64,000 nt of DNA, from assembly GCF_000023885.1 (NCBI RefSeq), contig NC_013165.1, positions 372,001-436,000 of the forward strand, read 5' to 3'. The DNA comes from Slackia heliotrinireducens DSM 20476 (lineage in GTDB: Bacteria; Actinomycetota; Coriobacteriia; Coriobacteriales; Eggerthellaceae). Shown here piece after piece: positions 1 to 64,000 of the stretch (the stretch's first letter is position 1; every line of letters starts with the position of its first letter). Below the pieces are notes generated by a model. It was given only the letters and a program-made list of their open reading frames with translations, searched no databases and was not told the DNA's origin. The translations under genes and the position numbers were made by a program.

Positions 1-455
1 TCCAGTATAAATAACTCTGTAGCAAATACATTGCAAATCTCATAGCTGATTAAGTGTTAGCTACGAGATGTTGCTGCTTCGTGGGTGGACAGTTTGCTGA
101 AATTGACACCAAGCCTTTTCCAACGGTGGTTGGGCTGCAATTGCTCTTCAGATTCCTAGAAGTGTTGCGGATGTTTCTTGCCGAACGTGCTGTCACATCT
201 TTGCAGCATACAGACGACAGCTCTATGGGAAACGGGGACTTCTGCCGTTTGCTAATGTTCGCAGTTTAAGGAATGTGGCTCGATGAGTGCATATGCATGC
301 GCCAAGAAACTCAATAGGGTTTGGTTCCTCCTGGTTTTTGCAAGGTATTCAGTTGCTCTTATGATTCGTTGTTTACCGACAGGCTTCTCGTAGGTGGTAC
401 CATCGTCTCCACTCCTATAGCGAAGAAATAATCGGAAAGAATCACGGGAATCGGA
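1..455. other. No supported gene
   Basis: A short open frame runs through positions 54-269 on the plus strand, but it has no ribosome binding site and no recognisable motif, and its composition looks like chance. I see no RNA gene, repeat or terminator here. The window may start inside a decayed region upstream of the methyltransferase. Confidence 0.4.
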
Positions 456-1064
456 ATGGGTATGGACAGCGCAAACATGGATAGTTCGACTATCAACTAT
501 TACGAGGAGAACGCCGGGTCGTTCGTGGCGGAGACCGTCGGCGCGTCGATGTCCGACGCCCTTGGCAGATTTGCGGCGCTGCTTCCCGAAGGGGGCAAGA
601 TCCTCGATTGGGGCTGCGGCTCGGGAAGGGATAGCAAGGCATTGGCCGACATGGGCTTCGATGTGGTTGCCACAGATGCGTCGGAGGCAATGTGTGAATC
701 GGCGAGGGCTGTCGCGGGCGTCGAGGTGCGATGTGAGGACTTCATGGGCCTCATTGAACGCGAAGCATTCAATGGAATTTGGGCGTGCGCCAGCCTCATT
801 CATTTGAAACGTAGCCAGCTGCCAGAGGCCTTTGCCCGAGCCAATGTGGCCCTCAAGCAAGGGGGCGTTCTGTACGCCAGCTTCAAGCTCGGCGACTTCG
901 AGGGATACCGCAGTGGCCGATGGTTCACGGACCTCCAGTCTGGTGATTTGTCTGTACTGCTAACAGGGGACTGGGAGCTGTTAGATTGCTGGGAAAGCGC
1001 CGACGTGCGAGAGGGAAGGGGAGACGAGAAATGGCTGAACTTCTTGGCTCGCAAGGCATGCTGA
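456..1064 (+). CDS. Class I SAM-dependent methyltransferase
   Basis: The 202-residue product has a Rossmann methyltransferase core. Motif I is DWGCGSG at residues 51-57, followed by VVATDAS (acidic end of strand 2) and a later VALKQGGVLYASF block. It resembles small UbiE/Tehb-type enzymes, which bind S-adenosylmethionine; the substrate cannot be read from sequence. The end of the gene overlaps the HNH nuclease gene by 34 bases in another frame, so the two are probably translated together. Alternative starts at 462 and 477 are possible, because no strong ribosome binding site marks 456. It lacks the DPPY/NPPF motif of amino-methylating DNA methyltransferases, so a role as a classical restriction-modification methylase is not supported. 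Confidence 0.85.
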   Translation: MGMDSANMDSSTINYYEENAGSFVAETVGASMSDALGRFAALLPEGGKILDWGCGSGRDSKALADMGFDVVATDASEAMCESARAVAGVEVRCEDFMGLIEREAFNGIWACASLIHLKRSQLPEAFARANVALKQGGVLYASFKLGDFEGYRSGRWFTDLQSGDLSVLLTGDWELLDCWESADVREGRGDEKWLNFLARKAC

Positions 1065-2224
1065 CCTGCACGGGCGACGCATTCAAGAGCACCCGCCTGG
1101 AGAGGATGCTCGCCCCGAGAGGCCTGACGAACAGCTACAAGCTGCTGTGGCTGAGGGGCGTGTTCGAAGAGGTCGTGGACGGGAACGCCGACATGTCTTT
1201 CGCTCGCATCGTAGCGCGCATGGTCGCCGCCTCGTGGTATCCGATCGTCTACTACAGGCTCAGCTTCGGACTCCAGGACAAGATGGGCGAGTGCGTCGAC
1301 GCGGTAAGGGACGCCCACGGGCTGTCCGGCGACGCCAAATCCTCCGAAATAATAGCCGCCGTTGAAGGGAGCGAGAACCCCGAGGTCCGCCGCTGCATCA
1401 AGGAGCGCTGCAAATACGTCCCGCACCTGCTGATCCGTCTATTCTACGAGGATAGCATGCGGGACGAACAGGAGAGGGTCGGCAAAAGGCTCGGCGACAT
1501 TGCGATACGCAACGCCATAGTCGCCGCCAACCGCAGCGATTCCGCCGGCGCCCCCTATGTGTTCAACGAGGCCTTCGACGGGCTGACGGTGGATCCGAAA
1601 TGGGCGGCGTACTTTCGTGACAACCAGCAAATTGTGCGCGGATGGCTGGACATGAAGCTCGTGCGGTACCTTCAGGATCGAAACCCCAGCATGCCGGCGA
1701 TTCCCCTGAAGATATACCCGCCGCAAACACGCAATCTGGGCGCGGCCACGCGGTACTGGAAAGAGGCGCTTGCCCTTGCCGGCCTGCGGGAGATATACAC
1801 GGGCGTTCCCTTCACCGAGGATGCTTTGCAGGAGAGGGGCGGGCTCTCCATAGATCACTTCATCCCCTGGAGCTTCGTGCTGCACGACGAGCCGTGGAAC
1901 CTGGTCCCGATGTTCAAGAACGCCAACAGCTCGAAGGGCGATCGGCTTCCCGACCTGGGTGACTTCCTCGTGCCGTTCGCCTCGCAGCAGTTCGACGCGC
2001 TGATGGCCGTGCGCAACACCGGGCGCCACCGCAAGGTGCTGGAGGCGTATCTGCAGATTGAGCCTAACTTTGAATCGTTCGAGAATACTGCATCGTGCCG
2101 CGAGGCTTTCATCGACGACATCGGGAAGGCGATACGCCCGCTGCACCAAATCGCCCGCAACCAGGGGTTCGACATCTGGCGCCCAACGGTGGAGTGCGTT
2201 TATGACGGCGTGCGAGAGGGATAA
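1031..2224 (+). CDS. HNH endonuclease domain protein
   Basis: The start at 1031 is chosen because an AAGGGGAG ribosome binding site lies just upstream; an earlier in-frame start at 986 has none. The 397-residue product has a long N-terminal region of unknown fold and an HNH nuclease motif near residues 273-308: IDHFIPWS (Asp-His at 275-276), then PWNLVPM with Asn290, then NANSSKGDRLPD. This is the usual beta-beta-alpha metal layout of HNH enzymes, which cut DNA. The gene overlaps the methyltransferase gene, so the pair may act together, for example in defence against foreign DNA, but no helicase or specificity gene is visible beside it within the window. Cofactor and target are unknown. Confidence 0.8.
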   Translation: MAELLGSQGMLTCTGDAFKSTRLERMLAPRGLTNSYKLLWLRGVFEEVVDGNADMSFARIVARMVAASWYPIVYYRLSFGLQDKMGECVDAVRDAHGLSGDAKSSEIIAAVEGSENPEVRRCIKERCKYVPHLLIRLFYEDSMRDEQERVGKRLGDIAIRNAIVAANRSDSAGAPYVFNEAFDGLTVDPKWAAYFRDNQQIVRGWLDMKLVRYLQDRNPSMPAIPLKIYPPQTRNLGAATRYWKEALALAGLREIYTGVPFTEDALQERGGLSIDHFIPWSFVLHDEPWNLVPMFKNANSSKGDRLPDLGDFLVPFASQQFDALMAVRNTGRHRKVLEAYLQIEPNFESFENTASCREAFIDDIGKAIRPLHQIARNQGFDIWRPTVECVYDGVREG

Positions 2225-2633
2225 TAGCCCTTCCATGAATTTCACTATCCTTACGAGATGCGTGGATAGTTTTTAAGGCTGTTCGAAGCTGGATAAACGT
2301 ATCGTTATATTTGTTAGATTCAGGGGAATTGGGCCAAAGCGGGCGTTAGTATCGGCACTGTGATTTTTCCTGTTTAATAAGGGAGAAAAAGGCCAGGCAG
2401 AACGAATGGGGCTACGCTTCCAAAGCACGCTGATATCGAACCCTGAGAGAACATCGTTGCTACTGCTTGGTAATGGCGGATTTTGATCTGGGTTCGGGGA
2501 TTGCGAACTTGGCTTGAAGCAAACGGGCTGGCTTGCTATCGTGTTCGGGCCTCTATGATATGTTAAAATAGTTCAATATATGAATAGTTATTAAGTGGCA
2601 TTTATCGTGCTGTGTAAATATAAGGAATTCGCC
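2225..2633 (+). promoter_or_regulatory. Intergenic region with possible autoregulatory site
   Basis: No gene is visible. Just before the GntR gene there is an imperfect palindrome at 2572-2584, with TTCA and TGAA arms around an A/T centre, flanked by two direct AATAGTT copies at 2567 and 2583. Position and shape suit an operator for the GntR regulator encoded next. This is inference only. Confidence 0.3.
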
Positions 2634-3074
2634 ATGCCTCCAGTTTGGCAAAAAGAGAATCAGCAGACGCAAGCGCCGTTGGCTGATAAAAGCTTGATTG
2701 CGATTGATGAGTCAAGCGGCGTACCGCTGTGGATTCAATTGCGAAACCGGTTGGTGTTTCTTATTGTGTCAGGTACGTTTTTGCCTGGCCAGCAGCTCCC
2801 CACCGTCCGAGAGTTGTGCGCAGAGCTGAACGTGAACTACAACACGGTCAGTAAGGTATACAAGGACATCGAAAAAGATGGTTATGTGATTACACGTCGC
2901 GGCAAAGGTACGTTTGTGGCTGAGCTTGACCTGCGAGATGCAAGTCAACAAGAAGGTATCGCGGCTGCTAATTTATTGGTGGATAAGTTTCTTGACGAAA
3001 TGAAAGAATTAGGACTCACTGCTTCAGATGCTGCTTCACTCGTGGCCGAACGCGTAGGGGGAAGATTTGTATGA
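2634..3074 (+). CDS. GntR family regulator, YtrA type
   Basis: The start at 2634 follows an AAGGAA ribosome binding site; an upstream ATG at 2595 has none. The roughly 146-residue protein has a GntR winged helix: PLWIQLRNRL, then LPGQQLPTVRELC, NVNYNTVSKVYKDIEKDGYV and RGKGTFV. The C-terminal part is short and has no large effector domain, which is typical of the YtrA subgroup. YtrA regulators usually control an adjacent membrane-protein or transporter operon. The stop codon overlaps the start of the slipin gene in ATGA, so both proteins come from one transcript, and this regulator probably controls it. Confidence 0.9.
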   Translation: MPPVWQKENQQTQAPLADKSLIAIDESSGVPLWIQLRNRLVFLIVSGTFLPGQQLPTVRELCAELNVNYNTVSKVYKDIEKDGYVITRRGKGTFVAELDLRDASQQEGIAAANLLVDKFLDEMKELGLTASDAASLVAERVGGRFV

Positions 3075-4012
3075 TAGGGAAAAAAGAGCACCTAAAAAAG
3101 TCGGAAGGCCAGATTTCGGAAGTGCCAGGTATTGATGATAACGAATCGATTTACGATACTACGAGTAATAAACGGGCATCTCGCGCGGGTGTGTATGGAT
3201 TTGCAGTCCTGGTATTCGCTATTTCTTTTCTAATTGTATTTGCCGTTCTGTTCCCCGTGCTTCAGGCTTATGCCGTATTAGCTGCCGCAGTAGTAGGCTT
3301 GCTGTGCTCGTTCACATTTCGTGTTGCACCACAATGGGAACGAGCCGTGTTATTGCGCATGGGGAAATTTCATAAGGTTGCAGGACCTGGTTTGTATGTC
3401 GTCATTCCGCTTGTCGATTCGATAGCGATGTTTGTCGACCAGCGAATGATAACGTCTTCATTTGTCGCGGAGCAAGCCCTGACTGCTGATCTGGTAAGCG
3501 TAGATATGGACGCCGTACTGTATTGGATGGTTTTCGATTCTCGCAAGGCATGTATGGAGGTAGCCAACTTTCCTCAAGCCGTAATGCGGAGTGCACAGGC
3601 GGCTATTCGTGATGCGGTGGGTCAGGTGACTCTCGCTGAGCTTTCCGTGCGCCGTTGTCAACTCGACCACGAGTTGGAAGAATTCATGGCGGATAAATGT
3701 GAAGAGTGGGGCATCAGCGTTCTTTCCGTGGCGATTCGCGATATCCGCATACCGAAGGACCTGCAGCAGTCGCTTGCACGGGAGGCACAGGCTGAGCGTG
3801 AGCGCGATGCTCGCGTGCTGTTGGCTGAAGTGGAGCGCGACATTTCTGAGATGTACGTGGAGGCTGCACGCGTATACAACCAAGAAGAAGGCGCCATGGA
3901 ACTGCGTGCCATGAATCTGAGCTATGAAAGTGCCCGTGATGGCAAGGGAGTGCTCATTGCGCCGAGTAGTTTGGCTGACGGCTTTGTTGAAAAAAGCCGG
4001 CTGAAGGGCTAA
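3071..4012 (+). CDS. Slipin / stomatin-like SPFH membrane protein
   Basis: The 313-residue product has two hydrophobic segments near residues 35-80 and then an SPFH/band 7 domain. Recognisable blocks are VAPQWERAVLLRMGKF, GPGLYVVIPLVDSI, a D-Q-R motif and the late REAQAERERDARVL helix that starts the coiled tail. Slipins are scaffold proteins that oligomerise in membrane microdomains. In bacteria many are paired with a NfeD partner, but none is seen here. The gene is translationally coupled to the YtrA-type regulator (4-base overlap), which suggests a membrane-stress regulon. The role in this organism is unknown. Confidence 0.88.
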   Translation: MIGKKEHLKKSEGQISEVPGIDDNESIYDTTSNKRASRAGVYGFAVLVFAISFLIVFAVLFPVLQAYAVLAAAVVGLLCSFTFRVAPQWERAVLLRMGKFHKVAGPGLYVVIPLVDSIAMFVDQRMITSSFVAEQALTADLVSVDMDAVLYWMVFDSRKACMEVANFPQAVMRSAQAAIRDAVGQVTLAELSVRRCQLDHELEEFMADKCEEWGISVLSVAIRDIRIPKDLQQSLAREAQAERERDARVLLAEVERDISEMYVEAARVYNQEEGAMELRAMNLSYESARDGKGVLIAPSSLADGFVEKSRLKG

Positions 4013-4363
4013 CGGATCCTGCATCTGCAAGGGCTGTCACGATAGTCGAGCTGCCTTCTGATTTCAAAAACATATACCGCTGAACTCTGGTTGCGTTCAG
4101 GCAGCCCGAGTCTAATACGCATTTTGAGCCAGGATCTCTAGGGGCGGGTCTATTAGCTGCGTATGCATCCATTCAGCCCCGTATTTCTCTTATTTAAATA
4201 TTGAACTAGACAACTAGTACAATAGACATATATACTATATGTGTCTATTGTGCCGTCATGCAGGATTGATATCACGAGAGCCAAGGGAAATCACACGTGC
4301 AGGGCGGAACAGCAGGGCTCATCTCAATTGCGATAAAAGGCGAGTATTAGAGGAAGGGGAAAA
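4013..4363 (+). promoter_or_regulatory. Operator/promoter region of the molybdoenzyme operon
   Basis: A perfect 10-base inverted repeat, ACAATAGACA at 4219-4228 and its complement at 4242-4251, surrounds a 13-base A/T-rich centre that contains TATACT (4231-4236). A TAGACA box 18 bases upstream (4207-4212) could serve as -35. A regulator bound to the palindrome would therefore cover the -10 box. The first gene of the operon starts 112 bases downstream, after an AGAGGAAGGGG ribosome binding site. The cognate regulator is not identified. Nothing else is seen in the interval. Confidence 0.6.
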
Positions 4364-5971
4364 ATGCACAGGAAAGCTTTACTGACAGCGGCTATCGGCG
4401 TTCTGGTTCTTGCGCTGACAGCATGCGTTTCGACTTCTGATCAGGGGGATTCAGAGGAGGACTTGCAGTTTTATCCTACGGCACCCTCAATTAACGAAGG
4501 CGCGACAATGCCTGAAGTTTATGATTACAACCAAGAACTGGCAGACAGCTGGCAGCCTGAAGTAATTACGTTGGAAGATGGTACCCAGGTGCAACGTGTT
4601 CCGGATTCTGGGGAGGTGGGAATCTACCATGGAAGCCCCAGCGTCTATAATCTCATGTATCTGAATGCTGAAAACCGCGGTTGCGATTCATGCCACACCG
4701 ATGGCCTGGCGGATCTTGTGGAGAATGATCTCTCGCTTACGCATTATAAAATCGATTTTGGCCTTGGGACCGTAAAGAACGTCAGCGACTGTCTCCGGTG
4801 TCATGAGCTTGCGCCAGAAACCGCGCCGGCGCACTCCTTTGGCAACCTGATGCATGGTATTCACCAGGGCGAGAAGTTTAATGGGGACTGTATGTCGTGC
4901 CATATGGCAACAGCTGATGGGACGGGAATGCAGCTCTGGGATGAGGAGAAATACTCCATCCTTCATGGCATCAACGCGATTGCCAATGTTGAAGGTAATT
5001 TCAGCTATGATCAGGATAAACTTGGCGGCGACTCTGCAGGTTGGACAACTCACTCAGAGACTGCTACTGTTCCCGAGCAGAATGAAGTCGGCCCCATGAG
5101 CGGTGGTGAACCCACTGACGAAATGTTTGACAACTGGGAGATTTCCGTCACAGGCATGGTCGATCATCCCTACACGATTACGATGAAAGAAGTCTTGGAG
5201 GAAGCCCCCGTCGAACACTTTACGTCGAAGCTTCAGTGCATCATTAATACTGTGGGCGGAGAAGAAATCGGCAACTTTGAAGTTACTGGAGTTCCCATTT
5301 CGTGGTTCTTGGAGAAAGCCGGAGTCCAGTCTGACGCAACGGGCGTTATTCCGCATGCCTCCGATTTGTACGAATGGGGTTATGGATACAATCTTGAAGA
5401 CTTAGCTGAAGACGGCGGCTGGATTGTTTGGGAAATCAACGGGGAGAGGTTGAGCAACATTGAAGGCTTCCCTGTAAGAGTGTGGGTTCCCTTGAATGGA
5501 GCCAGCAACAGCGTTCGCTGGGTCACGGAACTTGAAGTGACTGACCAAGAGGTCTACCAGGACTTTGGCGCGTATATCAACGACTACATCGATGAAGAGG
5601 GCAACCATCATTACGGAGGAACCGTCGGAGACTTCGGATCTGGCGAATCGGATGCCGTATGGGGAAATAAGCCGAGCATGGCTATATGCAACATCCACGA
5701 AGGGCAAATCATTCCCGTAGGCGAGGAATTTGTTTTCGAGGGGTATGCGGATGCGCTCGATGAGCAAGTTATAGCCGTTGAGTTCTCGATGGATAACGGG
5801 GAAACATGGACGCGCTACGACACTTCTGATTCCGATAAGACAAAATGGGTGTATTGGTACTTCGGATTCACACCAGAAACAGAAGGCGCTTATGTGTTGT
5901 CGGTTCGTGCGATTTCCGATGTGACCGGTGAGCCAGTCTATGTTGACAAAGTAATGGTCAACGCCAAGTAG
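4364..5971 (+). CDS. Triheme cytochrome / sulfite-oxidase-like molybdoenzyme lipoprotein
   Basis: The 535-residue product has a lipoprotein signal ending in LTAC (Cys21). A cytochrome c region follows with three CxxCH haem sites at residues 107-111, 143-147 and 176-180. From about residue 255 there is a sulfite-oxidase-type molybdopterin domain, with the likely Mo-ligand Cys292 in the LQC motif. From about 440 there is a Mo-cofactor dimerisation domain (EFSMDNGETWTRYD). It should be anchored outside the cytoplasmic membrane and pass electrons between its haems and the Mo centre. It heads an operon with an Fe-S subunit and an NrfD-type anchor. Fusion of haem and Mo domains in one lipoprotein is notable. 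The substrate is unknown. Confidence 0.87.
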   Translation: MHRKALLTAAIGVLVLALTACVSTSDQGDSEEDLQFYPTAPSINEGATMPEVYDYNQELADSWQPEVITLEDGTQVQRVPDSGEVGIYHGSPSVYNLMYLNAENRGCDSCHTDGLADLVENDLSLTHYKIDFGLGTVKNVSDCLRCHELAPETAPAHSFGNLMHGIHQGEKFNGDCMSCHMATADGTGMQLWDEEKYSILHGINAIANVEGNFSYDQDKLGGDSAGWTTHSETATVPEQNEVGPMSGGEPTDEMFDNWEISVTGMVDHPYTITMKEVLEEAPVEHFTSKLQCIINTVGGEEIGNFEVTGVPISWFLEKAGVQSDATGVIPHASDLYEWGYGYNLEDLAEDGGWIVWEINGERLSNIEGFPVRVWVPLNGASNSVRWVTELEVTDQEVYQDFGAYINDYIDEEGNHHYGGTVGDFGSGESDAVWGNKPSMAICNIHEGQIIPVGEEFVFEGYADALDEQVIAVEFSMDNGETWTRYDTSDSDKTKWVYWYFGFTPETEGAYVLSVRAISDVTGEPVYVDKVMVNAK

Positions 5972-5996
5972 ACGTTAAACGAAAACGAGTCATCCT

Positions 5997-6027
5997 GTGA
6001 GCGGTGAGCTGACCGTTTGCCGCTCAC
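5997..6027 (+). other. Intergenic RNA hairpin
   Basis: GTGAGCGG (5997-6004) pairs perfectly with CCGCTCAC (6020-6027) between the first two genes of the operon. There is no run of T after it, so it is more likely an mRNA processing or stability element than a terminator. Confidence 0.45.
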
Positions 6028-6046
6028 GAGTGAAAGGTGGTCCCAC

Positions 6047-6865
6047 ATGAGTACGATGAGAAAAACACTGGCGGTGAGTACGACATCGCTGCTTGTCATA
6101 AGTGGAGTAACGGGTGGAATTATTGCGGCCACTTCGGCAAGCGACGCCGATGCGGCACTACCTCAGACGACCAACGTCAACGAGGAATCCGAGTATTATA
6201 AAACCGACATCGTGACCATGGACGTGGTTGCAGGCGAGTTCTCTTATACGCAAACGAAGATTTCGAGCAATGAGGATGTCGCAGCCGTTACCAATAACTC
6301 CCAGTATCTATGTGCGTCTCAGGTTGAATCGCATAACAACGATGAGACTGTTGCCGAGGACTGGAGCATAGCAGTGGTCGGTAAAGTGGTTGATCCAATA
6401 GAAATGACCTTTGCCGAAATGAAGGCGTCTCCTGATGTGCAGAAAAGTGTCATGGGCTGTTCGTGCGCAGGCAATCCCGCCGATGGACGAGCTACTGCTA
6501 ATGCCGAGGTAACGGGAATTTCTGTTGCGGCGATTCTTGATGCGGTTGGTGTAGAGGAAGGCGCGAACACGATTGTCTTCACTTCGGCAGATGGTTATCA
6601 GGTTGCATTGCCGTTGTCGTATGTGTTGCAGCGAAATTGCATTCTTGTATTCGATGTCAACGGGGCTCCCATTTCCGAAGTGGTCGGCGGAAGGAACCAG
6701 CTATGGCTCGGGTCGACAGCGGCCAGCTACTTTGCACGTGACGTTGAAATAATTACGCTAGAACAGCGACAAACACCTCCGCCGTCGCCTTCGAGTGATG
6801 AGGCGCGTGAGGCATATGAGAATCTGCCCAACATCGGCGTCCTTTTCGGAGGCGAGGTTCGATAG
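6047..6865 (+). CDS. Secreted molybdopterin-dependent oxidoreductase subunit
   Basis: The start at 6047 follows AAAGGTGG. The roughly 272-residue product has a Sec-type signal (MRKTLAV, hydrophobic stretch, then small residues before DADAA). The single domain that follows resembles the catalytic core of sulfite-oxidase-family proteins. The Mo-ligand Cys is probably the second in GCSCAGN, matching the CAGN motif of the family. Unlike the operon's first gene it has no haem motif and no C-terminal dimerisation domain. That missing domain is encoded alone at 8682-8960, so the two may form a split enzyme. The C-terminus carries a proline- and serine-rich stretch (TPPPSPSS). Confidence 0.83.
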   Translation: MSTMRKTLAVSTTSLLVISGVTGGIIAATSASDADAALPQTTNVNEESEYYKTDIVTMDVVAGEFSYTQTKISSNEDVAAVTNNSQYLCASQVESHNNDETVAEDWSIAVVGKVVDPIEMTFAEMKASPDVQKSVMGCSCAGNPADGRATANAEVTGISVAAILDAVGVEEGANTIVFTSADGYQVALPLSYVLQRNCILVFDVNGAPISEVVGGRNQLWLGSTAASYFARDVEIITLEQRQTPPPSPSSDEAREAYENLPNIGVLFGGEVR

Positions 6866-6951
6866 GCGGAAAACCGGTAGGAATTGGACTCCAGGGCCGC
6901 TGAAGGTCTCGGATCTGATTCCCTAGACCTGACCTGATGAAAGGAGGAGCG

Positions 6952-7608
6952 ATGAACGATGAGACCACAATGGCTCGTAGAACCCTCGTTAAAGGCGTTA
7001 TTGCAATTGGTTCTTGCCTCATTTTTGCCGGCGTGACACAGGCTATGCCTGCTCGTGCCGAAGAGGCTGCAAGCGGTCTTGTTGACGTTCAGTACGGTTT
7101 CATGGTAAACCGCAGAAAATGCGTGGGCTGCAAGAACTGCGTTGCAGCATGCCGAAAATACAACAAACTGTCGGATGATACGCCCGATAGACGCAGGATT
7201 ACTGAGCGATTTGATTCGCATGGAAAGAAATACCGTGTTTCAACTTCATGTATGCATTGCGACGATCCGAACTGCATGCGGGTATGCCCTGCTGGTGCAA
7301 TAAGCAAGGTAGATGCGGGTATTGTTCAGGTTGATAAGGACCTCTGCATAGGATGCAAGTATTGCTTCCAAGCGTGTCCTTACGAAGTTCCGAGGTACAA
7401 CAGCGATTCGATGGATAAGTGCGATTGCTGCCTTGGCGCTGGGGTAAAGCCAGGCGATCAGCCTTATTGCGTATCTGCTTGCAAATTCGGCGCGCTTTCC
7501 TATGGTCCCATTGACGACCTTGTCGCTGAGGCTGAGTCTCTTAACCATGAGGTCGTTCGTGTAGGTGATGCTTGCGAACCGAACTGCTACATTACTGGGG
7601 AGGTGTAA
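6952..7608 (+). CDS. 4Fe-4S electron-transfer subunit (DmsB/NrfC-like)
   Basis: The start at 6952 follows AAAGGAGG. The 218-residue product has an N-terminal ARRTLVKG-hydrophobic segment resembling a Tat signal. Four cysteine clusters of the DmsB/NrfC/PsrB type follow: CVGCKNCVAAC, CMHCDDPNCMRVCP, CIGCKYCFQACP, and a last set formed by CDCC and CVSAC. Such subunits carry four [4Fe-4S] centres between a catalytic molybdo-subunit and a quinone-reactive NrfD anchor. The NrfD gene follows after only 3 bases. Together with the upstream Mo proteins this predicts a membrane-bound respiratory complex facing outward. Confidence 0.92.
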   Translation: MNDETTMARRTLVKGVIAIGSCLIFAGVTQAMPARAEEAASGLVDVQYGFMVNRRKCVGCKNCVAACRKYNKLSDDTPDRRRITERFDSHGKKYRVSTSCMHCDDPNCMRVCPAGAISKVDAGIVQVDKDLCIGCKYCFQACPYEVPRYNSDSMDKCDCCLGAGVKPGDQPYCVSACKFGALSYGPIDDLVAEAESLNHEVVRVGDACEPNCYITGEV

Positions 7609-7611
7609 GCT

Positions 7612-8574
7612 GTGTTGCAACTAGTTTGGACCTGGCAGCCTGCGCTGTATCTTTTCTTAGGGGGCATGGGATCTGGGGCTTTCATCATGGCTACCGGGTT
7701 GTTCCTTATGGACAAGACGAGGCACCGACTCATCGTAAGCACTTCCATGTGGGCTGCGGTCATAAGCCTTGGTGTGGGGCTTATGCTCCTGGTTCTAGAG
7801 CTCATCAACCCTCTGCGCGGAATACTTCTGTGGCAAAGCTTCAGTCACTTTACCTCGTGGATGACCTATGGTGCTTGGGGTGCGTTTTGTGCGCTTGTCG
7901 TTTGGACGGTGTCTGCGTTTATCGCGGTGCCTTCGGTCAATAATCGGCTAGTGGAGAAGTGGGGCTGGTATAAGAGGCATGGCACGAAGATCCGTGCGGT
8001 CCTTGGCGTTATTGGCGCTGCCCTTGCAGTTTTTGTGGCTGCCTACACGGGCATGCTGCTGAAAACGGCTGGTGGCGTCCCTCTATGGGATACCCCATTG
8101 CTTCCTTGTCTTTTTACAGTGTCGGCATTTGATACCGGTGTGGCTCTTGTTGAAGTGGTTGCTGTCGTACTTTCAAAGAAAGACCCATTGGCTCATCATG
8201 AGTCAATGATTATGAAGCGGATCGTGGTCGTGCTGGTAGTGCTTGAACTTGCGGTTCTCTGGGTATTCCTTTGGGTTATGCTTTCGGCGAATCCGACAAC
8301 ATCTGGAGGCCAGGCTGCCGCCTCGTCTGCCGGATTGCTTGTAAACGGCAGTCTCTCCGTCTTGTTCTGGAGCATAGTCGTTGTTTGCGGGTTGGTGATT
8401 CCGCTTACGATGGCTATATGCGGCCTTGCGATGGGAGAGCGTAACACAAGGCACGTTATGGCCTTCGGCGCTGTCGGAGCTTTGGTTGGCGGCTGCGGAC
8501 TTAGGTTTCTTATCCTTGCGGCTGGCATCCATGCCGACGTGATAGGAGACACGATGTCGAATTTGCTTTTGTGA
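7612..8574 (+). CDS. NrfD/PsrC-type membrane anchor subunit
   Basis: The gene starts with GTG at 7612, after GGGGAGGTG. The 320-residue product is almost wholly hydrophobic, with eight or nine likely membrane helices. It begins with the block LFLGGMGSGAFIMA and has the LELINPLRG and SWMTYGAWGAF blocks typical of the NrfD/PsrC family. These proteins have no cofactor of their own; they oxidise or reduce quinol and pass electrons to the Fe-S partner encoded just upstream. It completes the membrane module of the operon. Confidence 0.92.
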   Translation: MLQLVWTWQPALYLFLGGMGSGAFIMATGLFLMDKTRHRLIVSTSMWAAVISLGVGLMLLVLELINPLRGILLWQSFSHFTSWMTYGAWGAFCALVVWTVSAFIAVPSVNNRLVEKWGWYKRHGTKIRAVLGVIGAALAVFVAAYTGMLLKTAGGVPLWDTPLLPCLFTVSAFDTGVALVEVVAVVLSKKDPLAHHESMIMKRIVVVLVVLELAVLWVFLWVMLSANPTTSGGQAAASSAGLLVNGSLSVLFWSIVVVCGLVIPLTMAICGLAMGERNTRHVMAFGAVGALVGGCGLRFLILAAGIHADVIGDTMSNLLL

Positions 8575-8681
8575 TAACGGGGTTTGCACATCGGGCCTAT
8601 CGTGATTGACCGGGATGACCAATCGCCTCTATTGAGGATTATGAGGCAAGAAGACTGTAATGACATCGCAAAGGAACGGAT

Positions 8682-8960
8682 ATGATTCCACGCGTATATG
8701 CCCAAAAGGGAAAACGAGTGAGATTAGAGGGAGTGGCGTACGACTTCGGGAAATGCATCAAGGCTGTCGAGTTTACGCTAGACGGAGGGCAAAACTGGAC
8801 GCGCTACGACACTCCCGATATGACTGACTATCAGAATGTATGCTGGTCGTTTGAGTGGATACCGCCCAAACGCGGTTTTTACGTCATGCATATTCGCTCG
8901 GTGAATGACAAAGACGAATGCAGCCCTGCGACGGCTCATGTTGAAATCGAAGTTGAATAG
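8682..8960 (+). CDS. Stand-alone Mo-cofactor oxidoreductase dimerisation domain
   Basis: The start at 8682 follows AAGGAACGG. The 92-residue product is a single immunoglobulin-like domain matching the C-terminal dimerisation domain of sulfite oxidases. Its VEFTLDGGQNWTRYDT block is nearly the same as VEFSMDNGETWTRYDT in the product of 4364-5971. It has no signal peptide and no catalytic domain. The secreted Mo-domain protein encoded at 6047-6865 lacks exactly this domain, so a split enzyme is plausible, though how the small part would cross the membrane is unclear. It is the last gene before the operon terminator. Confidence 0.8.
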   Translation: MIPRVYAQKGKRVRLEGVAYDFGKCIKAVEFTLDGGQNWTRYDTPDMTDYQNVCWSFEWIPPKRGFYVMHIRSVNDKDECSPATAHVEIEVE

Positions 8961-9079
8961 CGCGGCTATTCGCGTATGCCTTTGAAATACGGATGCTTCG
9001 ATGGGCATAGTGATGTTGTCTGCAGCGTTGGTGCTAATGCCACATATTGAGAAGTGTGTCCAACATTTGTTTCACAGGG

Positions 9080-9114
9080 AAAGAGAGCGTGCGGTAGCAC
9101 TGCTCTCTTTTTTT
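9080..9114 (+). terminator. Intrinsic terminator of the molybdoenzyme operon
   Basis: AAAGAGAGC (9080-9088) pairs perfectly with GCTCTCTTT (9102-9110) around a 13-base loop, and the stem runs into TTTTTTT. This is a classic rho-independent terminator, 120 bases after the last gene. Confidence 0.92.
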
Positions 9115-9193
9115 GAGCAGCGCATTCTTGCAAGACGGTCGAACCATTAAGCGGCTACGAAATCCTTTTCGAGTGAAGAGGGTAGGGATTGCC

Positions 9194-9286
9194 ATGTTGA
9201 AGAAGGTTGTTGTCTGGACGCTAATCGGCATGGGACTCATGGTGGTGGTCGTGTACGCGGCTGCGGCCATGCTGGCCTGGGCGTAA
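9194..9286 (+). CDS. 30-residue single-span membrane peptide
   Basis: A small open frame (MLKKVVVWTL start, AMLAWA end) encodes two lysines followed by about 24 hydrophobic residues, the form of a one-helix membrane protein with its N-terminus inside. A GGGTAGGG run lies 6-13 bases upstream and could serve as ribosome binding site. It sits between the operon terminator and a hairpin at 9306-9339. Tiny subunits of this kind accompany several respiratory complexes, but a role here is only inferred. Confidence 0.5.
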   Translation: MLKKVVVWTLIGMGLMVVVVYAAAAMLAWA

Positions 9287-9305
9287 CGCGTCCCCTTTCG
9301 GGCAA

Positions 9306-9339
9306 GGCGCCGTCGGCTTTCGGGTCGGCGGCGCCTTGT
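9306..9339. terminator. GC-rich hairpin between convergent genes
   Basis: AAGGCGCCG pairs with CGGCGCCTT around a short inner loop. It lies between the small plus-strand frame and the end of the minus-strand LysR gene, where a two-way terminator is expected. The T-run is weak on the plus strand. Confidence 0.6.
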
Positions 9340-9373
9340 GGTTGTTGGGCCTATCGCATGTGTACGTGACGCA

Positions 9374-10342
9374 TTACTTTACGGGGTTCGCGTAGTTTTG
9401 TCCGAGCACGTTTTCTCCGTAGGGGTCGCGGGCGTATTCGTCACGCATGAACTGTTCGAATAGCGCGAGTGCCGAGTTCTCGTTTTTGTCTGCACGAAAC
9501 GCTATGCACGTGTGCTCGTAAATCGTTGGCTCAAACGTGCGCAAGATGCGGTCTTCACGCACTGCGATTGAGTGGATGTTCTCGCTTCCCATGGTAAGCA
9601 GGACCACGTCATTCGACGTGATTTTGTTGAGGAAAAAGTCTTCGCGCGATATGCAGTATCGGGGCACATAGCGGATGTTCATGTCGTACATCTCGCTGAT
9701 TTGTTGATGGAAGCTTTCAAAACTGTTGTGACCGAGCCCCGTCCATGTGGGCATGTCCAGTCCCTCGAGGTCTTGCGGAGAAAGCTGTTCGGCAGTTGCT
9801 TGCGGTAGAGATTTATCAATCCAAACCACCACTTCTTCGTCGACGATGGGAAAGACGTCGATGTTGTCTATGGGTTCGGGTTCGGACAGGTACAAACCCA
9901 GATGTCCGCAATCAACTGTTCCATCTTCGATGTTGTTTACTACGTCGAACGACAGCGATTCCCGAATCTCGAACTGCACGTCAGGATGTAACGCGCAAAA
10001 CTGCCGTATCCGCGTCAGAAGCACATGTGTAGCCTGATCGGCGTGCTGAAGGGTCTGTACGACAATATGGTTATTCTCCGAGAACTCGTTTTTGCTGCGA
10101 CGCTCCAGAAAACTGTCGTAAGAATTAATGATGAGGGACGAGGTTTCTAGGAAATTGTATCCCGCCACGGTAAGCCGGATTTTTTGAGTGGTTCGGTCGA
10201 CAAGGGAAACTCCGAGCTCCTTTTCCATCTGCATGATGTGATTGCTCAACGCAGATTGAGATAGATGCATGATGCGTGCGGCTTTGGTGAAGTTCATGGT
10301 GTGCGCAAGTGTTACAAACTCCCGCATTCTCTCTATGTCCAT
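9374..10342 (-). CDS. LysR family transcriptional regulator
   Basis: The 322-residue protein starts with a LysR helix-turn-helix: FVTLAHTMNFTKAARIMHLSQSALSNHI, with the usual MEKELGVSLVDR wing that follows. The rest reads as a periplasmic-binding-like effector domain. It is transcribed away from the FAD reductase gene at 10579, with a perfect palindrome in the gap. That is the standard arrangement for a LysR regulator that controls its divergent neighbour, so it probably senses the substrate of the reductase. The effector is unknown. Confidence 0.93.
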   Translation of the reverse strand: MDIERMREFVTLAHTMNFTKAARIMHLSQSALSNHIMQMEKELGVSLVDRTTQKIRLTVAGYNFLETSSLIINSYDSFLERRSKNEFSENNHIVVQTLQHADQATHVLLTRIRQFCALHPDVQFEIRESLSFDVVNNIEDGTVDCGHLGLYLSEPEPIDNIDVFPIVDEEVVVWIDKSLPQATAEQLSPQDLEGLDMPTWTGLGHNSFESFHQQISEMYDMNIRYVPRYCISREDFFLNKITSNDVVLLTMGSENIHSIAVREDRILRTFEPTIYEHTCIAFRADKNENSALALFEQFMRDEYARDPYGENVLGQNYANPVK

Positions 10343-10427
10343 ATGCCCTCCCCGGTATGCATTCCAATGTTGACCTGCAATTTGATTGTGAAGGCAGATT
10401 GCCGAAAAAACAATCGTGAATCCATAT

Positions 10428-10454
10428 GGCCTGATTTCAATTTCAAATCAGGCC
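10428..10454. promoter_or_regulatory. Palindromic operator between LysR and reductase genes
   Basis: GGCCTGATTT (10428-10437) and AAATCAGGCC (10445-10454) form a perfect 10-base inverted repeat with a 7-base spacer. The centre fits the T-N11-A form of LysR boxes (ATTTCAATTTCAAAT). It lies in the divergent intergenic region and is a good candidate binding site for the LysR protein. Confidence 0.6.
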
Positions 10455-10578
10455 ATTGTGTTTGGGGTCTCGCGGCGTAATAGCTCGCATTTTTCTCATC
10501 TGTTCGCAGCATTCTAATATGGATATGCTCCGGCTAGGAGGGTCAGGTTTACGTCCTGGAAAAAGGAGGATGATCTCA

Positions 10579-12429
10579 TTGGAGGAGAAGCTAACACGCC
10601 GTGACTTTTTGAGCGGAAGCGCATTGATAGCGGGAGGTGCTTTGGTGGCGGCTGGGTTGCCGGCTCGAGCGCTTGCCGACGACACCTCGGTAGCGTCTAG
10701 CGAGTCCGCTGACGGCTATCAGGTTCCCGATCGTCCGGCACCTAACAGCCGCATGGTTCCGTCGCCCCAGAACACGGGCATTACCAAGCCGAATGCCGAG
10801 CCTATTCCACCCGAGCCTGCTCCGGCCGCGTGGGACGAAGAATACGATGTTGTCATCGTAGGCAGCGGTTGGGGTGGTCTGACGGCAGCGAATATGGCGG
10901 CTCAAGGCGGCTTGAAGACGGCACTCATTGAGAAAGGCGACGTAACGGGCGGCGCCTCGAGACATGCGGCTGAAAACGCTGTGATTTCGGGCGGCTCGAA
11001 GGCACAGGAAGAGGCTGGTTACCACTGGCCTGGCGACAAGTTTGATCCTAAGGCGGCCACTACGAAGTACGAGGAGTACTGCAGCTGGACCGTCGATTAC
11101 AAGCTGCTCTACGATTCGGTTATCGCTGGCGCGGAGTGGATCGACTGGATGATGGAACAGCCAGGTATTGAGTGGGTGGCAGCTGGCCCCTGCATGGAAG
11201 ACATTCGCGTGAACAGCAAGGAGCAGAACACGCTGTTGGGCAACCATTGGACGGCTGAAGCGCTGACCGACAACGCCATCGCAGACGGCGTGGAAATCAA
11301 GCTGCTCACTCAGTGCAAGGCCCTGATACAGGACGGCGACCGCGTGGTGGGCATCAAGGTTGCTGACACGCTAGGCAACGAGACGTACTTGAAAGGCGCC
11401 AAGGCTGTGCTGCTGACGGCGGGCGGCTTCGGTATGAATCTGGACCTGCTGGAAAAATACACCCCGACAGCCTACATGTACGCCACGCAAGGCGGCCCCA
11501 TGCCCTCGCATACCGGCGAGTGCTTCCGCATGGGCCTAGGCGTCGGAGCCGATGTGTCCGGTTTCAATTCGTTCTCCATGTGGGAGGGCGGCCTTGACGA
11601 GTACTGGGGCAATGGCGACGGCAACTATTTCCATCACTTCTGGAACGGTGCGAAGCAGGTCATGCAGAACCCCTGGCTGAAGATTGACATTACCGGCAGG
11701 CGCATGGAATTCTTCGCCAAGAGCACGGGTGACGGCATTCCCCAAGAGAACTATCCGCACCTGGAGAATTGCGAAATCGGTGACCTGACCAGCGCAAACC
11801 ACTGGAGTTCGTCAATCGGTCATCGCGCATACAACATCTTCGATTCGAAGTTCAAGGAGAGCTTGAAGGTGTTCGAGAACTCGGCCATGAACCCGAACCA
11901 GGACGCGCATCGTCAGCCGGTGAGCGAAGACAGGACCGTGGTGAACACGCTGGCTTCCAGTACCGAATGGGAGAAGGAGTTCGAGGAGGCCGTGGCGCGC
12001 GGCGCTATTTCCAAGGCGGACACGCTTGAAGAGCTGGCCGAGATGCTGGGCCTACGCCCCGAGCGCGTAACCGCGGCGGTCGATCACTGGAACAACGACA
12101 TTTGCGCGAAAGGCGAGGACACCGATCTGCCAGCTCCCTACAAGGAGGACTGGCTCATCCCCGTCGACACTCCGCCGTATTATGGTGCAGCTATGGGCGG
12201 TCAAATCTCCAAGACGATGGCCGGCCTGCGCGTCAATGAGAAAATGCAGGTCATCAACGCTGAAGGCGACCCTATTCCTGGTCTGTATGCAGGTTGGTAC
12301 ACAGCAGGTGGCATCGGCGGCGTGAACAATTATGGCGGAATCTTCGGTAACCCCACCATTCATGCTGGCGTGGCGATTTCCGGCGTTGGTGGGTACATGG
12401 CCATGAATGCCATTCTTGCAAACGAGTAA
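10579..12429 (+). CDS. Tat-exported FAD-dependent reductase, fumarate-reductase superfamily
   Basis: A TTG start at 10579 is preferred, because the AAGGAGG at 10563-10569 abuts the in-frame ATG at 10570 but is well spaced for the TTG. The roughly 616-residue product opens with a Tat signal (TRRDFLSGS) and has an FAD-binding Rossmann motif (DVVIVGSGWGGLTAANMA). It belongs to the flavocytochrome c/fumarate reductase superfamily. The C-terminal NRLGGN block of fumarate reductases, whose Arg is catalytic, reads VNNYGGIFGNP here, so fumarate is an unlikely substrate. The next gene encodes its triheme cytochrome. This flavoprotein-cytochrome pairing is like the Cgr reductases of Eggerthella. The true electron acceptor is unknown. 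Confidence 0.88.
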   Translation: MEEKLTRRDFLSGSALIAGGALVAAGLPARALADDTSVASSESADGYQVPDRPAPNSRMVPSPQNTGITKPNAEPIPPEPAPAAWDEEYDVVIVGSGWGGLTAANMAAQGGLKTALIEKGDVTGGASRHAAENAVISGGSKAQEEAGYHWPGDKFDPKAATTKYEEYCSWTVDYKLLYDSVIAGAEWIDWMMEQPGIEWVAAGPCMEDIRVNSKEQNTLLGNHWTAEALTDNAIADGVEIKLLTQCKALIQDGDRVVGIKVADTLGNETYLKGAKAVLLTAGGFGMNLDLLEKYTPTAYMYATQGGPMPSHTGECFRMGLGVGADVSGFNSFSMWEGGLDEYWGNGDGNYFHHFWNGAKQVMQNPWLKIDITGRRMEFFAKSTGDGIPQENYPHLENCEIGDLTSANHWSSSIGHRAYNIFDSKFKESLKVFENSAMNPNQDAHRQPVSEDRTVVNTLASSTEWEKEFEEAVARGAISKADTLEELAEMLGLRPERVTAAVDHWNNDICAKGEDTDLPAPYKEDWLIPVDTPPYYGAAMGGQISKTMAGLRVNEKMQVINAEGDPIPGLYAGWYTAGGIGGVNNYGGIFGNPTIHAGVAISGVGGYMAMNAILANE

Positions 12430-12467
12430 ATGCACGCACTGAAGTGCCAGATAGGAAGTTGATGCAC

Positions 12468-13028
12468 ATGAAGAAGATTGCTTTGAGCGCGTTGACAGTG
12501 GCGTGCGTTTTCAGCTTGATGCTGGGCGCCGCATGCACTCAACAGGCGCAAGACAGCACGTCGGCCGACCAAAGCGCCGAGACTACTGAAGGAGCAACTG
12601 ACGAAGGGACTGACGAAGGAGCAGCCGCGACTGAAGCCGAAACAGCAGATGCGGAAAGCGCCGAGGCACCAGAGGAGATGGGCGGAGATTTACCCGAGAT
12701 TGCTCCTGATCTGCCCGCATCCGATGGTATTACGCTGGTTGAATACCACGAAAGCATCGGCCAGGATATTAGCGGCGTGACCGAAGTGTCGTACGAAACA
12801 TGCGGTGAATGCCATGGGTCTGCGGAGGAGATCGTGACGGCAACGGATGGCTTCCTCACGATGAAAGGCGCCATTCCGGTTGAGTCGGCGAATCCGCATG
12901 CGAACCACTACACAAGCAACCTGGCCTGCGACAACTGCCACAGGTTGGATGCCGGTTCCACGATGTACTGCTGGTCGTGCCACGACTGGGAGCTCTCCAC
13001 GGACAACGGAACGTGGGGCGAACGATAG
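12468..13028 (+). CDS. Triheme cytochrome c lipoprotein partner
   Basis: The start at 12468 lies 9 bases after AGGAAG; 12462 is also possible. The 186-residue product has a lipoprotein signal ending in LGAAC (Cys23), then about 55 residues rich in Glu, Ala and Thr that look like a flexible tether. A small cytochrome domain follows, with haem sites CGECH (112-116), CDNCH (154-158) and CWSCH (168-172). Family members take electrons from a membrane quinol oxidase and give them to an FAD reductase. The gene lies 38 bases after the FAD reductase gene and before a strong terminator, so the two form one operon. Confidence 0.88.
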   Translation: MKKIALSALTVACVFSLMLGAACTQQAQDSTSADQSAETTEGATDEGTDEGAAATEAETADAESAEAPEEMGGDLPEIAPDLPASDGITLVEYHESIGQDISGVTEVSYETCGECHGSAEEIVTATDGFLTMKGAIPVESANPHANHYTSNLACDNCHRLDAGSTMYCWSCHDWELSTDNGTWGER

Positions 13029-13059
13029 CTAAACGGACCTTAGATCCCCCTCCGCTAAA

Positions 13060-13096
13060 GGGGGAGAGTCCCGACTGGGACTCTCCCCCTTTTTTC
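13060..13096 (+). terminator. Intrinsic terminator of the flavin reductase operon
   Basis: GGGGGAGAGTCCC pairs perfectly with GGGACTCTCCCCC around a 4-base loop, and the stem is followed by six T residues. It lies about 30 bases after the cytochrome gene. Confidence 0.95.
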
Positions 13097-13456
13097 GGAT
13101 GAGCACGAAGCGGATGAGCGAGCAACAGTGGTTTGTTCACGCCCAGACGCTTGCGGCCCCATGGGTGCCTTCGCTCATGAAGCGCGGGTTGAAGCGGGGG
13201 TAGGGGCAAGGCGTTCCTGTGTCTTCGAATGCGCACTCTTTTTGTAAACGCTATGGCTCCCACTGCATTTTGTCTGGTTGCGTAGTGGTTTTCGCCAGGC
13301 AGTCGGACGAGTCTGTCATTGGGAGGGCAAAAGAACTGATGGTCTGGTACAATGCACGGGCAAGAGTCCTGTTCTAAATAAGCGAACGATTAAACAGAGT
13401 GCATCATGCAACTGGATCGGTACATCTAGTGGCTCTAGACCAAAAGCAGGTAGCTT
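13097..13456. other. Intergenic region upstream of the TetR gene
   Basis: No gene is supported; the open frame at 13278-13460 has no ribosome binding site or motif. TACAAT at about 13348 could be the -10 box of the TetR gene. I see no clear palindrome. Confidence 0.4.
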
Positions 13457-13984
13457 ATGAATACTGAAAAATTCATAGTTGATGCTTTCGAGGACCTTAT
13501 GCGTGACCATCCTTTTGATTGCATCACTGTCGACATGATCCTCAATCTTTCTGGAGTGTCACGGTCGACGTTCTATCGTCACTTTTCAAGCAAATATGAA
13601 CTGATGGGGGCTTTTTATCGGTCGGAAATCGACAAGCTGACCACCGATCGTGACATGAGCTGGCGTATCGCATTGCGCGAAACAACTGAGTTCGTCAAAA
13701 AGAACTATTCGTTCTTTAATAAAGCAGTGCGCATCGATGGTGAAGAGTCCTTTATGAGCTTCTTATACGGCTACTCATATGACTTTTATTCCCAGGGCTA
13801 TCTTTTGGCGCATGAAACGACAATCATTCCTGCAGACATCCAAGTTGCCTTGGAGTTTCTCTGCAGCGGCCACATTTTTGCACTTCAGAAATGGATAGAG
13901 CGCGGCTGTGATATCCCAACGCGTGACATGGGCGACTACTTGTACGAACTCATTCCCGAACGTATTCGCGAGACGCTCATGTAA
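13457..13984 (+). CDS. TetR/AcrR family transcriptional regulator
   Basis: The 175-residue product begins with a TetR DNA-binding domain: FEDLMRDHPFDCITVDMIL then SGVSRSTFYRHFSSKYELM. The C-terminal part is helical and shows the pattern FLCSGHIFALQKWIERG common in TetR proteins of Firmicutes and Coriobacteria. It sits between the flavin reductase operon and the convergent old-yellow-enzyme operon and may regulate either. Only weak translation signals precede the ATG. A short perfect hairpin (13991-14006) follows the stop codon. Confidence 0.9.
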   Translation: MNTEKFIVDAFEDLMRDHPFDCITVDMILNLSGVSRSTFYRHFSSKYELMGAFYRSEIDKLTTDRDMSWRIALRETTEFVKKNYSFFNKAVRIDGEESFMSFLYGYSYDFYSQGYLLAHETTIIPADIQVALEFLCSGHIFALQKWIERGCDIPTRDMGDYLYELIPERIRETLM

Positions 13985-14044
13985 CACTGTCATGCTCGAA
14001 AGCATGACAATATGGAAAAGCCGCAACCTGGTATTTCCCAAATT

Positions 14045-15221
14045 CCTACAGTCAACCAACGTAGGCATGCTAGGCACTCCCGAGCAGTCGGCCGCCGTGC
14101 TGTGCAAAAGGCTATAATGGCGGAGCCAAACAATGATCAGCCCAGGTGCCCATCCGGTCCATTGTTTGGCGACGATCCCGATCGGATGGGCGCCTGGGCG
14201 GATGGGATACCGCCATGTCCACCCGTACGAACCCGTTCGCGAAGCGGGTCAACGCCCTCGATGAGGGCGATTTCGCGCTCTTGCAAGAGGCCGTCGAGAC
14301 GAGAAGGTGCCGCGAGTCCGTCGGCGTCGGAGATTACGACGAGGCTGCCGACGAGTGGAGGCCCCGGCCCCCGTGCCCGAGATGCGGTTCCGGCGAGACC
14401 GTCGGCCGAGGCCGCACGGGTGCCGGCCGCAGGTTCTGGGAATGCCGCGACTGCGGTCGCAAGTACACGTCGTTGGCCGGCACGATATTCGAATCCTCGA
14501 AGAAGCCCCTGTCCGCATGGGTCCTCTTCATCCGCCTCATGTGCTACAACGTGCAGCTCGACGCTGCGGCGGAGCTCTGCGGGATGTCGCACCAGACGGC
14601 CTGGGAGTGGCGCCACCGGGTCATGAGCACGATAGACGGCTACCAGGACCGCATCGTCCTGCGGGACAAGGTCTGGATAGACGAGATGTACGTCACGGAC
14701 TCCGACCTGAAGGGAGGCCCGGGCTGGAGGCCGAAGAGGGGCCTGAGCAAGGACAAGGTCTGCATAGCGGTCGCGATCGACGTCCACAAGAACGTGGTCG
14801 CCGTGCGCTGCGGCCACGGCAAGCCCTCGGCCAGGCGCATCAAGGACGCGCTGCAGGCCAGCATCGCCGAGGGCTCCGAGATCTTCCACGACATGGAGAA
14901 GTCCCACAAGTCGCTGGTGAAGGCCGTGAAGGGCGTCGACCGGCCCTACAAGGCCGACACGAAGGACCCGGAGTACCTCGAGAAGATGGCGATGGTGAAC
15001 AACCTGTGCTCCTGGATCAGGCGCTACCTGCACGGCTACGTCGGCATGGACGTCAAGAACCTGCAGTCATATCTGAACTGGTACGCGTACCTGTTCAGGG
15101 TCAAGCGGGCCGAGGAGAAATGGCCCAAAGTGGAAAGGGTGCTCCGCCATTTGTTCATGGCCGACGCCACTTTCCGCAGCTCGCGCAAGCGCGGTCACGC
15201 CTACGTTGGTTGACTGTAGGG
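14045..15221 (+). mobile_element. IS1595-family insertion sequence, copy A
   Basis: This 1177-base element is bounded by perfect 22-base inverted repeats beginning CCTACAGTCAACCAACG. TTCCCAAATT lies on both sides, consistent with the 8-base target duplication of the IS1595 family (exact edge uncertain by one or two bases). The same element, with the same length and translated sequence, occurs at 46331-47507 and 55791-56967. Intact copies and preserved target repeats mean recent, probably still active, transposition. Confidence 0.92.
14215..15213 (+). CDS. IS1595 family transposase (copy A)
   Basis: The start at 14215 (MSTRTNPF) is chosen over the longer frame from 14146, whose first 23 codons lie in the untranslated end of the element. 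The 332-residue protein has an N-terminal zinc ribbon (CPRCGSGE and CRDCGRKY), as is usual for the family. An ISXO2-like catalytic domain follows, with WIDEMYV giving the first acidic residue, AIDVHKN further on, and a YLHGYVGMDVKNLQSYLNW block near the end. The stop codon lies inside the right inverted repeat. The protein is the same in all three copies. Confidence 0.93.
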   Translation: MSTRTNPFAKRVNALDEGDFALLQEAVETRRCRESVGVGDYDEAADEWRPRPPCPRCGSGETVGRGRTGAGRRFWECRDCGRKYTSLAGTIFESSKKPLSAWVLFIRLMCYNVQLDAAAELCGMSHQTAWEWRHRVMSTIDGYQDRIVLRDKVWIDEMYVTDSDLKGGPGWRPKRGLSKDKVCIAVAIDVHKNVVAVRCGHGKPSARRIKDALQASIAEGSEIFHDMEKSHKSLVKAVKGVDRPYKADTKDPEYLEKMAMVNNLCSWIRRYLHGYVGMDVKNLQSYLNWYAYLFRVKRAEEKWPKVERVLRHLFMADATFRSSRKRGHAYVG

Positions 15222-15277
15222 TTCCCAAATTGCGGCCTTTGTTTTGCAACGTTAATCAGCGACTATGCATGGCATAT

Positions 15278-17341
15278 TTATATGGACATGGCTGCCTGGT
15301 AGCCGTCCGCCATGGCGTGCTCGATCAACCAGTTGGGCGAACCCTTCACGGATCCGACCAGTATTGTCTTTTCGGCAATGCCGTTGACCTCGTCGAACAG
15401 CGACGTGTCAGCAACCATGGACGGAAGTACCATAACCGTATCGCATTCAAATTCCTTCTTTTCGCCGTCCTTTGTGGTGACGACTAGACCCTTCTTGGTA
15501 ATTTCGTCGAACTGCACGCCAGAGTAAATAGGAACGTCGTTCTGGGAGAACCAGGACAGGAGACGAGGCAGATACGTATCGGTCATGCCGGCACCGACGT
15601 TGTCTTCGCCGGATTCGAAGACCATGACGTCCTTACCGCGCTTCTTCATGAATAGAGCGCCTTGCAGGCCGGCGATTTCGCCGCCGATAATGGCAACGCG
15701 TTTGCCTACACCTGGCAGTGCGATGTTCGAAAGCGTGCTCAGAGCCTTTGGCCCCAGCAGCTCCAGCGGTTTCTCGGCCAGCTTCGACAGGGCAGTGACC
15801 GTAGACACGTTGCGGCCGTCGATGCCTGGAATTTCAGGAATGCTGTACGTTCCGCCCGTGGCGACGATGACAGCATCGGGGCGCTCGTGTACGACAGCGG
15901 CACGATTGGCCTTTTTCTTCACGACCTTGACGCCGAGCTTGTCGATTTGCGTCTTCAGCCAATCGTAGATGAGCAGAACGTTGTCGCCCTCGGTTCCTTT
16001 GATCATGGCTGCCAATGGAATATGGCCGCCCAAGTTGCGCTTAGGCTCGTAAAGCACTACGTCATGCCCACGCTTGGCTGCGATAACCGCAGTCTCCATA
16101 CCGCCGATACCACCACCGATGACCATGACCTTCTTCTTCTCTTCAGCCGGCTCGGGCTCGGGGTAATCGCCTAAGGCCAGACTCGGATTCACACGGCAGC
16201 GACGTGCCAGATTAAGTGGCGATTCGCAAGTGCCGCAGCGGGTGCAATGGACTATGTCCTCGGGGCGTCCTTCGTACAGCTTCAGCGGGAACAGCGGATC
16301 GGCGAACAGCGGGCGAGCGAACGCGACCATATCGACGCGGTCGGCTTCCAACAAGGCTTCGGCGCTGTTTTCATCCTGCTTGCCAACGCCGATGACAGGT
16401 ACGTTCACCGCACGATGGATGGCTTCTGCGGCCCTGATGAACAGGCCTTCGTCGAAGCGGTCCATGTACTGCTTCATGTTCGGGTCGGGCTCGGGGTAGT
16501 TCCAGTAGTCGGGACGATGCTGAGACGGCACCGAGACCACATCGCCGCGGCGATTCAGGCTTTCGCCTGCCACGTTGATGTAATTCAGTCCGGCCTTTTC
16601 GAAGAGCTTCGCAATTTCGACGGCCTCGTCGCTGGTCAGGCGCAGGTCCTCGTCGCAGCCGTACTCTTCGCCGTTCATGCGGACGCCGATGATGAAGTCA
16701 GGGCCGGTGGCTTCGCGAACTTCCTGAATCATCTCGCATACCAGGCGGGCACGGTTTTCGATGGAACCGCCGTACTGGTCCGTGCGCTTGTTCCAGGTGC
16801 GGCTCATGAAGCTTTGCAGATAGTAGCTGTGCGCGGTGTGGATCTCAACGCCGTCGTACCCGACCTTCGTAGCGCGGATGGCTGCGTCGACGATAGCCTG
16901 TTTGAGCGCGTTGATTTCGTCAATGGTGACTTCACGCGGCGGAGCGCCGAAGGCCGGAGGCCAGGGCATCTCTTCTTGGGTCAGCGCGGATGCGCCGCGG
17001 GGGTCGGTCCAATCAACGGGGCCCATCGGGCAGAACTGCGCGATGATAGGCGATCCTGCAGCGTGAACCTTATCGACCATGGCCTTATAGCCCGCGATGT
17101 GCTCGTCGGACCACAGCCCCACCAGGTGGTAGAAGTCCTCTCGCCACTCCTGGACAGCCTGGCCTTCCATGATGATAAGGCCGACCTTGCCTTTTGCCAG
17201 GGTTTCATAGAACGTGACCAGGCGATTGGTGCAGAAACCGTTCATGTCTGCGAATCCGCTGGATGCAGGAGCCTTGACGATGCGGTTTTTGATTTCAAGA
17301 TTGCCGATTTTAATGGGCGACAGCAGCTTTTCGTACCCCAT
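15278..17341 (-). CDS. Old-yellow-enzyme family Fe-S flavoenzyme (enoate reductase / Bai-like)
   Basis: The 687-residue product has an FMN-binding TIM barrel (residues 1-360; EIHTAHSYYLQSF and the DQYGGSIENR block). A [4Fe-4S] cluster follows with Cys366, Cys369, Cys372 and Cys382, and then an FAD/NAD(P) module with VIGGGIGGME near 407-415. This is the layout of 2,4-dienoyl-CoA reductase, 2-enoate reductase and BaiCD/BaiH, which reduce activated C=C bonds with NAD(P)H. It lies 42 bases downstream of an SDR gene on the same strand, so the two probably form a reductase/dehydrogenase pathway for a dietary or steroid-like substrate. There is no signal peptide, so it is cytoplasmic. Confidence 0.9.
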   Translation of the reverse strand: MGYEKLLSPIKIGNLEIKNRIVKAPASSGFADMNGFCTNRLVTFYETLAKGKVGLIIMEGQAVQEWREDFYHLVGLWSDEHIAGYKAMVDKVHAAGSPIIAQFCPMGPVDWTDPRGASALTQEEMPWPPAFGAPPREVTIDEINALKQAIVDAAIRATKVGYDGVEIHTAHSYYLQSFMSRTWNKRTDQYGGSIENRARLVCEMIQEVREATGPDFIIGVRMNGEEYGCDEDLRLTSDEAVEIAKLFEKAGLNYINVAGESLNRRGDVVSVPSQHRPDYWNYPEPDPNMKQYMDRFDEGLFIRAAEAIHRAVNVPVIGVGKQDENSAEALLEADRVDMVAFARPLFADPLFPLKLYEGRPEDIVHCTRCGTCESPLNLARRCRVNPSLALGDYPEPEPAEEKKKVMVIGGGIGGMETAVIAAKRGHDVVLYEPKRNLGGHIPLAAMIKGTEGDNVLLIYDWLKTQIDKLGVKVVKKKANRAAVVHERPDAVIVATGGTYSIPEIPGIDGRNVSTVTALSKLAEKPLELLGPKALSTLSNIALPGVGKRVAIIGGEIAGLQGALFMKKRGKDVMVFESGEDNVGAGMTDTYLPRLLSWFSQNDVPIYSGVQFDEITKKGLVVTTKDGEKKEFECDTVMVLPSMVADTSLFDEVNGIAEKTILVGSVKGSPNWLIEHAMADGYQAAMSI

Positions 17342-17383
17342 AATACCCCCTTTGAATTGTGACTACATCTGAACGGGAATGCG

Positions 17384-18151
17384 CTAGTGGCGAATCAGCC
17401 AGCCACCGTCAACAGGCAGCGAGATGCCGTGAATGAACGACGACTCGTCGCTAGCCAGATACAGAGCGGCATTGGCGATTTCGCAGGGCTGGCCCCAACG
17501 GCCAGCGGGACCGTGGCGGAAGCTCTCGGCGGTTGCTTCGTCGCCGAGTAGGCCGGAAACCATGCGGGTCTCGATCAGGCCAGGGCAGATGGCGTTGGCA
17601 CGGATACCCTTGCCTTCGTTGGAGTACAGATCGCTGAGCGCAGCCGTGAATCCCACCACAGCATGCTTTGCGGCGGTGTAGGCAACGCTGCCGCCGCCAG
17701 CACGTAGGCCCGCTCCAGATGCGATGTTGATGACGTTGCCGCCGTTTTCGTTCTTCAGCATGACAGGGACCATGTACTTGCAGCACAGGAAGATGCCCTT
17801 GACGTCGACATCCATAATCCAGTCCCATTCTTCTACGGAGAGCTCTTCAATGGGGGTGAAGTTATCGAAGGCGCCTGCGCTATTCACCAAGACGTCGATG
17901 GTGCCGAAAGCTTCGACGATCTTGTCGGTCATTGCCTGAACGGATTCAGGATCGATGATGTTGGCCTCAACAGCGATTGCCTTGCCGCCGGCGGCTTCGA
18001 TGTTGGCTACTACCGCATCGGCGCCATCTTTGTTCGCGCGGTAGTTCACGGCAACGTTTGCGCCCTCTGCGCCGAAGGCTTCCGCAATTGCCTTTCCAAT
18101 ACCCGAAGAAGCACCGGTCACAACAACTGTTTTGTTTTCAAACTTACCCAT
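17384..18151 (-). CDS. Short-chain dehydrogenase/reductase (SDR)
   Basis: The 255-residue product is a classical SDR. The NAD(P) motif TGASSGIG is at 12-19, NSAG at 90-93, catalytic Ser145, and YxxxK with Tyr158 and Lys162. Typical closing motifs follow (ICPGLIETRM and PVDGGW). The helix-4 position that is often Asn is Asp116 (DVDVKG). The family oxidises alcohols or reduces ketones. It is the promoter-proximal gene of the pair with the old-yellow-enzyme gene, which suggests oxidoreduction of a hydroxyl/keto group next to a double bond. The substrate cannot be assigned. Confidence 0.92.
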   Translation of the reverse strand: MGKFENKTVVVTGASSGIGKAIAEAFGAEGANVAVNYRANKDGADAVVANIEAAGGKAIAVEANIIDPESVQAMTDKIVEAFGTIDVLVNSAGAFDNFTPIEELSVEEWDWIMDVDVKGIFLCCKYMVPVMLKNENGGNVINIASGAGLRAGGGSVAYTAAKHAVVGFTAALSDLYSNEGKGIRANAICPGLIETRMVSGLLGDEATAESFRHGPAGRWGQPCEIANAALYLASDESSFIHGISLPVDGGWLIRH

Positions 18152-18260
18152 AGCAGACCCTTTCTCATTGAGGATTATCCGCTCTCACCTGTGATGATGC
18201 GGTATTTATACTTCAATTATGGAAAGCGAAAAGGTGTTTGGAAGCTATAAACAAGCACCG

Positions 18261-18333
18261 ATGTCCCATATGAAACTTTTTGGATCAAATGTGCCATATT
18301 GAATACTTGAAAAGGCATTTTATGATGGGACAT
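18261..18333. promoter_or_regulatory. Three related half-sites upstream of the SDR operon
   Basis: ATGTCCCATAT (18261-18271) and ATGTGCCATAT (18289-18299) are direct repeats spaced 28 bases apart, and ATGGGACAT (18325-18333) is the inverted copy of the first. The set lies 110-180 bases upstream of the SDR start. It has the form of binding sites for a regulator, possibly of the SDR/flavoenzyme operon. Confidence 0.45.
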
Positions 18334-18336
18334 GTG

Positions 18337-18600
18337 TCATTCAACCATTCTCTGGACGAAGGGTGGTCGAAGTAACGAATATCCTTGGTCAAATTGGGTT
18401 TTCCACAGGCGTCGCATGATGTCCAATGTTTCCGATGTGAGGGCGGACTGCTCGAGCATACCGAGTCGTGCCGCGAGGTCTTCGGCGACGATATGACCCA
18501 AGAGTTCACGCTGGCGCTTCGCATGGGCTCGCAGGTGGAACCTTTCGGAATCGTCCTGGCAGATGCTTGGACTTCTGCAGTTTTGCATCGTGTGCTTCGA
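18337..18600 (-). other. Possible remnant of a coding sequence
   Basis: An open minus-strand frame ends at 18337 and has a protein-like, helix-forming composition (LLGHIVAEDLAARLGMLEQ, LTSETLDIMRRLWKTQ). I see no ribosome binding site or start codon that would make a complete gene, and the frame runs back into the leader-peptide gene on the other strand. It may be the tail of a lost regulator, or chance. Confidence 0.2.
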
Positions 18601-18698
18601 CGCGGGCAACTCAGGATACTCAACGCCATAGGTGTAATTAGCTGTGCATGGTAGAATCACCAGTTGTAGGAACATCATCCGAAAAAGGGGGCACATCA

Positions 18699-18884
18699 AT
18701 GAAGCTCGAAGATTTCGATTTGACCGCAGAGCAGATGGAGAAGGCGAAGGCCTGCGAGACGCCCGAGGAACTTCTGGCCCTCGCGAAGCAAGAAGGCATC
18801 GAGCTCAGCGAAGAGCAGCTCGAGGGCATCTCCGGCGGCGCCGACTGGGGCTGCAGCGGTTTCCTCAGTTCCTACGCTTATTAG
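18699..18884 (+). CDS. Nif11-like leader peptide (orphan RiPP precursor)
   Basis: The start at 18699 follows AAAAAGGGGG. The 61-residue product has a Nif11-type leader: FDLTAEQMEKAKACETP, then a helix ending in ELSEEQLEGISGG. The double-Gly signal leaves a short core, ADWGCSGFLSSYAY. In known systems such leaders direct a modifying enzyme and a C39-peptidase transporter that cuts after GG. Neither gene is seen nearby, so the maturation machinery must be elsewhere or lost. The core has one Cys, three Ser and two Tyr, which limits lanthionine chemistry to one ring. Confidence 0.8.
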   Translation: MKLEDFDLTAEQMEKAKACETPEELLALAKQEGIELSEEQLEGISGGADWGCSGFLSSYAY

Positions 18885-19161
18885 GCCCAGCCAGGGAATA
18901 TTCCCAAACGTTCGGGCTTGCCTCGGTCAAGCCCGCCCATGCCGTCTGGCTACCATGGTCGACGCCGACCTGCAAGCCTGGCGGTAGTTTCGGTGCGCGC
19001 GGCTGAGATTGCCATTGTCAAGAATCAGGACTAGCTCCACCATGGCCATCACGTCGGTGGCCATGGTGATGGTTGCTATTGCCCTAAACGATTCCATCAT
19101 GTTTGAAAACTACTGGCGCATGTAATTCGTGCATTGACTTAACATGCGACCCGAATCGTTC
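18885..19161. other. Non-coding region with two hairpins
   Basis: CGGGCTTG/CAAGCCCG (18913-18935) and CACCATGGCCA/TGGCCATGGTG (19038-19068) are perfect stems of 8 and 11 bases. Neither has a T-run. The first lies 29 bases after the leader-peptide stop and may protect or terminate that short mRNA. Confidence 0.4.
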
Positions 19162-19923
19162 TTATAATCCAAGTATCCGTCGCTTACCTGCTTCAAATTC
19201 CTCTTCCGTCAAGATTCCAGCATCCTTAAGCTTTTTCAGCTCAAGCACTTCAGCGGCCAGTGTATTTCCTGCGGGAACATCTACTGGCTGAGCTGCTGCC
19301 TCGTTTTCGTTGCATATTATAGTGAGCTGAGAAAGCGCATCTTGAGCGAGCTTGAATTGCGCCAAGTAGTAAGGGCTGTCACGTCTTACTGTTTTGGATA
19401 TATAAGTCGCATACGCCGCTCCAAATTGCGCTATGGTTAGCTTAACCACGAGGAGTGAGCAAGTGTTCTTCGTGCTTCTTGTCGTGCTTCCTACGATTGC
19501 GCCGGTCGCGCCGAACAGCAGCCCTCCCACTACAGCCCTTCCAACGCCACCGCTCATTTCGGTTGCGCCATCTTCAAGCAGCTCGTATTCTAGGACGCTC
19601 TCATAGGGAAAGATCTGTATGCCATCGGACGAGGGCAAAACAACCTGTCGGTCTTTTGTATTGAATTGAATCGCGCCGCAATCAATCATGATAGAGCGTT
19701 GTCTCTCTATCTCTCGTTCTTGTGCTGTCTTTGCATCCAATTCGGCCTTATATTCATACACAAGCAATTCGACGTCAGCATCGGCGATGGTGGTTCGCAG
19801 CAATCCGCAATGGTACCTGAATGTCGGATTACCTGGAAGCGCAGCAGTAATCCTGTCATTGACGTAACTAAGAAAATCGTCTGGATTGAATCCATTGTTC
19901 AGGGCAATAGTCTTTGTATCCAC
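19162..19923 (-). CDS. SHOCT domain protein
   Basis: The gene appears to use a GTG start at 19923, after GAGGGGA. The 253-residue product ends in a SHOCT domain (LKKLKDAGILTEEEFEAGKRRIL), a short module often found at the C-terminus of membrane-linked or DNA-associated proteins. The middle contains a glycine-rich hydrophobic stretch (GGVGRAVVGGLLFGATGAIVG) that could insert in a membrane, after a region resembling a PH-like bacterial domain (IQFNTKDRQVVL, FPYESVLEYEL). It stands alone between the leader-peptide gene and an IS cluster. Function unknown. Confidence 0.78.
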   Translation of the reverse strand: MDTKTIALNNGFNPDDFLSYVNDRITAALPGNPTFRYHCGLLRTTIADADVELLVYEYKAELDAKTAQEREIERQRSIMIDCGAIQFNTKDRQVVLPSSDGIQIFPYESVLEYELLEDGATEMSGGVGRAVVGGLLFGATGAIVGSTTRSTKNTCSLLVVKLTIAQFGAAYATYISKTVRRDSPYYLAQFKLAQDALSQLTIICNENEAAAQPVDVPAGNTLAAEVLELKKLKDAGILTEEEFEAGKRRILGL

Positions 19924-20428
19924 GTATCCCCTCGTTTCATCGTGTATGAATTATCTAATAACCATCTTACCGCGTGGCAAATCTGTTTGTCAGCGTCGTT
20001 GGAATCGCAATGTCAAAATGGCACTTGTATGGGATGCCAGCGTTGCATCACTGATATGAAACTGGGCAGTTCATTCGATAATTGAATGGAGCCTTGGATA
20101 AATCCTATGCGAACGAGCAAGCTGTTTTGGAGGCGCGGAAGGAAGACGTGCTAGGCGCCAGTAGGTTTGCGGATACCTTAATCATGGGGGTACGTCTATG
20201 GGAGCAAGTATGTCCACGTCCGATTTTGACTGAACTGCTGCTTTTTGCTAGACTGAACCGGTCACGGGACATTCCGTGATGTCGTTTCAATCGGAGGAAT
20301 CCCACATGATCTGATGAACCTACCTTTCTCGACCGTCTGCAGCTAGGCCGTGGCATTGCCATGCCCTGATGCTGCATAGGTACGCGTCGGGAGAAAGGTT
20401 CGAGATGATCATCCTCTTCGAATTCAAA
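19924..20428. other. Non-coding region with a nested stem structure
   Basis: No gene is supported. TCACGG/CCGTGA (20262-20279) forms a small hairpin. Further on, ACCTTTCTC (20322-20330) pairs with GAGAAAGGT (20391-20399), enclosing GCAGC/GCTGC and GGCAT/ATGCC as inner stems. The three coaxial stems suggest a folded RNA. No known riboswitch or RNA family is recognised. Confidence 0.35.
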
Positions 20429-21390
20429 ACCTAAGACAACTCAATATCGGGCCGCCTGGCCGCGTCGCCGGGCGGCAATTCGTGCGCCGTCTTGCTGCGG
20501 CGCACCTGCCGGCTGCTGCCTGCGCGCGGTCGGTACCGAAGGCCCCTTCGCGCACGAGGCCGCCGACTGCAGCTTGCGCGCGGCTGGTACTGAAGGCTCC
20601 GCGTACGGAGCTGGCACTACCCGTCGCCGCCTGCGCGCGGCCGGGCCTCTGCACCTTGACAACCGAATACGACCTGCCCGCCGGCGCGTCGGCGCCTTCC
20701 GCCGTGCACGCTGGTCGTCTCCGAGAAGGTGGTGCGGCGCATCATGCGCGAGGAGGGCCTCACGCCCGTCTGGGCCGGGGGGAAGCGGGCCCCGTGGAGC
20801 TCGTACGCCGGCGAGCCCACGCCGGCGCCGCCCAACCTGGCCGCGCGCAACTTCCGCTCGGCGCTGCCGAACTTCCTGTGGGTCACCGACATCACCGAGT
20901 TCCGCATCCCGGCCGGCAAGTGCTACCTGTCGGCCGTGCGCGACTGCTTCGACTCGTCGATCTTGGCCTGGCGCGTCGGGCCCCACCCCACGGCCGACCT
21001 GGCCAACGCCTCGCTGGCGGACGCCTGCGCGCTGCTCGCCCCCGGCGAGGCGCCCGTGGTCCACTCCGACCGCGGCGGCCACTACCGCTGGCCGGGCTGG
21101 ATCGCGATCTGCGAGGAGTTCGGGCTGGTCAGGAGCATGTCGGCCAAGGGCTGCAGCCCCGACAACGCGGCCATGGAGGGCTTCTTCGGCCTGCTCAAGC
21201 GCGAGTTCTTCCACGGGCGCGACTGGCGCGGCTGGAGCCTGGTCGAGTTCATGGACGCGCTCGACTGGTGGATCGTGGGGTACAATGAGGAGAGGCAGTG
21301 CTCGACGCTGGGCCACATGACGCCCGCGGAGTTCCGCCGCACGCTGGGAAGGGCCGCATAGCGGTCCAGAAAAACGTCCGCACTCCCGGG
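20429..21390 (+). mobile_element. Degraded IS3 (IS150-type) element
   Basis: The 3' half of an IS3-family orfB (20729-21361) is preserved, followed by the GAAAAACGTCCGC end motif at about 21369. The same end motif occurs after the second remnant at 35838, so both derive from related elements. The 5' end and orfA are missing. Upstream, positions 20482-20700 hold imperfect tandem repeats of about 57 bases containing a TGCGCGCGG core. Confidence 0.75.
20729..21361 (+). pseudogene. IS3 family transposase orfB, 5' truncated
   Basis: The frame encodes an rve integrase core: WVTDITEF (first Asp), VVHSDRGGHYRW (second Asp), and PDNAAMEGFFGLLKREFF (Glu). The N-terminal part and the orfA helix-turn-helix are absent, so it cannot transpose alone. 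GTG codons at 20729 and 20732 start the open frame only because the upstream sequence is broken. It directly precedes a complete IS3 element, which may have landed next to or in its end. Confidence 0.82.
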
Positions 21391-21453
21391 TGAACCGCAC
21401 CCCAAATCTTGGACAAAGAAAAGAAAGTTCAAGATTTGGAGGTGCGGTTTCTT

Positions 21454-21969
21454 ATGGGAAGCAACTACTCGTTCAGCCACGGCAAAGACATGAGGAGGGT
21501 CGCATCGGAACTTATAGAGCGGCATGCCGGATGGGTCACGCTTTCGAGGGGGCTTGCAATTCCCGAGACGACGGCTAAGAATTGGATTCGGAGCTACAGG
21601 GCCGTCGGATCGGAGGCGTTCATCAACATGGGCGATGTCAAGAGGACCTACGATTACGAGACGATGCTTGCTGCCGTGCTCGACCACGTCGAGGGCGGGA
21701 TGACCAGGCAGGAGGTCATGTGCAAGTACAAGATCGCCAGCAAGACCTCCATCGACACGTGGGTGCGCGACTACCGTCGGGGTGGGCCCGATGCGCTGAA
21801 GCCCGCGCCGAAGGGCAGGCCGCCCGGGCCGCAAGGCACGGCCAAGCCCAAGACGCGAGAGCAGGAGCTCGACGAGGAGAACCGCAGGCTCAGGGCGGAG
21901 GTCGCCTACCTAAAAAAATTGAGGGCCCTGGAAGCGGCAAAGCGAGCACGTGGGAGAAATGCCAGGTGA
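21454..21969 (+). CDS. IS3 family transposase OrfA
   Basis: The start at 21454 follows GGAGGTG; a TTG at 21409 is in the inverted repeat. The protein of about 171 residues has two helix-turn-helix regions (LSRGLAIPETTAKNWIRSY and CKYKIASKTSIDTWVRDY) and a leucine-zipper-like end (EQELDEENRRLRAEVAYLKK). It binds the element ends. A run of seven A residues at 21912-21918 (A AAA AAA in frame) allows -1 slippage to make the OrfAB transposase. Confidence 0.88.
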   Translation: MGSNYSFSHGKDMRRVASELIERHAGWVTLSRGLAIPETTAKNWIRSYRAVGSEAFINMGDVKRTYDYETMLAAVLDHVEGGMTRQEVMCKYKIASKTSIDTWVRDYRRGGPDALKPAPKGRPPGPQGTAKPKTREQELDEENRRLRAEVAYLKKLRALEAAKRARGRNAR

Positions 21970-22826
21970 TCAGGGAGCTTTCAGGGGAAGGGCACAAGCT
22001 GGCTGATCTCCTGGCCGCGTCCGGCGTGCCCGCATCGACCTACCACTACAACAAGGCCAAGGGGCCGAAGGCGCCGACCAGGCCGGAGCTGTGGGAGGAC
22101 GTTGCAGAGATCTTCTCGCGCACGGCCAACGGCTGCGGCCACAGGCAGATCGCGATGTGCCTGCGCGCCAAGAAGGGCGTCTGCATAGCCGACAAGACCG
22201 CGCTCAAGATCATGCACGAGATGGGCGTCAGCTGCGGCATAAGGCGCGAGACAGACTACCACAAGTACAACTCCTACAAGGGCGTCGTCGGCGAGACGTT
22301 CGAGAACCTGCTCGACCGCGACTTCTCCGCCGACGGGCCGTGGCAGAAGCTGGGGACCGACGTCACCGAGTTCAAGCAGGTTTGGGGCAAGGGCTACCTC
22401 GCGCCGGCCTACGATTTCGGCAGCAAGGAGATCGTCGCCTGGTCGATATCGGAGCATCCCGACATGATGCAGCAGAAGGAGATGCTCGCGATGCTGCTGC
22501 CCAAGGTGCCGGCGGGATCCAGCCCCATCATGCAATCGGACATGGGCTGGCAATACCAGCACGAGTTCTACTGCAATGCACTCAGGGAAGCCGGGATAAT
22601 CCAGAGCATGTCGCGCAAGGGAAACTGCATAGACAACGGGGCGACGGAACAGGTGTTCGGCCACATCAAGGACGAGTTCTTCAGGGGCCAGGAGTTCCCG
22701 GACTTCGAGACGTTTAAGGCCGAGCTGGAGGAGTACATCATCCACTGGAACACGAAGAGGAGACAGGTTAAACTCAAGGGACTGACCCCGGAAGAATTCC
22801 GGAATCAGTCCCTTCGTGTGGCGTAG
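21912..22826 (+). CDS. IS3 family transposase OrfB (made by -1 frameshift)
   Basis: The frame continues from the slippery A-run of orfA. It encodes an HTH_21-type region (VIRELSGEGHKLADLLAASG, then GHRQIAMCLR) and an rve catalytic core: GTDVTEFK (Asp), MQSDMGWQYQ (Asp) and NGATEQVFGHIKDEFF (Glu). All three acidic residues are present, so the enzyme should be active. No good start codon with a ribosome binding site exists in this frame near its beginning, which supports translation as an OrfAB fusion. Confidence 0.88.
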   Translation, partial: KKIEGPGSGKASTWEKCQVIRELSGEGHKLADLLAASGVPASTYHYNKAKGPKAPTRPELWEDVAEIFSRTANGCGHRQIAMCLRAKKGVCIADKTALKIMHEMGVSCGIRRETDYHKYNSYKGVVGETFENLLDRDFSADGPWQKLGTDVTEFKQVWGKGYLAPAYDFGSKEIVAWSISEHPDMMQQKEMLAMLLPKVPAGSSPIMQSDMGWQYQHEFYCNALREAGIIQSMSRKGNCIDNGATEQVFGHIKDEFFRGQEFPDFETFKAELEEYIIHWNTKRRQVKLKGLTPEEFRNQSLRVA

Positions 22827-22879
22827 GGCTCCTTATTTAACACGTCCAAGAAATGGGGCGCCGTTGGCATGTTCTTGGC

Positions 22880-23134
22880 CTAGTAGGGGTTGTTCCAGGG
22901 GCGGTTCTGACTGTCGGGGTCGTTCACAGAGCGGCTCCAGTCCTTTTTGTTGCCTGCAAGGTAGTCATCGGTGCTGCCGTAGCCGTTATGGCCATGGCCT
23001 TTGCCAAAGTCGCCGCGAACCGCGTCGTAACGATGAACGGACCCATCAGATTTGAAGTCCGTCGAGGCGCAGTAGTCGGCTCCGTTCGGATTGTCGATGT
23101 CGTACGATGCGTAGCGCCATTCTGTATTGCTCAT
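22880..23134 (-). CDS. Small hydrophilic protein of unknown function
   Basis: The ATG at 23134 follows AAAGGTGAGGGAA; a GTG nine bases earlier is less likely. The 84-residue product (MSNTEWRYASYD start, RPWNNPY end) is rich in Asp, Asn, Gly, Ser and aromatic residues and has no membrane segment. Composition and a good ribosome binding site support a real gene. I recognise no family. The IS3 right end lies immediately after the stop codon. Confidence 0.6.
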   Translation of the reverse strand: MSNTEWRYASYDIDNPNGADYCASTDFKSDGSVHRYDAVRGDFGKGHGHNGYGSTDDYLAGNKKDWSRSVNDPDSQNRPWNNPY

Positions 23135-23532
23135 TTCCCTCACCTTTCTGTTGGGGCCTGCCTGTCTAACGCTGCAGCAAGATTCAGTCTCAGGGTGTTG
23201 CCGGCATATCCCTTTCGCCGAATCCTTATGTACTACATTCTGACACCAAGATCATTTGGGGCTTTGCGCAAAAGGAAGGGGCTTCGTCCCACACCGACAT
23301 CTAACCCGGCAGCCGAGGCTGCAGGTCCGAGCACTTGGACATGACGAGGGCGATAAGATCGCCCGCGCTCCTAACCCGCAGCCCATCATGATGGTCGGCT
23401 CTATCTTGCCGCTCATCGACTCTATGCGCGTTTCCGGCGTCGAGCTCGACGGCTCGACCAATGTCATCCTTGCAAACGTCGTGCAGGCACTCTTTGATCT
23501 GACATTCCTGCGAGGTCTTGCCTAGGGTAGGC
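23135..23532. other. Region without a supported gene
   Basis: Open frames overlap on both strands (23256-23525 plus, 23252-23467 minus), but neither has a ribosome binding site or a family motif. The plus frame's C-terminal stretch (PIMMVGSILPLIDSMRV) is protein-like and may be a gene remnant. Confidence 0.3.
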
Positions 23533-26500
23533 CTAGATGCTTCGGATTAGGGCTTTGAGCCTGCTCACAGCCTGCAGGGACTTCTTCGTGTCGAGGTCTT
23601 TTTCACCCAGATTGGCTTTGCGGTAATCAAGCACCTTCATGTGCATCGTCAGCGCCTCTTCTAGGGCTTTCTTCCGATTCTCGTCGGGCTTTTCTCCAGC
23701 TCGCTTTTCGAGAATGATTGCAATGTGGTACCTGCAGCGGGATAGGTCCTTGGCCCATTGCGTCTTCCCAGCAAAGGCGAGGTCTCTCTCGACTGCGCGC
23801 AGGATCTCGAGGGCCTCCTCGTACGAGCCCATGTCTTCGTACGCTACGGCGACGTTGGTGAGTGACAGCAGCGTTGACCGGTCTTGGTCCCCGAAGAGCG
23901 ACCTCCGTATTCTGTGCGATTCTCCGCACGAGGCCAGCGCGTCGTCCAGTCGTTGCGCGGCGTCGACCGCATCGGGCAGATTTTTGGCATACGACAAGCA
24001 CACTGCTCCGTAATTATTCAGCAGGCGGGCATAGGCAGCGCTGTTCCGCCCGTCAGACTTTTTGAGAACCTCGTGCTTGGCCGATTCGAGGAGGGCGAAC
24101 GAATCGGCGTACAGCCTCTCAGCTTTCCTGAGCTCGCCCGCCCGCGCAGCCTCCGATGCCAGCCGGTGCTTGGAAACCCCGACCGAGCTCTCAGCGTTGG
24201 CGGCGATGTTCTGCGCCCATTCTGTTCGAGAATCCTCTTTGAGCAGAGCTTGGGCTCTCTCCAGCACCTTTTGCTCGTCCTCGAGCGCTTCCATATGCAG
24301 GGCGACGTCGCCTGTCGAGATGTACATTTCGGAGAGTGCTGCGGATCTGTTCAGCCGCAGCTTCAGCTCCTTCTCGGGGTCGTCCCCGAACTCGTCCAGG
24401 GCGTAGTCGTACAGGTCCTTGGCTTCGTCGGACATTCTCGAGCCCCTCAGGTTGCCTGCGTACTCCATGATTGCCCCGAACATGGCTTCGCGCAGCTCGT
24501 CTCGGGCTCGTTTGCTGCAGCGGGGGTAGATTGCCCTCTCGGCCCTTCCAAGCCAGCGGAGCTTCTGATTGCGCTCTTGGACGGAAAGGTCCATCTTGAT
24601 GATGTGGTTCTTTCCGTCGGAGATGAGCCTTGCGATTACGAAGTCGAGGGTGTCGACGAAGTCCGATTTGGGGCCAACAGACTCTCGGAGGGTCCTCGCA
24701 ACGCACTCGTGCATGAAGTGGTAGCCCAGCGACGAGAGGACAAACGACATCTCGCCGACCTTTCTAACGACCCTTGGTCTGTCCCTTCCCTGTATCCAAT
24801 CCGGCAGGAACAGATCAAGGTCCGAGTCGGTCCATTCTCCCAGGAAAGCTGCGGCCATGCACGCATCCTGTTCGTTCTCGTCGAGGAGCCTCAGGTAGCG
24901 CGGTGCTATTGTGTCATGGTCAATCCCGTCGAAAAGCTCGCGCATATCGTCGGGAAGTGAGTCGAGCTCTTTCGCGTAGCTTGTGGCGAGGTCGATGTAG
25001 ATAGGCACACCTCTCGAGAAATCGCAGATTGCCGCGAGCGCAGCATCATCGAGTTCTCCGTTCGCAATGCTTTTTGCCATTGCGAACGAGTCATCTTGGT
25101 CAAGCTCAACGAAGCGAAGCGGATACTGGATTACATTTTCCCAGTTCACGCGATTTCTACCCACTACCACCCAGACTGTGTTCCTTGCGCAAGTCACCTC
25201 CTTGAACCATACGGACAGGTCGCCGATTCTCCGATCTAGGAGGTATTCTGCTTGATCGACGAGGATAACGATAGGCTTGTCTTCGAGCGCGCTCCACTGT
25301 TCGATGTCCCACCTCAGGAATCTGCCGACGCGCTCCTCGATGGAGTCCTTACTAAGCTTTGGAATCATCCCTGGCGCTGAGTCACCGAGCCCCTCGAACT
25401 GTCTCGCGGCCTCTATCGCAATCCTCACAGCCTCCCGTCTTTTCTGACTGTCGTCGAAGCCGAGCTGGAACCCGTCGAGCTCAGACATGAGATTCGCCAC
25501 TGCACTGTAGAGGTCGTCCATTGCGGCCTTTGCGAGCGTGTAGCAAGGGCAGAATAAGCCCTGCTTTTTCAAAGCGGCTGCGAATACGTCGGTCTGGTTC
25601 GGTCTCGCGGCCTCCTCGTGGTAGAAGTTTGCACGAACGCAGACCGTTCCCGGGTCGTTTTCTTGGACGCTGTTTGCCACCTCGTTTAAAAAATACGACT
25701 TTCCTTGGCCGCCAAAGCCATAGATAGAGATCACGACGCCTTTTGTCAGGTTGTATCTGTCCAGCGCCGGTCTCAGCATTCCCTGATAGAATGCGCCAAC
25801 TTCCCTGTTGGCTTTGTCGAGGTCTCCATCGCCTGGCCTAAGAGCAGCGAGCGTCGGCGGCGTTCCTCTCCGTTTGGGGACTGGCGCGCGCTCCTTGTCT
25901 ATCGCGGCGTCGAGCCACCTTGCCGTATACGTCTGGTCTTCGGTGGCTTCGGGCTCTCGAGGGGGATCCCAGCCGTCTATCAAGCCCCACCTTTCAAACG
26001 CGTAGGCGTTACCACTGTTGGGACGAGAGGAGCCTCGTCTTACCAGGAAGGTCTCGGTTGGAAAGAATCGGCCGCCTTGACCATCCGTGTATGTTACCCT
26101 GCATAGCCCGGCGCCTTTTTGACTCCCACGGGCCTCGATGGCCTCCATCACCATGCCAAGCGCCCACCGCATGTCACCTCGCACACTCGGGTCGGCGTTG
26201 GTGCACCTTTCGACGACGCACGCCAGCACGTCGTCGCCCGGCTCCTGCATCTCACCCAGGCGGGGAAGAAGATCCAGTGGCTCCCGCTTGACACTTGCCA
26301 TCCCGTCCAGCACGTCGGGGCTGTACCCTTTGCGGCCCTGGGCTCGAAGCCGGCTCAGGACGTCACCAATCTCCGCGCAGTGCGGCACGAGCCCCGTGCG
26401 CGCGCGGTAAATGAGCGAGCCGAACGTGTACATGTCACAAGACGGGTTGTTGCGATACTCCCAGTCGCCGCCGTCATCACAGGCGGGGATCAACGCCGAT

Positions 26501-27201
26501 AACATCTCGGGCGCAGCGTAATAGGCCTGGCCGAGACGGAACCTAGCCGTGGCGGGCGGGAGGGATCTTGTGCCCGCCTTGGCCGCCTGGCCCAGATCGA
26601 TCAGCTTGCATTCCAACGGGCTGTTGTCGTAGCGCAACAGGATATTCTCCGGCCACGCGTCCCGGTGTGACCATCCCCGGCGATGGACCTCGCCGAAGGC
26701 TAGGGCAAGTTCCCTTGCAAGCTCAAGCGTCCAACCGCAGTCGAGGGGTGTGCCGGCGGTGCCGCTCAGGTCGCCGTTCTCTAAGACGGTGGCCAGGCTC
26801 TTCAGGTCGAAGTGCTGCATGACTATGGCTGGCTTGTTGCCGAATCGCCCCATGGCAAGCGGCAGGGGCGTGTGGCCGTTGCACCCATTGAGTTCCTTCA
26901 GGCAGCCGAACTCGCGCCTCGCGGATGCGCCGTCGCCGCTTTCGAACACCTTCACGCCGGCCACCACGGCCTCGCCCGTGTCCAACGCGACGTAGTACAC
27001 GCCGAACCCGCCGGCCTTGCCGGTCTGACAGGCGTAAACGATTGGCTCCACGGCCTTCTCCGAGTCCGCATCGTCAGGTACGAACAGCTCCTTAAAGTCA
27101 TAAACGTCAGCCTGGGGTAACGGTCTGTTCGCCATCGGGGCGACCGGCCTTGCAGTCGGGCCTGCGCCGCCGGCGTTGACGGCTCTGCGAAAGTGCTTCA
27201 T
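23533..27201 (-). CDS. Ser/Thr kinase - STAND-type NTPase - TPR protein
   Basis: The ATG follows GGAGGGAG. The 1222-residue product starts with a kinase-like domain (residues about 55-350): VAGVKVF (Lys84), SHRDAWPEN (His179-Arg-Asp181, Asn186), and IDLGQA with DLG in place of DFG. Residues 367-429 resemble a Flg_new/InlB-type repeat (VTYTDGQGG, YTARW). An NTPase follows, with Walker A GFGGQGKS (495-502) and Walker B IVILVDQ (644-650). The last 300 residues look like TPR helices. STAND ATPases with TPRs act as sensing switches in immunity and signalling; here the output would be phosphorylation. It is divergent from a PP2C gene. Confidence 0.85.
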   Translation of the reverse strand: MKHFRRAVNAGGAGPTARPVAPMANRPLPQADVYDFKELFVPDDADSEKAVEPIVYACQTGKAGGFGVYYVALDTGEAVVAGVKVFESGDGASARREFGCLKELNGCNGHTPLPLAMGRFGNKPAIVMQHFDLKSLATVLENGDLSGTAGTPLDCGWTLELARELALAFGEVHRRGWSHRDAWPENILLRYDNSPLECKLIDLGQAAKAGTRSLPPATARFRLGQAYYAAPEMLSALIPACDDGGDWEYRNNPSCDMYTFGSLIYRARTGLVPHCAEIGDVLSRLRAQGRKGYSPDVLDGMASVKREPLDLLPRLGEMQEPGDDVLACVVERCTNADPSVRGDMRWALGMVMEAIEARGSQKGAGLCRVTYTDGQGGRFFPTETFLVRRGSSRPNSGNAYAFERWGLIDGWDPPREPEATEDQTYTARWLDAAIDKERAPVPKRRGTPPTLAALRPGDGDLDKANREVGAFYQGMLRPALDRYNLTKGVVISIYGFGGQGKSYFLNEVANSVQENDPGTVCVRANFYHEEAARPNQTDVFAAALKKQGLFCPCYTLAKAAMDDLYSAVANLMSELDGFQLGFDDSQKRREAVRIAIEAARQFEGLGDSAPGMIPKLSKDSIEERVGRFLRWDIEQWSALEDKPIVILVDQAEYLLDRRIGDLSVWFKEVTCARNTVWVVVGRNRVNWENVIQYPLRFVELDQDDSFAMAKSIANGELDDAALAAICDFSRGVPIYIDLATSYAKELDSLPDDMRELFDGIDHDTIAPRYLRLLDENEQDACMAAAFLGEWTDSDLDLFLPDWIQGRDRPRVVRKVGEMSFVLSSLGYHFMHECVARTLRESVGPKSDFVDTLDFVIARLISDGKNHIIKMDLSVQERNQKLRWLGRAERAIYPRCSKRARDELREAMFGAIMEYAGNLRGSRMSDEAKDLYDYALDEFGDDPEKELKLRLNRSAALSEMYISTGDVALHMEALEDEQKVLERAQALLKEDSRTEWAQNIAANAESSVGVSKHRLASEAARAGELRKAERLYADSFALLESAKHEVLKKSDGRNSAAYARLLNNYGAVCLSYAKNLPDAVDAAQRLDDALASCGESHRIRRSLFGDQDRSTLLSLTNVAVAYEDMGSYEEALEILRAVERDLAFAGKTQWAKDLSRCRYHIAIILEKRAGEKPDENRKKALEEALTMHMKVLDYRKANLGEKDLDTKKSLQAVSRLKALIRSI

Positions 27202-27473
27202 TTACGCGTCTCCCTCCAGCACGGTACCGCCCTTATTCTACGTGAACGGTGGCGCAGTAGCGCCGTCGAGCAAGGCATTCTCACATACGCGTCGTGCTTT
27301 CAGGGCGTGTTGGCCGGCCGCGGCTCCGTTTCGGGCATAGCTGTCGAAACCATTTTGCGCAAAAGCCTGGGCGACGCGGCCTCTACTATGTTTTACCTGA
27401 GCCCTGGCCGAGCTTCCGGTGAGGGTCATATGGGCTGGCGCGGCGTCGCGCAACGAGAAAGGAAAGGAATGGA

Positions 27474-28199
27474 ATGGACTCCGAGAAAAGACTGAAGCTT
27501 ACCTATGCGGTTGCAACAGAGCGAGGTCGCCGGCAGGAAAACGAGGACTGCGCGACGGTCGGCATCAGCCCGACTTCCGGGCGCACGGAAATGCTCGCCG
27601 TATCCGACGGCATCGGCGGCGGCTTAGCGGGCGCCGAACTGAGCCGGCATGCCCTGGCCGGAGCGAAACGGGCCTTCGAGTCGGGCCTGGCGATCGAGGA
27701 CGTGGTGGCGGCGGCAGAGGAGTCGGTAGCGACGTGCAGAGCCTCCCTCGACGACTGGTCGGTTATGGCGGGGCCATGCGACCCGTTCAACCTTGCGAGA
27801 ATCGACGGCGCCGGCGCGACGTTGGTTGCGATGGTGCTGTCCGACAGCGGCGCGAGCCTGGCATGGCTGGGCGACAGCGTCGCCTACATCCTCCGCGATG
27901 GACGCGTTTCCCTTCTCACGCCACCGCACCGGGCTGCTGGGACTGAGCGCCTCACCAGGGCGCTCGGCTTCGGGCAGCACCCTGAGCTGGCAAGCATAGA
28001 AGTCAGAGCGGGTGACACCCTGCTGCTTTGCACTGACGGCGTATGGTCCTCGCTCAGCTGCGAGGAGACCGCGATGGTGCTGGCCAACAACCCCCTCCAG
28101 GCTGCCGCGACCGAGCTCGTGGTGCGAGGCGCAGAGAGCAGCGGCGATAACGCCACCGTGATTTTGGCAAAAGTGGCCGAGATAGGGCGCCTGGACTGA
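27474..28199 (+). CDS. PP2C-family protein phosphatase
   Basis: The ATG follows GAAAGGAAAGG. The 241-residue product has the PP2C metal motifs: GRRQENEDC (RxxNED type), AVSDGIGGG (DGxGG), WLGDSVAYI (GDSR type, with Val at the usual Arg) and CTDGVW then SGDNATVIL. PP2C phosphatases use two metal ions to remove phosphate from Ser/Thr. It is transcribed away from the kinase-STAND gene and upstream of the FHA gene, forming a kinase, phosphatase and phosphothreonine-reader set. Cytoplasmic, with no extra domains. Confidence 0.92.
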   Translation: MDSEKRLKLTYAVATERGRRQENEDCATVGISPTSGRTEMLAVSDGIGGGLAGAELSRHALAGAKRAFESGLAIEDVVAAAEESVATCRASLDDWSVMAGPCDPFNLARIDGAGATLVAMVLSDSGASLAWLGDSVAYILRDGRVSLLTPPHRAAGTERLTRALGFGQHPELASIEVRAGDTLLLCTDGVWSSLSCEETAMVLANNPLQAAATELVVRGAESSGDNATVILAKVAEIGRLD

Positions 28200-28266
28200 T
28201 GCGGCGCCCTTGGCGGCTCGGCCGCGGCCCGGGCCTCGCCGACGGATGATGAAGCAAGCATTTTCG

Positions 28267-28272
28267 TATAAT
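28267..28272 (+). promoter_or_regulatory. Likely -10 box of the relaxase-FHA gene
   Basis: A consensus TATAAT lies 42 bases upstream of the ATG at 28314, in an otherwise GC-rich interval. No good -35 box is seen at the standard distance. GAGGGGAG before the ATG is the ribosome binding site. Confidence 0.45.
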
Positions 28273-28313
28273 GCTTTGAAAGATAAAACGCAATCGAGAG
28301 GGGAGACGGAAAG

Positions 28314-30149
28314 ATGATCGCCAGGTATGTTAAAGGGGACGCGACGAGCGCGATGAAGCACTTTACCCGGACATACGCGAACGAATATGAACAGCAAAAT
28401 GACGAACGGCTGCATAGGATAGAACATAGGTGGTCGCCCTACAACTACTCGACGTGCGACGCCGAGGAAGCCACGAGGCTCTTGATTGAGAGGGTTGACA
28501 CAGGAAATGCCACCTCGAGGACGGTCGTCCTACTCGATGCCACTGTGTACGCGGGTGCCCCGTGGGACGGCGAGAAGGGCCTGGGCGAACTGGATGATCT
28601 ATTCTCGCTCGCGGACGAATCGCTCCATGAAGAGTTCGTCGGGGACAACGCGCTGGGCACCTTCGTGCATTGGGACGAGAAGAACGTTGACGGTGACCCT
28701 TGCCCGCACGCTCATCTCTTGGTCCTCCCTTTTGATGCGACCGGCAGGTTCCGCGTCGACGAATTCGACGACGCGGAGGAAAGGATTGAGCGGCGCCTCA
28801 GGGAAAAACTGGCCAAAAGCGGGCTCAGAACCAGATTCTACATGAAAAGCGAGAGGGTCGTAGCCGAAGCGGGCGATCCGGCAGACTACAGCGTCTTCTC
28901 TGTTTTCAGGTCTTGCTGGGCGGCCCTCCTCGATGAGGGGTACAAGCTTGTCGAACCAGACGGCGAGTATATACCGGCCATGCAGGCCATCGACGCCTGC
29001 ATGCTTCCGGGCACGTTCGACGCGATGAAACCAGCCGAACGGTCAAGACTGTTCGCGACCTCCCCAGCGCGGCTGCTGGAGGTCGTGCTCCTCTCCAACG
29101 GGATGGGAAGCGAATGCATAAGCCGGTTCGCTGAGGACCCGCGCGAGGTGGCTGAATGCATCGACGGCATCATCCGCCGGAACGTCGACGACTACGCTCC
29201 AGCTTTCAAGTACGCCCTGATGTTGCGAGCTTCAAAAATCGAGTGGGTCGAGCGCATCAGGGACGTCTTTATGTGCCCCATGTCCGAGATTATCGACAAA
29301 TGCTACCTGCGCGGGGGCGATCAGTTTGCGGCCCGCCTCGATGCCTTGTGTCGATCCGAGGTCCGGGAGGCGAATTCTAGAGCCAAGTCGTATAAGAGGC
29401 AGGAGGTTGTCAGGTACCTTTTATCAGCGGCTTTGCTCGGGATTCAGGGCGTGGACTTCTATGACGACCTGTTCGGGTACCCCGCCGTCGCCGCGCTTGG
29501 CCAACGAGGTGATAGCGTAGGTCTCCCCGAGGTCACGCCAGGCGGCGTCGCAGGCAGGACAGGCCGCCAACCCGAAGCGATGGCAGTGCTTACCACCGCT
29601 TTCTTTTCGCCTGCGAAAGAGCAATTCGTGGTCGACGGCCTTTCAGCTTCGCTACACCGCACGGATCGAGAGGTTATCATCGGTGCAGACTACACCTCGG
29701 ATCACTTCGTACCGCGCGTTGATGTGGGCCCAGGCTTCTTGACGAGCCGCCTCCACGCTGTCGTCTACAACGACGCGCCAGAAGAAGCCACGGCGGAGGA
29801 GGCGGGCGAGTGCTGGTTCGTCCGAGACACATCCAGTTACGGCACGGCGGTGGTTCATTCACTCGATGAGCTTGAGGCCCTGTTCTCGGATGACGGCATT
29901 TGCACAGCTACGAAGCTTCTAGGATCCGGCGCAACGGTCGACGCGAACTCAAAACAAGGCGCAAGGCTCACGAGCGGGGACTTCATCGTCTTGGGGGTCT
30001 ACGCCCGAGGTAACGTGAAGTTGGGCGATGGGTCTGTCCTCAGGATCGTAGGTGAAGATGGCAGCCGCCGATGGGAGGAGCTCCGACGCGTCTGTGCCGC
30101 CGTAAGATTCGATTCTGTGATGGCAAGGGATGATAGCTTGCGGAGATGA
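28314..30149 (+). CDS. MobV-relaxase-like domain fused to FHA domain
   Basis: The 611-residue product has two recognisable parts. The first 180 residues follow the order of MobV/Mob_Pre plasmid relaxases: MKHFTRTYANEY then SPYNYST (the H-x2-R...NY block), TVVLLDATVYAG, and FVHWDEKN...CPHAHLLVLPF (H119, D121-E122, P131-H132-x-H134), matching the HLDE...TPHMH catalytic motif. The C-terminal part, from about residue 440, has an FHA-like domain (EVIIGADY, LTSRLHAVVY, SSYGTAV). FHA domains bind phosphothreonine. The middle is unrecognised. With a kinase and PP2C beside it, the nuclease-like part may be recruited by phosphorylation. The relaxase call is motif-based. Confidence 0.7.
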   Translation: MIARYVKGDATSAMKHFTRTYANEYEQQNDERLHRIEHRWSPYNYSTCDAEEATRLLIERVDTGNATSRTVVLLDATVYAGAPWDGEKGLGELDDLFSLADESLHEEFVGDNALGTFVHWDEKNVDGDPCPHAHLLVLPFDATGRFRVDEFDDAEERIERRLREKLAKSGLRTRFYMKSERVVAEAGDPADYSVFSVFRSCWAALLDEGYKLVEPDGEYIPAMQAIDACMLPGTFDAMKPAERSRLFATSPARLLEVVLLSNGMGSECISRFAEDPREVAECIDGIIRRNVDDYAPAFKYALMLRASKIEWVERIRDVFMCPMSEIIDKCYLRGGDQFAARLDALCRSEVREANSRAKSYKRQEVVRYLLSAALLGIQGVDFYDDLFGYPAVAALGQRGDSVGLPEVTPGGVAGRTGRQPEAMAVLTTAFFSPAKEQFVVDGLSASLHRTDREVIIGADYTSDHFVPRVDVGPGFLTSRLHAVVYNDAPEEATAEEAGECWFVRDTSSYGTAVVHSLDELEALFSDDGICTATKLLGSGATVDANSKQGARLTSGDFIVLGVYARGNVKLGDGSVLRIVGEDGSRRWEELRRVCAAVRFDSVMARDDSLRR

Positions 30150-30517
30150 GCGATTCCGGTCCCGAAAGGAGCAGGGAGACTAGCCTCGCTTAGCCACTTG
30201 CCCAGTTGTCCCCGCCGCGCGGCCAGTTATCTGGCGATGCCATCGGGATCGCAATGCGGACGACGGTAATGCCCCCCGCACCCCTGGTCGATTGCCCCAC
30301 GGCCTTTTCGCGCGTTTCTGAAAAACAGCGCCTCACGAACTCGGGCCTCCATTTCTCAGCTCGAGTTCGGGGCGCAGTTTGTTTTCCGAGAGGCACACCA
30401 CTCGCCCGTCCTTTCTACAACGACCAGGGGAGGACCGCTCGCAGAAACCCGAGACCCGGCATCGGGAGACGGCCCAACGCCTTTGCTCAGATACAAATGG
30501 AACGGGCGAGGTCTTCA
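30150..30517. other. Non-coding gap between convergent genes
   Basis: No gene or clear terminator is seen. Overlapping short open frames on both strands lack ribosome binding sites. The interval separates the relaxase-FHA gene from the minus-strand YbjN-like genes. Confidence 0.35.
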
Positions 30518-30976
30518 TCAAAAGAGGGTGGACAACAGTGCAACCTCGTCGTCCTCGGGATCGCTTGCGGCGGGCGCTGTGGCAAGCCCGATGATTTCAT
30601 CCCAGTTTTTGCCAAGGAACTCGATTGCGGCTTTTGCTGCGCGGTCAAAGCTGTCGGTGCTAACATCCGAGAGCCGAACGTTGTAGACCAGCTCCCCGTC
30701 CTTGGGGTCCATCCACATGCCGAACCAAGCGGGATCCTTGCTGCAGCGCTCGGCACAACCGAGGACAAAGCTGCGCCGGGCCCCGGTCGCGACACATGCG
30801 GGGGGATGGACGATGAGCTGCGGCTGCTTCCCTATGGAAAACGAGACTGAAAATAGCCTGCCTCCCGCGCGGACGATTCCGTGCGCCTCGTCCTTGCCCG
30901 CAACTCGCATGGCGACAACGCTGGAGTCGAGACACGCATTGATGTCGCTACACGTCTTTGTCTCGTCAACGATCAT
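30518..30976 (-). CDS. YbjN-like small protein
   Basis: The ATG follows GGGAAGGAAG. The 152-residue product resembles the YbjN / type III chaperone-like fold: a pattern of strands, then AERCSKDPAWFGMWMDPKDGELVYNVRL, then a helix (SFDRAAKAAIEFLGKNWDEI). YbjN proteins are small dimers that often act as chaperones or sensory adaptors; the substrate is not known. It is followed at 31007 by a second gene of similar form on the same strand, and both lie in the kinase/AAA+ island. Fold assignment is by pattern only. Confidence 0.65.
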   Translation of the reverse strand: MIVDETKTCSDINACLDSSVVAMRVAGKDEAHGIVRAGGRLFSVSFSIGKQPQLIVHPPACVATGARRSFVLGCAERCSKDPAWFGMWMDPKDGELVYNVRLSDVSTDSFDRAAKAAIEFLGKNWDEIIGLATAPAASDPEDDEVALLSTLF

Positions 30977-31006
30977 GACTTCTTCCTTCCCGCCGATGGG
31001 TTTGTG

Positions 31007-31462
31007 CTACCTGTCCTCGCACTCGTCCGAATAGACCGAATAGGCGCTTTCGCCTGAGAGGACCCGCATATAGTCTCCTGCTGACTTCTTCAGCGAAACT
31101 TGTGCCCCAATTATGGCGTTCTGAGTCCAGCTCGAAGCCTGGTGTCCGTCGAAGGTGGCCTCAAACGTGAGCGAGCCGCCTTCCGACGGGAGAGCCAGCC
31201 AGCCAGCAACGACGTACAGCCTGTTCTTGAACATGGAAAGGGCGTTAGCCTCCGCCACCCTTTCGGCTGGGACGTACAGTCCCGACTCGAGCGAAATCGT
31301 CACCATGCCATTGATGGCGCGGACCGTCATAACCGCAGGAAAGCAGGAAACTTGCGACACGTTCGCCTCCCACACGCCCTTGTCTATGCAGCTGAAACTC
31401 GTCACTGGATCGGCCCGAAGCGTTTCCTCGACAACCCCTTGAAAGCATTTCTTCCCATTCAT
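31007..31462 (-). CDS. Second YbjN-like small protein
   Basis: The start at 31462 (MNGKKCFQGV) follows AAAGGATG; the open frame upstream to 31612 overlaps the AAA+ gene's tail and is not needed. The 151-residue product has the same general plan as the 30518 gene: YVPAERVAEANALSMFKNRL, then a Gly-Trp strand and LTFEATFD, and a late helix. This suggests a YbjN-type adaptor. The gene lies after the AAA+ gene on the same strand, 112 bases downstream, and 30 bases before the next YbjN-like gene, so the three probably form an operon. Confidence 0.65.
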   Translation of the reverse strand: MNGKKCFQGVVEETLRADPVTSFSCIDKGVWEANVSQVSCFPAVMTVRAINGMVTISLESGLYVPAERVAEANALSMFKNRLYVVAGWLALPSEGGSLTFEATFDGHQASSWTQNAIIGAQVSLKKSAGDYMRVLSGESAYSVYSDECEDR

Positions 31463-31574
31463 TCGACATCCTTTCCCACGCGTTCCCGCCCAAGACCAAA
31501 GGGGGCACGCATCGCCTAAGCTCGAGCGCGACACATCGTCACGAGTCCCGTATTGCGCGGCTCGCGCTGCGGCG

Positions 31575-32759
31575 TCACACGAACCCGATTCGGCGGCGCG
31601 TCGACGAAACATCGAGTTCGTGAGACACTTCGCTCACAGCGCTGACGAACGCCCCGTTGTCGATTTCGAAGCTGACGGAATCCTGTCTTGCAAGAGACAG
31701 AACACATTTGTCGACCAGATTGCGCATTGTTCGCGCTTGTGCGAAGCCATCCTTCTGGCTTAGCTTATCGACGGCGGAGAGAAAGACCGGTTCGTCGACC
31801 CTGTCGTTGAAACCGCGCTGTTCTGCCATGAGCGAGAAAATGGCCCTCTGCTCCACTGCGGAGTATCCTGTCAGCTCGTACTTGATGGGGAACCGGCTTT
31901 TGAGCCCGGGGTTTTGCGAGAGCAAATCCATGGTCTCGTCCCTGTACCCGGCCAGTACCACTATGGTGTCCGATCGTCGCTCTTCAGTGAGCTGGTTGAT
32001 GGCGTGAAGGGCCTCGCGAGCGTGCGACCCGGAATGTGCGTCCGCAGACGAGAGCCTATACGCCTCGTCGATAAGGAGAACGCCACCGCGTGCAGAGTCG
32101 AAGACGGAACGCACCTTGGTGGGCGTCTCGCCGACGTACTCCGAAATGAGCTGTGAAGCGTCAGCCTGGGTGAACTTCCCGGTCGAGACGCCGGCCTGCC
32201 CGTAGGCTGCCGCCATCCGTCGAGCAATCTCGGTCTTGCCCGTCCCCGGCGGGCCAAGCAACACGGTCCCAAGGCTGGAGAGAGAGCCGCGGCCGAACCT
32301 GCTCACAGCCTTCACGACCGCCGTAATCCCTTCACGAACCTCAGCCAGCCCGACGAGGCCGTCGAAGGACGACCCAATGTCTCCCGTGGGGGCCGCCGGG
32401 GCGACATCTGCCGCCGACACAGACCGTCGCAGGCGGGAGGAGTCGCCGAGCCGCGTGAGGGCATCTACGACCTGCCGCCCTTGACCCGCGAGGACACCGA
32501 GAGGGACATTCCTAAGCTCTGCCTTGTAGCCGTTGTGTTCCAGAGCCTCCTTCAGGTCATCGGCACTCGGCGTATCTGGCTTTGAGCGAGGGTCCGGCTC
32601 CTTAACCACGATCCCGAGGACAAAGCCATTCTCTGCCTGCTTCGCTTGGCCGACCTCCACGGGGAGACCGAGCGAGAGTACGAGGCCAATGCACTTTGCG
32701 ACGTCAGCCCAGTCGACGTCGGCTGGGAGGCGAACCGATCCCACATAGTACGTCGCCAT
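31575..32759 (-). CDS. AAA+ ATPase, CbbX/SpoVK-like
   Basis: The ATG follows GAGGAGG. The 394-residue product has an N-terminal region of about 120 residues without a clear family. A single CbbX/SpoVK/EccA-type AAA+ module follows: FDGLVGLAEV, Walker A GPPGTGKT (169-176), SEYVGETPTKV pore region, Walker B VLLIDEAYRL (227-236), a sensor block VVLAGYRD and an arginine-finger region (NPGLKSRFP). These hexamers remodel protein complexes. Neighbouring kinase, PP2C and FHA genes suggest that its client is controlled by phosphorylation. No rubisco or ESX genes are present, so CbbX or EccA roles do not apply. Confidence 0.88.
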   Translation of the reverse strand: MATYYVGSVRLPADVDWADVAKCIGLVLSLGLPVEVGQAKQAENGFVLGIVVKEPDPRSKPDTPSADDLKEALEHNGYKAELRNVPLGVLAGQGRQVVDALTRLGDSSRLRRSVSAADVAPAAPTGDIGSSFDGLVGLAEVREGITAVVKAVSRFGRGSLSSLGTVLLGPPGTGKTEIARRMAAAYGQAGVSTGKFTQADASQLISEYVGETPTKVRSVFDSARGGVLLIDEAYRLSSADAHSGSHAREALHAINQLTEERRSDTIVVLAGYRDETMDLLSQNPGLKSRFPIKYELTGYSAVEQRAIFSLMAEQRGFNDRVDEPVFLSAVDKLSQKDGFAQARTMRNLVDKCVLSLARQDSVSFEIDNGAFVSAVSEVSHELDVSSTRRRIGFV

Positions 32760-32943
32760 CGAGCTACCTCCTCTTCTGTCGTACGCCAGGCCGGACCCGT
32801 CATCCGTGCGACAAGGCCCTGTCCTGCTCCAGCGACGTACACGATACAGGAAGACGTCTCCCGCCTCTTGCGCAAAGGAGTCGGCGAGCGTCGGCTATCA
32901 TCGGGGGCGCAGCAGTTCAAGCAGAATTTCACGGAGGTAGCCC

Positions 32944-34071
32944 ATGATACCGAGCGCGACTTTCAGGGCCGATTCCTATTGGCGCGGCCCCACTCGAATG
33001 GGACCGCTTCGCAGGGCAGATGCACCAGGAGGCGGTTTCGCAAATCTATACACGGCTTTCAGCCCGGACTACGGGACAGTGGCGATCAAGGTGTTCCACC
33101 ACACTGAGAGGGACGTGGCAGGATTCGCACTCGACCGCAGGGTGGCCGACTTCGAGTATACCCGCCTGTGCCAGATGAACGGTGCCGGTGGCCATGCCCC
33201 GGCACCTCTCGCAATCGGAACGGTTGGTGAAGGCGACGCGGATAGGCGCGTGGCTATTGCCATGGAGTACATCGAGGGGGTCAACATCGAGCAGGCGGTC
33301 GAGGGAGGATGGCTAACGGGCGGCAGCCGCGGCCTCCCAAATACCGGCGTTGTTGCTGACGTATGTTCCAAGGCGTGCGCTGCGTTGCTTTCGTGTTCGC
33401 CCGTTTCGAACCGTGATTTCAGCCCGCGAAGCCTCATGGTAAGGAGGGATGCGCACGCGATAAGAGACGTTGTGGTGGTTGATTTCGGGCAATCTGTCGA
33501 CAGCCGATCAAGCATGGTCACGCCAGGCATGGGCAATAAGCGGCTGGCTACGCCCTGCTTCGGCGCGCCAGAGGTATTCGGAGGACCGTTTTACCACCAA
33601 AGAAACTCAAGAGCCACGGACTCTTATTCGATAGGCTGTATCGCGTATTACATGCGCACCGGTCGACCGCCATTCCGAGCCCTCATGTGCGTCGATCCCA
33701 CATCACCAGAGGGGGCGGCCAGCGTCGTTGCTGCAAAACGGGCCCCTATCGCCATCGAGTTCGTCGGCGGCTCCGAGGCCGACTCCATGCTTGCCGATGT
33801 GATTCGCAGCTGCACTGACTTCTGCCCCTCTAACAGGCCTTCTATCAGTTCCCTTGAGACGGTCTTTCGGGAGATTGCGGCTGCAGGTGGAGTCGGGAGC
33901 GAGGCTGTTGCTGGCATACATCCTGACAATAAGACAAAGGACGTCACCCTGCCAGACGCATGCCGAAGAGCTGTTGTGTCGGTTGCGGTTGGCCTTGTTT
34001 GTGGTGGCGTCACAGCTCTGCTCCCGCTGGCTTTCGAGTGGGTATCAGGAACGGTCTGCCTTCTTTTCTGA
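32944..34071 (+). CDS. Membrane-anchored kinase-like protein with altered catalytic loop
   Basis: The ATG follows GGAGGTAGCCC. The 375-residue product has a kinase fold: GGGFANLYTA loop, VAIKVF with Lys49, MEYIEG hinge, then NRDFSPRS (156-163) where HRDxxxxN is expected, and VVDFGQS (DFG 180-182). The catalytic Asp and the DFG Asp are kept, but His is Asn and the Mg-binding Asn is Ser. It may be a weak kinase or a pseudokinase. A hydrophobic segment near 342-372 would anchor it in the membrane with the kinase part inside. It is divergent from the AAA+ gene. Confidence 0.8.
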   Translation: MIPSATFRADSYWRGPTRMGPLRRADAPGGGFANLYTAFSPDYGTVAIKVFHHTERDVAGFALDRRVADFEYTRLCQMNGAGGHAPAPLAIGTVGEGDADRRVAIAMEYIEGVNIEQAVEGGWLTGGSRGLPNTGVVADVCSKACAALLSCSPVSNRDFSPRSLMVRRDAHAIRDVVVVDFGQSVDSRSSMVTPGMGNKRLATPCFGAPEVFGGPFYHQRNSRATDSYSIGCIAYYMRTGRPPFRALMCVDPTSPEGAASVVAAKRAPIAIEFVGGSEADSMLADVIRSCTDFCPSNRPSISSLETVFREIAAAGGVGSEAVAGIHPDNKTKDVTLPDACRRAVVSVAVGLVCGGVTALLPLAFEWVSGTVCLLF

Positions 34072-34314
34072 GTTTCGACAGCCAGGGCTGGTCGCGGGCA
34101 AAGCGAAGAGCCAAGAATAGTCGCAGGAGGCAGGTAAACGAGCCAAGAAGTGGGCATTTCCTCGACGCGCCACTCATTTCTGTAATGAGGTCGGGAGCGT
34201 AGCCAAGAGCGTATCAAGCAGCCACGAGACAGCCAATGGGCTCAAAGAGGCTTTGCGTTCCCGCAGAGGTAGCCAGACAAGATTGAAGCCCGTATGGTAA
34301 AGGAGCAGATCCCA

Positions 34315-34869
34315 ATGGATAGGTCGATTGTCGGTGCCGGAATGTGGGCAATCCTGATTACAACACCTCTTTTAACGCAGTCCTTTGTCAACCTCAGTCC
34401 TGAGGTCATCTTCTCGAGCGTGTGCGGCTCTTGCATCTGTGCGTTCGTATACGCAGGCTTGGAAAGCCCATGCAACAGCTGCTATGGGATAGTTTCAAGT
34501 ATCTTTTTCTCACCCTTGCAGCTAACGATGGATGACTTCGTTGCTTCATTGATCGTGTGGCCAACAGTTTTCATCGTGTATCTTGCAGCTTGTGTTTGTT
34601 GTTGTGCACGCAAGCCAGGCAATGCAAGGCGCTGGTTTGCGTCGGGCTCGGCGTTAATGGCCTTGCTCATACTAGTTAGTCGAATATTGGCCGTCGTTGG
34701 TGTTGGATCGACGCCGCATTACGCCGTGCTGTCTGCTTCAGCCGTTTTGTTTTCCGCGTCGTGCTGCTTCATTGATTTCAAGATCTCAAAAGACCGCGAG
34801 CTGCTGCCATATGCAATTGTTTCAGTGGTTGCGGCAGCGGCCATTGTGGCTATCCTCTTGATGGCTTAG
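34315..34869 (+). CDS. Multi-span membrane protein of unknown function
   Basis: The start at 34315 follows AAAGGAG; 34294 has no such site. The product of about 184 residues has five or six hydrophobic segments and several cysteines (CGSCICAF, CVCCCARK). It lies after the membrane-anchored kinase-like gene on the same strand, 243 bases downstream, at the edge of the first phospho-signalling island. I recognise no family. Base composition is more A/T-rich than the genes before it. Confidence 0.65.
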   Translation: MDRSIVGAGMWAILITTPLLTQSFVNLSPEVIFSSVCGSCICAFVYAGLESPCNSCYGIVSSIFFSPLQLTMDDFVASLIVWPTVFIVYLAACVCCCARKPGNARRWFASGSALMALLILVSRILAVVGVGSTPHYAVLSASAVLFSASCCFIDFKISKDRELLPYAIVSVVAAAAIVAILLMA

Positions 34870-34939
34870 AACATGCTTTCCCGTAGCGCGCAAACCCTCG
34901 AAGGCCATCCGCTGCTCGGCAGCAACAAGCGGTGTCAAT

Positions 34940-35390
34940 TGTCCGACCTTAGTGCAAGGCTCAGAGCCTGCGCCTGAACACGAACTCGTCGACGCCGTCT
35001 GCGACGGCGCTCGCAGGCCTCTTCAGTCCAAGCCTCCAGGCGGTCGGGGCGAGCGACGCACACGAATGGGGCTCCACCGTTCACCGCACGGCGAACTCCA
35101 GAAACCTGTCCTCCTCGACGTACCTCTTGTGGGTCCGGGCCGCGATGGCATGCATGAGATCGAAGTCCTTTCAAGACGACGGGATGTACGGGCTGCTGAG
35201 TGCGTGGTCGACGAGATCGTCGCTGCGCTTTTCGGCGGTCAGGAGGAGGATGTGCTCCGGCCCCGTGACCTGGATGCAGAAGAAAGACATCCCCGCGTAC
35301 GTATCGAGCGGCTCCTCATCCAGGCCCAGCCCATCCTTTGCGGTTTCGCAGGGGTAGTGGTGTTGTAGGAAAAGCCCATCTCGCGGCCGA
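34940..35390 (-). pseudogene. Remnant of an unknown gene, frameshifted
   Basis: The minus-strand reading ETAKDGLGLDEEPLDTYAG then ILLLTAEKRSDDLVDHAL stops near 35171. A neighbouring frame then reads KDFDLMHAIAARTHKRYVEE and FLEFAVR before a stop. Together they look like one gene tail with a single frameshift. The 5' part is replaced by IS3-remnant sequence. No family is recognised. Confidence 0.4.
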
Positions 35391-35399
35391 TGGTCCGTC

Positions 35400-35870
35400 T
35401 CCCGTGTCGGTTTACGCCATCTCATTGATTTCCTGTATTGTCTTACGGGGGCCAAGCGCAGGACAAATACTCGTCGCTGCTCATGGCGTGCTCGCAGCTG
35501 CGCCCCGGGCAGCGCCCCTTCTGCCACACCGACGGGGGATCCACTGCTTCTGGCCGGGCTGGAGGGCGATATGCGAGGAGCACGGCGTGGCCCGCTCGAT
35601 GTCGAAGATGGGCTGCTCGCCGGACAACGCCGCCTGCGAGGGCTTCTTAGGCAACCTGAAGAACGAGTTCTTCTACGGGCGCGACTGGCGCGGGGTGACC
35701 TACGAGGAGTTCGCCGAGATGCTCGACGCGTGGATGCGCAGGTACAGCGCCGAGAGGATAAAGTACTTCAAGGAAGGCGGCAGGACGGTGTACGATACGA
35801 TAGACAACAGACGGAGGAGACTGGGGCATGGTGCCTAAGAGGTGTGAAAAACGTCCGCGCTCCCAGCTCA
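35400..35870 (+). pseudogene. IS3 (IS150-type) transposase remnant
   Basis: Only the last third of an orfB is left. The reading shifts frame near 35540 and then continues GVARSMSKMGCSPDNAACEGFLGNLKNEFFYGRDW, followed by RYSAERIKYF. The end motif GAAAAACGTCCGC (about 35846) equals that of the remnant at 20429-21390. It cannot transpose. Confidence 0.78.
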
Positions 35871-36247
35871 TGGCCTCTAGTGTCGCCTCGAGTGCAGTCT
35901 CCAAGATATACCGCATATCGCATCAGGTGGCCTTCGAACGGTGGCATCGGGTTTTGTGACCGTTGATGGATACCAGCGCCGCGGATGTTGTAGGATTCAT
36001 TGACGGGACTTATCTCTTCTTTTAGCGGTAATCAAAAATGCCTAAAAGTCCTTTCCAGCTCGCGCGTCTGGGGTGGTTCTTACGCCAGCAAAAGTTGCTC
36101 ACACAAGCGACTCGTGACGCTTCCTTTCGGTATGCAGCCTCGCTATAATATTAGCTAGTCTATAGGGAGAAGCGTTGAGCTTTCGTAGCTGAACTCCTAA
36201 TCCTTGCAGATGTGGATTAGGAGTTCTTTTAGCGGAAGGTGCGATGA
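35871..36247 (+). promoter_or_regulatory. Leader region with promoter and attenuator-like hairpin
   Basis: TATAAT at 36143-36148 is a good -10 box. Downstream, AACTCCTAATCC (36192-36203) pairs perfectly with GGATTAGGAGTT (36214-36225), followed by CTTTT, only 22 bases before the ATG at 36248. A terminator-like hairpin between promoter and gene suggests transcriptional attenuation. The rest of the interval holds no gene that I can support. Confidence 0.6.
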
Positions 36248-36889
36248 ATGACGCTAGAAATTGCCTGCGAATTGTGTGGGTCAAATCAGCTAACTCGGAA
36301 TGCGGATGGCACTTATCAATGTGACCGTTGCGGAACGAAATACACGCTCGAAGCTGCAAGGCAGTTAATGAAGGGCGGAGCCTTCAGGAATAACAGCGCT
36401 GATTTCGTTGTTGAGGGTGGAACACTAGTCAGGTATACGGGCGCGGACTTGAATGTCGTAGTTCCGGACGGCGTGATAACGATAGGGTCGCGCGCGTTTG
36501 AGAATACTTCCATACAATCGATCGTTCTTCCAGAAGGCTTAGTTGCAATAGAGGGCGGAAGCTACAACTCTTCATCTTTTATGAGGTGCAGGTTCCTTAA
36601 GTCGGTCCGATTTCCTAAGTCTCTCGAAAAGATTGGCAAATATGCGTTCTGCCGCTGCGACGCATTGGAGCAAATAGAATTCTGCGGCGAGCCAGCAATG
36701 GCGGAATCCTTTGTCGATTGCCCTCGGCTTCGTACGGTGCGTTATGCCAGTCGGGTATTTATTGTGCCAAAGTTTCGAGAGGATCTTTCCCTTGGTTTGG
36801 GTTTGAGCTTTGACAAGGACGCCCCAGTTAAGTCGAACTATCAATTTGACGCCATATACGTTAATGGAGAAAAAAATCACCGCCTATAA
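36248..36889 (+). pseudogene. Zinc-ribbon / BspA-type leucine-rich-repeat protein (frame 1)
   Basis: The ATG at 36248 follows GGAAGGTG. The reading begins with a zinc ribbon (CELCGSNQ and CDRCGTKY), then BspA-type repeats (ITIGSRAFENTSIQSIVLP, KIGKYAFCRCDALEQIEF). It ends at 36889, just after a run of seven A at about 36868. In the -1 frame the reading continues (36864-37063) into a further zinc ribbon. The gene either uses -1 frameshifting or has a frameshift mutation. An IS110 element then separates the last codons. Cytoplasmic by lack of a signal; function unknown. Confidence 0.72.
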
Positions 36890-37064
36890 TCTACCGTCAG
36901 ATGAGAGCGAGCTTCTGGCTCTGCAAAAGACGCTCGCACCATCAGAGGTCGCCACACAGGCTGCGATTCAAGGAGCGCTGAATGCAATCGAAGCAAGACG
37001 CCGAGCTATGATTCGAGATGGTTGGATCAGTGCAGGGCGATGCTCATATTGTGGTGGTTTTTTA
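36864..37064 (+). pseudogene. Continuation of the zinc-ribbon/LRR gene in the -1 frame
   Basis: From the A-run the -1 frame reads EKKITAYNLPSDESELLALQ, a helix, and then CSYCGG, the first half of a zinc ribbon. The second half, CKSCGLPKAY, is encoded at 43378-43431 beyond the IS110 element. An ATG at 36864 could also start a small separate protein, but no ribosome binding site precedes it. Confidence 0.6.
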
Positions 37065-37080
37065 ATATGAGCAGAGCATT

Positions 37081-37370
37081 GTCAAGAGGGCAAAATGGGC
37101 CAGACCAGCCTACTGCCGGCCTGGCCCTGTATCTTCACCCGTAGCCCGCCCGCCAGGATCGCGTGTCCTTCGGACGCTCGTTTTGCGGTTTAATATTCGC
37201 CCGTGGCGCGGCGTGCGCCGGTGCATCTCGTTGCTACGGCTGGCCCCTCGTCATCGGTCTTTGGGCGCGCGTGGCGCGTTCGCGCTGCGCGAAAAAAATA
37301 CGTGGGTGGGGCCAACGGCTCCGAGCGCGGGCGGAACGGGGTCGGACGCCATTGTCTCAGGCGGGTCGCG
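37081..37370 (-). ncRNA. Candidate bridge RNA region of the IS1111-type element
   Basis: IS110-family recombinases use a structured bridge RNA from a non-coding end; in the IS1111 subgroup this lies after the transposase gene. Here 290 non-coding bases follow the transposase stop. They contain stems such as GGGCCAG/CTGGCCC at about 37095-37124. The location is by analogy only. Confidence 0.35.
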
Positions 37371-37596
37371 CTACTCGGCCTCCACCATGCAGCCCACGGC
37401 CCAGATCCAGCACGCGAGCTCGCGCGCCGTCGCGCAGTTCGCGACGACCGGCTTCTTTCCCGCTGCGGACAGCGCGGCGCGCCTGTCCACGAGCCTGCGC
37501 ACCCCCTTCGCCGCGTGCCTGGCAACCTCGGGAGGGACCTCGCAGCCGGCCGCAGGCCTCTTCGGGCTCCTCGTCGCGCTCGCGTAGTGCCAGGCC
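37371..37596 (-). pseudogene. IS110 transposase, third (C-terminal) fragment
   Basis: After the CCAGGCC target repeat (37590-37596) the reading continues HYASATRSPKRPAAGCEVP and ends with VVANCATARELACWIWAV, the usual closing block of IS110 transposases. It joins in frame to the fragment at 40083-40220 once the IS21 element and one target repeat are removed. Confidence 0.85.
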
Positions 37597-37690
37597 TGTG
37601 TTTTGTCAACCCCGAGTTTCGTCATTGGGCACGACCTGTTTTAGGTCGCGGTCACGAACTTTTTTCGGGTTTCGCCATGGAAAGGCCCTG

Positions 37691-38455
37691 CTAACCCTCC
37701 TTCACGTTTCCTAGCATGAGCGATTCCTCGACTCTCCTGCTCTTGCCGCCGAACTCCACGAGCCTGCCGTGGTGCACGATCCTGTCGACGGCGGCCGCCG
37801 CAAGCTTCTCGTCAGCCAAGACGGTTCCCCACTTGCTGAACTCGATGTTCGTGGTCAGGATCAGGCTCCTGGACTCGTAGCTGCTCGATATCACCTGGAA
37901 CAGCAGCCTCGCCCCGTCCGAGTCAAGCGGAATGTAACCGAACTCGTCAAGTATCAAGAGGTCGGCCTTGGCCAGATCGGAGTACATCGTGTCGAGGCCG
38001 CCCGAGTCCCTGGCCCTCTGGAGCTGCAGGACGAGCTGCGCGCACGGCAGATAGCGCACCGTGAGCCCGCGCTCGACGCACCTCATGCCGAGCGCCACCG
38101 CCAGATGCGTCTTCCCCCGCCCGGTCTGGCCGTGGAAGACGTAGTCCTGCGCCTTTTCCACCCAGTCTAGCGACAGCATGTCCTCGACCGTGTGCCCGTC
38201 GGGCATCCTGACGTCGGCGAAGTCGAAGTCCGCGACCGACTTGACGGCCGGGAACGCGGCCTTGCGCAGCAGGCGCGCCTTGCGGTTGCGCCCGCGGACC
38301 GCTATCTCGTGGGCCAACATGCCGGCGACCGCGTCGAGCTGCCGCGGCGTCGCCGATTCCAGGAACCAGCCGACCGTGTCGTTGGAGATGCAAAGCTTCC
38401 TGGCGTCGGCCCTGATGGCGTCGCCGATGGCGTCCCTCTCACATCTGCTGATCAT
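37691..38455 (-). CDS. istB: IS21 helper ATPase IstB (element 2)
   Basis: The 254-residue product is an IstB AAA+ ATPase: Walker A VFHGQTGRGKTHLAVALG, Walker B ADLLILDEFGYIPLD, and LILTTNIEFSKWG. IstB assembles on DNA and loads the IstA transposase. Its start overlaps the end of istA by 17 bases. The protein is intact. Its family resembles DnaC, but the IS21 context decides the call. Confidence 0.93.
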   Translation of the reverse strand: MISRCERDAIGDAIRADARKLCISNDTVGWFLESATPRQLDAVAGMLAHEIAVRGRNRKARLLRKAAFPAVKSVADFDFADVRMPDGHTVEDMLSLDWVEKAQDYVFHGQTGRGKTHLAVALGMRCVERGLTVRYLPCAQLVLQLQRARDSGGLDTMYSDLAKADLLILDEFGYIPLDSDGARLLFQVISSSYESRSLILTTNIEFSKWGTVLADEKLAAAAVDRIVHHGRLVEFGGKSRRVEESLMLGNVKEG

Positions 38456-39923
38456 GGGAACCGCCCCCGATCGCGGCGAAAGCCGCGTCGTAGTCGGACA
38501 TGTCGACGGGGTCGGCGTAGTCCACGACTCCGCGGCCGTTGCAGATGCCGGCGGCGAGCACGGTCACCGAGGCCCTATCGGGCGCACCGCCCAGCTCGAC
38601 GATGCGGGCGGCGGCCTCGACGGCCGGCCCGTAGCCGCTCTCGGCGGTCACGTCCCGCAGCACCCGCAGGAACTCCTTGCGCGGCTCGGAGTCGAGGGAA
38701 TCGGCCCATTCCCGCAGGTCGTCGGGCATCGACGCCCTGACGCGGCTGTTCGGCCAGCCGTTCGGCTTGCGGCACAGCAGCGGCAGCTGGCTCGCCGGTT
38801 CGACCGACTCGGTGGGGCGGTCGCCGTAGGCGCGCGCGTGCGTCGCTACGCGCGCGCCGTCGGAATCGTATATCTCGACGTCGAAGGCGCACCTGCCCAC
38901 GATGAGCTCGCGCCCGCCGAACTCGGGCGCGCTCGAGTAGCGGTGGCGCCCGTCGAGCACGACGTTGCCGTACTTGTCGGCCTTCATCCTCTGCCAGCTC
39001 ACCGCCTTGAACGGCGCGTCGGGCAGCGGCAGCAGCGCGAAGCGGTCCTCCATGAACAGCTGGGATTCCGGCTCGCCCTTGACGCAGTGCTCCTTGTCCG
39101 CGAGCTCCGTGCACTTGTCCAGCAGCCGCGCGTTGTAGGACCGGATGTTGTCGAAGTGCGGCAGCGGGACGAACAGCCGGCGGCGCAGCGCGCCCACCTT
39201 GTTCTCGACGCCGCCCTTCTCGTTTCCCGCGTCCGCGTTGCAGAACACGTACTCGAAGCCGAAGTGGGCGGCGAACGCGGCGAACAGCTTCGAGGTCCTG
39301 ATGACGCCGCACATCTTGCGCCCGACGCCGGTGGCGTTGTCGAAGATGATGCGCCTGGGAACACCGCCGATGTAGGAGAACACGGCCATCAGGCCCTCGC
39401 ACGCGCACTCGGCGTTCTCGCCGGGGAAAACCTGCGCCAGCCCCATGTTGGAGAACGGGAAGTCGCAGACCAGGTGGTGCAGACGGGTCCGCACGCCGAC
39501 CACGTAGAAATCGGCCTGGCCGAAGTCGACCTGCATGTCGGCGGGAAGCCCGACCTGGTCGAGGAACCCGTCGCCTTCGCCTTTGTGCGCGTCCTTCCAA
39601 TCCTTGACGTATCGCCTGACGGTGCTGTACGACATCGTCGCTCCCTCCTCCTCGACGAGCCGTTCCCAGACGCGCTGGGCGGTGTGGCGCTGCTTGTGCC
39701 AAACGCCACGGTCGGCCTCGAGCCACGAGTCGACGATCGACGAGTACTCGTCCATCACCGACGGCCCCTTCGCCCTCACGGGCATCTTCGGGGAGAGATC
39801 CTGCGGCTTGAGGTACTTGCGCACGGTCGGCTCCGAAACGCCCGTCGCCCTCGATATTCCCGCTATGGATTCACCCTCCCTTCGCATCCTTCGTATATCC
39901 TGAACTTTGGACATGCTGATCAT
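38439..39923 (-). CDS. istA: IS21 transposase IstA (element 2)
   Basis: The 494-residue product starts with a helix-turn-helix (IRRMRREGESIAGISRATGVS) followed by an rve catalytic core: MQVDFGQADFY (Asp), IIFDNATGVG (Asp) and NEKGGVENKVG (Glu). Length and motif order are normal for IstA and all three acidic residues are present, so the element may be active. A better start may be the second Met (MSKVQDIRR, nine bases in). The istB gene follows with overlap. Confidence 0.93.
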   Translation of the reverse strand: MISMSKVQDIRRMRREGESIAGISRATGVSEPTVRKYLKPQDLSPKMPVRAKGPSVMDEYSSIVDSWLEADRGVWHKQRHTAQRVWERLVEEEGATMSYSTVRRYVKDWKDAHKGEGDGFLDQVGLPADMQVDFGQADFYVVGVRTRLHHLVCDFPFSNMGLAQVFPGENAECACEGLMAVFSYIGGVPRRIIFDNATGVGRKMCGVIRTSKLFAAFAAHFGFEYVFCNADAGNEKGGVENKVGALRRRLFVPLPHFDNIRSYNARLLDKCTELADKEHCVKGEPESQLFMEDRFALLPLPDAPFKAVSWQRMKADKYGNVVLDGRHRYSSAPEFGGRELIVGRCAFDVEIYDSDGARVATHARAYGDRPTESVEPASQLPLLCRKPNGWPNSRVRASMPDDLREWADSLDSEPRKEFLRVLRDVTAESGYGPAVEAAARIVELGGAPDRASVTVLAAGICNGRGVVDYADPVDMSDYDAAFAAIGGGSHDQQM

Positions 39924-40082
39924 TCCTCTCCGCCTCCTTTGGTCGATTACCGAAGCAACGACAAAGGTAGGCCAACGGTCTGGTTGGCATGTCTTTCCTT
40001 GTGGCGAAACCCGAAACTTTTTCTTGACCGCAACCGAAACGGCGCCGTGACCGAACCCGCAACTATGAGGCTAACTTAAACA

Positions 40083-40220
40083 CCAGGCCGCCTCGACGAG
40101 CAGCCTCCGCAGGTGCCTGTTGCCGGACTTCGTTATCCCGCCCTGGCGCCTGGCGTCGGCGCTGGACGCCTCCGAGGGGACGAGACCCAGCCACGACGCG
40201 AAAGCCGACGCGCTGCGGAA
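40083..40220 (-). pseudogene. IS110 transposase, middle fragment
   Basis: The minus-strand reading [19 protein letters not shown] then [20 protein letters not shown] is the transposase_20 region of IS110 enzymes. It is bounded on each side by target repeats of the two IS21 elements (CGGAA at 40216-40220 and CCAGGCC at 40083-40089). The reading joins in frame to both neighbouring fragments. Confidence 0.88.
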
Positions 40221-40322
40221 TGATAAAGTCAATATAGTTTTCGACGATCACGCTACCGCTTCGCCGACATCCGCGCGACCGAACAACCGTCGGTCGCGCT
40301 ACCGTACTTTCGCCGTTTCCGA

Positions 40323-41096
40323 TCAGTCCTCCCTCCTCTTGTCGGCGGGCAGGTCCTTGAGCCTGTACGACCTCCCCGTTATCTTTATCAGCGTGCAGTG
40401 GTGGCAGACCCTGTCCGCTATGGCGCTCGCGGCCACGTCGTCGCCGAACACGTTCGCCCAGCCGCCGATGCCGACGTTGGTGGTGATGATGGTCGAGCGC
40501 TGCTCGTAGCGCGTCGACACCAGCTGGAACATGAGGTCCGCGCCGTGCTCGTCGATGTCGAGGTAGCCCAGCTCGTCGATGATCAGCAGCTTGGAGTGCG
40601 CGTAGTACTTCAGCCTGTTCTTGAGTATCCCGCGCGAGGACGCGTCCTTCAGGTCCTCGACGAGCTTCGCGCAGTCGACGAAGCGCACCTCGCGGCCGGC
40701 CCTCACCGCCTCGATGCCGATGGCTATCGCGAGGTGGGTCTTGCCAACGCCCGGGCTGCCCACGAACAGGGCGTTCTCCGCCCGGTCGACGAACCTGAGC
40801 GTCGCGAGCTCCTCCACCTTGGCCCTGGGCACGCTCGGCTGGAACGACCAGTCGAAGTCCGAGAGCGTCTTGACGTAGGGAAAGCCCGACGAGCGCACCC
40901 GCTGGCGCATCACCCTCTCGCGCCTGGCGGCCACCTCGGACTCCGTCATCTCGGCCAGGGCCTGCGCGAAGTCGCGCTCCCCGTCGCCCACCATGCGCAC
41001 GTAGTCGGGCATGGCCGCGCACATCCGGTCGAGCCTGAGCTCGGAGAGGTTGGACTGCGCCCGCAGGTAGGGGCTCGACTCGTCCAGCGCCGCCAC
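40323..41096 (-). CDS. istB: IS21 helper ATPase IstB (element 1)
   Basis: The 257-residue product has an IstB N-terminal region (RERVMRQRVRSSGFPYVKTL) and AAA+ motifs: Walker A FVGSPGVGKTHLAIAIG, Walker B KLLIIDELGYLDID, and TIITTNVGIGGW. It appears to start with GTG one base after the istA stop, so translation is coupled. Intact. Confidence 0.92.
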   Translation of the reverse strand: MAALDESSPYLRAQSNLSELRLDRMCAAMPDYVRMVGDGERDFAQALAEMTESEVAARRERVMRQRVRSSGFPYVKTLSDFDWSFQPSVPRAKVEELATLRFVDRAENALFVGSPGVGKTHLAIAIGIEAVRAGREVRFVDCAKLVEDLKDASSRGILKNRLKYYAHSKLLIIDELGYLDIDEHGADLMFQLVSTRYEQRSTIITTNVGIGGWANVFGDDVAASAIADRVCHHCTLIKITGRSYRLKDLPADKRRED

Positions 41097-41097
41097 G

Positions 41098-42315
41098 TCA
41101 CTCGCCCCCCAGCCGGTCGAGGAGCTCGAGGTTCGCGCGGGCCGCCTCGCGTATGTCGGAATCGCCGAACCAGGCCTTGCCCGACATCGCCTCGACGTAG
41201 TGGTCCTCGGCGTAGACGATGGGGCCGGCGGCGGCCGAGGCGTCGTGCACCGCCACCTCCTCGCCGTCGAGCGTCACGCGCACCTGGCCGGACGGCATGG
41301 CGAGGACGCTGACCTTCTTGCCGATGCAGGCGCGCGGGACCGACCATTGGCGCCCCGCGGCGCGCACGAGCATGGTCGCCGGGACGGTCTGGACGCTCAC
41401 GTCCCCGACCATCTCCTGCAGCAGGCGCAGGTTTCCGACGGGGCGCAGGTGCTCCTTCTCCCTCATGAACAGCACCGCCGGCGGCAGCCCCGTCGTGTCG
41501 TTGGGCTCGGCGTTGCTGCGCGCCTCGATGCGGGCGATGGCGTCGATCAGACCCCGCTCGCCCTCGAAGTCGCGGTCGTAGGCGAGCAGCCTGTTCACAA
41601 ACCTGTTCGAGCTCTCGTCCTTGCCCTTGGTCTGGGGCGTCGACGCGCGGCAGAGCTTCAGCTCGAAGCTGGCCTCGCGCGCGAACCGCCACGCGCGCTC
41701 GGACTTGACGCGCCTGCCGCCCGCGAACGTGACGAGCGCGCCCATGTTGTCGGTTATGGCCTCGTCGGGTATCCCGCCGAAGCGCACGAACGTGGCCAGC
41801 AGGCATGCGAGCAGGTCGTCCTCCGTGCGCGTCCTCGAGTAGATGAAGCGGTGGGCCCGCGAGTAGGCCAGCACGGCGCTGAAGACGTTGAACTCGAAGA
41901 CCTCGCCGTTGACGTCGACCATCCGCAGGCCCTCCTTCCAGTCGAACTGCAGCTGGCGCCCCGGCGGCGTCTCGAAGCGCGGGTGCGCGTCCGGCTCGGC
42001 CTCCGAGGCGCACTCGATGCCGTGCTTGCGGCAGTACTTGGTGAACGACCCGTACTTGGGCAGCCCCGCCTCGGGATGGCGGTCGAGCAGGAACTCGTGG
42101 ATCGCCTTCTTGGTGACGCCCGGCAGGGCCGCCTTGCGCTCTATCACGTCCCTGAACTCGTCGAACGCGCTCGCCTTGTCGCGCCTGCGGTCCTCGACCT
42201 CCTCTCCCTGGTTCCAGTACTTCGCCACGGTCTGCCTGTGCAGCCCGTATTTCTCTCCTATCCGGGTGAAGTTGGGCTTGATGCCGAGCTGCCTGTACAT
42301 GTTCAGCTCCCCCAT
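41098..42315 (-). CDS. istA: IS21 transposase IstA (element 1)
   Basis: The start at 42315 (MGELNMYRQL) follows AAAGGAA; the frame open to 42366 lacks a site. The roughly 405-residue product has an N-terminal HTH (GEKYGLHRQTVAKYW) and an rve core: LQFDWKEG (Asp), AITDNMGAL (Asp) and TKGKDESSNRFV (Glu). It is shorter than the other IstA and belongs to a different IS21 lineage. All three acidic residues are kept. Confidence 0.92.
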   Translation of the reverse strand: MGELNMYRQLGIKPNFTRIGEKYGLHRQTVAKYWNQGEEVEDRRRDKASAFDEFRDVIERKAALPGVTKKAIHEFLLDRHPEAGLPKYGSFTKYCRKHGIECASEAEPDAHPRFETPPGRQLQFDWKEGLRMVDVNGEVFEFNVFSAVLAYSRAHRFIYSRTRTEDDLLACLLATFVRFGGIPDEAITDNMGALVTFAGGRRVKSERAWRFAREASFELKLCRASTPQTKGKDESSNRFVNRLLAYDRDFEGERGLIDAIARIEARSNAEPNDTTGLPPAVLFMREKEHLRPVGNLRLLQEMVGDVSVQTVPATMLVRAAGRQWSVPRACIGKKVSVLAMPSGQVRVTLDGEEVAVHDASAAAGPIVYAEDHYVEAMSGKAWFGDSDIREAARANLELLDRLGGE

Positions 42316-42481
42316 GATGTTCCTTTCCAATCGCGCTCCCTCCGACGTTTGACAGTTCGGAGTCAAGCATATTGCCGGTAGCCCGATTGGCGAAAGAACG
42401 GTAGCGTCGCCGCCGAAACTCCAGTAGCGCGATCGACGCGGCGCGGTAGCCTAACTGTCGATTTTCATGGTAGCGGTATCA

Positions 42482-43236
42482 CGGAACCTCGAGAAGCCGT
42501 CGACCTCGCACGCGAAGGCGAAGGCCGTCACGACCTCGACGCCCTTGAACAGCCTGAGCGCGTCGACCTCGGGCTTCCACCGCGGCCCGGACGCGTGTGC
42601 CGCGACCTTCGCCGCCAGCGCGCGCTTCTCGTCGATGGCCCGCCTGCAGCGGTCGACGTAGTAGTCGAGGGCCTCCTGCGCGGCCGGCTCCGCCAGCCTT
42701 ATCGACTCGATCCAGGCCCAGTGCGCCTTCGTCCACGCCTTCTTCCGCTGCCCCCTCTCGTTGACCTCGTCGTAGACGTAGCCGTAGCGCAGGAGCATCT
42801 TCGAGAGGCGCTGCTTGCACGCGGCGACGTCCTCGCGCGCGTCCTCCAGGGCGCGGGAGATGTCGCGGCAGGCCTCGCACTCGGGGTCGGGGACGTGCAC
42901 CTCCGTCACGGTGCCGAGGGCGAGCTGCCTCGCGAGGAAGGCGGCGTCGCGCCTGTCGGTCTTCTTGCGCCTGTCGGCCGCCGGCTTGTCCATCTTGGAC
43001 ACGGCGCCGATCACGCAGTCGACGCCGAGCGCCTCGAGCTCCCGCTGCAGGTGGAACCCGGTCACGCCGGACTCGTAGACCGCCTTGGGGGCCTCGAAGG
43101 AGGCGATCCATGCGGCCACCTCCGAGGGGGCGTACGCGAAAGAGCGCCGCGCGACCTCCCCTGTGAACGGGTTGAAGGCGCACGCCTTGATCGATCTGGC
43201 GTGCACGTCTAGTCCGATGGAGGTAACATGTGCCAT
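42482..43236 (-). pseudogene. IS110 transposase, first (N-terminal) fragment
   Basis: The start at 43236 follows GGAAGGGG. The fragment carries the DEDD catalytic region: SIGLDVHARSIKA (Asp), VYESGVTGF (Glu) and KKTDRRDAAFLARQ (Asp-Asp). It runs to GFSRFR at the IS21 junction; the ORF then continues a few codons into the IS21 end and stops at 42451. Rejoined with the two other fragments the protein would have about 375 residues, normal for IS110. Confidence 0.9.
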
Positions 43237-43377
43237 GGTGGGCCCCTTCCATGTCTGTGGCAACCTGGCCGGTCGCCGGTTTCTACGACGAGACCATTAT
43301 CGGCCCCGACCCACGAACGCCAAAGACGACATGCAGAAGGGGCTCACCTAATGCTCTGCTCATATCGTCTTGAGAAG

Positions 43378-43431
43378 AAGCTTTTCCGGGGAATGGTGTG
43401 TAAATCATGCGGTTTGCCTAAAGCCTATTAG
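43378..43431 (+). pseudogene. Last codons of the split zinc-ribbon/LRR gene
   Basis: Right of the IS110 element the reading KLFRGMVCKSCGLPKAY ends at 43431. Together with CSYCGG on the left side at about 37041-37058 it makes a C-x2-C...C-x2-C zinc ribbon. This identifies the IS110 target gene. Confidence 0.6.
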
Positions 43432-43635
43432 CAGCGTAAACACATAGAGCACGAGGCTCTCATTGGAACACCATGTCGTGCGGTACAACGAGAACAGTCT
43501 TACAAATTATCATTGATCGTGTCGTAAATGTTGGTGCAAGAGGGTGAGCGACCCAAGGCCCGCTTGAGCAACGAACGGCCACTGCCTAGAATCTGAGATG
43601 ACTGCAAATCGGATTCTAGCAAAAGGCAGCGGCTG

Positions 43636-44247
43636 CAATGGACAGCATAGCAGACGCGGTGCTCGAGGCAGCGGCGACGACACCTCGGTTCGAGGACGGG
43701 TTCGCGAACGTGCGGAAGCTGCCCCTGCAACTCGCTGAGGGCATCGCTAACGTGGCCATGGGTGCAAGGGCTGGCCAGCTTTGCGAGACGACGGCCAGCA
43801 GGCGCAACGGCTACCGCGAGCACAGGATCGCAATCTGCGTCGGCACGCTGGCGCATCGCGTCCCGAAGCTGCGCACGGGGGAACTTTTTCCCGGACGACG
43901 TGCTCGAGCGATACCAGTGGGTCGACCGCGCGGCCGTGGCGGAATTGTGCGTGACCGGCACAAGCACGCGCAAGGTGCATAAGGTGGAGCGGGTCACGAG
44001 CATCGAGTGGATCTCGAAGGATTGGGCGAGCGCGGTTTGTGAGCACCTGGACTCCGAGGCGGGGAAACTCGCGGGGTGTACCCTCGCCGGTCGACGCATG
44101 CCGTACCTGTGGGTGGGCACGACCTATGCGAGGGGCAGGTGCGAACAGAGCGTGGCCTCCAAAGTCGCTGTGACTGCCATCGGCTGCAACGAGGACGGCT
44201 GGTGTCACGTGCCTGGGGTCGTCGTAGGGGTCGAGAGCCACGGATAG
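43636..44247 (+). pseudogene. IS256 (Mutator-type) transposase remnant
   Basis: The reading SRRNGYREHRIAICVGTLA then HRVPKLRTG is the N-terminal block of IS256 transposases. A frameshift near 43880 leads to FFPDDVLERYQWVDRA, TSTRKVHKVER, and RRMPYLWVGTTYARGR. In active enzymes the last block has an Asp where Gly stands here, so the catalytic residue is lost. The C-terminal half is missing. Its end overlaps the antisense tail of the portal reading frame. Confidence 0.82.
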
Positions 44248-45920
44248 TAGCTATTCTTCATGCGCAAGGTCAAGCCTCGCGTCGTCCGGGCAGCGGCTCT
44301 CAAGCACGCCGATTGTAGGGCGGCTATTGCGGTGTTTTTGCTATATAATTCCACGCACCGCTGCCACATCGTTCCACGATGAGCTGACGCATCCAAGCGC
44401 GCAGAGTTATCCTCGGAGCCGTCGGAGCCCGCCACGGGCCGCGAGAGCTCGCCTGCGCGCTTGCGCGCCGTCGCCTCGTCCTCGGAATACCAGCGCATCC
44501 GGTACTCGTAGACGCCCATGAGACCCGCCGCGACCTCGGCCATGTCCTGCGCCTTCTCGGCGCTCGTGTCTGTCACGATCGAGTCGTCGTACTGGACGGT
44601 GACGACGCCCTCGTCAGGCAGCGGCTCGCCGAAGCCGCGAGCGCACCACAGCAACGCGTGGCTGATTGTCGCGAGCGATCGCGTGAGGGCGTTCTCGTGC
44701 TTGCGGATGTTGCGCATGAGCGCCGAGTTGTCGCTTGAGACCTCGGTTGCTGTTTTCACATATCCGGACGAGTCGAAATCGTAGTACGTCAACCCGAAGC
44801 CGCAGAGATCGCCGAGCATCTGGAGGGCGATGCGGAAGGTCTCGGCCTGCGAGCTTGTGCGCAACGCCGGCGCGAACTCCTGCACCACGTCCTCGGTCGA
44901 CATGACCTTGCGGAAGATCGTGCAATCGCCCTTGCCGAACGGGATGGGAGTGTTCTTGCCGTTGTTCTTGTCATGGTCGAACATCACGTCGCTGAGAAAG
45001 ATTCTCATCTTGCCCGCGCTGACCTCGTTGACCAAGGCGTCGAAAGCCAGGTCGACGCTCTGCACCGCGTCTATGGCATCCGCAAAGACGCTTTGGCCAT
45101 ACGGTGACGCCTCCACGCGCGTGTTCGGGATTGCAGGCTTGATTATGGCGAAGGTGGGGAAGGGGCTTCCCGTATCATAGTCGGAGATGACGCCCTCGGG
45201 CTCCATCAGGTTGCCGTCCTCGTCGAAAGAGGCCGTGATGACGTGGTAGCTCTTGCCCTCGTCCAGGCGCATGCTCGTTCCGATGTCGTTTACGATGATT
45301 TCGCCCTCGCCGTTTTCCATGGTGAAGGGTTCGGAAGGTTCGGAATGCGAAGGTGCCGCATGCTCGCCGATGACGTGCATCTGTAGCTGGTCCACGGGCT
45401 TGCCCTTGTAGTAGGCCCTCGTGACGAAAGCGCACTCGGTCACGCCCTCCGCATCCCATGTGAGGGGAACCACCATGCGCGCGTCAAAATGCCGGATCTT
45501 GATTTTCCGCCTTCCGATGTCGAAGAAGAGCGCGAAAGCCCCGGTTCCCAGGCCGAATGCCCGCGCGATGTTAGCCTGCGCCTGTCCCATGAAGCCCGTG
45601 TTGGAGAAAAATCCGTCCAGCCAATCCGTGCAAGCCTGGTCCTCGCAAACCACCCGTGTCTGCTCGTTGAGAAGGAGAGATCCCCACTCCCTGCACACCC
45701 GCATCGCAGGCTTGATGGAACGTCGATGCACCTGATAGACCCGCCCGAAACTGTCTACGTCGTGATAGTTGTAGAAATCCCCGGTGGCGCTCATCCACTC
45801 ATCCCATTCGAGAATGTGAGGCTCCATGTCCTCCAGGGGAAGCCGATACCCAAGCTCCTTCAGATACTCCCGCACATGCGAGGGCACCCACCCGTCATAT
45901 TCGATACCGTTCATGTTCAA
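44205..45920 (-). CDS. Phage portal protein (SPP1 gp6/A118-like), orphan with a chimeric C-terminus
   Basis: The 571-residue reading starts MNMNGIEYDGWVP and has the features of a portal protein: VHRRSIKPAMRVCREWGSL, then LLNEQTR, TGAFALFFDI, and a long region ending SALMRNIRKHENALTRSLA, typical of SPP1-like phage portals of Gram-positives. The last 50-60 residues (after about 44390) are antisense to the IS256 remnant, so the true C-terminus is lost. No head or tail genes are nearby; only a terminase tail remains at 47910-48083 on the same strand. This is a prophage remnant. Confidence 0.82.
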   Translation of the reverse strand: MNMNGIEYDGWVPSHVREYLKELGYRLPLEDMEPHILEWDEWMSATGDFYNYHDVDSFGRVYQVHRRSIKPAMRVCREWGSLLLNEQTRVVCEDQACTDWLDGFFSNTGFMGQAQANIARAFGLGTGAFALFFDIGRRKIKIRHFDARMVVPLTWDAEGVTECAFVTRAYYKGKPVDQLQMHVIGEHAAPSHSEPSEPFTMENGEGEIIVNDIGTSMRLDEGKSYHVITASFDEDGNLMEPEGVISDYDTGSPFPTFAIIKPAIPNTRVEASPYGQSVFADAIDAVQSVDLAFDALVNEVSAGKMRIFLSDVMFDHDKNNGKNTPIPFGKGDCTIFRKVMSTEDVVQEFAPALRTSSQAETFRIALQMLGDLCGFGLTYYDFDSSGYVKTATEVSSDNSALMRNIRKHENALTRSLATISHALLWCARGFGEPLPDEGVVTVQYDDSIVTDTSAEKAQDMAEVAAGLMGVYEYRMRWYSEDEATARKRAGELSRPVAGSDGSEDNSARLDASAHRGTMWQRCVELYSKNTAIAALQSACLRAAARTTRGLTLRMKNSYYPWLSTPTTTPGT

Positions 45921-46083
45921 GCGTCTACCTCCGATATCCGAGTTTGTTTGATTACCGAAGTATCCAGCTAGGTCACAAGGACGGATTGAGCGCAGTATAT
46001 AGAGTTAACGTGCGTCTTATGCGATAATCGATAATACAGCGGTAATTCCGCTGCGTTGTTCGTGAAGGGGAAAGTGAATATTC

Positions 46084-46330
46084 ATGCCTAATTACCATGG
46101 CTATATCGACGACTTTGGCGGTATCCATATTTCCGGTGGATATGAAGGCGGTGATATCGAAACCAATCCCTATATCATTCTTTTGCATGAAGGGGCAAGT
46201 GATAGAGAAATTCAGCTTACGTACGAACGTGACCTCAAACAAGCCGAACAAGCAAATGAGACTACCATAAAAAGCAATAGCATTAATGGCGCCACTGACG
46301 AGCTCTCGCTGCTACAAGCTAAAAGAAAAT
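46084..46330 (+). pseudogene. Membrane-protein gene, 5' half (split by IS1595 copy B)
   Basis: The ATG follows AAGGGGAAAG. The reading (MPNYHGYIDDFGGIHISGG start) is hydrophilic and ends in LLQAKRK at the element edge. The target repeat AAAAGAAAA (46321-46329) recurs at 47508-47516. Removing the element and one repeat restores an open frame into the 3' half, giving a protein of about 196 residues. No family is recognised. The gene lies between two phage remnants and on the opposite strand. Confidence 0.75.
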
Positions 46331-47507
46331 CCCTACAGTCAACCAACGTAGGCGTGACCGCGCTTGCGCGAGCTGCGGAAAGTGGCGTCGGCCATGAACA
46401 AATGGCGGAGCACCCTTTCCACTTTGGGCCATTTCTCCTCGGCCCGCTTGACCCTGAACAGGTACGCGTACCAGTTCAGATATGACTGCAGGTTCTTGAC
46501 GTCCATGCCGACGTAGCCGTGCAGGTAGCGCCTGATCCAGGAGCACAGGTTGTTCACCATCGCCATCTTCTCGAGGTACTCCGGGTCCTTCGTGTCGGCC
46601 TTGTAGGGCCGGTCGACGCCCTTCACGGCCTTCACCAGCGACTTGTGGGACTTCTCCATGTCGTGGAAGATCTCGGAGCCCTCGGCGATGCTGGCCTGCA
46701 GCGCGTCCTTGATGCGCCTGGCCGAGGGCTTGCCGTGGCCGCAGCGCACGGCGACCACGTTCTTGTGGACGTCGATCGCGACCGCTATGCAGACCTTGTC
46801 CTTGCTCAGGCCCCTCTTCGGCCTCCAGCCCGGGCCTCCCTTCAGGTCGGAGTCCGTGACGTACATCTCGTCTATCCAGACCTTGTCCCGCAGGACGATG
46901 CGGTCCTGGTAGCCGTCTATCGTGCTCATGACCCGGTGGCGCCACTCCCAGGCCGTCTGGTGCGACATCCCGCAGAGCTCCGCCGCAGCGTCGAGCTGCA
47001 CGTTGTAGCACATGAGGCGGATGAAGAGGACCCATGCGGACAGGGGCTTCTTCGAGGATTCGAATATCGTGCCGGCCAACGACGTGTACTTGCGACCGCA
47101 GTCGCGGCATTCCCAGAACCTGCGGCCGGCACCCGTGCGGCCTCGGCCGACGGTCTCGCCGGAACCGCATCTCGGGCACGGGGGCCGGGGCCTCCACTCG
47201 TCGGCAGCCTCGTCGTAATCTCCGACGCCGACGGACTCGCGGCACCTTCTCGTCTCGACGGCCTCTTGCAAGAGCGCGAAATCGCCCTCATCGAGGGCGT
47301 TGACCCGCTTCGCGAACGGGTTCGTACGGGTGGACATGGCGGTATCCCATCCGCCCAGGCGCCCATCCGATCGGGATCGTCGCCAAACAATGGACCGGAT
47401 GGGCACCTGGGCTGATCATTGTTTGGCTCCGCCATTATAGCCTTTTGCACAGCACGGCGGCCGACTGCTCGGGAGTGCCTAGCATGCCTACGTTGGTTGA
47501 CTGTAGG
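46331..47507 (-). mobile_element. IS1595-family insertion sequence, copy B
   Basis: Inverted copy of the 1177-base element, with the same 22-base terminal repeats. AAAAGAAAA lies on both sides as target duplication. It interrupts the membrane-protein gene that starts at 46084. Confidence 0.92.
46339..47337 (-). CDS. IS1595 family transposase (copy B)
   Basis: This is the same protein as that encoded at 14215-15213, with zinc ribbon and ISXO2-like catalytic region. The start MSTRTNPF is at 47337; the longer frame from 47406 lies in the element's untranslated end. I see no difference from the other copies. Confidence 0.93.
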   Translation of the reverse strand: MSTRTNPFAKRVNALDEGDFALLQEAVETRRCRESVGVGDYDEAADEWRPRPPCPRCGSGETVGRGRTGAGRRFWECRDCGRKYTSLAGTIFESSKKPLSAWVLFIRLMCYNVQLDAAAELCGMSHQTAWEWRHRVMSTIDGYQDRIVLRDKVWIDEMYVTDSDLKGGPGWRPKRGLSKDKVCIAVAIDVHKNVVAVRCGHGKPSARRIKDALQASIAEGSEIFHDMEKSHKSLVKAVKGVDRPYKADTKDPEYLEKMAMVNNLCSWIRRYLHGYVGMDVKNLQSYLNWYAYLFRVKRAEEKWPKVERVLRHLFMADATFRSSRKRGHAYVG

Positions 47508-47861
47508 AAAAGAAAAAACGCTTCAGCCATTACTTCCGCGCAAAACAAAATCAACCGAATAAAAGATGAATACCAGGAATACATGAAAGAGAAAGCTAAG
47601 TACGTTCCGCGTTCGGTTGAACAAAAATACGACTACAGCACGTTTCGTTTGTGGGGTGGCTTAATTGGCGCCGCTATTCTTTTGTGCTTGGGTTTTTGGG
47701 GATATGACTGGAGCGGCCCGTCTAACTTCTTTACGGGCATTGCCGGCATCATCTTCCTTCCCATTATGGGTGCTGTGCCAGGAATAATAATTGGGGCAAT
47801 CGTGTGCGCGGTTTTGAAGGCAAGTGCGAAAGAAAAGTATGATGCTAAGCGCAATGCATAG
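47508..47861 (+). pseudogene. Membrane-protein gene, 3' half
   Basis: The reading RKNASAITSAQNKINRIKDE continues the coiled, charged region of the 5' half. It then has two hydrophobic helices (GGLIGAAILLCLGFWGYDW and a second ending GAIVCAVLK), a Gly-rich hairpin pattern, and a basic end (EKYDAKRNA). It has no start of its own. The whole protein would carry a soluble N-terminal half and a two-helix membrane anchor. Confidence 0.72.
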
Positions 47862-47909
47862 GTACTCATTTAAGCTTTGAATGAGAAGCGTATCTTCGTG
47901 TGCGTCATT

Positions 47910-48083
47910 TTACCCGCGCAAGACATCATCCATAACTGCGTATCTGACCGCATCGATGCTGTGGTCGTTTCCATCCGGGATCTCGTCTACCCACGTCCCA
48001 TCGGACTCGCGCAGGTATTCCTTCAACGTGAATTCCTCGTAGGTCTCAGGGGGCGGAGTTTTTATCTGGCAGACGGGGTCCAT
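47910..48083 (-). pseudogene. Phage terminase large subunit, C-terminal fragment
   Basis: The minus-strand reading of 57 residues ends EIPDGNDHSIDAVRYAVM plus DDVLRG. The PDGNDHxIDAxRYA block is the closing motif of the terminase nuclease domain. An in-frame stop precedes it, so only the tail remains. Upstream of a portal gene on the same strand is where a terminase belongs, which ties this fragment to the portal at 44205-45920. Confidence 0.72.
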
Positions 48084-48127
48084 ACTTTACTGCTGCTTAG
48101 TAGGCGGCGTTCCGTCGGGCGTTGCTA

Positions 48128-48151
48128 GAACCACCGGTGTGCACCGGTGGT
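48128..48151. repeat. Near-perfect palindrome
   Basis: AACCACCGGTG and CACCGGTGGTT form an 11-base stem with a 2-base centre. It lies between the terminase fragment and the PP2C gene's end. There is no T-run. It could be a mobile-element end, an integration site, or a terminator for the minus-strand operon. Confidence 0.4.
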
Positions 48152-48176
48152 TATCGGCGAATTATGGATGGCATAT

Positions 48177-48959
48177 CTACATGCTGTGAGAATCAAGCTT
48201 CGATTGCGAGATGGTATTCGCGCCGACGTTTTCCGTGTCTATGTCGACAATTATCAGTGAGCAATTATCGCTGGATTCAAGTTGGTATAGCCTTTCTAGG
48301 ATACAAGAGCAACCATCCCCTGGATGGCGTGAACTCATTGCCAGCTGCTTCAGGCGTTCGTTTCCCAAGGTGCCCCATACGCCATCTGAACAGAGCAAAT
48401 ACCGTAGTTTCCCAGCTCGAAGAACTTGGGTATAGAAGTGGGCGTTAGGGTTTTCGGTTGGCCCGATGGCCTGCGTAATCCCGGGGGAATTATCGTCGAT
48501 ACGGTCATCAATGGTCATTTGACCCATGGAATTGCCCCAGATGCAGTAGATTCGACAATCGCCAACATTGATAAAGCTGACTTCGTTGTCACGGAAAGTC
48601 AACATGGCAAAAGCAGCACCCATTCGGGGGGTGCCCCGCGCCTCTCCAGAGTGTGCAATCTTCCTCGACAGGCCCTTAAGCATCTCAGTTGCCTCGCCGT
48701 CGCTTGGGGGTATGTGGTGCGTCGAAAGGAATGTAGCGCAAAGTGCCGCTGCGTTTTTTCCTCCCTTATAACCGCCCATTCCGTCGATGACAGCAAAGGA
48801 TACTGCCTCTTGGCTGGTTTTTCCGTTCCATTCGGCATGGGATTCGCTGCCCAAACAAATCGAGCCTGGGAGAATAATCGCATCTTGATTTTCTTCTCTG
48901 GCTGGGCCGACGTCTGTAAAGCCGGCGGCCTCGATGCGAATTTCTGTATGGTCGCTCAT
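48177..48959 (-). CDS. PP2C-family protein phosphatase (second island)
   Basis: The ATG follows GGAGTGAG. The 260-residue product has PP2C motifs: GPAREENQDAIIL (RxxNQD), FAVIDGMGGYKGG (DGMGG), FINVGDCRIY (GDCR) and LLCSDGVW, then ESSDNCSLIIVDI. It is the last gene of the minus-strand operon that also encodes a Ser/Thr kinase and an FHA protein, so it should reverse the kinase's phosphorylation. It is not closely similar to the PP2C at 27474, which argues for two independent systems. Confidence 0.93.
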   Translation of the reverse strand: MSDHTEIRIEAAGFTDVGPAREENQDAIILPGSICLGSESHAEWNGKTSQEAVSFAVIDGMGGYKGGKNAAALCATFLSTHHIPPSDGEATEMLKGLSRKIAHSGEARGTPRMGAAFAMLTFRDNEVSFINVGDCRIYCIWGNSMGQMTIDDRIDDNSPGITQAIGPTENPNAHFYTQVLRAGKLRYLLCSDGVWGTLGNERLKQLAMSSRHPGDGCSCILERLYQLESSDNCSLIIVDIDTENVGANTISQSKLDSHSM

Positions 48960-48965
48960 GATGGC

Positions 48966-49520
48966 TCACTCCGCCCGCAAAACAACGACCGCTCGATTGC
49001 CAAGATGTATCTCAAGAGGAAGCCTTCCAGTGAACATTTCATTTGGCATCAAGGGCTCTCCGTCGTCACCAATCCATGTGCCGTTGGTTGACCCAAGGTC
49101 GATTACCGTCACGCATGTTCCTTGGGGGTCGAACCGTAGAGTGCAATGCCTTCTCGATACACCGTCGCAATGACTCAATGAATTTGCTACCTTCTCGTTA
49201 TGCGATTCTCGTCCTATCACGGTTTCCTCGGATGTTGGAAGAAGGATGCTTGAGCCGTCTGGCATTAACGCTAAGACCCTGTCGCCAATAAGGATGGTTT
49301 GACCGCACTGGTCGCATTCTTCGCCAGCGATACCTGTATAACCGCAATTTGGGCAAGTTGCGAAATTACGATTATCAGTTTTATCGTGCCCCGCTTCATT
49401 TGTGCGCTCTTGCTCCGACGGCGTATCCAGAGGTTTTGAAACTGGAATCGCCGTTAGCAAGACTGGGCAGTAATCTGTTCCTGCTTTATGCCGTTTGCCA
49501 CACAACGGGCAGGTCATCAT
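48966..49520 (-). CDS. Zinc-ribbon and FHA domain protein
   Basis: The start at 49520 overlaps the stop of the radical SAM gene (ATGA). The roughly 184-residue product begins with a Cys pair (TCPLCGKRH) and then a zinc ribbon (CPNCGYTG and CDQCGQ). A complete FHA domain follows: VIGRESH, GVSRRHCTLRF, and DLGSTNGTWIG, with the Arg, Ser-Arg-Arg-His and Asn-Gly-Thr residues that contact phosphothreonine. It is the predicted reader of the operon's kinase. Coupled to genes on both sides. Confidence 0.92.
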   Translation of the reverse strand: MMTCPLCGKRHKAGTDYCPVLLTAIPVSKPLDTPSEQERTNEAGHDKTDNRNFATCPNCGYTGIAGEECDQCGQTILIGDRVLALMPDGSSILLPTSEETVIGRESHNEKVANSLSHCDGVSRRHCTLRFDPQGTCVTVIDLGSTNGTWIGDDGEPLMPNEMFTGRLPLEIHLGNRAVVVLRAE

Positions 49521-50155
49521 TTCTTCCAAGATACCTCACCAAACACTATTCCTCTACTTTGCAGCTCTTCTTCTAACGCCTCCATCCCATGGGGGAATGG
49601 CAGGCCCACCATGGTGACGTCGCCATCATTGATGTTAACTTGAATACTGTTCACGACGTTCGTCGTCGAAGCATTCGTAAGCAACTCGTATCCTCGATCT
49701 GAACAAATGGCGTATTGCTGGTTTTCCGAAGCAATTAATGGCCTTTGTGAAGGGAGGTCGGATATGTATGGACCACATATTGCCAAATCGATAGACGAAA
49801 TGAGTGTTGCGTGATTCGCTAATAGATCTTCCCGTGGGATTCCGGAGAACATAACAACCCTCATGCCGGGCAGCTTTTCGGTAACTAACGACAGGACCTG
49901 CTCAAGGGAGCTCGCTTGCTCGGTTGGTTCTCCGCCCGTTACAACAATGCCGTCGAGATTTTCTTCGCGTATGGTTTTAATTATCAAATCGGAAAGCCAC
50001 TGCTCATCTGCGGACGTCCCTCCTTGCTTATCCCAGGTGTCTTTCGAAATACAACCTGGGCATGCGATACTGCATCCCTGCACCCATAAACCGAGATATC
50101 GGCCAGGCCCTAAAGATGTAATGGGAAATGCTATACGGGATATCTGAATGCTCAT
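49517..50155 (-). CDS. NrdG-like radical SAM protein
   Basis: The start overlaps the stop of the AAA+ gene (ATGA) and follows GAGGAG. The 212-residue product has the radical SAM motif CSIACPGC (Cys28, Cys32, Cys35) and a VVTGGEP block, and is as short as NrdG activases and 7-carboxy-7-deazaguanine synthase-type enzymes. It should bind a [4Fe-4S] cluster and SAM to make a radical. No NrdD or glycyl-radical enzyme gene is near. Being locked into a kinase/FHA/AAA+ operon points to a different partner, perhaps a modified protein or nucleotide signal. Confidence 0.88.
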   Translation of the reverse strand: MSIQISRIAFPITSLGPGRYLGLWVQGCSIACPGCISKDTWDKQGGTSADEQWLSDLIIKTIREENLDGIVVTGGEPTEQASSLEQVLSLVTEKLPGMRVVMFSGIPREDLLANHATLISSIDLAICGPYISDLPSQRPLIASENQQYAICSDRGYELLTNASTTNVVNSIQVNINDGDVTMVGLPFPHGMEALEEELQSRGIVFGEVSWKK

Positions 50156-52179
50156 AGCTCCTCTATTAAGACGTCGGGACGGCCAAGTCTGTCTTCGTTG
50201 AATGCGGTAATGATTAGAGAGGATCCAGCTGGATAATTAAACAGTATTCGCCCTAAAGGATTGGTTAACCGGGTTTCTAATTCTGTCGTTATGCCTCTGC
50301 CTCCATTCCGAAGAACACTGCGCGTAGTGACCGAAGCAACTAGCTCCTCGAAGGCCTCTTTAGAAATGTTCACTTCAATTCCGACACGAATGCGAATATT
50401 GGAAAGAATAGTCTCGATGAATCTAACCGCAAGATTGACAGCTTCGTCTCCATGTATTGGGTTAAAGATAACGATATTGTCCCCTAACCGGCCGAGCAGC
50501 TCTGGTCTATTCAGCGTTTCTGTAAAATGCGACTTTACTGCATCCATTATTGCCCGCTCGTAACGCGAGGTTTGTTCGGGGTCGGACATATCCAAGTCGA
50601 GGAGATTGCCCGCTGCGGCAACTCCTTGATTGGATGTAAATATTATCAATGTATCTGTGAAATCGACAGTTCTGCCGCCGCCATCGGTCAGTCGACCATC
50701 TGAGAGAATTTGCAGGAACAAATCGTACACTTGGCTTCCTGCCTTGTCCATCTCGTCAAAGAGGATGATCGAATGGGGTCTTTGCATAACGGCATTGGTC
50801 AGCTCTCCTCCTGCGCCGAAACCAACATAACTAGGAGGTGCGCCAATTAATCGAATCTTTGCGTGGTCATCCTGGAACTCAGACATGTCAAAACGTATCA
50901 GTGCACGCTCATCGGCAAAGACGAGTTCGGTAATCGCTTTTGCCATTTCTGTTTTTCCGACACCGGTTGGGCCAGCGAAGTAGAGTACACCGCGAGGTGC
51001 AGAAGATGCTTTCTTCTGATGTGCTCCGGTAAGCCCCAAAGCGGATCTTTTCAATATGTCAAGCACGCGGGATACGGCCTGATCTTGGCCGTACACACGT
51101 TGCCTGAGAGTTGCTTCGCCATTCATAAGCTGCTCGCGAAGCCGGTTGTTCTGCCATGGGTTCTCAGAAAGCCCTTGGCGGTACATACGCACTGCGTTCT
51201 CTATCTCGGATGATAAAGAACTGGATTCGCCAGCTAATTGGATTGACTCAAACATGCCTCGACTCGAAAGACCTTCTGTCGCATCCGCAAATCGCCTCGC
51301 TACGCTGTCCTTTTCACCCTCGTCGATACGGTCTTCTAGGAGCAATTGCGCCATACGGTATCGCATGTCGTAGCTGGGATTCGATATTGGGATTCGCCTG
51401 ATGCCGTCTCCGTGGGTTAGCCACGTCGGAAGGTCATCGAGTTTGTCTACAAGCCAGATGATCGGATGTCGCTGGGATCTCGACCCGGAGTCTCCGGATA
51501 GCCTGAGTAGCTTATTATCTAAAAGGACGTGGGCGTTTGCAATTTGAAGGCACGTGAGCATGAGTTCATGAAGAATGTTGTTCGAGGCCTGATCAATGTC
51601 GGATGTCTGAGAAGCATAATCAACGAGCAGGCTCATCGGGATGGAGTCGCTCGTGGCAACGGCTCTTGCGACGAGTTCCAATCCTGGCCAACCCATACCT
51701 TGTGTGTTCTGCGGGAATCTTGACTCAAGTCTGTTCTTGGGAGGGCGCACAAGATTGCGAAGAACGTTCGACGGAACCGTTTCTTCCAGCTTTTTCGTAA
51801 CCTGGTCATCCTTTAGATCTTCTGTCATACGAGCAATGGATAAGCCGTTGAGCGTGTCGAAAGTGAGTAAGCATTTGAAGCCGGAGGCTTGGAGAATTTG
51901 CCAAATGGCGTTGACTGTTGTGTCGGGGCGTAACTCCTCGGATATCTGGATCGGATGAATGTCGTGCACAGCTCCGTATAGCACCGTTACCGCCGAGATG
52001 GGCAGGGAAGCATAAAGTGTTCTAATCCAGAGAGGGGTGTTTTTGTTGTCTGCATCAAGCCATGACGCTTCTTCTTCGAATCCTGCATTCAAAGAAATGG
52101 AAGTTGGGCTATCGATCATGGTGGGGCTCTCGTTCAGTATCTGCTCGTCTGATCTGCGTTGACAGCTGCCGTTCATCAC
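50152..52179 (-). CDS. ClpB-like AAA+ ATPase
   Basis: The start (GTG 52179 or ATG 52176) overlaps the stop of the upstream gene. The 675-residue product has a degenerate first part: IIWLVDKLDDLP near 240-251 looks like a Walker B region, but no Walker A precedes it. The second part is a full Clp-type AAA+ module: VYGQDQAV, Walker A GPTGVGKT (403-410), Walker B ILFDEMDKA (472-480), IFTSNQG and an R-finger region (LLGRLGDNIVIF). This matches the second ATPase ring of ClpB/ClpV. Such machines unfold or disassemble complexes. No Clp N-domain is seen. Confidence 0.87.
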   Translation of the reverse strand: MMNGSCQRRSDEQILNESPTMIDSPTSISLNAGFEEEASWLDADNKNTPLWIRTLYASLPISAVTVLYGAVHDIHPIQISEELRPDTTVNAIWQILQASGFKCLLTFDTLNGLSIARMTEDLKDDQVTKKLEETVPSNVLRNLVRPPKNRLESRFPQNTQGMGWPGLELVARAVATSDSIPMSLLVDYASQTSDIDQASNNILHELMLTCLQIANAHVLLDNKLLRLSGDSGSRSQRHPIIWLVDKLDDLPTWLTHGDGIRRIPISNPSYDMRYRMAQLLLEDRIDEGEKDSVARRFADATEGLSSRGMFESIQLAGESSSLSSEIENAVRMYRQGLSENPWQNNRLREQLMNGEATLRQRVYGQDQAVSRVLDILKRSALGLTGAHQKKASSAPRGVLYFAGPTGVGKTEMAKAITELVFADERALIRFDMSEFQDDHAKIRLIGAPPSYVGFGAGGELTNAVMQRPHSIILFDEMDKAGSQVYDLFLQILSDGRLTDGGGRTVDFTDTLIIFTSNQGVAAAGNLLDLDMSDPEQTSRYERAIMDAVKSHFTETLNRPELLGRLGDNIVIFNPIHGDEAVNLAVRFIETILSNIRIRVGIEVNISKEAFEELVASVTTRSVLRNGGRGITTELETRLTNPLGRILFNYPAGSSLIITAFNEDRLGRPDVLIEEL

Positions 52180-53474
52180 ATCATCCTTTCACGAGTGTGC
52201 CCGGCCTTTTGTGCTCGTGTGTTGTTTTGACCAACCCGTCTTTTGGAGAGGAGCGAGGTCGGGCATTCGCCAGGCATCCTCTCTGACACAAGGTCCATTT
52301 CTATACCATGGTTTTCCAATTTGTCAGCTAGAGAATGCACCATTGGGCATGTGTCTTGCTCTGCTCGGGTGTCTTGGTCGGGGTTGCTTTCGGAATAGGA
52401 GACGACGCGCGTAAGAATCTGCGCTGATTTCGGATTGTTCTGAATGCGAATGCCATATCCTGGCACTGAGGAATGCAATGCGACACCGACCTTTCCGAAG
52501 TCGGTTGTCGAAAACTCTTCTCCAATGGTGAACCCCAATGCCTCCAGAGCTTCTCGCAACGCAGCTTGGACATATTTTTCGTCCTCTGCCTTACTGTATT
52601 CGGCGAGCGCTTCGGACACCGCAGACTTGAGTTCGTTGTAAGAACTTCTTGATGAAACGTTTTCGGACATCAATCTAGCCTGGTCAGCGAGTTCTGATTC
52701 TACGTGTTCAATTTGCAGAATCTCTTTTGCGGCTAATTCCGCCCAGCCCTCCGCTTCGAGGATCGAATGGAGCCAGTTTTTTAGTGAAAACAGCTCCCCT
52801 TCGGCAGCGGATTGGTCGGAAAGGTTGGCTATACATTCGAGTCTTTCTCTAGCGATCTGGCGGTTGCTGCTGTCGCGCACCTGCGATATGGCATCGGTAA
52901 CTGGCGGCAGAAGTTCAGCGAGAACGGGGTCCTTGTCTTTGGATGCCTGCCTTATTGGAAAAACCTGGAAAGAGAAATGCTGTGTAGTCTGACCGTATGA
53001 TTTCGCGGCGGAACTTGCCACGCTTTTGGCCTCTGCATTCTTTGCGTCTTGTGATGCTAAGAGTATTGCCTGCATGAGAACCGATTCATCGTTCAATGAG
53101 CCCATGGCATTCTTAGCAGCAGCAATGTAGTCGTTTTCGGTTAGCTCAGCTGCTAGGTATTTGCTGCTTCGAATTATTTCACTTAGCTCAGTCTTCAATC
53201 CGCAGATGCGGAGTCTCCTATTCTCATCATCGATACACGATTTGATTTCGGATTCCGTTTGGATCAGTAGTCGCTCATCTTCTGCCGAATAGATAGTTTG
53301 CCTTTCGATGGGCCTGGGTAGCTCGTGGGAAATGCCGAGCTGAATTGCGACTTCGAAAAGTTCCTTGATTCTCGACATAAGTTTTGTGCAGCGAATCAAA
53401 CGCGCAGCATTTTCGCGTCGTTGCAGCTCGATTTGGTTTATAACCTTATAGTTGTATGCTTTTGGGCCACTCAT
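52176..53474 (-). CDS. Coiled-coil protein of unknown function (MSGPKAYNY start)
   Basis: The start at 53474 follows GTGGAGG; the reading open to 53612 lacks a site. The 432-residue product begins MSGPKAYNYKVINQIELQRR and is mostly helical with charged heptad-like segments. Its last 90 residues form a more globular end (LGFTIGEEFSTTDFGKVG, VPGYGIRIQNN). There is no signal peptide and no membrane helix. It is coupled to the ClpB-like gene by a 4-base overlap, so it may be an adaptor or substrate of that ATPase. I recognise no family. Confidence 0.75.
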   Translation of the reverse strand: MSGPKAYNYKVINQIELQRRENAARLIRCTKLMSRIKELFEVAIQLGISHELPRPIERQTIYSAEDERLLIQTESEIKSCIDDENRRLRICGLKTELSEIIRSSKYLAAELTENDYIAAAKNAMGSLNDESVLMQAILLASQDAKNAEAKSVASSAAKSYGQTTQHFSFQVFPIRQASKDKDPVLAELLPPVTDAISQVRDSSNRQIARERLECIANLSDQSAAEGELFSLKNWLHSILEAEGWAELAAKEILQIEHVESELADQARLMSENVSSRSSYNELKSAVSEALAEYSKAEDEKYVQAALREALEALGFTIGEEFSTTDFGKVGVALHSSVPGYGIRIQNNPKSAQILTRVVSYSESNPDQDTRAEQDTCPMVHSLADKLENHGIEMDLVSERMPGECPTSLLSKRRVGQNNTRAQKAGHTRERMM

Positions 53475-53747
53475 ATTGCCTCCACATGAGATGATGTTTC
53501 TCCCTTTTGATTCACTATCTAGGACTTGATGCTCTGGTTTCCGCATTTCATGCATACGCCCGCTCATCAATACCCGTGTGGTTTGCGGCATGCAATCTCT
53601 TTTTAGTAGCATATGGGCTCAAATCCGAGGATGCATTTTCATTGTTTTGATCTGCCAAACCTAATGCATGCCGCGTCTCCATCGAGTTTTATGCGTCTGC
53701 AATCGGAGAGCTTTGGGGTTGACGTGATCAACCTCGCAAAACGTTCG

Positions 53748-55790
53748 TCAGCATCTTCGCTGCTTGTATTTGTCGGCCTCGTTGGTTTTGTCGAAATATG
53801 GAACCCATACTATGGGCCGAACATTTTCTTTTCCCGTAAGTGCCGTGCCTGTTCTGTCTAGGGTTTCCCCGCTGATCTTCAAAGCAAGCATTCCAGTATA
53901 GGGATCTCCTTCATAACTCTCTATAGCTTCGCTTTGAAGCTTCGAAAGCATTTCATCGAATTCTTTCAGTTCAGGGTTTTCATTTGGTGAATGGGTCGAA
54001 GTGTTGTCCCCGGTCGACGAAGGTTGCAGTCCATATCTTTCTGGATTGGCTCGAAGCTCTTCCCAACTTCCAAGTATACGCGGAATACTGGGGTCTTCGA
54101 TGGGTTGACGGTGCGCCCGCATAGCCTCTATCAGAAGTTGGAGTTCCCTTTTGCGTCTCTCATCATCCCGTTCCTGAAAGCTAGAACGGGATTTGCGCAT
54201 ATTCTCGATTCTATTGGCGATTTCCAAGTAGGGCCTTAGCTTTAAACCAATGTGATTTCGAATGTACTCTTGCTTGTATTGTCTGAATTCTAGGGTTTCC
54301 GCGTGCGGTACTAGCTCTGCAGACCAGCAAGCTTTCGAAGTGTGGAAAGAGGTTTCTGAAACTATCTTCCTGTCAGGTATGGAAACATTGACCCCGAACT
54401 CACGACCAGTGATAGTGAGGGCTTCTTGCTCGAATTCGTTGAAGTCATTTTTGAAAAAGGACTCGTTGAGCCAGCGAAAGAGGCTACATTCATCCCAGGC
54501 CTTTGCTTTTCCAGATTCGTCAAACGCCCTCTTTCCCACAATTGGGCCGAGGAGCAACGCTCTTCCGTGGTCTACCTTCAATACGTTCCATTTGAGTTGC
54601 CTTGAGTTGAAATGCCCAAAGTAAACCGATTTCTTTTCGCGAATTGCTTTTGAAATCTCAAAATACTGGCCATAGCCGTCTTCGGTGACGCCACTGAAAG
54701 TCGAACAGTAGGAAAAGAGCGCCTCTAGGTTGATTTCTAACTCGTTACGTTCTTCAAGCAGTTGCTCCTTCTTTTTCGCCAGTTCGTGAACGGTGGAGGA
54801 GATGACCCGCTTCTGTTCATGGAGGGTTGCTGCTTGCGCTTCTAGCTTTTTTCTAGTCTCGTATAGTTTGTGAAGCTCGTTCCATTCTCTGGAATCGGGC
54901 CCCTTTATTCGGCTCTTTGCCAGTTCGGCTTCGGATTGCAGTTTTGCTATCGTCTTTTCAAGTTTGCTGGCCTTAGACACCGCATCTTGCAGCTCCGCTG
55001 CCCTGTTTTTGCAGTAGCGGTCTTGTTCTTCCAAGCGTGTGCGGAGCGATGCAATTTCTGCTTCGAGAAGATTAGTCGCCTCTTTGAGTTTTTTAACATC
55101 GCTAGCTAAACGGTGGTATTCCGCTTGGCAGTTCTCCGATTGATTGCAGTACATGTTTAGGTTGTCGAGTGCGATGCGATAAGCGGCGCTTGCCGCATCG
55201 TATTCCTGCTGGGCCTTCGCAACAGCCTCTTTTGCTGCATGCAGATCTCTCTTGAACCCGATTGGCTTGATAGTTTTAGATTCCATGAGGGTTAAAGGCC
55301 TCAGCGATTCCTGTGCTGCATTCAATGCTGCTGTCTTAGTTTGGAGGGTTCCAAAAGCTGTATTTCGTTTTGCTTCGGCATCAGCCACACTGTACAAGCT
55401 TGTTGTCCACATCTCATCAGTTGCCAAACGTTGAGACCTTATGGAACGCAATGATGCTCTGATTGATTCAAGAGAGGATTCTTTGTCTTTGAGTAGTACT
55501 TTGGTTTCTGAGCGTCTTCTGCGGGCGGCTCGATCTTCGGAGTCTTTGAGCTGGACTAACTCCTTGGCTTTCGCATGTCGCGATTCACAAGTGGCGATTT
55601 GCTTGCTCAAATCAGTGGTTGCATTCATGCACAGGACATCTAGTGCATATTCGGCATCTTGTATCTCTCCATCAATTGTATTGATGCTGCTCTGGGTGTC
55701 GGAGATCTTGATGTCGACTTCGGACTCTTCGCGAATGCTCTGTTCTAATTCTCTTTCAATTTTTCGAATAGCAATTGTTGTTTGCTTTTA
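53748..55790 (-). pseudogene. Ser/Thr kinase gene, 3' part: coiled coil and DUF6273-like domain
   Basis: The reading from the IS edge (TTIAIRKIERELEQSIREE) continues in frame through a Met at 55628, so no new gene starts there. About 350 residues form a long coiled coil (many E, K, A and L heptads). A globular domain follows with the pattern of DUF6273: LKWNVLKVDHGRALLL, WDECSLFRWLNESFF, and FEQEALTI. The C-terminus ends KTNEADKYKQRRC. In the intact gene this would be the sensor or effector half of the kinase encoded at 56968-58995. It may still be expressed from an internal start. Confidence 0.82.
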
Positions 55791-56967
55791 CCCTACAGTC
55801 AACCAACGTAGGCGTGACCGCGCTTGCGCGAGCTGCGGAAAGTGGCGTCGGCCATGAACAAATGGCGGAGCACCCTTTCCACTTTGGGCCATTTCTCCTC
55901 GGCCCGCTTGACCCTGAACAGGTACGCGTACCAGTTCAGATATGACTGCAGGTTCTTGACGTCCATGCCGACGTAGCCGTGCAGGTAGCGCCTGATCCAG
56001 GAGCACAGGTTGTTCACCATCGCCATCTTCTCGAGGTACTCCGGGTCCTTCGTGTCGGCCTTGTAGGGCCGGTCGACGCCCTTCACGGCCTTCACCAGCG
56101 ACTTGTGGGACTTCTCCATGTCGTGGAAGATCTCGGAGCCCTCGGCGATGCTGGCCTGCAGCGCGTCCTTGATGCGCCTGGCCGAGGGCTTGCCGTGGCC
56201 GCAGCGCACGGCGACCACGTTCTTGTGGACGTCGATCGCGACCGCTATGCAGACCTTGTCCTTGCTCAGGCCCCTCTTCGGCCTCCAGCCCGGGCCTCCC
56301 TTCAGGTCGGAGTCCGTGACGTACATCTCGTCTATCCAGACCTTGTCCCGCAGGACGATGCGGTCCTGGTAGCCGTCTATCGTGCTCATGACCCGGTGGC
56401 GCCACTCCCAGGCCGTCTGGTGCGACATCCCGCAGAGCTCCGCCGCAGCGTCGAGCTGCACGTTGTAGCACATGAGGCGGATGAAGAGGACCCATGCGGA
56501 CAGGGGCTTCTTCGAGGATTCGAATATCGTGCCGGCCAACGACGTGTACTTGCGACCGCAGTCGCGGCATTCCCAGAACCTGCGGCCGGCACCCGTGCGG
56601 CCTCGGCCGACGGTCTCGCCGGAACCGCATCTCGGGCACGGGGGCCGGGGCCTCCACTCGTCGGCAGCCTCGTCGTAATCTCCGACGCCGACGGACTCGC
56701 GGCACCTTCTCGTCTCGACGGCCTCTTGCAAGAGCGCGAAATCGCCCTCATCGAGGGCGTTGACCCGCTTCGCGAACGGGTTCGTACGGGTGGACATGGC
56801 GGTATCCCATCCGCCCAGGCGCCCATCCGATCGGGATCGTCGCCAAACAATGGACCGGATGGGCACCTGGGCTGATCATTGTTTGGCTCCGCCATTATAG
56901 CCTTTTGCACAGCACGGCGGCCGACTGCTCGGGAGTGCCTAGCATGCCTACGTTGGTTGACTGTAGG
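55791..56967 (-). mobile_element. IS1595-family insertion sequence, copy C
   Basis: Third 1177-base copy, in the same orientation as copy B. The plus-strand repeat TTTGCTTTT is present at the left edge (55781-55789) and just right of the element (about 56970-56978). It splits the large kinase gene of the second island. Confidence 0.92.
55799..56797 (-). CDS. IS1595 family transposase (copy C)
   Basis: This is the same protein as in copies A and B, with start MSTRTNPF at 56797. Zinc ribbon, WIDEMYV and the final HAYVG are all present. The kinase reading frame enters the element from the right and stops at 56386, antiparallel to nothing functional, so the two reading frames share this DNA on the same strand in different frames. 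Confidence 0.93.
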   Translation of the reverse strand: MSTRTNPFAKRVNALDEGDFALLQEAVETRRCRESVGVGDYDEAADEWRPRPPCPRCGSGETVGRGRTGAGRRFWECRDCGRKYTSLAGTIFESSKKPLSAWVLFIRLMCYNVQLDAAAELCGMSHQTAWEWRHRVMSTIDGYQDRIVLRDKVWIDEMYVTDSDLKGGPGWRPKRGLSKDKVCIAVAIDVHKNVVAVRCGHGKPSARRIKDALQASIAEGSEIFHDMEKSHKSLVKAVKGVDRPYKADTKDPEYLEKMAMVNNLCSWIRRYLHGYVGMDVKNLQSYLNWYAYLFRVKRAEEKWPKVERVLRHLFMADATFRSSRKRGHAYVG

Positions 56968-58995
56968 AATTTGCTTTTTTGGTCCAGTAAGCCTGTTCTT
57001 GAGGACGGCTGCTTTTTTTGACGTTTCTGCCAACTCGGATGAATTCTTGTAACCTTTTAGCCCATTAAACAGTTTGTATGCTTTGCTGAAGTTATAAAGC
57101 CTTACGTTCTCCATTGCCTCTGTGAACGTTTTGTTTGTTCCTGCTAGCAGTTGCCTTGCATGATGGCACATGCTGTCGGCATCCATGAAAGAGGGGATAT
57201 CCTTAAGCTTTTCGATAGCGGCTTCGTATCGTTTTGCGGCAATATCCGCTTTTGCTTGTTCATATATTTTTGCAGATTCCTCCGCGACGGCTTCGCGAAC
57301 CAACATGAGATAGGCATTGAATACAATAGCGGATCCAATATCGTCTTTTTTGGCGTCCGTCAGCAGTTTGACGATTGGCGCTACGGTTTCCGTTTCCATA
57401 TCGTAATTGGCGGAACAAAGCTCTTCCGAAAGCTTGTTGACGGATTCAATTGTTTCTGATTCTCCTGTTTGGCCATAGCACAATGCACATTCGACAAGGA
57501 TGGGGTTGGCGGTCGCCTTGGCGGCTTCGCCGACCTCTTTATTGTCATTAGGCAAAAGAGATATTGCATCATCAATTTGCAGCCTCCATCTTGCAAGGTC
57601 GTAGTCCGCCTTTGCAAGCTCGTTGGAGCCGGTAACCTCGCACAAAGAACCGAAGACTCGTGTTTCCACAACTGCGTTTATCCATTCGATGGATGCGGCA
57701 TCGCCGTTTTTGGCTTTGTTGATGGCATCGGCTATAGGCTCATTTTCAAGGTTAATTCCCCGAAAAACCGGGGTCGTGGATGGGTCGAGTAAGGCCTGCA
57801 ACTGAACCAACTTGTATTCAGGGAGGTCGGCTCCAGGAATGATCCTAAGGATATCCTGAGCAGTCATAGCGTATTCGTCCGATTGCCCGATCGCCTCAAT
57901 AAAGCGCATAAGTTTTTCGTCTGGTCGTCCGGCGAGCATGTCGGCGAATGCGCTCCAGTTATTGCGAATCATTCGAGCAAGGTCGGAAAAACTGACAGCA
58001 AGCTCTGGGCTAAACGAAGCTCTGTAGCCAATTCTAGATTTCGGGATTGTTGGGTGAGCCTGATGGAACCCGGGGTTCGATTCTGGGACCCTTGGGTTTT
58101 CTCCAGCCAGCCATCTTTCGATTTCTTCGGCGCCCCATCTTTCGTTTTTATCCCAGCATAGTAAGCCAGAAATCAGTGAACGAATACGTGCGTTTTTAAC
58201 TAGGTCGGCTGAATAATATCCCGATAGACAACGAGCTCGCGCTTCATCATCGGAAACCGGATTGCCGTTTGTATCCGAGAACAAGCACCTTCCTGTCGAA
58301 TACTCGTATAGTATAGCGCCCATGGAGAACCAGTCAGATTTCGCGCTCGATTGTTTTGATTGGACTTCAGGCGCGGCATAGTGCCAGGTTCCTTTAACTG
58401 TTGTTGTTAGGTGGGTAATGCCCTGATGTGCCTTGGCAAGGCCAAAATCAGCCAGAACTAGAATAATAGGATTTGCGCTTTTGACAAGTATGTTGGATGG
58501 CTTGAGGTCTCGATGGGCAATTCCGGATCCGAGCCCATGCAGGTATTTTAGGTCTTCTGCAAGCTCCTTGGTGACCATCTCGATTTGACCATCATTCAGT
58601 ACCCCTCCTTGCGAGGCAACCCAAGACTCTAAAGAGCCAAGCTGGTAGTATTCTTGTATTTCCCAACAGCCTTCATCCGAATCGTGGTAATCGATGAGCT
58701 TTGCAACATACTGAGGGTTCGCGCTCTTGAGCAGTAGCATCGCCATAGGGTCTGGAGAAAGACCCGGTCGGTAAAACTTAAAGAAAACCTCTTCGCCAGA
58801 ACGCCTGTCTCTAAGCAGAATTGCGTCGGACTCTGCTCCTGAGGGCAGGTCACGAACGTACTCATATCGTTCGGCAATGCTGCCTGGCAATGAAATCCTG
58901 CTCGTATGAGGTTTGTAGTCATTTGCGCAAGGGCTCTCAACCACCGTTTTAGAGGCGTTCGGGTTCGCACCCTCAAATATCGTTTCATTAGCCAT
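56968..58995 (-). pseudogene. Ser/Thr kinase gene, 5' part: kinase domain and helical repeats
   Basis: The start at 58995 (MANETIFEG) follows GGGAGAA. The reading has a canonical protein kinase: VFFKFYRP (Lys), AHRDLKPSNIL, LADFGLAKAH, and YAAPEVQSK. About 330 mostly helical residues follow, which may be TPR-like (AKADIAAKRYEAAIEKL, LYNFSKAYKLFNGLKGY). It breaks at PKKQ where IS1595 copy C begins. With the element removed the frame continues into 53748-55790, for a protein of about 1350 residues. As it stands the frame adds about 195 element-encoded residues and stops at 56386, so a truncated but complete kinase domain could still be made. Confidence 0.87.
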
Positions 58996-59026
58996 AATGG
59001 CATTCTCCCAACATTGATCGTATTTG

Positions 59027-59839
59027 CTAATGGCTATTTGGAGTCTGTCCCTGAGCCAATGCCTTAAGCTGCTCGTAAGCACAATCGTCATTATGGATGA
59101 AGGCGACTTCCTCGATGCTATTCGGGGGGCGTGTAAGGATTGGATTGTGGACATAAATCAATCCAGCAAGCCTTTCACAGCTCTTCAAGGCGTCGAGGAC
59201 CTTCTGGTTTCCAAAGCAAGAAAGAAATGAGGTGGTGGGCGTTACGTCCTCAACAAGAAACCAGACTTCCATAGTCTTAGATAAATCTGCTTCAACGACG
59301 TCAGGATCGAGTCCAGAAGCTATGTGCTGGCGAGCGGCTTCTGAATACAAGGATATTTTCGGAAGCTTTTTCTTTAAAGTATGCAATAAGCTTTGAGCGA
59401 GATTGTGCGTCCGATACTCTATGCCTTCGCTTTCGAGGAGCAACTCGAGATCCTTAATGCGTTCTTGCTTGACTAATTCGGCATGGTTAGAGAGGAACGC
59501 TCTGCATTCGTCTCCTTTTTCGTATCCCGAACGGGGATTTGAAGCGTTGATCTGGAAGTGGTCGATGCACAGAACAAACTTGTCATTGATAAGAATACAA
59601 TCGGGAAAGTTGCAGATGCTCCTGTCTTCTTTTGCCAGGTAGAGGTTGTTTCCAGAAAACCTTTCTCCAAAATGGCAATGACCGAAAGTGAGAGGCGGTG
59701 CCTTCTTGTCCTTGATCGATGACAGGACCAACTCAAGTAGTGCGCCGAATAATCTGTACTCTTCTCCATTGGCGTTTGGATTCAGTTGCATGTCGCGGTT
59801 AAACGTGTCGGCGACTTTGTTGTTCGAAATGTAATCCAT
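59027..59839 (-). CDS. Unknown protein, first gene of the second island
   Basis: The 270-residue product (MDYISNNKVADTFNRDM start) is soluble and has no signal. It has the motif-like stretches FGHCHFGERFSGNN, FPDCILINDKFVLCIDHFQI and PRSGYEKGDECRAFLSNH. The pattern of an Asp followed by strands and charged residues could suggest a PD-(D/E)xK-type nuclease fold, but I cannot support that call. It lies 31 bases before the kinase gene on the same strand, so it is the likely first gene of the operon. Translation signals are weak. Confidence 0.6.
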   Translation of the reverse strand: MDYISNNKVADTFNRDMQLNPNANGEEYRLFGALLELVLSSIKDKKAPPLTFGHCHFGERFSGNNLYLAKEDRSICNFPDCILINDKFVLCIDHFQINASNPRSGYEKGDECRAFLSNHAELVKQERIKDLELLLESEGIEYRTHNLAQSLLHTLKKKLPKISLYSEAARQHIASGLDPDVVEADLSKTMEVWFLVEDVTPTTSFLSCFGNQKVLDALKSCERLAGLIYVHNPILTRPPNSIEEVAFIHNDDCAYEQLKALAQGQTPNSH

Positions 59840-60472
59840 TAATGATCTAGCTTTCCCGTGGGCGCGCAGTAAAAAGAAGCCATTAAATCGATGACAAATT
59901 GGTTGTTTGCCGTGTATTATCCCATAGCAACATAACGTTTACCTTGTAAATGACGCGTGCGGTCGAGATCGTAGAAGTGTGTTAGGGCAGACTATATTAG
60001 CTGCCAAGAGACAGACTAAAACCGCCGAAATCGAGTCAACTTAAAGCAGCCATTGCGACCCCGTTGATGCTGCTCTGGTGTGCGCAAATACGCCAGCGAA
60101 AGAGAGGGGACCGCGAATGACGACGGACCTATTAGTCTTCAGGAGATTGTAGACAAGACCATAGAGGATGCGGCCCGCGAAGCGGTCGATCCCTTTGACA
60201 TCGGGAGCATGAATCTGGTCGAGTTCTCGCGGTGAATGGGGCTTTCCCAGCCGAGGGCCAGGACGCCCAAGGCGAAGGGCTTCATCGCTGGGCCGTTTGG
60301 ACAAATGACCCAATCTCGCAATCGTCGTTCCTGCCGTATTTCGAAAACACCAGCTCAAAAACCTGTTTCGTACAATCTGTAGGAAATTGCACCAGGGTTT
60401 TTCAAACGGTTCGCTCGTTGTTTGCGCCGTTTGGGGCGAGTAACCTCCAACCACAACGATTGGAGGTGTGCC
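59840..60472. other. Non-coding region with a possible gene remnant
   Basis: A plus-strand reading ending at 60233 (ISLQEIVDKTIEDAAREA, VDPFDIGSMNLVEFSR) looks protein-like but has no start and is about 50 residues long. A minus-strand frame at 60139-60321 overlaps it. TACAAT at 60370-60375 could be a -10 box of the cupin/transporter operon, whose ribosome binding site is GGAGGTG before 60473. Confidence 0.3.
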
Positions 60473-61489
60473 ATGCAAATTAGAAACCAAGGCACCGACT
60501 TTACCCAGCACGACAGGCCGGATTACTGCGAGCAGCCTTTCGTGTTCAACCACGACAACAGCTACCTGGCCAAGTTCGACGAGTACACGCTCGACCGGCC
60601 CGGATACGTGGCGTGGTTCAGCCACCCCGCAGGTCCGCTGCAGTCCGGCGAGATGAGCGATACCGTGTATTACAAGGGCGACACCGTGTCGTACCACGAG
60701 CACAACCACGGCATCGAGGTCTTCCTTATCGACGCTGGTCGCGTCATGGTGTACATGCGCGGGAAGAAGGCCGAGGCCGCAGCGGGCGACATCGTCTTCG
60801 TTCCGCCGTTCGTCTCCCACGGGTTCGACTATCTTGAGGACGAAACCGTCTGGCGCGAATGGTTCGCCCACATCCGCATGAACGAGGGAATGCTGAAGGA
60901 GCGTCGCCTGCGCACGTTCGGCAATGTGGACCTGGACGACCCCAGCGTGAAGCAGAAGCTCGCGCGGCACAAGGACCACACCAAGCTGACGTTCGTGACC
61001 GAGTTCGACCGCGTGGACAAAGACCAGATGCCGTTCATCAGGTCCTACGATTTCGCGTACGACACGTTCAGGTTCCCTGGTGTGGAAATGCTGCAGAAGA
61101 TTGCCCGTCACGAGCTGGATGGCGAAAGCGAAATCTGGCAATACCGCATGGACAAGGGATTCTCCATGGAGTGGAGCAAGTGGAATCCCCACGGGGTGGT
61201 TCTTGCCCTGTTCTCCGGATCGATGGAGGTGACCGTTGCAGGCCAGGAGCCGTTCATCGTGAAGGCGCACGACATCGTGAACATCCCGTCGTATCTTTCC
61301 TGCCGCATCGAGGCATTGGAGAACAACACCGTGACGTTCGATTATGCATGCAAAGGCCTCCAGTTCAGAGCGCTTGAGCACGTGAGGGCTCTGCAGAACG
61401 AAGGCTCCGCACTTTTGGATGACAAGGAAGCGGTTTGCGAGCTTCTTGAAGACACGTACGACGTGTACAGCTATTGGAAGATGCACTAA
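60473..61489 (+). CDS. Bicupin protein
   Basis: The start at 60473 follows GGAGGTG. The 338-residue product has two cupin barrels. The first keeps a full metal site: SYHEHNHGIEVFLIDAG (His, His, Glu) and GDIVFVPPFVSHGF (last His). The second (WNPHGVVLALFSGSMEVTV, KAHDIVNIPSYLSCRI) has few metal ligands and may be structural. Cupins bind or transform small molecules, often dioxygenating, isomerising or sensing them. The gene directly precedes a polar amino-acid ABC transporter, so its ligand is probably the transported compound or a product of it. It has no DNA-binding domain. Confidence 0.83.
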   Translation: MQIRNQGTDFTQHDRPDYCEQPFVFNHDNSYLAKFDEYTLDRPGYVAWFSHPAGPLQSGEMSDTVYYKGDTVSYHEHNHGIEVFLIDAGRVMVYMRGKKAEAAAGDIVFVPPFVSHGFDYLEDETVWREWFAHIRMNEGMLKERRLRTFGNVDLDDPSVKQKLARHKDHTKLTFVTEFDRVDKDQMPFIRSYDFAYDTFRFPGVEMLQKIARHELDGESEIWQYRMDKGFSMEWSKWNPHGVVLALFSGSMEVTVAGQEPFIVKAHDIVNIPSYLSCRIEALENNTVTFDYACKGLQFRALEHVRALQNEGSALLDDKEAVCELLEDTYDVYSYWKMH

Positions 61490-61507
61490 GAAAGGAAGTT
61501 TGGGATT

Positions 61508-62329
61508 ATGGTTAAGAAAGTGGCATCGGTGGTTTTTGCTGGAATGCTTGCGGTCGCGGCGCTTGCCGGTTGCTCCGGCGGCTCTGACCAGGCAGGTGAC
61601 GCATCTTCTGAAGAGGTGCGCACCATGACCATCGCTGTGGGCAACGCATACAGCCCCTATGTGTACGTAGACGAGAACGGCGACGCTGCCGGATTCGACG
61701 TCGAGGTTCTGAAGGCTATCGACGAGGCTCTTCCGCAGTATGAGTTCACGTATGAAACCATGGACTTCAAGAACATCCTGCTGTCCGTGGAAACCGGCAA
61801 GGCCCAGCTCGGCTCCCATCAGTTCAGCTGGAATGAGGAACGTGCCCAGAAGTACCTGTACCCCGAAACCCCGTTCTGCTACGGCACCATGTACCTTGTC
61901 GCAGGCGCCGACAACGATGCGATCCAGTCCATCGATGACATGGGCGGCAAGATTGTGACCTTGGAGACGGGCGATGCGTCCGAGGCTCAGATTAACGAAT
62001 GGAACGAGGCTCATCCCGACAACCCCATGACCATCAACTGGATCGACGCTCCCACGCCCGAAGAGATTTCGGCCATGATTTCCACCGGCCGCACCGACGC
62101 GTTCTGCGAGATGCGCTCCTACGTGGATGATGTGAATGCGGAGTACGGCAACACGCTCAAGCTCGTCCAGCCTATCCGTTCGGACGGCAACTACTTCATC
62201 GTCAACCAGGATGAAGCCCAGTTCTGTGAAGATGTGAACGCGGTGCTCGCCCAGTTCATGGAGGACGGCACCATCGCCAAGATCTCCAACGATACGCTTG
62301 GCTACGACGTGTCTGTACCTGCCGAGTAG
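61508..62329 (+). CDS. Amino-acid ABC transporter substrate-binding lipoprotein
   Basis: The ATG follows AAAGGAAG. The 273-residue product has a lipoprotein signal (LAVAALAGC, Cys22) and a type 3 solute-binding fold: MTIAVGNAYSPYVYVDENG, GFDVEVLKAIDEAL, and DFKNILLSVETGKAQLG. These proteins capture polar amino acids or similar ligands outside the membrane and give them to the permease. The operon order (binding protein, two permeases, ATPase) is typical. Ligand class is clear; identity is not. Confidence 0.93.
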   Translation: MVKKVASVVFAGMLAVAALAGCSGGSDQAGDASSEEVRTMTIAVGNAYSPYVYVDENGDAAGFDVEVLKAIDEALPQYEFTYETMDFKNILLSVETGKAQLGSHQFSWNEERAQKYLYPETPFCYGTMYLVAGADNDAIQSIDDMGGKIVTLETGDASEAQINEWNEAHPDNPMTINWIDAPTPEEISAMISTGRTDAFCEMRSYVDDVNAEYGNTLKLVQPIRSDGNYFIVNQDEAQFCEDVNAVLAQFMEDGTIAKISNDTLGYDVSVPAE

Positions 62330-62333
62330 CACC

Positions 62334-63026
62334 ATGGAAGGTTTCTTTTCGATAGGCAGGCTCGTCGGAAACATCCCCGCTCTGCTTAAGAGCTTGCCTG
62401 TCACATTCGAAATCGTTGCAGTTGCGACCCTCTTCGGGGTCGCACTGGCGATTCTTCTGGCGCTGGCGCGCATCAAGAAGGTTCCCGTCTTGAGCCAGCT
62501 TGCCCTGGTCTTCATCTCGTTCATCCGGGGCACGCCGCTGCTGGTGCAGATGTTCATCGTCTATTACGGCATGCCCATTCTGCTGTGGAACGTGTTTCGG
62601 GTAGACGTGAACGGATGGCAGCGCCTGACCTTTGTCATGATTACGTACTCGCTCAACCAGGGCGGATTCATGGCGGAGATCTTCCGTAGTGCCATCGAGT
62701 CGGTTCCTGCAAGCCAGACCGAGGCCGCATATTCGGTGGGCCTGTCGGGCGCCCAGACGTTTTTGCGGATCGTGCTGCCGCAGGCGGTGCGGACGGCCAT
62801 CCCCAGTTTCAGCGTGAACCTGGTCAGCCTGTTTCAGGACACGTCGCTGGCGTTTATGCTCGGCGTCGTCGACGTCATGGGCCGCGCGGAGCTCATTCAG
62901 AGCGCAACCCATCATGTGCTCGAGTGCTACGTAATCATCACGGTCATATTCATCGTGATCAGCATTGCGCTGCGCATGTTCTTCATCTATCTGGATAAAC
63001 GGCTGCAGTACGGCAGAACCGTGTAA
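62334..63026 (+). CDS. Amino-acid ABC transporter permease 1
   Basis: The start at 62334 (MEGFFSIGRL) lies 4 bases after the binding-protein stop, which suggests coupled translation. The 230-residue product has five or so membrane helices and the HisM/GlnP signature: FISFIRGTPLLVQMFIVYYG, and the EAAYSVGLSGAQTFLRIVLPQ coupling loop that contacts the ATPase. It forms a heterodimer with the next gene's product. Confidence 0.93.
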   Translation: MEGFFSIGRLVGNIPALLKSLPVTFEIVAVATLFGVALAILLALARIKKVPVLSQLALVFISFIRGTPLLVQMFIVYYGMPILLWNVFRVDVNGWQRLTFVMITYSLNQGGFMAEIFRSAIESVPASQTEAAYSVGLSGAQTFLRIVLPQAVRTAIPSFSVNLVSLFQDTSLAFMLGVVDVMGRAELIQSATHHVLECYVIITVIFIVISIALRMFFIYLDKRLQYGRTV

Positions 63027-63035
63027 GGAGGAGCC

Positions 63036-63743
63036 ATGTCATTGTCATTTGATAGGCTGGTCGCCTGCCTTGCTTCCGGCATTCAGTTCCTGCCCGCGAC
63101 GCTTGCCTTGACGGCCATCGCCATCCTGACCGGGTTGCTGGTGGGCGGCGCCATGGCTCTGTTCAGGACCTACCGCGTGCCGGTGCTCAGCCAGATCAGC
63201 GCCGTTTTCGTCACCATGTACAGCGGCATTCCCGTCATGGTGGCCCTGGTCATTCTGAACCTGCTGTATTTGACGCAGTTCGACAACGTGGCGGCGGCGC
63301 TCGGGTGGAACATCACGGTCCGCGACGTCAGCCCGTTCTGGGTTGCGGCCGTCGCCGTCACGCTTACGGCCACCGTGTACGTGTCGGAGGCCGTGCGGGG
63401 CTCGGTGCTGTCGGTGGACACGACGCAGTACGAAGCGGCCTATTCGGTGGGTCTTACCAAGTGGCAGACGATTCGCCGCATTGTGATTCCCCAGTTCATA
63501 CCCGTGTTCATTCCCATGCTGTGCACCAACATCATAGGCACCATGAAGTCGACGTCCATCGTCATGACCGTCGGCGTGATGGAGCTGCTCAACGGGTCGC
63601 TTCTGCCCAGCATGAAGAACTACTCGTTTTTGGAGGGCTACATTGCCGCGGCGCTTGTGTACTGGGCCATCTCCATTCTTATCGAGGCCATTTCGAGGTA
63701 CGCCGAAAAGCGCACCGGAGAGTTTAGGGCGGTGGCTCAATGA
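63036..63743 (+). CDS. Amino-acid ABC transporter permease 2
   Basis: The ATG follows AAGGAGGAGCC. The 235-residue product has the same HisM-type plan: VTMYSGIPVMVALVILNL, and the coupling loop YEAAYSVGLTKWQTIRRIV. Two related permeases in one operon form the membrane channel. Its stop overlaps the start of the ATPase gene in ATGA. Confidence 0.93.
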   Translation: MSLSFDRLVACLASGIQFLPATLALTAIAILTGLLVGGAMALFRTYRVPVLSQISAVFVTMYSGIPVMVALVILNLLYLTQFDNVAAALGWNITVRDVSPFWVAAVAVTLTATVYVSEAVRGSVLSVDTTQYEAAYSVGLTKWQTIRRIVIPQFIPVFIPMLCTNIIGTMKSTSIVMTVGVMELLNGSLLPSMKNYSFLEGYIAAALVYWAISILIEAISRYAEKRTGEFRAVAQ

Positions 63744-64000
63744 TCGAAGTCAACAACGTGCATAAATCGTTCAAGCACAACGAGATTTTAAAGGGGGTTT
63801 CCCTCCTCGTGGAGGAAGGCGAGGTGGTGGTCGTCATGGGGCCCAGCGGCTCTGGCAAGACGACCTTGCTGCGCTGCATCAACTTCCTCGAACGTGCGGA
63901 TGCCGGGTCGCTCACCATTGGGGACCTTTCGGTCGACCTGCACAAGGCGAGCAAGAAGGAGATCCTTGCCGTCCGAAAGAAAACGGCGTTCGTGTTTCAG
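63740..64000 (+). CDS. Amino-acid ABC transporter ATP-binding protein (cut by window end)
   Basis: The reading starts MIEVNNVHKSFKHNEILKGV and has Walker A MGPSGSGKTTLLRCINFLE, then a Q-loop (KTAFVFQ) at the window edge. It is the GlnQ/HisP-type ATPase that drives the transporter. The rest of the gene lies beyond 64000. Confidence 0.95.
   Translation, partial: MIEVNNVHKSFKHNEILKGVSLLVEEGEVVVVMGPSGSGKTTLLRCINFLERADAGSLTIGDLSVDLHKASKKEILAVRKKTAFVFQ

Follow-up and report, generated by a model that had tools for sequence, protein, structure and literature searches.

A MobV-like relaxase domain fused to an FHA-like domain beside a Ser/Thr kinase and a PP2C phosphatase in Slackia heliotrinireducens

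Gene neighbourhood of the fusion protein

The window analysed here, a stretch of 64,000 nucleotides from Slackia heliotrinireducens DSM 20476 (NC_013165.1, positions 372,001 to 436,000 of the forward strand), belongs to a genome represented by a single contig of 3.17 Mb that is 99.9% complete. At positions 28314-30149 of the window (plus strand) lies an intact open reading frame of 611 codons with an ATG start, which encodes a MobV-like relaxase domain, a middle region predicted to be helical and an FHA-like C-terminus. The relaxase-like and FHA-like parts thus share one frame, as a sequence-only reading of this DNA had stated. The GC content by codon position is uniform along the gene (0.62/0.40/0.72 in the relaxase part and 0.62/0.47/0.70 in the rest) and similar to that of the neighbouring genes, so that the fusion does not look artefactual. 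Judging from a TATAAT sequence at 28267-28272 (plus strand) and an SD-like sequence, GAGAGGGGAG, at 28296-28305, both 5' of the gene, the latter may have its own promoter; a two-hexamer promoter scan gave no match ahead of it.

Directly 5' of the fusion gene, 114 bp away and co-directional with it, is a gene for a PP2C-type Ser/Thr phosphatase of 241 aa (27474-28199, plus strand; Pfam PP2C_2, E = 7.7e-12; NCBIfam Stp1, E = 3.7e-22). Divergent from the phosphatase gene is one (23533-27201, minus strand) encoding a 1222-aa protein composed of a Ser/Thr kinase domain (Pkinase, E = 3.3e-11), a P-loop NTPase domain (weak AAA_16 match) and TPR repeats (TPR_12, E = 4.3e-11). This protein carries the kinase motifs HRDAWPEN and DLG as well as the Walker A (GFGGQGKS) and Walker B (ILVDQAE) motifs of an NTPase that we infer to be STAND-like. 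The motifs of both the kinase and the phosphatase look intact, and the kinase and phosphatase neighbours noticed from the letters of the DNA are indeed in place.

Elsewhere in the window, the interval 31575-34071 holds a CbbX/SpoVK-like AAA ATPase divergent from a second kinase, which is 31% identical to the first and reads NRD at the HRD motif. BspA-type leucine-rich repeats together with a zinc ribbon are found at 36248-36889, and resembling repeats are fused to a related kinase at another locus (L073:8469-10655). A further signalling cluster, with mostly consecutive genes on the minus strand, spans 48177-59154 and comprises a PP2C phosphatase, a zinc-ribbon FHA protein, a radical-SAM-type protein, a ClpB-like AAA ATPase and a large kinase. 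Three open reading frames of 355 aa (14146-15213, 46339-47406 and 55799-56866), each with a 298-aa frame on the opposite strand, are probably copies of one insertion sequence.

The divergent MobV relaxase domain

The identification of residues 1-160 (28314-28793, plus strand) as a divergent MobV (Mob_Pre) HUH relaxase domain is well supported by Pfam, NCBIfam, hhalign, HMMER, BLASTP and structure modelling. The region includes motif I (H16-F-T-R19; 28359-28370), a further motif, N44-Y45-S46-T47, and the two halves of motif III that make up the metal site, H119-W-D121-E122 (28668-28679) and P131-H132-A-H134 (28704-28715), the latter being the HUH motif; all are on the plus strand. Pfam Mob_Pre (PF01076) matches residues 34-155 with E = 4.4e-4 and 20.6 bits, below its curated cut-off of 25.5, and NCBIfam MobV (NF041497) matches residues 10-153 with E = 1.7e-4 and 21.7 bits, below its curated cut-off of 100; the fusion protein is the sole Mob_Pre match of the whole genome. 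Alignment with hhalign to a profile of seven MobVs from the class gave a probability of 96.3, E = 1.9e-9 and a score of 64.8, with 60 shuffles reaching at most 22.8, and an HMM of class MobVs run with HMMER against 18 proteins of the window matched the fusion protein with E = 1.4e-12. BLASTP against 41 MobVs from viral contigs, a small database, yielded E-values of 9.6e-7, 1.1e-5 and 2.0e-5.

A 30-row alignment shows no variation at H119, D121, E122, P131, H132 and H134, and at least 90% of its rows have H16 and R19; outside the catalytic residues, identity to MobVs is roughly 20%. The metal-binding His cluster that the sequence-only reading had proposed to look for (H119, H132 and H134 with D121 and E122) is thus complete, and the HxxR of motif I is present, with H16 and R19 aligned to their MobV counterparts and H16 falling in the column of the candidate nucleophile His. 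MobM and its family cleave DNA by means of a histidine with Mn2+ (PMC5863519), and H16 is, by alignment, the candidate nucleophile and putative counterpart of the catalytic His of MobM. The motifs had been described as following both the order and the spacing of MobV relaxases; the order holds, whereas the spacing does not, since H132 lies 10 positions after E122 versus 4 in the MobM alignment, which makes the HxDE-to-HxH loop 6 residues longer. Loops of similar or greater length are found in three MobVs of the class (L040, L033 and L036). The class also contains unusually long MobV-like proteins (L215, L217, L221 and L222; open frames of 638-827 aa), in some of which HxDE is altered to DADE or DVDE.

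A structure model built from 6 sequences was of low quality, with a mean pLDDT of 58, and had no Foldseek match at E < 0.001, although HUH transposases and TrwC recurred in the list. A second model, built from 29 MobV rows, reached a confidence of ~63-88 per 10-residue block over the first 160 residues (~66-88 for residues 11-150), and its top six Foldseek matches in the PDB were all MobM chains (probability 1.00; TM by target 0.55-0.59; E-values of 2.7e-4 to 4.1e-4 for five and 9.5e-3 for the sixth), followed by TrwC. Only MobM crystal structures were matched at E < 0.001, and a fold search of BFVD with the model gave no match at that threshold. Because the input rows are MobVs, the fold is partly assumed, and the model speaks for compatibility with the MobM fold more than for its independent discovery; read in this way, the comparison with MobM that had been recommended for this domain turned out as predicted. 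Similarly, a profile combining the class MobVs with the relaxase domain had MobM (4lvi group) as its sole match among solved structures, a partly circular result.

MobM of pMV158, the prototype MOBV1 relaxase (PDB 4lvi-4lvm), thus has in common with the fusion protein the motif order, the candidate nucleophile His, the Arg that follows it and the metal site, as well as, according to the model made with MobV rows, the fold of the first 160 residues. The two proteins differ in sequence (~20% identity), in the length of the HxDE-to-HxH loop, in the FHA domain that replaces the coiled-coil tail of MobM, and in the chromosomal signalling neighbourhood of the fusion gene.

The FHA-like C-terminus and the kinase-FHA partnership

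The C-terminus is well supported as a divergent FHA domain, which occupies approximately residues 449-580 (29658-30053, plus strand) and includes I456-G-A, S478-R-L-H481, D505-TSSYGT511 and G555-D556. FHA (PF00498) is the sole Pfam family found in this part, at E = 0.11 and 13.4 bits, below the cut-off of 20.7, and hhalign against FHA domains encoded next to kinases in the class gave a probability of 92.6 and a score of 45.3, with 60 shuffles at or below 17.5, in agreement with the FHA-like C-terminus reported from the sequence. The domain retains G457, S478, H481, G510, T511 and the GD pair, but the usual phosphate-binding Arg is replaced by A458, so that the FHA 'GR' reads 'GA' here, and the Asn of NGT is replaced by Y509 (YGT). 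The missing Arg makes a plain phosphothreonine reading uncertain. Several kinase-neighbour FHAs of the class (L088, L089, L090 and L094) likewise do not have this Arg, so that decay alone does not account for its absence and the form recurs; like the fusion protein, these four carry IGA, IGC or VGA where IGR is usual, and they possibly form a subgroup that reads something besides plain phosphothreonine. In the 29-row model, the C-terminus has a pLDDT of ~25-50 and no confident fold. The middle region (residues 171-374; 28824-29435, plus strand) consists of helices predicted with low confidence and matches no Pfam family; its profile score against the helical segment of FHA proteins encoded next to kinases was 24.7, with shuffles up to 21.8, a weak similarity.

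Kinases paired with FHA proteins are common in the class, and at the loci fetched for the most similar class kinases an FHA gene was present in five of five and a related PP2C gene in two of five, from which we conclude that the pairing recurs. The FHA proteins associated with such kinases (L073, L074, L076, L077 and L083) resemble the fusion protein in that the FHA domain is C-terminal, following a region of ~200-290 aa, and the gene adjoins that of a related kinase; unlike the fusion protein, they are devoid of a relaxase domain. The kinase-FHA partnership is therefore a recurrent theme, to which the relaxase domain is an unusual addition. MobV-like proteins are encoded in about 23 of 338 class genomes, an FHA match being present as well in only one, the fusion protein described here.

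No full-length relative of the fusion protein was found among 100 relatives, 398 genomes of the class, 396 genomes of the phylum, genome contigs (a collection scanned by short exact patterns only), viral contigs, plasmids and phages, and both this protein and the architecture of the 1222-aa kinase are strain-specific, being absent from the searched relatives. Weak matches, such as those in Euzebya and G731, are probably due to chance. The DNA pattern for HWDE-x8-PHxH occurred in 10 stretches of the genome contigs, in 3 of which the motif was in an open frame; none of these 3 candidates resembled the fusion protein or a MobV by BLASTP or HMM comparison. The sequence-only reading knew of no described MobV-FHA fusion, and among open-licence papers we found none linking MobV or other relaxases with an FHA fusion.

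Chromosomal setting and possible roles

Relaxases are the enzymes that start plasmid transfer, and MobV relaxases use coupling proteins supplied in trans. No T4SS coupling ATPase, tyrosine integrase or resolvase is encoded within ~400 kb of the fusion gene, the distances to recombinases covering three families, and the window and the ~400 kb around it yielded neither a recombinase nor a coupling protein nor a replication gene. A non-systematic look for oriT gave no oriT-like target for the fusion protein. As neither a transfer ATPase nor a site-specific recombinase lies within ~400 kb, the fusion gene probably does not serve to mobilise a plasmid, and an ordinary mobilisation relaxase was rejected as the first-choice reading because the transfer partners expected of a mobile-element relaxase are missing over this distance. 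The chromosomal, non-mobile setting fits the domestication of the relaxase that the sequence-only reading suggested. The protein might still serve in mobilisation, as the relaxase of a mobilisable element that has integrated or decayed and whose transfer host kinase signalling controls via the FHA domain: the coupling ATPases of the genome, at 2.12 and 3.14 Mb, could act in trans, and IS elements flank the region. Nevertheless, given the lack of recombinase, coupling-protein and replication genes within ~400 kb, the signalling genes that form its neighbourhood and the absence of a near-identical plasmid copy of the gene among our matches, we regard this scenario as distinctly improbable.

Alternatively, the HUH domain might have lost the ability to cut and serve to bind DNA or a nucleic-acid structure, making the fusion protein a phosphorylation-controlled DNA-binding adaptor or regulator. 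Such a function would be in line with the divergence from true MobVs seen in the sub-threshold scores of both curated models, the longer HxDE-to-HxH loop and a lineage without transfer partners, and yet H16, R19 and all four metal-site residues are retained despite roughly 20% identity elsewhere, which would be unexpected had catalysis been lost, and the adaptor appears unlikely. A housekeeping role alongside the kinase, for instance in cell-cycle or DNA-repair signalling, with the relaxase domain processing the single-stranded DNA of the cell itself, is compatible with the abundance of kinase/FHA pairs in the class and with the PADLOC defence models, none of which matches the fusion protein, while the kinase neighbour matches through its kinase domain only; the strain-specific occurrence of the protein and of the kinase architecture, typical of accessory genes, speaks against this role, which strikes us as improbable. 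The low scores of the curated models could also signify that an unrelated domain resembles a relaxase by chance, but BLASTP, the profiles, the conserved residues and the structure comparison all point the same way and the shuffles fail, leaving very little room for this interpretation.

The fusion of the two domains and the kinase and phosphatase genes next to it suggest, on sequence grounds, a DNA-cutting enzyme under phosphorylation control. The explanation that we rate highest, at about even odds, is that a chromosomal signalling module of kinase and phosphatase acts on DNA through the fusion protein, in which a relaxase domain was recruited onto a kinase-accompanying FHA protein. More tentatively, as a possibility short of being probable, we propose a phosphorylation-switched HUH nickase, the activity or location of which is set by the sensor-type kinase and PP2C, whereby a domesticated relaxase would cut and covalently cap single-stranded DNA as a defence effector. 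In the sequence of events that we infer for the module, the TPR/NTPase part of the 1222-aa protein would sense a trigger, upon which this protein would phosphorylate itself or a partner; docking of the FHA-like domain on the resulting mark would recruit or unlock the relaxase domain, which, with H16 serving as its nucleophile and H119/E122/H132/H134 holding a metal, would nick and covalently cap single-stranded DNA and so stop an invader, or the cell, from replicating. The PP2C phosphatase would reset the switch. Defence is perhaps the purpose of the module. That the fusion protein is a single instance in everything searched counts against this explanation, as do the missing Arg and the YGT of the FHA domain, the partly assumed relaxase fold with no Foldseek match below 0.001 for the 6-sequence model, the unmatched helical middle and the lack of both a PADLOC match to the protein and an oriT-like target.

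To our knowledge, no relaxase has been described as a phosphorylation-switched defence effector, but there are precedents for parts of the scheme. In the kinase-kinase-phosphatase (KKP) module, a Ser/Thr kinase is balanced by a phosphatase, as may be the case at the present locus, and the module functions in phage defence, thus providing a precedent for a kinase-phosphatase defence switch; toxicity, however, stems from the kinases themselves, and the passages considered mention neither a relaxase nor a nuclease as output (PMC11341870). In NTP-dependent conflict systems, effectors consisting of a PIN RNase and an FHA domain are encoded beside NTPases and, like the fusion protein, join a nuclease domain to a phosphopeptide-binding FHA domain with NTPases adjoining (PMC7159879). 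PIN, unlike the HUH domain of the fusion protein, to which it is unrelated, acts on RNA, and the word relaxase does not occur in PMC7159879.

If the proposed nickase is real, a DNA-nicking output would be added to bacterial Ser/Thr kinase systems, in the form of a protein in which phosphorylation might turn nicking on or off. A chromosomal relaxase tied to phospho-signalling would further mean that such nickases can be converted into regulated, DNA-acting effectors of the cell.
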